A stretch of DNA of 27,959 nt, from the IMG/VR virus record IMGVR_UViG_3300030060_006557, positions 1 to 27,959 of that record; one strand, written 5' to 3'. The stretch's first letter is position 1; each line of letters starts with the position of its first letter. The stretch is from a virus. A program made the translations under genes and the position numbers. Shown in pieces: positions 1-27,959 of this stretch. The notes below the pieces were generated by a model, which saw only the letters and a program-made list of their open reading frames with translations, made no database searches and was not told the origin of the DNA.

Positions 1-1
1 A

Positions 2-316
2 GTTCAAATAGATTTGTTAATATCAGAAATACATGGATTCATTACAACCATAGATGATGTGGTTATGGTAGCTCCTATTATAAAAGAATATATGGATACT
101 GCTGTTCGTAACGATGAACACTTAGTTAAATTAGCTGGTGTACTACAAAGAATTATATCTAAATCTCAAGGTGAGTCTGATGAATCAATGTTATTAAGTG
201 ATGAAGAGAAGGCTGAATTAATGGGAACATTACAAGATACAGTTGATGATTTACAAAAAGAAAGTGATAAACTTGAGGGTATAAAAGATAAAACAATAGG
301 ATTGGGAGGTAACTAA
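2..316 (+). CDS. 5'-truncated helical protein, function unknown (likely tail/baseplate gene)
   Basis: The frame is open to the left edge: codons from position 2 read VQID before a possible TTG at 14, so the gene most likely begins outside the window. What is visible is about 104 residues, acidic and almost wholly helical, with a heptad-like C-terminal half (KAELMGTLQDTVDDLQKES) suggesting a short coiled coil. There is no signal peptide, membrane segment or catalytic motif. Its stop TAA (314-316) shares one base with the start of the hub gene, and the SD-like GGGAGGT (304-310) for that gene lies inside this one, so the two are probably translationally coupled. By position it should be a tail or baseplate component or assembly factor, but I do not recognise the family. 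Confidence 0.75.
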   Translation, partial: VQIDLLISEIHGFITTIDDVVMVAPIIKEYMDTAVRNDEHLVKLAGVLQRIISKSQGESDESMLLSDEEKAELMGTLQDTVDDLQKESDKLEGIKDKTIGLGGN

Positions 317-1644
317 TGGCTTCAACATTTACTACTGCGGAAAATGTTAGTATACCAGGTAACTTTGGAAAAAAAATAAATGTACCTTTTTATCTACAAT
401 TTGTACCTGGTACGGTTGTAGAAGTTATTACATCCGATGAAAGTTTTATGTCTTTAAATAAACCTCATTTAGTAAACACTATATTAGCGATGCCTCACAT
501 AACTAATAAACCAAAACGAAGAAAAGCTAATGTAGACAATGCTGATAGATATTATCCATTAATGAGGGGATTTGTCGATGTACCAGCTAAAGGAGACCCC
601 GTTTTACTTTGCACTGTGGGTGGTATTAAATATTACTTAGGGCCTTTGAATACAGAAAATAATCCAAACTTTAATGAAGATTTTTTATTGAGACCTGAAA
701 CTCAAGTTACTGGTGATGATAATTACGAACCAACAGCTAATGAAAAAACTATAGCTAAAGGCCAATCTATTAATTTTAGAAAAATAAAACATAAAAGGAT
801 GATAAAAAAAGGTAATAATAATTTAGACAAATATGTAGAAGGACAATCTGCTATTAATGAAACACACGGTGATATGATGTTTGAGGGTAGACATGGAAAT
901 AGTTTGAGGGTGGGTAGTAGAGATAAAAATCCTTACATTTATATATCCAATGGTAGAAACTCTAATAATTTTTATGAAAGTTTGACTGATGGTAGTTTAA
1001 TAAGTATTACCAATACTGGAACTTTAACTGACCACTTTGGTGGATACTTTGAGGTAGAATCCAAACCAGACCCAACGGACTCTGAAACTTGGACAATTAA
1101 TCAAATACCATCATTTCAATTAACATCAGATATTATTGAAGATAATCAAAGACAAATCGCAGCTATAGTAAAATCTGTAAATCAAGTCGATGATGTCAAT
1201 ACTGTGTTATATAACTATGGTGATACATCTCAGCAAAACCAAGTTTTAATACACTCAGATAGAATTATTTTTAATGCAAAAGGTTCAGATGGTGACATTT
1301 ACTTATCTTCCAAAAGAGATGTACATATTGGTACTGGGAGACACTTAACACTTTCTACAAATAAAAATTTAATAATTGAATCTGATAAAATATTTTTAGG
1401 TGACCCAAATAAAGAAGTAAATAAAGATAAGATGGAGCCAGTGGTATTGGGAAATGCATTATTTGATATTTTTGATGAACTTTTCGCTATATTAGAAGCC
1501 ACAACATCTGTATATCCATCTCCTTTATCATTAGCTCATAATGGAGCTCCACTTACGACTGTATTAACTCCTTTAAGACAAAAATTAGAAACTATAAAAA
1601 GTCAATATCATTTCGTAGAACCAAATGGAAGACAAACACAATAA
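316..1644 (+). CDS. 5: Baseplate hub/spike protein, gp5-like, without lysozyme domain
   Basis: Likely the central spike or hub component under the tail tube. Residues about 20-120 look like the gp5-type OB-fold: a beta-rich segment (PFYLQFVPGTVVEVI) followed by LMRGFVDVPAKGDPVLL and VGGIKYYLGPLN. The middle has the sequence HGDMMFEGRHGNSLRVGS seen in gp5-like proteins of marine T4-like phages. Residues about 315-360 (GDIYLSSKRDVHIGTGRHL, then LIIESDKIFLG) have the short alternating strands of a gp5/VgrG-type beta-helix. A helical C-terminus of about 75 residues follows. At 442 residues it is shorter than T4 gp5 (575), and I see no T4-lysozyme-like segment between the OB and helix parts. The start is well supported by GGGAGGT five bases upstream. 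The gp25 and gp6 genes nearby support the baseplate role. The family call is from pattern recognition, not a search. Confidence 0.8.
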   Translation: MASTFTTAENVSIPGNFGKKINVPFYLQFVPGTVVEVITSDESFMSLNKPHLVNTILAMPHITNKPKRRKANVDNADRYYPLMRGFVDVPAKGDPVLLCTVGGIKYYLGPLNTENNPNFNEDFLLRPETQVTGDDNYEPTANEKTIAKGQSINFRKIKHKRMIKKGNNNLDKYVEGQSAINETHGDMMFEGRHGNSLRVGSRDKNPYIYISNGRNSNNFYESLTDGSLISITNTGTLTDHFGGYFEVESKPDPTDSETWTINQIPSFQLTSDIIEDNQRQIAAIVKSVNQVDDVNTVLYNYGDTSQQNQVLIHSDRIIFNAKGSDGDIYLSSKRDVHIGTGRHLTLSTNKNLIIESDKIFLGDPNKEVNKDKMEPVVLGNALFDIFDELFAILEATTSVYPSPLSLAHNGAPLTTVLTPLRQKLETIKSQYHFVEPNGRQTQ

Positions 1645-1653
1645 GAGGTAATT

Positions 1654-2046
1654 ATGAAAAAGAAAAAACCAAATATAAAAACTATAATCAGACAAATTGT
1701 TAGAGAAGAAGTTGCGATGGCTATTAAAGAAGTCATTACTGAATTAAGACAACCAACTAAATCTCAACCAAAACCACAAAAGAAAATTGTTGAGAAAAAA
1801 CAATTTACAGAAAATTCAATATTGAATGATGTATTAAATGAAACAGCAGTGAGTGAAGAATGGAAAACTTTAGGTGGTGGTGAGTTTACTTCTGGTAGAA
1901 TGAATGAATTGGTTGGTAGACAATATGGAGATATGGTGAATAAAAATCCAAACATTCCAGTTTCCGTTGATGGTCAAACACCTGATTTTTTAAAAAAAGA
2001 TTATAGAGCTGTAATGAAAGCTATAGACAAAAAACAAGGAAAATAA
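1654..2046 (+). CDS. Small basic protein with N-terminal coiled coil, unknown baseplate-locus protein
   Basis: A 130-residue protein not recognised as a named family. Residues 1-32 are a lysine-rich amphipathic helix (IKTIIRQIVREEVAMAIKEV), followed by a Lys/Gln/Pro-rich linker (about 33-50), then a conserved-looking stretch with EEWKTLGGGEFTSGRMNEL and GDMVNKNPNIPVSVDGQ, and a basic C-terminus ending KAIDKKQGK. It has no cysteines, membrane segments or enzymatic motif. The start follows AAGAGGT (1643-1649), which overlaps the stop of the hub gene. Its place between the hub/spike and gp25 suggests a virion component or assembly chaperone, with the coiled coil a possible oligomerisation or docking element. 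That role is inferred from position only. Confidence 0.8.
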   Translation: MKKKKPNIKTIIRQIVREEVAMAIKEVITELRQPTKSQPKPQKKIVEKKQFTENSILNDVLNETAVSEEWKTLGGGEFTSGRMNELVGRQYGDMVNKNPNIPVSVDGQTPDFLKKDYRAVMKAIDKKQGK

Positions 2047-2049
2047 ATA

Positions 2050-2565
2050 ATGGGACTAAAGCAAGATTTAATTAACGCTAAAGTTGAAGCTACTAAAGCC
2101 AGTGGTGAACTTTTCATAGAAGACCAATTAGATACATCAGTTGGTTCTCAGATAGAAGTTGAAGCTGAATTAACAAAAGAAGCTATAGTTGATTTTTTAA
2201 CTAAGTGTGAATTTAGAATAACACAACTAAATGCAAATGTTGTGTTAGAAGATTTTAAACTACCTCCACAGCAGGGTGATGTTTTACCATCTGTTAGTGT
2301 AAGTAGTGGATTTGCTACATTTGTTCCCATGTCACCAGCGTTGGGTGGAATACCAGTTCAAAGTATGATAGCTGGTGGTAAAAATGGTGTGTTGACTAAA
2401 AACATTGACGCTGGTAAAGATGTCGGTGGATTAGACTCAACAGGTTATGTATACATTGGTGGAGACCCTGACTCTCAAGGTGCATTTGATGTTGATGATG
2501 AAGATGGTCAAAGAGAGTTTACTACTGTAAAATTAATCAGAGAAGATATTGAGGATTTATTATAA
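2050..2565 (+). CDS. Unknown structural protein between hub and gp25
   Basis: A 171-residue acidic protein, not recognised. The N-terminal third is helical (LTKEAIVDFLTKCEFRITQL). The centre is rich in Pro, Gly and Ser with small hydrophobics (SVSSGFATFVPMSPALGGIP), and a Gly-rich segment (VYIGGDPDSQGAFDVDDEDG) comes before the final helix. The central Gly-rich part could suggest a spike tip, but the hallmark PAAR motif is not visible, so I do not make that call. The start has AAGGA (2036-2040), nine bases upstream. The stop overlaps the ATG of the gp25 gene by one base (TAATG). Co-transcription within the baseplate block makes a tail role likely. Confidence 0.8.
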   Translation: MGLKQDLINAKVEATKASGELFIEDQLDTSVGSQIEVEAELTKEAIVDFLTKCEFRITQLNANVVLEDFKLPPQQGDVLPSVSVSSGFATFVPMSPALGGIPVQSMIAGGKNGVLTKNIDAGKDVGGLDSTGYVYIGGDPDSQGAFDVDDEDGQREFTTVKLIREDIEDLL

Positions 2566-3038
2566 TGGCAATTAAAGATTTATCAAGAAAACCTTTTATT
2601 GAAGACAACGATACTAATGTTAGAATTGGTATTGATTTACCAATTCGTAAAGGAAATGATATTGATGGATATTTTGCGTCAACCTCAACAACTATAGAAG
2701 CTGTAAAAAACAACATAAGAAATTTATTATTTACAAATCAAGGTGAAAGATTATTCCAACCAAACATTGGGACTAAATTGAGGAATTATTTATTCAGTCA
2801 AATAACAGAGGGAGTTCTTGTTCAAATCCAAGAAGAAGTAATAACTATTTTTAAATTTTGGTTACCTTTTGTTGAGGTTAAAAATATAGAAGTTAAAACT
2901 AATGACGCTTTTAATAGAGTTTCTTTGAGTATTTTATTTAATATAAAACAAGACCCAAACACATTAGATTCAATTACATTAAATTTTTCAAATGATAATA
3001 ATGATGAATCTACTGGTGTTAACAATGGAGGAAGATGA
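2565..3038 (+). CDS. 25: Baseplate wedge protein, gp25/GPW family
   Basis: This 157-residue protein belongs to the gp25/GPW family, the small conserved wedge component that joins the sheath-initiating part of the baseplate to gp6. The diagnostic core is visible: after the segment TTIEAVKNNIRNLLF comes TNQGERLFQPNIGTKL, which matches the family pattern of a helix leading into a GER-x(3)-P-x-x-G loop. A helix with hydrophobic spacing (VLVQIQEEVITIFKFW) and two terminal strands (VKNIEVKT, VSLSILFNIK) complete the fold. The length fits the family (T4 gp25 is 132 residues) with an extra Asn/Asp-rich tail. It overlaps the genes on both sides, and its SD is GAGGA (2551-2555). The neighbouring gp6 gene is the expected partner. 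Confidence 0.95.
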   Translation: MAIKDLSRKPFIEDNDTNVRIGIDLPIRKGNDIDGYFASTSTTIEAVKNNIRNLLFTNQGERLFQPNIGTKLRNYLFSQITEGVLVQIQEEVITIFKFWLPFVEVKNIEVKTNDAFNRVSLSILFNIKQDPNTLDSITLNFSNDNNDESTGVNNGGR

Positions 3039-5272
3039 TGCCAACATATGGTGAAAACGAATTTAAAGAATCAAATGTAAATTATATAAATAAAGATTTT
3101 AATGCGTTAAAACAATCTTTAATTAGTTACGCACAATCTTATTTTCCAAACACATATAAAGATTTTAATGAAACATCACCTGGTATGATGTTAATAGAAA
3201 TGAATGCGTATGTTGGAGATGTATTGTCGTTTTATATAGACCAACAATATAAAGAAATGTTATTACCATTAGCAGAAGAAAGAAGAAACATAATCAATAT
3301 GGCTAAAATGTTAGGATACAAGGTAAAACCAATAGTACCGGCATTCACTGAGTTGTCTTTTAAATCTGAAATAAATGCACAATCAGCAGATAGGTCAAAA
3401 GTAGATTATACTAACGCTAGTGTTTTTTCTGAGGGTATAAAAGTTAAGTCTACAGCGAACACAAATTTATTTTTTGAAACTTTAGATGTTGTTGACTTTA
3501 CGGTTGAACAAGCGGATGATATAACTTCACCAGTGATAGATACTGATACTGATGGACTAATAACAGACTATACATTGACAAGAAAAATAAGAGCTGTAAG
3601 TGGTGAAACTAAAACAAAAGACTTTACCATTACAGCACCTGAAAAATTTAAAAAAATAACTTTACCTGAAACAAATGTTATTGATATTATTTCGTGTATT
3701 GATTCAAATAATAATGAATGGTATGAAGTTGACTTTCTTGCACAAGACCAAGTACCTGTTAAAAAACACTATTCACAAGATGCAGCTAGAGATTCAGCTT
3801 ACACAAACTTTGATGGGAGTTCTTATGTATCTGATGTTCCAGTTCCATATTCTTTACAATATATTAAAACAACAAAAAGATTTACTCGTGAAACAAATAA
3901 TGATAATACGACTTCATTGGTTTTTGGAAATGGTATATTAAAAAATGGAACAATTGTTGGTGAAAATTTCTTAGATTTAGAACAATTAGGTATTATCATA
4001 CCCGGTCAAACTAATGATTTAAATGAAGCTATCGACCCATTATTGGGTGATGAGTATTCAACATTGGGTGAAACCCCAAGTCAAACAACTTTAACAATTA
4101 CTTATCGTGTAGGTGGTGGAATTGAATCTAATGCTTCGGTTGGTGATTTAACACAAGTAGTCGGAACACCAGTGAAGTTGAAAGATGGTGGAACTAATAT
4201 TGATAGTGTTACTAATGACATAGGTGCTAGAGGTGGTGCAGACAAAGAAGACACTGATGAAATAAGAGAAAAAGCTAAAGCTTTCTTCACTACACAAAAT
4301 AGATGTGTAACGAAAGAAGATTATGAAGCTAGAGTATTGAATATGACATCAAGGTTTGGAAGTATTGCGAAAGTAGTTGTGTCAAGAAATGAAGTTCCAC
4401 CAGCGACAGATATTCAAGAAGCGTATGAATCAGCAATCCAGCCTCAAATTACTGATATATCTGAAAATAGAAGACAAACTTACGAGAATTTAAGAGACCT
4501 AACAGATGAACTGTTGGGTTCGGGAGAATATCTTGCAGATGTTGTAGATGCCATCTCTGCAGAAATTAATTTTAATCTTGGAACTGCTGGAACAATACAA
4601 ACTGGATTAAATACTTTATCTGCTGCTCCTTTTATAGATTCATTGGATGCTGATTTTGGAACTATAAATGTAACAATTTTATCATATGATAGAAATAAAA
4701 ATTTAGTAGGTAATCCCCAAGCTGGTACAGCATTTTTACCAGACGCTACTGATAATACACCTGATATATTAAATGCAAATTTATCAAATTATTTAAACAA
4801 CTTTAAATTATTAACAGATGATGTTGCAATTTCAGATGGATACATTGTAAACTTTGGTGTTATCTTTGATGTAGTAGCTCACCAATATGCAAACAAACAA
4901 GAAGTTAAATTAAAATGCATACAAAAAATTATAGATTATTTCAAGATTGAAAAAATGCAATTCAATCAACCTATTTTATTGAGTCAATTAGAATATGAGT
5001 TAATGGGTATAGATGGTGTGAGAGCTGTAAATTATGTATGTGTTACACAAGATATTGATTATGTAGGTGCTGGAGAGGGATTCACTCCAGGTTTATTTAA
5101 ATATACTTATGATGGTAGTACATTAACCGAAGATGGTACAGATGGTTATGGGTATTCATATGATTTCCAAACCGCCTTAAGAGATGGAATTATATTACCA
5201 GTGAATCCAGATAACCCAGCTGTATTTGAATTAAAAAATCCAAGACAAAATGTAAAGGGGGTAGTTAGATAA
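3035..5272 (+). CDS. 6: Baseplate wedge protein gp6 (baseplate J-like)
   Basis: A 745-residue protein resembling T4 gp6/baseplate J, which forms the ring-like core of the wedge. The N-terminus (YINKDFNALKQSLISYA, then FNETSPGMMLIEMNAYVGD and an ERRNIINMAKMLGYK segment) is typical of gp6-type proteins. The J-domain signature lies near residues 395-445, with GGADKEDTDEIREKAKAFF followed by TQNRCVTKEDYEARVL. A second half with J-like strands ends near DGVRAVNYVCVT. Two ATG codons occur in tandem at 3035 and 3038. GGAGG at 3027-3031 is only three bases from the first and six from the second, so 3038 (reading MPTYGENEF) may be the true start. The gene overlaps the end of the gp25 gene. An Asp-rich loop, DTDTDGLITDYT, near residue 168 resembles a calcium loop but lacks an acidic residue at the final position. 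Confidence 0.95.
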   Translation: MMPTYGENEFKESNVNYINKDFNALKQSLISYAQSYFPNTYKDFNETSPGMMLIEMNAYVGDVLSFYIDQQYKEMLLPLAEERRNIINMAKMLGYKVKPIVPAFTELSFKSEINAQSADRSKVDYTNASVFSEGIKVKSTANTNLFFETLDVVDFTVEQADDITSPVIDTDTDGLITDYTLTRKIRAVSGETKTKDFTITAPEKFKKITLPETNVIDIISCIDSNNNEWYEVDFLAQDQVPVKKHYSQDAARDSAYTNFDGSSYVSDVPVPYSLQYIKTTKRFTRETNNDNTTSLVFGNGILKNGTIVGENFLDLEQLGIIIPGQTNDLNEAIDPLLGDEYSTLGETPSQTTLTITYRVGGGIESNASVGDLTQVVGTPVKLKDGGTNIDSVTNDIGARGGADKEDTDEIREKAKAFFTTQNRCVTKEDYEARVLNMTSRFGSIAKVVVSRNEVPPATDIQEAYESAIQPQITDISENRRQTYENLRDLTDELLGSGEYLADVVDAISAEINFNLGTAGTIQTGLNTLSAAPFIDSLDADFGTINVTILSYDRNKNLVGNPQAGTAFLPDATDNTPDILNANLSNYLNNFKLLTDDVAISDGYIVNFGVIFDVVAHQYANKQEVKLKCIQKIIDYFKIEKMQFNQPILLSQLEYELMGIDGVRAVNYVCVTQDIDYVGAGEGFTPGLFKYTYDGSTLTEDGTDGYGYSYDFQTALRDGIILPVNPDNPAVFELKNPRQNVKGVVR

Positions 5273-6366
5273 TGCATCATTTTATTTTTCCAACACAAGA
5301 CAATTGGGTTTCAAGTGGTTCATCAACTGTTACTGGTGAATCTTTTAAAAACCAAAATTTTGGTAAAGACCAAATACTTGAAGTTAAAAAAGAATTTTTT
5401 AATAATTCATTTAATCATCAAACAAGAGCGTTAGTAAACTTCGCTGGAACAGACTTTACTGAATTGTCAAAGTCGGTGTCTGATGGAACAATTGCTTCCA
5501 ATGCTCAATATTTTTTAAGACTTTTTGAAGCTGAAGGTAATTCTGAAATATCAGGTGATTACACTTTAGATATAAAACCAATATCACAGTCTTGGACTGA
5601 AGGCACAGGTAAGTTTAGTGATAATCCAAAAAATACAAATGGATGTAGTTTTGAAAATCGTAGTAATCCAATTGGTGGAACCGCAGTACCTTGGGCTAAT
5701 CCCGGTGTTACAGTTTTAAATGCAAGTTCATCGACTCAGACTTTTTCAAATCAATCACCTGATGTTGAGGTTGAAGTAACCGATATGGTGAATATGTGGT
5801 TAAGTGGTGAAGAAGAAAACTATGGAATGTTAGTTCGCTTTAGCGGTAGTCAGGAAACGGACTCCACTACATTTGGACATTTAAAATTTTTCTCAAAAGA
5901 TACACATACAATTTATCAACCAAAGCTTGAAGTTCGTTGGAATGATTCAACATTTGAAACTGGTAGTTTAAATGAATTAACAATGAGTGGATTAGCTGAT
6001 AACTTTTTATATATGAAAGGATTAAGAGAAGAATATAGAGAGAATGAACGAGTTAAGTTCAGAGTTGGTGCTAGAAAAAGATACATTCAAAAAACCTTTT
6101 CAACATCAGTCCAAACCGTAACTGGTTCATTTATAACTCAAGGTAGTGGTTCATATGCGATTAAAGATATTGCAACTAATGAATACATCGTACCATTTAG
6201 TGCTTTTACATCAATGAGTTGTGATAGTGATTCAAATTATTTCAATCAATTTTTAGATGGATTCTATCCTGATAGGGCTTATAGGATTCAATTAAAGTTA
6301 AAATATGATGATGGGCAAGAACAAATATTTGATAATGATTTTGATTTCATAGTTAAGAGGAGTTAA
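5272..6366 (+). CDS. Baseplate-locus protein with DNRLRE/CBM96-like domain
   Basis: A 364-residue protein. Residues 1-225 have the layout of the DNRLRE (CBM96-like) carbohydrate-binding domain. It opens with IFPTQDNWVSSGSS and a segment with NQNFGKDQILEVKK, then strands YFLRLFEAEGNSE and TLDIKPISQSWTEGTGKF, then VEVEVTDMVNMWLSG and YGMLVRFSG. It closes with LKFFSKDTHTIYQPKLEVRW, a typical family ending. Residues about 230-364 form a separate domain (ADNFLYMKGLREEYRENERV, then RIQLKLKYDDGQEQIF) that could dock to the baseplate. It starts one base inside the gp6 stop, behind an AAAGGGGG purine run. The position matches where T4-like phages keep peripheral wedge proteins. I infer a wedge-peripheral adaptor with glycan-binding ability. 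The domain call is by eye. Confidence 0.8.
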   Translation: MHHFIFPTQDNWVSSGSSTVTGESFKNQNFGKDQILEVKKEFFNNSFNHQTRALVNFAGTDFTELSKSVSDGTIASNAQYFLRLFEAEGNSEISGDYTLDIKPISQSWTEGTGKFSDNPKNTNGCSFENRSNPIGGTAVPWANPGVTVLNASSSTQTFSNQSPDVEVEVTDMVNMWLSGEEENYGMLVRFSGSQETDSTTFGHLKFFSKDTHTIYQPKLEVRWNDSTFETGSLNELTMSGLADNFLYMKGLREEYRENERVKFRVGARKRYIQKTFSTSVQTVTGSFITQGSGSYAIKDIATNEYIVPFSAFTSMSCDSDSNYFNQFLDGFYPDRAYRIQLKLKYDDGQEQIFDNDFDFIVKRS

Positions 6367-6369
6367 TAA

Positions 6370-8016
6370 ATGGTTACATTAGAACAAGTATTAGATAAGT
6401 TAGCTGATTATTTAATAAATCAAGATGCAATAAATACACCTACAGTTCGTGCTAATCAAAAAACAATCAGAAATGGACTTATAAGTATAGCACGAGATAA
6501 TTCTGAAAAATTAATTTTATTTGAAACAGATAGAGAAGCTAACGAAGAAGACCTTTTAGGTTCACAAAATGATTTAAGTTTACAACAAATAGTTGATTTA
6601 ATAAATGATGTCGGTGCAGTAATTGATAATGTTATGTTCCATTCTGATTTTGATACCAGTGGAGAAGTTGCATTATTGGTAGACCTTGAAATAGAATTTC
6701 TTGGTAATTTTTACACAATAACTGATATAATTAGAAACGACCAAAACAATCCAATTAATTTAAGTCAATTTATGAATCTTCAACAATTCACACAAAACAT
6801 TGATGTGGGATTAGCGGAAGAATATTTAGATACAACGATATTTGAATTATTGCCTGGTACACAAGGAAGACAAGAAAGAATAATTAACTTCTTTAATGAG
6901 TTCACAAATTTAATCGGAGAAGCACCTGATTTTCAAATCAATGCAGATGGATTAGTTGGTGAAGAATTTGACCCACTTGAATATAGTGAGTTCCACGATA
7001 TATCAGCCACTTATACAACACCCGATTATGGAATACCAACGGAAGAATCTTTTATAACAAGATTAAATAATACAGCTCAAGGTGATGACTTTAATGAGGG
7101 TAAAACTTTACAATCTATGCGAGATACTTTAAACACTTATTTAGTGGATGTAGATGAAGAACTTCCAGGTCAAGATGATGAAAGACCAGAATACATTAAT
7201 CAATCAAGTGGATATTTAAAGTTTAGAAATTTAAATCAAGGTATTATAATTAGAAATACAGATAATCCATTTTTAGATAATTTAAATCCAGAATCAAGAG
7301 AGTTTTTAGAAACAGGATTTACAATCACAATGTGGGTTAGATTTTTAGATAAATCATCTCAAGGAACATTGTTTAATTTTGGTAATCCTTTTAGAAAAGA
7401 TAATCCATTAGGTTTTAGTTTAGAAACTTATGTTATTAAAAGAGATTCAATACCAGCCAGAGCTGGTTTAGGTTTTGGTTCTACTTCCAACAATACTTGG
7501 GGTGATATATTTCAAGATGGTGGTGGTGTAGGTGGTTATGATTTTGAAGCACCAAGTGAGGGATTTTTTAGTGAAGATAATGCGGAACGATTTGTAAGAT
7601 TAGTTGTAAGAGAAAATGATGATAGATTAAGGGGTTCTCATTTTGGTTTACCATTTATGAATAGAAGACCGGGCGTACCACAACTTGGTTCAGCGGATTT
7701 TTATCAAGATGCAATAGCTGAAGGAAATGAGCCAACCGCACCATTTGACCACGAGTTTGGATTAATGACCAATACGAGAGTTCCTATTGATTACTCTGAA
7801 TGGTATTTCATTTGTGCTACTTACAATCCTTCTATAGAGGAAGAGACATCTCTTGAAGGAGCAACATATACGACATTCAAAAACAATTCAGATTTTTGGA
7901 AAAACAGAGTTAAAACAGATGGTAGTTATACACATTATTCTGGATTGGGAAGTAGATGTAAAGTGGAAGTTATATCAAAAACAGATTTATTAAGAGCAAG
8001 AGGATTTGAAGTTTAA
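6370..8016 (+). CDS. Baseplate/tail protein with LamG (concanavalin-like) domain
   Basis: A 548-residue acidic protein. The N-terminal region of about 270 residues (starting MVTLEQVLDKLADYLINQDA) is mostly helical, not a domain I can name, and probably anchors to the baseplate. Residues about 280-490 look like a LamG/concanavalin A-like sandwich: YLKFRNLNQGIIIRNTDNPF, then the hallmark TGFTITMWVRFLDKSSQGT leading to LFNFGNP, and later the matching strand DYSEWYFICATYNPS. A Gly-rich loop (FQDGGGVGGYDFE) sits inside the domain. The last 55 residues include KVEVISKTDLLRARGFEV. The start is well supported by AGAGGAG (6356-6362). The LamG fold binds glycans or proteins in many surface adhesins, so a peripheral baseplate or short-fibre role is inferred. 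Confidence 0.8.
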   Translation: MVTLEQVLDKLADYLINQDAINTPTVRANQKTIRNGLISIARDNSEKLILFETDREANEEDLLGSQNDLSLQQIVDLINDVGAVIDNVMFHSDFDTSGEVALLVDLEIEFLGNFYTITDIIRNDQNNPINLSQFMNLQQFTQNIDVGLAEEYLDTTIFELLPGTQGRQERIINFFNEFTNLIGEAPDFQINADGLVGEEFDPLEYSEFHDISATYTTPDYGIPTEESFITRLNNTAQGDDFNEGKTLQSMRDTLNTYLVDVDEELPGQDDERPEYINQSSGYLKFRNLNQGIIIRNTDNPFLDNLNPESREFLETGFTITMWVRFLDKSSQGTLFNFGNPFRKDNPLGFSLETYVIKRDSIPARAGLGFGSTSNNTWGDIFQDGGGVGGYDFEAPSEGFFSEDNAERFVRLVVRENDDRLRGSHFGLPFMNRRPGVPQLGSADFYQDAIAEGNEPTAPFDHEFGLMTNTRVPIDYSEWYFICATYNPSIEEETSLEGATYTTFKNNSDFWKNRVKTDGSYTHYSGLGSRCKVEVISKTDLLRARGFEV

Positions 8017-8018
8017 AA

Positions 8019-11000
8019 ATGGCTGTTGAAGATAAAAAAATTCAAGACATAAATCCTGATTTACTACAAAAGGATGAGGTAATTGATGGAATGGATGATA
8101 CCACTCCACCTCCACCAAGTGACCCTGATGGTGGTGATGGTGGTGATGATGGTGGTGAGTCTGAACAAAATTTATTTAATTTAACTCAACAGCCTAATGG
8201 TATAATACTCGAACAATCATTTGGTTATCCTTTATTTTCAATTGAAAATCAGTATACTTATCAATATAATACATCTATGCAAGTCATACAACGAACCACT
8301 AATAATCCCAATGTTGAAACCATAAAGTATTCCACAGATTTGGCATCAACAATATCAAATAATATTTATGAATTAACTTTTGATATTAAATTATTACAAC
8401 AACCTGACACTTTAGGAACTGAATCTAAAATTGAATTTCAAACCACTATTGATAATAGTGTTGGTGTAACCTTTTTTGAATTACCATATGATGAATTAAT
8501 AAATTTAAATTCAAGTGGTGGTGAGTACACAACCTTTACAACTCAATACACAGCTACTTTAAGTGGTGAATCCATATTACAAATAAAAGCTGATGAAGTT
8601 ATGTTTCAAATTCAAAACATTAAAGTCATTAATAGAGGTGAAGAAATACCCGAAGACGAAATTTTAGATGATGGTGGTTCAACTGCAAACCCATACATTA
8701 GGGCTTGTTTATGTAATACATATAATGTAGGTCAATCGAATGGTAGTTTTGAAGAAGATTTTAGAAGTTATTTAGCTGCCGATTCAGACCTTTTTTATTC
8801 ATTTGGATGGAGCTACACGGAGTATGATACATCTACTATTCCTGAAGGTGTATATCCATCAAATTGTATTGGATTAGACTACATTCGAAACATTACTGAC
8901 TCAAAATATCCAAACATACCGACTGAGTATAAAGTTTTACACGATGTAAATCTTTGTATTTTTGGTGGAATGGAATTAGATACTGACAAACAAAATTTAC
9001 TTGGTTTTACTTGGCAAGATTTTACTGAAAAGAATTTATTTGATGTAAATGGATTGGAAGAGTGGAGAGGTCAAACGGATGTAATTCAAGTTACAACTGA
9101 TGGTGAATTACAAATGGACCCGCATGATATTGGTGATATTATGGATGATGGGGTATCTAAAATAATTTACTTTAATAAAAATGGTGCGGGCAATGGTAGA
9201 GTTGGAGAATCAGACAATGGACAAGCTCAAAGAGGAATTTTATATTATAAATTAAATCAAACAAAAACAGATATATATCATCCCCCATTAATTCGAACTG
9301 TAGGATTTGATAGAGAAGATACATATAAAAGTTATGGTAATTCTTTTAACCAAGAGCAACCTCCAAGAGGTCTTGGTGACCAATATGGTGATTATGATGA
9401 ATATCCAGACCCAAATAAAAGATGGGTTTCAACCGCTGACACGAGTGAAAGAATTTATCCAATATATGAAGACTTGAATTATTTTGAAGATGTACCTGTA
9501 CATTTCATGGCTGATAATCCTCCTGATGATAATCATGATGATGGTGAAATGGTTTATCCTGGAAAATGTCCACCACAATATCAAGGTGAACAAGACCCAT
9601 CGGGTAAATTTGGAGCACAGACATTAAGTGGTTTTGGACCAATAATGTGTAGTTTTAATCACTTTGAAGAACATTTTCAAAATTGGTTAAATGGTAACAA
9701 CGCAGATGGACCTCCTGATTCAAACGAATTTCCAAAAATAAAACCAAGTAATCCATCAGGTGAAGTTAATATCTCTGTAAATCCAGACCAAAACAATGTT
9801 CCATATCCAATAGTTGCAAATTTTCCAGGTTCTGTATTATCAGAAACTGAAGGTAATAATACATTTACAGAAATAAAAAATAAATTTGAATCTCTAATCG
9901 GTACACCTGTTTATAGAAAATATGTAATAGTTAAAATTAAAAGTGAATACAAACAGGATTTCTCTCAAGTTTCTGTTGAATTACCAGATGAACAAATTAT
10001 ATCAATAGATTTAGATGTAGCGGGTGATGTGAATCAAAGAGTTGACATCACTGATGTAATTCCAATTAACTTCCAAGAGACAGATGATTTTGAACTTCAT
10101 TTAGATTATAAAGAACAATATGGTAATATATTGTTTACACCAAATGAAGCTGATTTTGAAAAAACATCTGAAATTAAATACAAAATAGAGCATATATTTT
10201 TGGATACTCTATCTCATATGGAAGCTTACGGAACAGAAGAACAAATAGAGTTATATCAAACACTTATGACTAATAATTTTATGGGTCATCCAACTGCAGT
10301 TAGTGGAAACCAAGAACCAGAAACAGTATTTTATAATGGTGTTGCAACTGATTATTTAGAAAACGCCTTATATCTTGACGGATATGATGGAATTAAAATT
10401 TATAATTATGGTAATCTTTTTGAACAAATTTTTGGTTTGGGATTACCATATGGTGGTGAAAACAATTCAATGACAGATGAAATAGGTCAGAACCATGCTC
10501 GTTTTCAGTGGATTCAACAAGGACCAGAGACTCCAGGTTCAGAAGCTAATGATGCTGGCCAAATGAGATTTGATGATTTCTCTTATTTCCCTAACAAATT
10601 TTTTGCTTGGGAGTTTGATGAACAAACATATCAAGGTGAAATGAGTAATGTAGAGCTACCAAAAGAATATGCTTTTTATTGGCGGGATTATTTTCCTACT
10701 TATCCAAGCACCTTTCTCGAAGAAAGAACAGCTTGGGCATATAGTAATCCTCCAAGTGAATTTGGAGCTACAAATACTGGGCCATCTTTAAAAGTTGATA
10801 TGCGAAATGACTCAGGATATATTGGTACAACTCCAAGTGACTTAATGAACTTTTCACACCCACCTTGGCCTGATATGCATGTGCATGGATATGAACAAAA
10901 TGGTTTAAGTGATTACCATCCAATTTTTAATGGAAACATATTAGATACATTTAATGGTAGTTTTTCTAATAATCTTGAACTAAAAATATTTATCACGGGT

Positions 11001-14000
11001 ACGATTCAATTCAGTGGTGAATTTGGAGTGCCTGGTTTTGATGTGGATTTAAATCCATCATTGGATTCATCATATGACCCATATAGTGGAATTGATTTAA
11101 GACCTTTTAAAGTTGATACTAATATATGTCGACACATTGAATTAATGAGAGGAATAGCAGCGTCAGCAGGCAGTGGTGGTGCTGGTTTAGGTGATGGTGT
11201 GTTTTATGAAGCAAAAGATTTTATATATGGAGGTAACTTTGGTAACCAATATGATGACCAACTTCAAAATTTAAATGAAATTACATGTGAAACTGTATTC
11301 CAACATTCTTTATATAGAATTACAAGGATGAGAGCGAGATGTGGTGATGGTTCAACGGTTTTAATGGGTGATACATATGAAGGTGATTATTTGAATTATC
11401 CATTTAGAAAAACTGACAATTCAGAAACTACTGCAGATTCAAACGACTTCTTTCACTTTTCAGGTGTTGATGCTTGTAAGTATGCTTCTAATCATATAAG
11501 AAGTTATCCAAACAATAAACAATTTCACATCGGTGGTGATTTTGATAGAAGACCATCATTGGGTTTATTTTATTATGAAGAAGATAATCGAGCTAGTGAA
11601 AACTTTACTTTAGATGCTGGTGATGAATTTGTACAATATCCTCTTACTAATTTTATAATTAATCCTGGTGGAGATATTGTTGAAACACTTGATACAACGG
11701 ATTATAATGGAGATTCAAGTGATTCATATTATCCAATAGGATGGACTGATGACCCTGGTTTAGAACGAGCTTATCTTAATTTTAATGGTTATCAAAACAT
11801 TGACGACTATGATTATGACAGATTTCTTCAATCACCTGGATTTAGTTCAAGCTCTCAAAAAGCACTCGGTTTTTATAGATTTGTGGGATGGGAAAAATAT
11901 CCACAATCAAATGATGAAGTTGGAGATTATTACTTATCATCTGGAATGAATGCAAGATGGATTTTTGAGCTCACTGATTATGATTATACTGTGGATAGAG
12001 ATGAAAGAGAAACTTCAGTTACAGTGGAATTAAGAATTGGAAACCATCAAGGTGAAGATGAGTATGGTGATAACTATCCAACATCACAATGTCATTCAGT
12101 CAATCCAACAATTACAACTACCGATGAGTATGGTGATACACAGACAAGCTTTAATAATCTGTCAATAGTTATAACCAATGAAGAGCCAGGAATATCGGAT
12201 TTAGTTGACTATACTGAAGCAGTTAATGACGCTCAGGCCAAAGCTATAAACATTGCACTTGATGAATGGGGTAGGTCAACTACTGGTTGTCGTATACAGG
12301 TTGAATCATCCACTGTAAACTATTCCAATGTAGAGAATATACGGACAGATTATATGACCGGCAAACATCCAAGATGTCATTCTGGAGGAAAGTGTTTAAA
12401 TTTCAACGCTAATCCAACAATGCTTGAACAAACAAAAACAGAAACTGGAACATATGCACCTTACTTGTATTTAAATCAATATCAAAAACTATTGACTAGT
12501 GCTGAAGCCACAGATTTATTTTATCAAGACATACAATCAATGCCTAGATTGAAAGTAAGTTTTTGGATGTTGACTGACTCTGAAGGAGTTGCAGATATTG
12601 AGAATCCTGAATATCCAGAAATAGAGGTTGCGGTAACTCGTGGGAATCCTGACTTACAATCTAGCTATTATCGTGTGAAAACTGAAGGAGTATCACACAA
12701 CTCATTATCATATCCACAATCAATTGCAACATCGGGTAGATTTAAAAACACAGTATTGGATGAGTGGGAAAGGTTTGAATATAGTTTTGATTTAGAATAT
12801 AAAGAATTTTTTAAAGAATCTAATAGAACATATGAAAAGATATTCTTTACTGTTCAATACTCTGGAGTTAAGTTACTTGATATAGATGCAGCAAATCCTG
12901 ATGATAGATATGAAGTAATTCAAGGTAATGTTTATCTTGATGATTTCTCTGTAGCGGAAACTGGTGAATTTATTCCTGATGTTGATGTTAGGTCTAAAAA
13001 AGGTGAAGGTGATTATGGTGTTGGTGATTTAATGAAATATTATGACCCATTAATAGATACTGAAGAATACAATGACACAACTGCTCCATTGGAAGCACAA
13101 TTTTATTTTTATCCAAGAACTTTTGTAGACCAAGTTTTTGATAGAGAGGATTTAATTGAAGAGCCATACACCACTACAAAATTAAGACATAGGTTTGGTA
13201 CTGAGGGTACATTTACAGATGAAATACTTGGTAATGATTTTAGAAGAGGTAGGTTTTATTTATATGATGTAGATTTTGGAGATGGTTCACCAAAAGAATT
13301 TAAAGAACCACTAAGGTTAGGAAACAATGTGGCAGTTTATCATACATATACAAAATCAGGTATTTATGAAATCACTGGTTATATGTTAAGAACAAAACCA
13401 GAAAGAGATGATGATGGAAAACCAAACCACGACATATCAATTGGAACAATACATAATAAAAAATTTACAATTAGAATAAATGTTAATGAAGGATTGGATG
13501 AAGATTTTCAATACTTTGGTTCTGAAAATGGATTTTCATATTTACCTTTTAAAACCACAACACCTGTAGTTGGAGGAGTTTCAAGAGAGAGTTCTTATTA
13601 CAAAACAATTAAAAGACAACTTGGATTTGTTGGTAATGAATGTAGACAAGTTGAGTTTTCATTAAGGTCACAAAATGGTGGTAACGACCAATATTATCTT
13701 GCACAAGATTATCCATACTTTGATGATGATGTTATTCCAAACTTCAATGGTGATTTATCAAACATTGATTGTGATTTTGATTTTTATTCCATAGTTGGTG
13801 GAGATACACCAGACAATATTAGTGATGTATCTTATATAAGAGCTCTTTGTAGTGATGGGACTTATGCATTAATTGGAGATGCTAATCCATTAGATACTGG
13901 TAATGGGAGATATGTGGAGATGGAAGATTATGATGAAGATGAAGGAAACTATGGAGACTTCTTTCATTTAACAGGTAATGAGGCTTGTGGAGCTACAAGA

Positions 14001-17000
14001 ACATCAATATACTTTGAAAAACAAAGTGACAAATTAAAAACAGAATTAGCTTTAACAAAATTAGATGACTTTTTCAAAAATGATTTAGAAATACTACCAG
14101 CATTTCAAAAAGTAAGAACAGATATAGATGATAATATAATATACAATGGATTATCACCAAGTGAAGAAGAACTTGGAAAAAATTTAGGAAATGTGGATTT
14201 AACCAGCATAAGATATTTTAACAAACCAAAAGAAATATATCAAATGTTAGGATTCACTTGTGATAATGGTAATCTTGGTATTGATTTAATCCCATTAGGA
14301 AAACCAGAGTATGGAATTAATTATACAAATCATTCAACTGGACTTGTTGAATTGAACTTAGAAGTACCATCACCTATATCTACATTTTCAACTAAAGTTT
14401 ATAATGTTAATAATATTGATTCAAATACAATAAGATTTGGTCATCATTTTTTAGTCACTGATGCATTTGGAGTTGGTGCTGGAGATTGGTTTTACAATGA
14501 TGGTAGTATAACGGGTAATAGTGGTTTTGATAATCCTCAATTAGGAATTGGTGAAAGTGGTGATGGTCAAGATTACACATTTTCAACTCATATATATGTT
14601 CCTTATGGTAGATGTTCAGATGGAAGACCTTGTTCAGAGACAGATGAAAATGAGGGTGAAACTGTTGCATGTGATGATTGTGGTGGTAGTGAAAGTTTTA
14701 TGGATGGTAATTTTACCATACGATACTTACAAAATCAATTTGATTCAGATATTGGAATAGGTGTAAATGATTGGGCTCATGATGTTTGGTATGATGATAT
14801 TGATGACCCATCAACTCGAAGATGGTCAAATGTACATCAACTACCAACATCAGAAACAGCTGGTGATAAAACATCTTTTAAATACAAAGAATTTGATGTT
14901 TACAATCATTGTCATCCATTAGGTGATATGAATCCAAGAGGTAGATTTAATTGGAATAGTTATCCATTTCCTATAAGAACAGAAGGTTATTGTAATAATT
15001 TATCACAACAACAATGTAGACTTGAACAAATGGGTGAAGGTTGTGTTTACATATCGAATGAATGTCAACCTGCGGTGTTGGAAAACAATGAAACTTGTTG
15101 GTCAGCTCTTACTGAAGACCAATGCGATGGTAATTGTTATTGGTATGGTGAAGGTTCAGATAACTCTGTTTATGCACCAATTGAATATGAATTTGATTCT
15201 ACACAATATGGAGAGTTGTATGATAAATGGACAAGAGTTGTTATTCCATTTACTGCATTGAATCCAAAACAATATGGTAATTTACTTACCATTAGAATAG
15301 GTACACCATATGGACGCAGTGATGCAGTAGATATGGTGGATTATGGACCTGAGTTAGTAACTCAAGGTGATTTTTTTACAAATGAAGAATATTATTTAAC
15401 GGATGATGACTATTTAGCCACTTTACCTTTTCCAAATTGTTGGGAAAAATTTGACCGAAATGGTGATTTTAGGCTCAATACATTAGATGGAGTTCAATGG
15501 GCTAATGATGGTAGAGCTTTTGATATAGGAGAACATATACAGTCAGAAATCGTCCCAAATGGATGGCCTGGACAAGTTGATGTAGCTGGTGGATATTGTG
15601 ACAATACAGTACATGGAGTTATTGGTGTTTCTAATTCAACAGGTGGTTGTGGTTATAAAAGAGCCACTTCACCGCCAGAACCTTTCGATAATTGTAATTT
15701 GTTTGCAACAGGTTTTGGTGTGAGTGTGGATACTTCACAAATATTTACACCATTGGAATGTTGTCGATTAGCTAATTCCTTTGTCTCTGTAGATTATGCA
15801 AGAGAATGTGTAAATCAAGTTTCAGATAGTTACACATCGTATGAGTGTCTATCATATTCCGATGAAGAAAATACCATTGATTCATTATCTTTTAATGGAG
15901 ATTATACTGTTTATACTAATCCTTATATGAATGGTATTGTTAATTGGACACTTGAAGGTGATGCGGTAGTTGATAATAATGAACTTACTTTATCACCATA
16001 TCCAAATCCATCTGCAGTTTCTCAAGTGCATGGAAGTAGTACATCATCTTTTAATAAAAAATATCTTTTAACATTTGAAATAACTGCTGTAGAAAATATT
16101 ATAGGTGGTGAGACTGAGTTAAAATTAGTTGGTGGTGGTGATAATTATACATTGGATAATATTGATATTATAGGTAGTCAATCCACAGGTAACATTGAGG
16201 TTGGAGTACAAGAATTTATATTCACAAGTGACAATAATGTTCAAAATGGTGATGATGATGGTAATGACCCTCCTCCTGATTTGGGTGGAGATAATAATGG
16301 TGGTGGAAGAGATGAAACGGATGAAGCTACATTAACTGAATATGATTATTTAAGAACATTAAAAATAAGTACTTTTAATTATAATGATGAATATGTTGGT
16401 TTTATAAAAATAGACAACATATCATTAAAAGAAATAACTGATGAATACCAAGAAGACATCAGTGGTGTTCAATACAATGATGGTGTGTATGTATGGGGTT
16501 CACAACTTTTAGTTGGACATTATACAGAAGAAAATATAATTCCTTATACAACTTTAGATTTAGACCCAGATGATTGTGTAGATTTTCAAGCTGGTAATCC
16601 ATCAAATCCAAGATATTGGGAAAACATCATACCACAAGATTATGATATAAAAAACAGAGACCCATTGGGAACAGAACAAGATTGGTTAGATGATGATGGA
16701 GATGGACAGCCTGATTATTACTATCCTGTATTACCAAAGTATGGTAGAAATGGAACATTTGAATCTGCTAATAATCAATTCTATCCTGGTGGTGATTATG
16801 ATTATCCAAATAATAAAATACCTTTTCCAATTGATGCTATAGTTACGGAAGAAGTTGTTCAAGAGGAATCAATGTTAATAAATATTTACAATGATAAGTT
16901 GGAAAATAATGTATACTCGGATGGTTCTGGTAATGATAATAACGCGTTTGTAATAAATGATTATAAACCAAAATATAATGAGGAAACATCAGAACCTCAA

Positions 17001-17054
17001 TCTATAAAAAATGTTGATAGAATAAGAACATCTAAACGAAATGGAGCGTTTTAA
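8019..17054 (+). CDS. Giant modular adhesin-like tail fibre / receptor-binding protein (3011 aa)
   Basis: One uninterrupted 3011-residue frame. Approximate order: residues 30-48 acidic Gly/Pro linker; 50-210 jelly-roll (CBM4_9-like, ending MFQIQNIKVINRG); 1085-1160 Cys/DFFH module A; 1510-1647 jelly-roll ending NVYLDDFSVAE; 1690-1830 PKD-like (YDVDFGDGSPKEF, then VYHTYTKSGIYEITGYML); 1915-1998 Cys/DFFH module B; 2198-2224 Cys cluster; 2322-2378 tandem Cys motifs; 2478-2499 dockerin-like loop; 2623-2805 jelly-roll ending FIKIDNISLKEI; 2890-2900 TSP3-like loop. Residues about 270-1080 contain beta-rich sequence I cannot assign. I count about 40 cysteines, unusual for a phage fibre. There is no signal peptide or membrane segment. 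The start follows the previous stop by two bases; the nearest SD (AAGAGGA, 7998-8003) is distant, so initiation may depend on coupling. Baseplate genes upstream support a fibre role. It lacks the long helical pattern of a tape measure. Confidence 0.85.
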   Translation: MAVEDKKIQDINPDLLQKDEVIDGMDDTTPPPPSDPDGGDGGDDGGESEQNLFNLTQQPNGIILEQSFGYPLFSIENQYTYQYNTSMQVIQRTTNNPNVETIKYSTDLASTISNNIYELTFDIKLLQQPDTLGTESKIEFQTTIDNSVGVTFFELPYDELINLNSSGGEYTTFTTQYTATLSGESILQIKADEVMFQIQNIKVINRGEEIPEDEILDDGGSTANPYIRACLCNTYNVGQSNGSFEEDFRSYLAADSDLFYSFGWSYTEYDTSTIPEGVYPSNCIGLDYIRNITDSKYPNIPTEYKVLHDVNLCIFGGMELDTDKQNLLGFTWQDFTEKNLFDVNGLEEWRGQTDVIQVTTDGELQMDPHDIGDIMDDGVSKIIYFNKNGAGNGRVGESDNGQAQRGILYYKLNQTKTDIYHPPLIRTVGFDREDTYKSYGNSFNQEQPPRGLGDQYGDYDEYPDPNKRWVSTADTSERIYPIYEDLNYFEDVPVHFMADNPPDDNHDDGEMVYPGKCPPQYQGEQDPSGKFGAQTLSGFGPIMCSFNHFEEHFQNWLNGNNADGPPDSNEFPKIKPSNPSGEVNISVNPDQNNVPYPIVANFPGSVLSETEGNNTFTEIKNKFESLIGTPVYRKYVIVKIKSEYKQDFSQVSVELPDEQIISIDLDVAGDVNQRVDITDVIPINFQETDDFELHLDYKEQYGNILFTPNEADFEKTSEIKYKIEHIFLDTLSHMEAYGTEEQIELYQTLMTNNFMGHPTAVSGNQEPETVFYNGVATDYLENALYLDGYDGIKIYNYGNLFEQIFGLGLPYGGENNSMTDEIGQNHARFQWIQQGPETPGSEANDAGQMRFDDFSYFPNKFFAWEFDEQTYQGEMSNVELPKEYAFYWRDYFPTYPSTFLEERTAWAYSNPPSEFGATNTGPSLKVDMRNDSGYIGTTPSDLMNFSHPPWPDMHVHGYEQNGLSDYHPIFNGNILDTFNGSFSNNLELKIFITGTIQFSGEFGVPGFDVDLNPSLDSSYDPYSGIDLRPFKVDTNICRHIELMRGIAASAGSGGAGLGDGVFYEAKDFIYGGNFGNQYDDQLQNLNEITCETVFQHSLYRITRMRARCGDGSTVLMGDTYEGDYLNYPFRKTDNSETTADSNDFFHFSGVDACKYASNHIRSYPNNKQFHIGGDFDRRPSLGLFYYEEDNRASENFTLDAGDEFVQYPLTNFIINPGGDIVETLDTTDYNGDSSDSYYPIGWTDDPGLERAYLNFNGYQNIDDYDYDRFLQSPGFSSSSQKALGFYRFVGWEKYPQSNDEVGDYYLSSGMNARWIFELTDYDYTVDRDERETSVTVELRIGNHQGEDEYGDNYPTSQCHSVNPTITTTDEYGDTQTSFNNLSIVITNEEPGISDLVDYTEAVNDAQAKAINIALDEWGRSTTGCRIQVESSTVNYSNVENIRTDYMTGKHPRCHSGGKCLNFNANPTMLEQTKTETGTYAPYLYLNQYQKLLTSAEATDLFYQDIQSMPRLKVSFWMLTDSEGVADIENPEYPEIEVAVTRGNPDLQSSYYRVKTEGVSHNSLSYPQSIATSGRFKNTVLDEWERFEYSFDLEYKEFFKESNRTYEKIFFTVQYSGVKLLDIDAANPDDRYEVIQGNVYLDDFSVAETGEFIPDVDVRSKKGEGDYGVGDLMKYYDPLIDTEEYNDTTAPLEAQFYFYPRTFVDQVFDREDLIEEPYTTTKLRHRFGTEGTFTDEILGNDFRRGRFYLYDVDFGDGSPKEFKEPLRLGNNVAVYHTYTKSGIYEITGYMLRTKPERDDDGKPNHDISIGTIHNKKFTIRINVNEGLDEDFQYFGSENGFSYLPFKTTTPVVGGVSRESSYYKTIKRQLGFVGNECRQVEFSLRSQNGGNDQYYLAQDYPYFDDDVIPNFNGDLSNIDCDFDFYSIVGGDTPDNISDVSYIRALCSDGTYALIGDANPLDTGNGRYVEMEDYDEDEGNYGDFFHLTGNEACGATRTSIYFEKQSDKLKTELALTKLDDFFKNDLEILPAFQKVRTDIDDNIIYNGLSPSEEELGKNLGNVDLTSIRYFNKPKEIYQMLGFTCDNGNLGIDLIPLGKPEYGINYTNHSTGLVELNLEVPSPISTFSTKVYNVNNIDSNTIRFGHHFLVTDAFGVGAGDWFYNDGSITGNSGFDNPQLGIGESGDGQDYTFSTHIYVPYGRCSDGRPCSETDENEGETVACDDCGGSESFMDGNFTIRYLQNQFDSDIGIGVNDWAHDVWYDDIDDPSTRRWSNVHQLPTSETAGDKTSFKYKEFDVYNHCHPLGDMNPRGRFNWNSYPFPIRTEGYCNNLSQQQCRLEQMGEGCVYISNECQPAVLENNETCWSALTEDQCDGNCYWYGEGSDNSVYAPIEYEFDSTQYGELYDKWTRVVIPFTALNPKQYGNLLTIRIGTPYGRSDAVDMVDYGPELVTQGDFFTNEEYYLTDDDYLATLPFPNCWEKFDRNGDFRLNTLDGVQWANDGRAFDIGEHIQSEIVPNGWPGQVDVAGGYCDNTVHGVIGVSNSTGGCGYKRATSPPEPFDNCNLFATGFGVSVDTSQIFTPLECCRLANSFVSVDYARECVNQVSDSYTSYECLSYSDEENTIDSLSFNGDYTVYTNPYMNGIVNWTLEGDAVVDNNELTLSPYPNPSAVSQVHGSSTSSFNKKYLLTFEITAVENIIGGETELKLVGGGDNYTLDNIDIIGSQSTGNIEVGVQEFIFTSDNNVQNGDDDGNDPPPDLGGDNNGGGRDETDEATLTEYDYLRTLKISTFNYNDEYVGFIKIDNISLKEITDEYQEDISGVQYNDGVYVWGSQLLVGHYTEENIIPYTTLDLDPDDCVDFQAGNPSNPRYWENIIPQDYDIKNRDPLGTEQDWLDDDGDGQPDYYYPVLPKYGRNGTFESANNQFYPGGDYDYPNNKIPFPIDAIVTEEVVQEESMLINIYNDKLENNVYSDGSGNDNNAFVINDYKPKYNEETSEPQSIKNVDRIRTSKRNGAF
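8127..8158 (+). repeat. GGTGAT-type microsatellite encoding an Asp-Gly linker
   Basis: A short run of GATGGTGGT units near the 5' end of the giant gene encodes DGGDGGDDGG, preceded by four prolines. It forms a flexible acidic linker before the first jelly-roll module and could be prone to length change by slippage. Confidence 0.7.
11275..11500 (+). repeat. Cys/DFFH module, copy A
   Basis: Within the giant protein, residues about 1086-1160 show TCETVFQHSLYRITRMRARC, then CGDGSTVLMGD, and after a variable acidic loop DFFHFSGVDACKYAS. Copy B at 13761-14013 has the same three cysteines, the C-[SG]-DG-[ST]-x(2)-L-[IM]-GD core and the DFFH-x(2)-G-x(2)-AC ending. I do not know a named domain with this pattern. 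It is a protein-level repeat; the DNA has diverged. Confidence 0.7.
13083..14263 (+). repeat. PKD-containing module shared with the downstream 808-aa protein
   Basis: Residues about 1689-2081 of the giant protein. Landmarks in order are APLEAQFYFYPRTF, FYLYDVDFGDGSPKEF, VYHTYTKSGIYEITGYML, TTPVVGGVSRESSYYKTI and VDLTSIRYFNKPKEIYQML. The same landmarks, diverged, occur in the same order at 18432-19140 in the next gene. Here the copy has an extra insertion carrying Cys/DFFH module B (13761-14013). PKD domains are Ig-like folds common in bacterial surface and polysaccharide-binding proteins. Confidence 0.75.
13761..14013 (+). repeat. Cys/DFFH module, copy B
   Basis: Residues about 1915-1998 of the giant protein: CDFDF, then SYIRALCSDGTYALIGD, a variable acidic loop and GDFFHLTGNEACGATRTSIY. 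It matches copy A at 11275-11500 in cysteine order and in the DFFH ending. It lies as an insertion inside the module shared with the downstream paralogue, which lacks it, suggesting that it was added after the duplication or lost from the smaller gene. Confidence 0.7.
14983..15155 (+). repeat. Tandem Cys motifs resembling PSI/plexin repeats
   Basis: Two adjacent Cys units in the giant protein (residues about 2322-2378). The first reads YCNNLSQQQC followed by GEGCVYISNECQ. The second reads TCWSALTEDQCDGNCYWYG. Both follow C-x(n)-L-[ST]-x(2)-QC-x(n)-G-x-C-[VY]-[YW], like the short disulphide-rich PSI-type motifs of extracellular proteins. The resemblance is by pattern only. Confidence 0.55.
15449..15514 (+). 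other. Dockerin-like calcium-binding loop
   Basis: Residues about 2478-2499 of the giant protein read FDRNGDFRLNTLDGVQWAND. The acidic spacing D-x-N-x-D-x(3)-N-x(2)-D matches the type I dockerin/EF-hand-like loop, and the following residues could form its short helix. True dockerins carry two such loops; I find only one clear copy here, so a full cohesin-binding dockerin is not claimed. Confidence 0.5.
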
Positions 17055-19480
17055 TGTCTAAAAAAATTCAATTCGAAAATTTTCCAACTACTGGCAAACG
17101 AGGTCAGTATTTTTACTATGATGATGAAGCTCCTGAATCTCTTATGGTTAGTGATGGGTTACCCATTGGTTTGGATAAATTTAATAATTCATCTCTTTAC
17201 TCAACCGTACAAGAACATGAATTAAATAAAAAAATGCTTAACTATGGTTTGGGGCCGAGAGGCCAATCTACATTTAGAATAGAATTACTTGATATTGCAA
17301 ACACTGGTGTATCTCGTAAAACCGCTAGTACAAGATGTAGAATTTGGGTATTTGATGATGTTCGTTGGAAAGAATATAGAGAAGACCTTACTGAAAATGC
17401 TGGACAAGGTGAAGGTACCGCTCTTATGCCTGAAGAATTAGATTACTCTGATTTACATAAAGCCTTAACAACAGAAACCATACGAATTGGTGGCCTTTTT
17501 GGAAAAACTATAAAGTATCGAAATGGTAGATTCGCAACATGGATGACTAAAAAAATGAGAGACGATGCTGAAGAGGCGGAAGAGTCGAGAGAAATACCTG
17601 CCATAGGAGCTAGATTGTATACACGGGGATTTGGAACTATTAAAGAAGGTAGAGGGTTAGGTCCAATTATAAAAGATGGAACAATTTTTGGAGCTTTAAA
17701 CGCTAATGAAATACCTTGTGAACTTGATAGTAGAGGTAACATATCTGACCAATATAGTACTGAATATGCTTTCCGTGAAAGAGGAGAAGATGAAAATATT
17801 TTCAGAACCACAGACCAGTATTTGTATATTGTTGTTTATTTACAAGGTAATGGACAAGTTAAATATTTTAAAGATAAAAAAAGAGATAGAAAATATGAAA
17901 TTTATAAAATACCAACATTACAATTTTTTGAAAGTGATGGAGACCCTACTGAATTTCAAGGTTCAATTCAACCTATAAAAGTTACAAGAGGTGGTGGTAA
18001 AGGTAATACAAGAGCACCTGCATTTAAAGTAAATGACTTAACATTGTATGTTAATACCTTAACAGGTGTTGAACAGACTTTTCCAGATGAAGCTGGTACT
18101 ATTCACACATTCACTGATAATGATGGAGAAACTCAAACGATTAATAACTACAATGCAGCTGAGGCCGAAACTTTAAGAGATTCAATAAATGAACCTGTTT
18201 TTATGAATCTTAGAAATGTGGATAAAGAATTTAGATTTCAATCACCAGACAAATATATTAGGTATTCCAATAGCCTTAGACATTATTATACGGGTGAAGG
18301 TGGAAGTACTTTTGATGATGGAATACAATTAAATTTTGAACCTGTAGCGATTGTTAATGTTTTAGGTAATGATAATTATGATTTATCCGCTTACCAACAA
18401 GATACAATTGGTAGACAAATTTGTTCTGCACCAAACCAAGTTGAATTGGGTTTTTATATTTCTAAACATTTTGATAGTGGTAATAATGAGTTAACAAAAA
18501 CTGATGGTTTTGGATTACAAACAGAAGTAGATTCCGACAATGATGGAGTAAATAATTATAAAACAGGAGAAAATTATAAATTTTATGTTTTAGATTGGAA
18601 TGATAAAGATAATAAATTTGAAAATTCAGAAGATTATTTAAATGACATTCCACAATCGGATGTTGAAATGCTTGAAAAACAACAAAATAATTTATACAAA
18701 TTTACTTCATTGGGTGATACATTAACACATAGTTATTCCACTTCTGGTTTAAAAGTAATAAAAGCTTTAATGTTTTCTCATACTAAGTATTATGAAAAAG
18801 CACAAACTGTAAGATGGAAATTCATAGAGACAAGAATTTATTTAGATATTCCGATTGGTAAGTTTCCTGATTTTGGTGAATTAGGTGGTGGTGATTACAC
18901 GACAATACCTTGGCCATATACAACACCTATAATTGGTGGAACATCCGAAAATTCACAATATAAATTAAGTGTACAAAATACTTTGGCTGGTGGTAAATTA
19001 TCCGAACAAGAAGTTTCAGATATAAGATTTTTAACTGAAGCAAAGGAAAATGATGAATTAGGACAAACAATACAAAAAATGGATTTAGAACAAGTTAGAT
19101 ATTTTAATACTAGTTATGATATAGATGATTTGTTAAATATATCTCATGATGGAGAAGAAAATGTATATTTTTATGATAATTTTAGTTATTGGCATTGTGG
19201 GGATTGGGATAGTGAAAGAAGTAGATGTTTTCCAGAGGAAAGTTCAGTCGGACAGATATTTATAGATGACAATTTAGATTTAAAATTAAAAGAAAATTGT
19301 AAATTAGAATTAAACACTGGTGAGTTAGATGGTAAATCTTTAAGTGATACTAATGGAAATACTAACAAAGGTGTATTGATTGGGGATTATAAGATTAAAA
19401 AAAGACAAAAGGATATTCCTATGAGAAGAGATTCTTTTATAAAATTTCCTAAAAAAGGAAATGAAAATGGGGCTTTATAA
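17054..19480 (+). CDS. Structural protein with PKD-like module, partial paralogue of the giant adhesin
   Basis: An 808-residue protein. Residues 1-450 are not a domain I can name; they include a basic-acidic stretch (TWMTKKMRDDAEEAEESREI) and beta-rich sequence. Residues about 460-695 parallel the PKD-containing module of the giant protein: VELGFYISKHF, YKFYVLDWNDKDNKFEN in place of YDVDFGDGS, LTHSYSTSGLKVIKALMFSH, TTPIIGGTSENSQYKLSV and MDLEQVRYFNTSYDIDDLL. The last 65 residues also match the giant's C-terminus (LIGDYKIKK versus VINDYKPKY, final NGAL versus NGAF). A DSDNDGVNN stretch near residue 495 resembles a thrombospondin-3-like calcium loop. The start shares one base with the giant's stop, behind GGAG (17043-17046). 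The two probably share an attachment surface or assemble in the same fibre, which is inference from the common C-terminus. Confidence 0.8.
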   Translation: MSKKIQFENFPTTGKRGQYFYYDDEAPESLMVSDGLPIGLDKFNNSSLYSTVQEHELNKKMLNYGLGPRGQSTFRIELLDIANTGVSRKTASTRCRIWVFDDVRWKEYREDLTENAGQGEGTALMPEELDYSDLHKALTTETIRIGGLFGKTIKYRNGRFATWMTKKMRDDAEEAEESREIPAIGARLYTRGFGTIKEGRGLGPIIKDGTIFGALNANEIPCELDSRGNISDQYSTEYAFRERGEDENIFRTTDQYLYIVVYLQGNGQVKYFKDKKRDRKYEIYKIPTLQFFESDGDPTEFQGSIQPIKVTRGGGKGNTRAPAFKVNDLTLYVNTLTGVEQTFPDEAGTIHTFTDNDGETQTINNYNAAEAETLRDSINEPVFMNLRNVDKEFRFQSPDKYIRYSNSLRHYYTGEGGSTFDDGIQLNFEPVAIVNVLGNDNYDLSAYQQDTIGRQICSAPNQVELGFYISKHFDSGNNELTKTDGFGLQTEVDSDNDGVNNYKTGENYKFYVLDWNDKDNKFENSEDYLNDIPQSDVEMLEKQQNNLYKFTSLGDTLTHSYSTSGLKVIKALMFSHTKYYEKAQTVRWKFIETRIYLDIPIGKFPDFGELGGGDYTTIPWPYTTPIIGGTSENSQYKLSVQNTLAGGKLSEQEVSDIRFLTEAKENDELGQTIQKMDLEQVRYFNTSYDIDDLLNISHDGEENVYFYDNFSYWHCGDWDSERSRCFPEESSVGQIFIDDNLDLKLKENCKLELNTGELDGKSLSDTNGNTNKGVLIGDYKIKKRQKDIPMRRDSFIKFPKKGNENGAL
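18432..19140 (+). repeat. PKD-like module, copy matching the giant adhesin
   Basis: Residues about 460-695, the second copy of the module at 13083-14263. Order and landmarks are conserved (SxSG or TKSG strand, then TTP-[IV]-[IV]-GG, then [IV]-RYFN), but the Cys/DFFH insertion is absent and the DFGDG turn has become DWNDKD. Confidence 0.7.
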
Positions 19481-19483
19481 TAA

Positions 19484-22400
19484 ATGGCTGATTTAGAAAA
19501 TAATTTTAATAGTAATGATTTTAGTTTAATTTCACCTGAAGGTAATACAGATGGAACTTTTGGTAATCAACGCGATTATTTAAGATTAATTGTAAGAAAC
19601 CAAAATGGTGACATTGTCTTTTATCCTAAAGTTGAATCTGATGGTAGTGTTACAAATCAAGAAGCTATATTTTATTCAACCGTTCCATCAGCTTATACTT
19701 ATGATGATGGTGCTGTAGATGTACCATCTTATTTTAAAATACAAACACCAGGAATTGTTGATGGTGCAGAAAATCGTGACATTACATTCGAAGATGGAAA
19801 TCTACAATTTCAAACTTATGTAAATGATTTAACACAAGAAATATATGTAAAACCAAATGAAATATTATCAAGTTCTCGAATAGCTGAAGGTAATTATGAA
19901 TTACAATTTGATTTTTTAAATCAATTCCCAATATCACCTGAGGGTGTAGATATACAACATCAAGAATCTGTAGATAGATTTATAATTAAAGAAATATCAC
20001 CTTCACGAAAAGAAGTCAGAATAAAATTATTAGATTTAAACATAAATGAAACTAATACTGAAACAGATATAAAAAATAATATTTTTAATATTTTAGGTTC
20101 ACCATATGAATTTAATCATGTATTGAACATTGGGCTTGGTAGACATATACCGATTACAAATTATGTATTTGATAAAGTTTCAACTGGTGATACTAATCAA
20201 TCTCTTGTTTTAAAACTTTATGAACCATTACCAAATAATGTAAGCACTTTACAACTTATAACAATAGAAAAAGAAGTCCTTGTAACACAGACTCAAGACA
20301 TATATTATTTTTCTGAAGTCACTGAGGTTGTGTATGGTCCAGGCTTAACTCCTGATACTTATTACAATTTACCAGAACAAGAAGAGTTTGTTGATTTTCA
20401 AAACTTTGACCAATTAACATCATCATTATCAACTGAAGTTATAAATAGTGTTTATACTGGTAGTACTTTTGATTATCCAAATGTAAACACAGATTTCAAC
20501 GAATTTGAAAACCATACATTCTTTGGTTCTGCAAAAACAAAATTAGAAAATTTTAGAAAAAAAGTTCAAACCATTCAATCAAATTTAAGTATAATATCAA
20601 GTTCATTAACTGGTAGTACAGCTAAAATACAATCAACAGAAGAGGCGACAGATTCAAATGACTTAATTGAATTGAGAAATACATCATTTGATAAAATGCA
20701 ACAAGAAATAGATTCATTTACACCTTATGAAAGATTTTTATATTATGATGGACAAAGTAGAACAACTGCTTCAGCTCCTGGTTTGGGTGAAAACTATGTT
20801 GGTACTTACGCTATAAATAAAGATTTAAGGGTGGGTGATTTTGTAGTCAAAACCAATGAGTCAAGATACTATTCAAAATACTCAGGATTACCAAACACAT
20901 ATAGAATCACACAATCAGCCACACACAATGATGATATTACATTTATAACTTTAAACAAATATAGAGTTGAGGATAAACCATTTTTTAATTATAGTGGTTC
21001 AGTTTATCTTTCATTTGTTGCTAAAGGTGATTTTGGTACAAATAGAGCTTATAGTCAATTAATACTTGAAGGTAGTGTGGCAGACCATGCACTAACCGAA
21101 GCTGCCGTACCAGGAAATACAAGATTTTCAGATATTATTTTAGGAAAATCAACAAGAGCTCTTGGTCAATCTAATGCTACTCCAATGACATCCAGTCTAT
21201 ACAAAAGATATATTTTTGAAGCCTCATCATCACATTGGACACCAAGTAGTGTTGTTGATTTTGATACTGGTAACATTGGAGATTTTAATGCAACTACAAC
21301 TGAAGTAACACCTTTACACACACATATAAAAACAGGTTCGACTCCAATACAAGTTGATGGTCGTTACCAACATTTATCTACCGTGACAACTGGAAGTGGG
21401 GTGTTGTTCAGTGGTTCTGTTATGCCGGCTGGAGATTTGTTTAGATTGTATATACCAGGAAGTGGTGCTAATGGTACAGCTGTTTCTTCATCTTTTATTT
21501 CTGATATTAAGGTAACTTTAAAAAATCCAACAAATGTTCAACCATTCGGACAACTACCTCATACAAGTTCAACGGATTGGACAAATTGGTATAATGGAAT
21601 GCTTGACTCTGCTTCTGCTTTTGATACTGATAACATACATTCATTGGAAAACAATTTACCAACTTATATTCAAGAAAGTTTAGAATATGATGATGTGAAA
21701 CAATTTTTGTCAATGACAGGTGAACAATTTGATTTAATTAGAAATCATATTGATGCCTATACTAATTTTCACAATCGTGATTACGATAAATTAGAATCTG
21801 TTCCTCCAAACTTAATACCTATGATATTAAGTAATTTGGGTTGGGATTCCATCATTCCATTTTCAAGTAGTATGGCTAGTTATTTTGGACCATATTTATC
21901 ATCAGTTGTTAATGAGTCTGATATATCACAAAACACTTCAAGAAAAGTTTTAAATAATTTAATATATCTTTACAAATCAAAAGGAACAAAAAATTCAATA
22001 AGGGGATTATTAAACACATATGGTTATCCACCTGATGTGTTAACTATGAATGAATTTGGTGGTTCAAATGAACCTCAAAATGGTGTTGCAGTTACTTCTT
22101 CAAATCCAACCATTGGTACTACAACTAATGAAACTAATTTAAGAACAACACCTGGTAATATATCATTCACTACACGACAACATAAATTTTATCATTATAA
22201 TGTAAATAAAAAATCAGATAGAAATTTAAATTTAGATTGGTGGATGGATAACGCTAATGCAAACACAATTCAATTTGTTTACAAACATAAAAAACCAACT
22301 TTAAATCAAACAATATTAAAATCAAGTGGTAGTGGTAATGAAACACTTTGGGATTTAAGATTAAAACCAAGTGCTAATGCGTTAAGTTCATCGTTTGAAT

Positions 22401-24586
22401 TTAGATTAAATAATTCACAAACAGGTTCTTTAGCTATAGCGACTAATGCGGTATCAATGTCGACTGGATTTCTTAACATAAGAGGTGGACAACTTTGGAA
22501 TGTAATGTTACAAAGAATGTCTTCAAGTGTCAGTGGAGCAGGAACACAAGAGTATAGATTACATACAGCTTTACAAGAACAAGATAGAATAAAAACATAT
22601 GGTTATATAACAATGTCTATCAGTGGTGGTGTATCAACGGATGGTAATCATAGAGCTAATCAAAACTTTATAGGTAGTGGTTCAAGACATCAAGATTCAT
22701 CATCTAATTTATTTGTTGGTAATTCAATGTCTGGTTCATTAGCAGAAATAAGAACTTGGACAACAACTTTAAGTTCTTCTAAATTTAGATTACACACATT
22801 AAATAAATTAAGTACTGTTGGAAACAACATAGATGCTCATAGAAATGAATTAATTTACCATTTTAAATTAAATGAAAACTATTCAACTTCATCTATATCA
22901 AGTTCTGCACAAACTTTAATTAATATAGTGGATGCTAATCCAAATGGACCATCAAGTACACCAACCGATTATACTTTTACAAAATCATCAAATATAGCTA
23001 CAAGTTCACTATTGTATGGATATGATAGTATAACTCTTAACACAATTGGACTTCAAGATGCTGGACAGAGTTTACAGAATGACAACAAGATAATAGTCAA
23101 ACCAAATAGAGTACTTAGAAGTAATTTAACTCCTTTTAAATCTTCTGTTGATAACTTGTATGATATTCAAGAATCAAGAGGTAAAAGAACAAATTCAAAT
23201 AAATTAGAAATAAATCGTTCACCTCAAGATTTTGTAAACAATTTTATTTTAGATAAAATACAATCATTTAATCTTGAAACACTTTATGGTAATCCAGTTG
23301 ATTTATATTCAGCATCCTTTGGTGAATTAGATACTTTCAAAACAACATTTTTTGATAAACATAAAATTAAAGTGGATATAAATAAATTCGTCAGAGGGTC
23401 AGAAAATTTAATTAATCAATCACTTGTAGATAGAATAAAAAAATCAGTACCTGCTAAATCAACATTAAGTGATACTAATGCTGGTGCTGGAGTAACGATA
23501 AAACCAACTCTTTTAGAAAAATCTAAATATGAATATAAACCAACAACTTTTGAAACTAATCCAAACAGAGCAAATGGTTTAATAAATGTAGGAAGTCTTA
23601 CTGGTAGTGTCATATCACAAACTGGTGAGGTAATTTTTCCAAGAAGTTCTTCAATTGATTTATTAACTGAAATAACATTCTTCACAGGTAGTTCAGTTAT
23701 TTTACCAAGAAGTTCTTCGATTAATGTAACAAATACATCTTATGTTATTACACAAAGCTCTGTTATTTTACCAAGAAGTTCTTCAATTAATATAATTAAT
23801 ACATCTTATGTTATTACAGAGAGTTCAGTTTCTTTTCCAAAAAGTGCTTCAATATCTATATACACTGGAAGTAATTTTTTAACTGGAAGTGAGTTAATAT
23901 TACCTTTTTCATCATCCATTACAATACCACCAAGTACTACGGGTTCAAGTGTTGAGTTTCCAATATCTGGTACTAATAATTTTATATCAACAAACAACAC
24001 CGCTAAGTTCGTAGATAATCATAAAGATTGGGGAACTACTTCAAATGATACACAATTCATAATGTATTCAAATGGACCTGGTGGAAGAGGGGCATCTTTA
24101 GATGATAATGTTTTACACATAGATAAAAGATATACTTTCCACTTAATTGGTGATGTTGAAACATATTCAGGTTCTAAAACTAATCATACTGATTTTTCAA
24201 ACTTTAGAAATTTCTTTAATAGAACACAACTTACTGATGGTATTCATGCTGATGCAACTTATGAATCTTTTATAAATGATGCTAATTTAGTTACAAATGG
24301 ACTTCAAACTGGTAGAGCATTAGGTAAAACAAGATTTTTCCATACAGCATCAAATGGTGAAATAACTTTACCATCAAATCATGTCAGTAAATTTAATAAC
24401 CCGTGGACTGATAGAATGTATCAAGGTTCACAAAATACACATCCAGGTCAATTACCTGTAAGTAATTATGAAGACTTGACAACAGCTTCATTTTATAGAG
24501 TAAAAATAACTGGTGGTGAAAATCAAATAATAGTAAAAAGTGGAAAATCAAAAGGATTAGATAATGATGATAGAATTATTTACTAA
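19484..24586 (+). CDS. Large mosaic tail protein: tail protein I-like segment, concanavalin-like domain, tandem repeats
   Basis: A 1700-residue protein. Residues 1-340 are beta-rich. About 345-420 is a coiled coil (KTKLENFRKKVQTIQSNLSI), in a region like large tail proteins of marine phages. About 720-850 recalls P2 tail protein I: VPPNLIPMILSNLGW, then a helix ending YLYKSKGTKNSIRGLLNTYG. About 890-1135 looks like a LamG/concanavalin-like sandwich closing with GSLAEIRTWTTTLSSSKF and ELIYHFKLNENYS. About 1225-1300 is a helical linker (NFILDKIQSFNLETLYGN). Residues 1381-1504 hold six 22-residue repeats. The C-terminus carries GRALGKTRFFHTASNGEI. The start follows tandem TAA stops of the previous gene, with only a weak GGGG (19469-19472) as SD. 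I infer a long fibre or baseplate-to-fibre connector. Confidence 0.8.
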   Translation: MADLENNFNSNDFSLISPEGNTDGTFGNQRDYLRLIVRNQNGDIVFYPKVESDGSVTNQEAIFYSTVPSAYTYDDGAVDVPSYFKIQTPGIVDGAENRDITFEDGNLQFQTYVNDLTQEIYVKPNEILSSSRIAEGNYELQFDFLNQFPISPEGVDIQHQESVDRFIIKEISPSRKEVRIKLLDLNINETNTETDIKNNIFNILGSPYEFNHVLNIGLGRHIPITNYVFDKVSTGDTNQSLVLKLYEPLPNNVSTLQLITIEKEVLVTQTQDIYYFSEVTEVVYGPGLTPDTYYNLPEQEEFVDFQNFDQLTSSLSTEVINSVYTGSTFDYPNVNTDFNEFENHTFFGSAKTKLENFRKKVQTIQSNLSIISSSLTGSTAKIQSTEEATDSNDLIELRNTSFDKMQQEIDSFTPYERFLYYDGQSRTTASAPGLGENYVGTYAINKDLRVGDFVVKTNESRYYSKYSGLPNTYRITQSATHNDDITFITLNKYRVEDKPFFNYSGSVYLSFVAKGDFGTNRAYSQLILEGSVADHALTEAAVPGNTRFSDIILGKSTRALGQSNATPMTSSLYKRYIFEASSSHWTPSSVVDFDTGNIGDFNATTTEVTPLHTHIKTGSTPIQVDGRYQHLSTVTTGSGVLFSGSVMPAGDLFRLYIPGSGANGTAVSSSFISDIKVTLKNPTNVQPFGQLPHTSSTDWTNWYNGMLDSASAFDTDNIHSLENNLPTYIQESLEYDDVKQFLSMTGEQFDLIRNHIDAYTNFHNRDYDKLESVPPNLIPMILSNLGWDSIIPFSSSMASYFGPYLSSVVNESDISQNTSRKVLNNLIYLYKSKGTKNSIRGLLNTYGYPPDVLTMNEFGGSNEPQNGVAVTSSNPTIGTTTNETNLRTTPGNISFTTRQHKFYHYNVNKKSDRNLNLDWWMDNANANTIQFVYKHKKPTLNQTILKSSGSGNETLWDLRLKPSANALSSSFEFRLNNSQTGSLAIATNAVSMSTGFLNIRGGQLWNVMLQRMSSSVSGAGTQEYRLHTALQEQDRIKTYGYITMSISGGVSTDGNHRANQNFIGSGSRHQDSSSNLFVGNSMSGSLAEIRTWTTTLSSSKFRLHTLNKLSTVGNNIDAHRNELIYHFKLNENYSTSSISSSAQTLINIVDANPNGPSSTPTDYTFTKSSNIATSSLLYGYDSITLNTIGLQDAGQSLQNDNKIIVKPNRVLRSNLTPFKSSVDNLYDIQESRGKRTNSNKLEINRSPQDFVNNFILDKIQSFNLETLYGNPVDLYSASFGELDTFKTTFFDKHKIKVDINKFVRGSENLINQSLVDRIKKSVPAKSTLSDTNAGAGVTIKPTLLEKSKYEYKPTTFETNPNRANGLINVGSLTGSVISQTGEVIFPRSSSIDLLTEITFFTGSSVILPRSSSINVTNTSYVITQSSVILPRSSSINIINTSYVITESSVSFPKSASISIYTGSNFLTGSELILPFSSSITIPPSTTGSSVEFPISGTNNFISTNNTAKFVDNHKDWGTTSNDTQFIMYSNGPGGRGASLDDNVLHIDKRYTFHLIGDVETYSGSKTNHTDFSNFRNFFNRTQLTDGIHADATYESFINDANLVTNGLQTGRALGKTRFFHTASNGEITLPSNHVSKFNNPWTDRMYQGSQNTHPGQLPVSNYEDLTTASFYRVKITGGENQIIVKSGKSKGLDNDDRIIY
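23624..23995 (+). repeat. Six tandem ~66-bp (22-aa) repeats in the tail protein
   Basis: Units begin at 23624, 23690, 23756, 23822, 23888 (57 bp, shortened) and 23945 (partial). Units two and three are nearly identical, encoding SSVILPRSSSIN followed by NTSYVIT. The consensus S-x-V-[IS]-[LF]-P-x-S-x-S-I alternates hydrophobic and small residues with a Pro turn, as in trimeric fibre-shaft repeats. Confidence 0.9.
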
Positions 24587-24669
24587 AATAAAAATAGTAT
24601 ATTTTTTCATTTTATTAATATTTATATATGAATTATAGTAATTTATTTTTTTAAAAGCAGGAGATAATA
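24587..24669 (+). promoter_or_regulatory. Longest intergenic gap: possible late promoter region and 5' leader
   Basis: The only sizeable non-coding stretch (83 bases), almost pure A/T. It contains TATATAT (24624-24630) that could serve as a -10 element and an A/T-only inverted repeat (AAAAAT at 24590-24595 with ATTTTT at 24601-24606) that is weak as a terminator. Its position before highly Shine-Dalgarno-optimised structural genes makes an independent late promoter plausible. No exact TATAAATA late-promoter octamer is present on the + strand here. Confidence 0.35.
24651..24669 (+). promoter_or_regulatory. Strong ribosome binding site, TTAAAAGCAGGAGA leader
   Basis: AGGAG (24659-24663) lies six bases before the ATG at 24670 and is embedded in TTAAAAGCAGGAGA. 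The same block with one change occurs at 25381-25394 before the next gene. Such a strong site suggests high expression. Confidence 0.8.
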
Positions 24670-25374
24670 ATGGGATATTTAGATGGTGATAGTGTAACAG
24701 TTGACGCTGTTCTAACAAAAAAGGGTCGAGAACTTTTAGCTAGAGGTGGTGCATTAGACATAACACATTTTTCAGCTACTGATACAGGTGTTGATTATAC
24801 GCTTTGGAATCCTGACCACCCAAGTGGTTCAGCTTTCTATGGTGAAGCAATTGAAAATTTACCAAGTCTTGAAGCAAATGTTCACGCTGAATATACATTA
24901 AGAAATAGATTAATAACTTTAAATCAAGATACAGTAGCTCTTCCTGCTTTAGAAATTGGTGGAATAAGTAATCCAGACCAACTTAAACATACATTTACAG
25001 ATGATGAAGTTGATGGTGTTTCAGTAAGTGTTACTCTTAAAGGATTTGCACAACCATCAGGACATTTATTAGTAATTGTTCACAATCCAAATGTTGTACT
25101 TCCACAAGGACTTACATCATCAAAAACATTAAGTGGTGTGACAAGAACATTTTTGGAAGATACGGGAATAAGAGATGCTATACAATATGAAGTACCACTA
25201 AATCAATTAGATACAGTTATAAAAATGATACCTGATACAAGTTCAACTACAACAAGAAGAGCATTAGTTACTTTTGTGGAACAAAACACAGGTACTTATA
25301 CATCAATTGAATTTACTAATGAGGTGAAAAAACAAGTTAGAAGAGTGGTATCAGCCGCAAACACTAAAGGTTAG
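24670..25374 (+). CDS. Conserved marine-phage-type virion structural protein
   Basis: A 234-residue protein. The N-terminus has a pattern I associate with a conserved structural family of marine T4-like phages: VTVDAVLTKKGRELLARG, then ITHFSATDTGVDYTLWNPDH and PSGSAFYGEAIENLPSLEA. The remainder is beta-rich, with VDGVSVSVTLKGFAQPSGHL and a basic C-terminus (NEVKKQVRRVVSAANTKG). It has no cysteines, signal peptide or membrane segment. It is the first gene after the 83-base gap, and its optimal AGGAG site suggests that the product is needed in many copies. A tail, neck or fibre-associated role is likely, but the exact position in the virion is not known to me. Confidence 0.75.
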   Translation: MGYLDGDSVTVDAVLTKKGRELLARGGALDITHFSATDTGVDYTLWNPDHPSGSAFYGEAIENLPSLEANVHAEYTLRNRLITLNQDTVALPALEIGGISNPDQLKHTFTDDEVDGVSVSVTLKGFAQPSGHLLVIVHNPNVVLPQGLTSSKTLSGVTRTFLEDTGIRDAIQYEVPLNQLDTVIKMIPDTSSTTTRRALVTFVEQNTGTYTSIEFTNEVKKQVRRVVSAANTKG

Positions 25375-25380
25375 AATTAA

Positions 25381-25399
25381 TTAAAAGTAGGAGAATAAA
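25381..25399 (+). promoter_or_regulatory. Strong ribosome binding site, TTAAAAGTAGGAGA leader
   Basis: AGGAG (25389-25393) sits six bases before the ATG at 25400. The surrounding TTAAAAGTAGGAGA differs at one base from the leader of the previous gene, suggesting a shared leader design for abundant virion proteins. Confidence 0.8.
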
Positions 25400-26533
25400 A
25401 TGCCAATAGCAGGAACAGTAGTACCATTAAACACCGCGGAGGGTGAAGATAAAGTAACCATCACGGAAAAGGTAACCACACCTTATCATTCAGCAGGTGC
25501 GACAGAGATTGTTGGAACTAATTTACAATCAGCGTCTGTAACAGATACAAATGAAAAATACTATTTTGGTATAGCTCATACTTCTACTCCTACAACACCA
25601 GAATGGAATGTCACATTTGGTAGTACAAATGGATATGGTGCTGATACAAATGGTGGTGACTTAAAAAGTAAAACCGAAGCTATTTATAAACAATACGCTA
25701 GTATGTTGTTACCTGCTAATGAAGTAACTGGTGGATTCTTTATTTCAAGAAATAATAGTTTGGCTTCTGTACCAGCTAGTGCAAAAGTTTCAAGTGGTAA
25801 AGACCAAGAAATATTTGTTTTAACATCAAGAAGAAGTAATCAAAAAGATAGAGTTAATAAAAAGAATTGGACTATTCATTTGTCTGGTTCTTTAACAGCT
25901 GCTTCAAAAACACCAGCTCCTATTTTACACCTAACAGATGATAGTGTGAACGATACACCAGTTGCAAGTCCATTTGGTGATAGATATAATATCGTTAGTG
26001 GAACTTTAGGAACTGTAAAAGAAGAAGCCACTACAAGAACTTATGGATTCTTTTATCCTGACCCTGGTATTATGGTATTCAGTGGTGCTGAATTATCTGC
26101 TTCATTACCTGGTAAGGGTGGTGGAGAAAATGCTGATACAGTAATATATAAAGATATAACTCACAAAGGATTGTGTTTCCCAACTACAGCTAATGATACA
26201 GCGAATAGACAAACAGCTTTAAGATTTATAAATTGTTTGGCGGGTATGGGAGCCACTAAATTATCATTTAGAGATGAAGAAGACCAAGTTAGTGTTCAGT
26301 ATTTTTGTAGAATTAAATCAGGACAAATGAACTTCTCAAATAATCCAACATTTATTTCAGGTTCTTTAAATGAATTAAGACAATCAACAATGAAAGGTAA
26401 TCCATCAACATTTGTGAATCAAGTTCAATTATATAATTCAACTGGTGATGTTGTCGCTGTCGCTCATTTATCAACTCCATTGAAGAAAAATTTTAGTTCG
26501 GAAGCTACAATCAAAGTTAAATTAACTTATTAA
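25400..26533 (+). CDS. Phage structural protein, paralogue of the next gene
   Basis: A 377-residue protein of a family I associate with marine T4-like phage virions. Landmarks are VNKKNWTIHLSGSL, then RTYGFFYPDPGIMVFSG, and a C-terminal domain with VQYFCRIKSGQMNFSNNPTF, PSTFVNQVQLYNSTGDVVAV and a final LSTPLKKNF-x(6)-IKVKLTY strand. The next gene has the same order (PKSFVLID, GNIFYDKGIAIVTE, NEFNHTMNYT, TNIHLYQKGDYDTPVL, IDMNFKIRYEF). The start has an excellent SD, in contrast to its paralogue. It is expected in the virion at high copy, possibly as a tail-fibre or baseplate-decorating protein. The specific role is unknown. Confidence 0.75.
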   Translation: MPIAGTVVPLNTAEGEDKVTITEKVTTPYHSAGATEIVGTNLQSASVTDTNEKYYFGIAHTSTPTTPEWNVTFGSTNGYGADTNGGDLKSKTEAIYKQYASMLLPANEVTGGFFISRNNSLASVPASAKVSSGKDQEIFVLTSRRSNQKDRVNKKNWTIHLSGSLTAASKTPAPILHLTDDSVNDTPVASPFGDRYNIVSGTLGTVKEEATTRTYGFFYPDPGIMVFSGAELSASLPGKGGGENADTVIYKDITHKGLCFPTTANDTANRQTALRFINCLAGMGATKLSFRDEEDQVSVQYFCRIKSGQMNFSNNPTFISGSLNELRQSTMKGNPSTFVNQVQLYNSTGDVVAVAHLSTPLKKNFSSEATIKVKLTY

Positions 26534-26542
26534 TGATATGAT

Positions 26543-27805
26543 ATGTCGACTTTTAAAAATATCAATAAATCGTCAACTATCAGTGAAAAAAATGTAGTTA
26601 ATTATAAACACACTTTCACAACATCTTCAGCAGGTATTGATTCCAAAAAAATTGTTTCTGGCTCGATAAGTCAAAGTTATTGGGATTCAATAAATGTATT
26701 GTTTTATACAAGTGGTTCTCCAAAATATAAAGGTGAAAAGAAATTAATTCACGATAATTTTTCTATTAAAAACAGTAAACAACATTTAAATAAATTTCAC
26801 GGTTATCCAAGTGCGTCAATATTTGACATTCCTCAAATATATTATGGTGAAAAAATAACACCAAAAAGTTTTGTTTTAATTGATAATTCAAATGCGTCAA
26901 GTGTTACAATAAAAGATGATGGTTTTGGTAATCTTTTCCCTTTCAATAATACAGTTTCTCATAGTAACAATACACCATCTTCATCGGATAATTATGTTGG
27001 AAATATTTTTTATGATAAAGGTATTGCTATAGTTACAGAAACATCTTCTTACTCTCACACACCATCAAAAGCTTTTGTAACTGTTGGTTCAAATTTACTA
27101 TCTTCTGTAGCCGCAGTTAATCATTTTTTCGTAACAGGTAGTGATTTATCCACATCTATAAAATTCGTATCAACGGGTTCAACAGAAACTGATACATCTA
27201 CTATCAAATTTTTTGGAAGTGGTTCATCCGCAACCAATACTGCTATTTCAGGTGCTAGAAAAATAAATGATGTTTTTGCTGGTGTGTTTATAAGTGCATC
27301 ATCTGTTGGTAATGTTATCACAATGTCAAACTCAGCTAATTTATTAAACAATAGAAGACCACTCAATACAACTGATAATCTACCACCAATATCTGGTGCA
27401 GCTGGATTCAATACAACGAGTGGATTTAGTGGTGGAACAGCGGCTGTAAATTATTCTAATATTGGTACTAACTTTACAATTAAATTTGATAGTTTCAATA
27501 CAACATATACTAATGAATATGAAGTCACAATGAAACCTAATGAATTTAACCACACTATGAATTATACGGTAAGACTACCATTAAGTGGAACTTTTAGTAC
27601 TCTTGAGGAGTTAACTGGTTCATTTCTTAGTAATCCATATGTAGCGAGAGAATTTATGAGTGCTAGTTGGCAACCATATATAACAAATATTCATCTATAT
27701 CAAAAAGGTGATTATGATACACCTGTATTGACAGCCGCGTTAGGAAAACCTATTAGAAAAAGTGATAAGATTGATATGAATTTTAAAATAAGATACGAGT
27801 TTTAA
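26543..27805 (+). CDS. Phage structural protein, second paralogue with fibre-like insertion
   Basis: A 420-residue protein homologous in outline to the previous one: PKSFVLIDNSNASSVTIKDD, GNIFYDKGIAIVTETSSYSH, and a C-terminal domain running from NEFNHTMNYTV to ITNIHLYQKGDYDTPVLTAA and IDMNFKIRYEF. Between them, residues about 180-325 are a Ser/Thr/Gly/Asn-rich beta segment (SSVAAVNHFFVTGSD, VGNVITMSNSANLLN) absent from the paralogue, which looks like fibre or receptor-facing sequence. The ATG at 26543 lacks a clear SD: the upstream bases TAATGATATGAT contain no AGGAG-like match, so translation may depend on coupling to the preceding gene nine bases away. This would lower its yield relative to the paralogue. 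Confidence 0.75.
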   Translation: MSTFKNINKSSTISEKNVVNYKHTFTTSSAGIDSKKIVSGSISQSYWDSINVLFYTSGSPKYKGEKKLIHDNFSIKNSKQHLNKFHGYPSASIFDIPQIYYGEKITPKSFVLIDNSNASSVTIKDDGFGNLFPFNNTVSHSNNTPSSSDNYVGNIFYDKGIAIVTETSSYSHTPSKAFVTVGSNLLSSVAAVNHFFVTGSDLSTSIKFVSTGSTETDTSTIKFFGSGSSATNTAISGARKINDVFAGVFISASSVGNVITMSNSANLLNNRRPLNTTDNLPPISGAAGFNTTSGFSGGTAAVNYSNIGTNFTIKFDSFNTTYTNEYEVTMKPNEFNHTMNYTVRLPLSGTFSTLEELTGSFLSNPYVAREFMSASWQPYITNIHLYQKGDYDTPVLTAALGKPIRKSDKIDMNFKIRYEF

Positions 27806-27817
27806 GGAAATAAAAAA

Positions 27818-27959
27818 ATGGTTTCATTAGGATTAGATGCATCAACGACTTGCGTTGGATATGCATTCACACAAGATAAGAAGATTCTCGATATGGGATT
27901 CATCGACATCAAAAAAGAAAAAACACCAAAAGATAAAGTAGAAAAAGTTCCACTTAATG
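27818..27959 (+). CDS. RuvC-like Holliday junction endonuclease, 3'-truncated by the window
   Basis: Only 47 residues are present. MVSLGLDASTTCVGYAF contains the first acidic residue of the RuvC/RNase H-like fold in the expected setting ([LI]-G-[LI]-D-x-S, then a G-[YW]-A strand), followed by the second strand (KKILDMGFIDI). Phage relatives resolve branched recombination or replication intermediates before packaging. AAGGAAA (27804-27810) ends seven bases before the ATG. The other catalytic acidic residues lie beyond the window, so activity cannot be judged. This gene marks the right-hand border of the structural block. Confidence 0.75.
   Translation, partial: MVSLGLDASTTCVGYAFTQDKKILDMGFIDIKKEKTPKDKVEKVPLN

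Follow-up and report, generated by a model that had tools for sequence, protein, structure and literature searches.

The open reading frame at 8019-17054 of the window (the whole stretch of DNA analysed here, a virus record of 27,959 bases and no part of a bacterial genome) encodes a member of a family, not described before, of very large mosaic proteins, probably host-binding, whose genes adjoin the baseplate genes of uncultured ocean phages and which are put together from shuffled sugar-binding-like, PKD-like, Cys-rich and calcium-loop modules. Its product is probably a giant, modular, multi-ligand host-surface adhesin that would be attached to the contractile-tail baseplate of a marine phage, with the C-terminal half as the likely anchor. 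This reading follows from its fixed place between two partner genes, p548 and p808, in a gp25-gp6 wedge operon; from predicted domain folds that are typical of carbohydrate or protein binding; from modular growth of the family by N-terminal addition and internal insertion; from the fast evolution of the N-terminal part; from the filling of the same slot in sister phages by unrelated large proteins; and from the precedent of baseplate proteins carrying carbohydrate-binding modules in the phages Deep-Blue and Vp4 (PMC11406892).

The frame lies on the plus strand, starts with ATG and runs for 3011 codons with zero internal stops; the GC content of the DNA around it is 31%, and a stop-free frame of 9 kb is not expected by chance. 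The single open frame of about 9 kb claimed in a preliminary description of this DNA is therefore confirmed as an intact gene, and both its sequence and its position are conserved in 79 related loci. The same description placed the gene directly after baseplate genes. Genes for gp25- and gp6-like wedge proteins do lie upstream, but two further genes, encoding a DNRLRE/CBM96-like protein and p548, intervene (see table). The DNRLRE/CBM96-like gene is strongly conserved and has homologues in the cultured cousins Mel-JY01 and immuto. Downstream, the start of p808 overlaps the end of the giant gene by 1 nt, and it is followed by p1700, with homologues in Mel-JY01, immuto and LR756508. By eye, the C-terminus of p548 and residues ~930-1190 of p1700 are LamG/ConA-lectin-like, in both cases without a library match.

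Features of the window and of the 3011-residue protein, with the evidence for each
Feature	Residues	Position in window	Strand	Evidence or remark
gp25-like baseplate wedge gene		2565..3038	+	Pfam GPW_gp25 E 8.6e-10 (over cut-off); PHROG baseplate wedge E 7e-21
gp6-like baseplate wedge gene		3035..5272	+	PHROG 219 (baseplate wedge) E 4e-24; 970 deposited phages matched
DNRLRE/CBM96-like protein, 364 aa		5272..6366	+	NCBIfam DNRLRE E 7e-14 and Pfam CBM96 E 1e-7, both over cut-off
p548, partner gene upstream of giant gene		6370..8016	+	adjoins giant gene in 77 loci
Giant gene, probable modular adhesin, 3011 aa		8019..17054	+	uninterrupted ORF, conserved family
Acidic Pro/Gly-rich linker	1-50	8019..8168	+	missing in several relatives
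Predicted jelly-roll domain	51-221	8169..8681	+	AF2 pLDDT mostly 60-80; VIA-align against Eph ligand-binding and MAM jelly-rolls
Lineage-specific block	226-1044	8694..11150	+	close relatives only; no family match, no confident fold
'GEFGVPGFDVDLNPSLDSSYDPYSGIDLR'	~1000-1035	11016..11123	+	equivalent of the N-terminus of short family members
Three-Cys module, copy 1	1058-1203	11190..11627	+	HMM repeat
Predicted CBM4/MAM-like jelly-roll	1448-1700	12360..13118	+	AF2 pLDDT 52-91 in most blocks, 38-44 in one loop
PKD-like core	1739-1873	13233..13637	+	most conserved module of the family; common to p808
Three-Cys module, copy 2	1888-1993	13680..13997	+	HMM repeat
Conserved hinge/linker module	1994-2083	13998..14267	+	HMM dissection, alignment
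Cys-rich stretch	2331-2660	15009..15998	+	14 Cys
EF-hand/dockerin-like cassette	2464-2507	15408..15539	+	family HMM; degenerate loop in window copy
Conserved C-terminal region	2859-3011	16593..17051	+	ends in tail motif '...DYKP...NGAF'
p808, smaller paralogue with PKD-like core, hinge and C-terminal tail		17054..19480	+	hhalign (profile-profile) E 1.2e-10, probability 97%
p1700, candidate P2 gpI-like wedge protein; downstream border of gene cassette		19484..24586	+	weak Tail_P2_I and TIGR02242 matches

Searches of viral contigs returned 80 loci with gp6 and 62 with the PKD-like core; among the loci examined, the giant-protein family was present in 79 marine viral loci, a count to which a single contig may contribute overlapping loci, one from each search, and its members range from 1058 to 3693 aa. 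The gene p548 is immediately upstream of the giant gene in 77 of the 79, while p808 was seen after it in 60, usually with the 1-nt overlap, and is present in every giant-gene locus whose contig reaches that far. The search of viral metagenomes for co-occurrence with gp25/gp6 that had been proposed as a check thus found the gene at a fixed position beside them in 60 or more relatives. Neither the giant protein nor p548 or p808 has a detectable relative among 50,697 deposited phages, and a narrow profile of the PKD-like core (two sequences) found no relative in bacterial and archaeal genomes. The best deposited matches of gp6 are Microcystis phage Mel-JY01, uncultured phage LR756508 and the Flavobacterium immuto phages. 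The gene order in Mel-JY01 and immuto is gp25, gp6, the CBM96-like gene, one small unrelated gene (413 or 112 aa) and the p1700 homologue; these cultured cousins thus have the wedge operon but lack p548, the giant gene and p808, which makes this trio a gene cassette that the marine clade has gained within that operon. Divergent sister loci have other large proteins in the slot behind p548, often Cys-rich and with no detectable similarity to the giant protein, one of which has a sub-threshold dockerin match.

Some of the Cys-rich proteins filling the slot in the sister-clade loci L055, L061-L064, L066 and L070 carry 'C.G.C.GD' repeats. In the giant protein of L126:280-6600, residues ~67-230 make up a Hint/intein-like self-processing domain (PT-HINT E 1.3e-9, over the Pfam cut-off), and the giant proteins of L135 and L143 have N-termini similar in sequence to that of L126. 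An extra repetitive fibre-like gene ('MADLTNKVISSNFQKLLQ...') is found between gp6 and the CBM96-like gene in L015:9090-15116, L027:5163-8981, L018 and L110.

The module map was derived by HMM dissection of the giant protein and its relatives; scans of the whole 3011-aa protein gave nothing over cut-off in Pfam, PHROG or NCBIfam. AlphaFold2 models were poor overall owing to shallow alignments (mean pLDDT 35 for residues 50-1205 with 6 sequences, and 46 for residues 1448-2640 with 20); the usable parts are the jelly-rolls, the PKD-like core and one small beta domain. Of all the modules, only the N-terminal jelly-roll, the CBM4/MAM-like jelly-roll and the PKD-like core have fold support, and about half of the protein is without a confident model. 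Residues ~50-210 form a predicted jelly-roll in a model of moderate confidence (VIA-align Z up to 12.7, rmsd 2.9 over 141). A second model of moderate confidence, for residues ~1448-1650, is a jelly-roll beta-sandwich (Z 8.4, rmsd 3.1 over 120) with Z scores of 8.4 against meprin MAM, 8.1 against the gingipain K1 adhesin domain and 7.9 against CBM4-2. Both are predicted folds of MAM/CBM4/K1 adhesin type, which as such do not imply a ligand. The best Foldseek rows, Eph receptors and picornavirus capsids, were rejected as kin; they reflect a common jelly-roll shape and not relationship.

The PKD-like core is below the Pfam gathering cut-offs of PF00801 and PF18911 (14.8 and 13.9 bits against 27 and 23.5), and the match of one relative, L098, is 17.3 bits. 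The profile of the giant-protein family matches the solved PKD domain 4xed with E 0.0095; furthermore, the motif WGDGS...HTY..G.. is near-invariant in 18 relatives and the strands are predicted at high pLDDT. The jelly-roll and PKD-like modules named in the preliminary description are therefore upheld, the former at two places and the latter by the 4xed match, though sub-cut-off in Pfam. Its Cys-rich modules are likewise evident in the Cys-rich stretch and the two copies of the three-Cys module; the protein has 40 Cys in all (1.3%, compared to 0-0.8% in its neighbours). A jacalin-like identity for the three-Cys module, suggested by eye, was dropped, as the best match of its profile to solved structures had E 0.17.

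Short members of the family begin with 'FGVPGV.IEQTL..YDPYSGIDL', equivalent to residues ~1000-1035 of the window protein, so that the first ~1000 residues are an N-terminal addition. Residues 1205-1445 gave no matches in the HMM dissection. In the alignment, copy 2 of the three-Cys module is a clean insertion between the PKD-like core and the hinge; the window, L011 and L058 have it, whereas L005, L031 and others lack it. Beyond the hinge, residues 2090-2858 form a variable region that holds the Cys-rich stretch and the EF-hand-like cassette. The giant protein and p808 have both the core and the hinge in common, and their tails are related, reading '...SGN.N.GF...DYKP......NGAF' in the former and '...SGNSNKGLLIGDYK......NGAL' in the latter; it is mainly on this common tail that C-terminal anchoring is proposed. 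Alternatively, the C-terminal half could have been conserved for a function other than anchoring.

Divergence is much faster in the N-terminal third than in the neighbouring genes. In the nearest relative, L002, the genes from gp25 to p548 are 97-100% identical to those of the window, with dN of 0.001-0.017 for gp5-like to p548, whereas dN over residues 51-1000 is 0.07-0.28. As dS is also raised in most segments of residues 51-1000 (0.11-0.46 compared to 0.01-0.20 in the neighbours), recombination contributes to this divergence, and positive selection is not claimed. Across 250 pairs of relatives with a median gp6 identity of 70%, median identity is 61% for the PKD-like core, 32% for the part before it and 38% between the core and the last 150 residues, with large length differences. 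Within the same operon, gp6 has a dS of 0.009 against L002 and the adjacent gp25 one of 0.20, a contrast that suggests recent recombination inside the wedge operon.

The EF-hand-like cassette is about 43 residues long, with the consensus 'YLxTLPFPxYFEEFDIxxDGxxxxxDxxxWxxxGRPDIAxxI'. Counting non-redundant copies, the giant proteins have 37, p808 has 27 and p1700 has 14; the cassette is absent from the remaining genes in the loci and the two long contigs that were examined, and tblastn of the consensus in deposited phages gave weak partial matches only. Pairwise alignments of p808 and of p1700 with and without the cassette show insertion between conserved flanks. EF-hand_1 is matched by 15 of 31 copies (best E 1.9e-4) and Dockerin_1 by 13 of 31; the window copy has no Pfam match, and the A6 profile matches calcium-binding proteins with E 4e-7. 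The DxNxDGxIxxxD loop resembles those of EF-hands and type I dockerins, but dockerins have two calcium-binding loop-helix repeats whereas the cassette has a single loop in its own LPFP...GRPDI frame. Since the cassette is shuffled among the adjacent genes for the giant protein, p808 and p1700, it might be a shared docking or calcium-dependent assembly module, by which interchangeable, cellulosome-like adhesin complexes anchored by their C-termini would form on the baseplate; we regard this as improbable. The sharing of putative calcium loops by three neighbouring genes, together with the core common to p808 and the occurrence of PKD/Ig-like modules in decoration proteins (PMC11821841), would also suit a mainly structural baseplate or whisker component (at the periphery, as a cross-link or as decoration), with extra modules for stability or particle attachment and not for host recognition. 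Ligand binding better explains why the parts outside the core diverge so strongly and swap modules, and the structural role is considered unlikely.

The preliminary description proposed a multi-glycan-binding fibre. Much of this stands: the protein is modular, probably glycan-binding, encoded next to baseplate genes and fast-diversifying. The name tail fibre is not supported in that form. As with T4-type long tail fibres and the PHROG fibre families, the gene is next to baseplate genes and its product probably contacts the host; its large size, its fast-evolving N-terminal third and the lack of another fibre within the 28-kb window would further suit the main receptor-binding long tail fibre. 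However, no PHROG family, tail-fibre families included, is matched at E <= 0.1, and a 69-kb relative with the same gene cassette (G001) encodes separate tail fibres of 2044 and 1184 aa, 16-30 kb downstream, that match PHROG tail fiber with E down to 3e-31. Conservation is also reversed relative to a fibre with a conserved N-terminal attachment and a variable C-terminal tip, for here the conserved core and tail are C-terminal and the N-terminus is variable. The constant presence of p808 where the contig reaches, and the other repetitive fibre-like gene of some relatives, also speak against a main fibre. Such a role therefore seems rather doubtful, and the giant protein is probably an extra baseplate adhesin and not the classical tail fibre of the phage.

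An enzyme, such as a polysaccharide depolymerase, was earlier thought possible in residues 270-1080. The block at 226-1044 is well conserved among close relatives, with its Cys, His and Trp kept, but it has no match in Pfam, PHROG or NCBIfam and no confident fold, is absent from most of the family and is mostly a lineage-specific N-terminal addition before the usual start of the protein; an enzyme here is highly improbable. A tape-measure or internal protein was rejected, the confident parts being beta-sandwiches rather than long helices and the gene lying in the wedge operon. A search for the host with a phage-borne gene of G001 turned up only a phage of its own type, misbinned in a Pelagibacter MAG, and no host is assigned from it: the Candidatus Pelagibacter MAG contig L157 (NZIO01000021.1) has ~80% identity over 3 kb to G001 and in all likelihood is a piece of phage DNA binned there by mistake.

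The extra adhesin would be carried on the virion, at the rim of the baseplate and next to gp25, gp6 and p1700 of the wedge. Its conserved C-terminal half, made up of the CBM4/MAM-like jelly-roll, the PKD-like core, the hinge and the p808-related tail, would serve as the likely anchor and spacer, a polarity that would place this half towards the particle. Exchangeable binding modules, namely jelly-rolls, three-Cys modules, the Cys-rich stretch and the EF-hand-like cassette, would be added ahead of the C-terminal half and inserted between hinge and C-terminus. By touching glycans of the host or of particles, these modules may improve adsorption in addition to the separate tail fibres, although jelly-roll and PKD-like folds, themselves predictions here, do not prove sugar binding.

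The closest known systems are the CBM-bearing baseplate proteins Gp111, Gp186, Gp119 and Gp120 of the Bacillus myophages Deep-Blue and Vp4, and Gp106 of A511; one of the Deep-Blue and Vp4 proteins decorates host cells (PMC11406892). These too are large proteins of the contractile-tail baseplate region in which several CBM4-type jelly-rolls are added to the wedge; they are believed to bind host polysaccharides besides separate RBPs, and PKD-like domains also occur in that tail (PMC11406892). The ocean family is not detectably homologous to them by the searches used (no deposited-phage match), and differs in its PKD-hinge-tail core, paralogous p808, three-Cys modules, EF-hand-like cassettes and lengths of up to 3693 aa. 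The PKD/BACON Ig-like adhesins of gut Bacteroidota phages and T4 Hoc (PMC13370021) are similarly modular, PKD-like, adhesive and usually encoded near structural genes, but they bind mucus or epithelium, whereas the giant gene is fixed in a wedge operon, its PKD match is weak and its remaining modules differ.

With this analysis the family gains a name, giant baseplate adhesins of an uncultured marine phage clade, together with a module map and a search profile. It shows contractile-tail phages probably enlarging their host contact by cassettes added to the wedge operon, and offers a concrete case in which one small module, a putative calcium loop, has moved among three structural genes that lie side by side.
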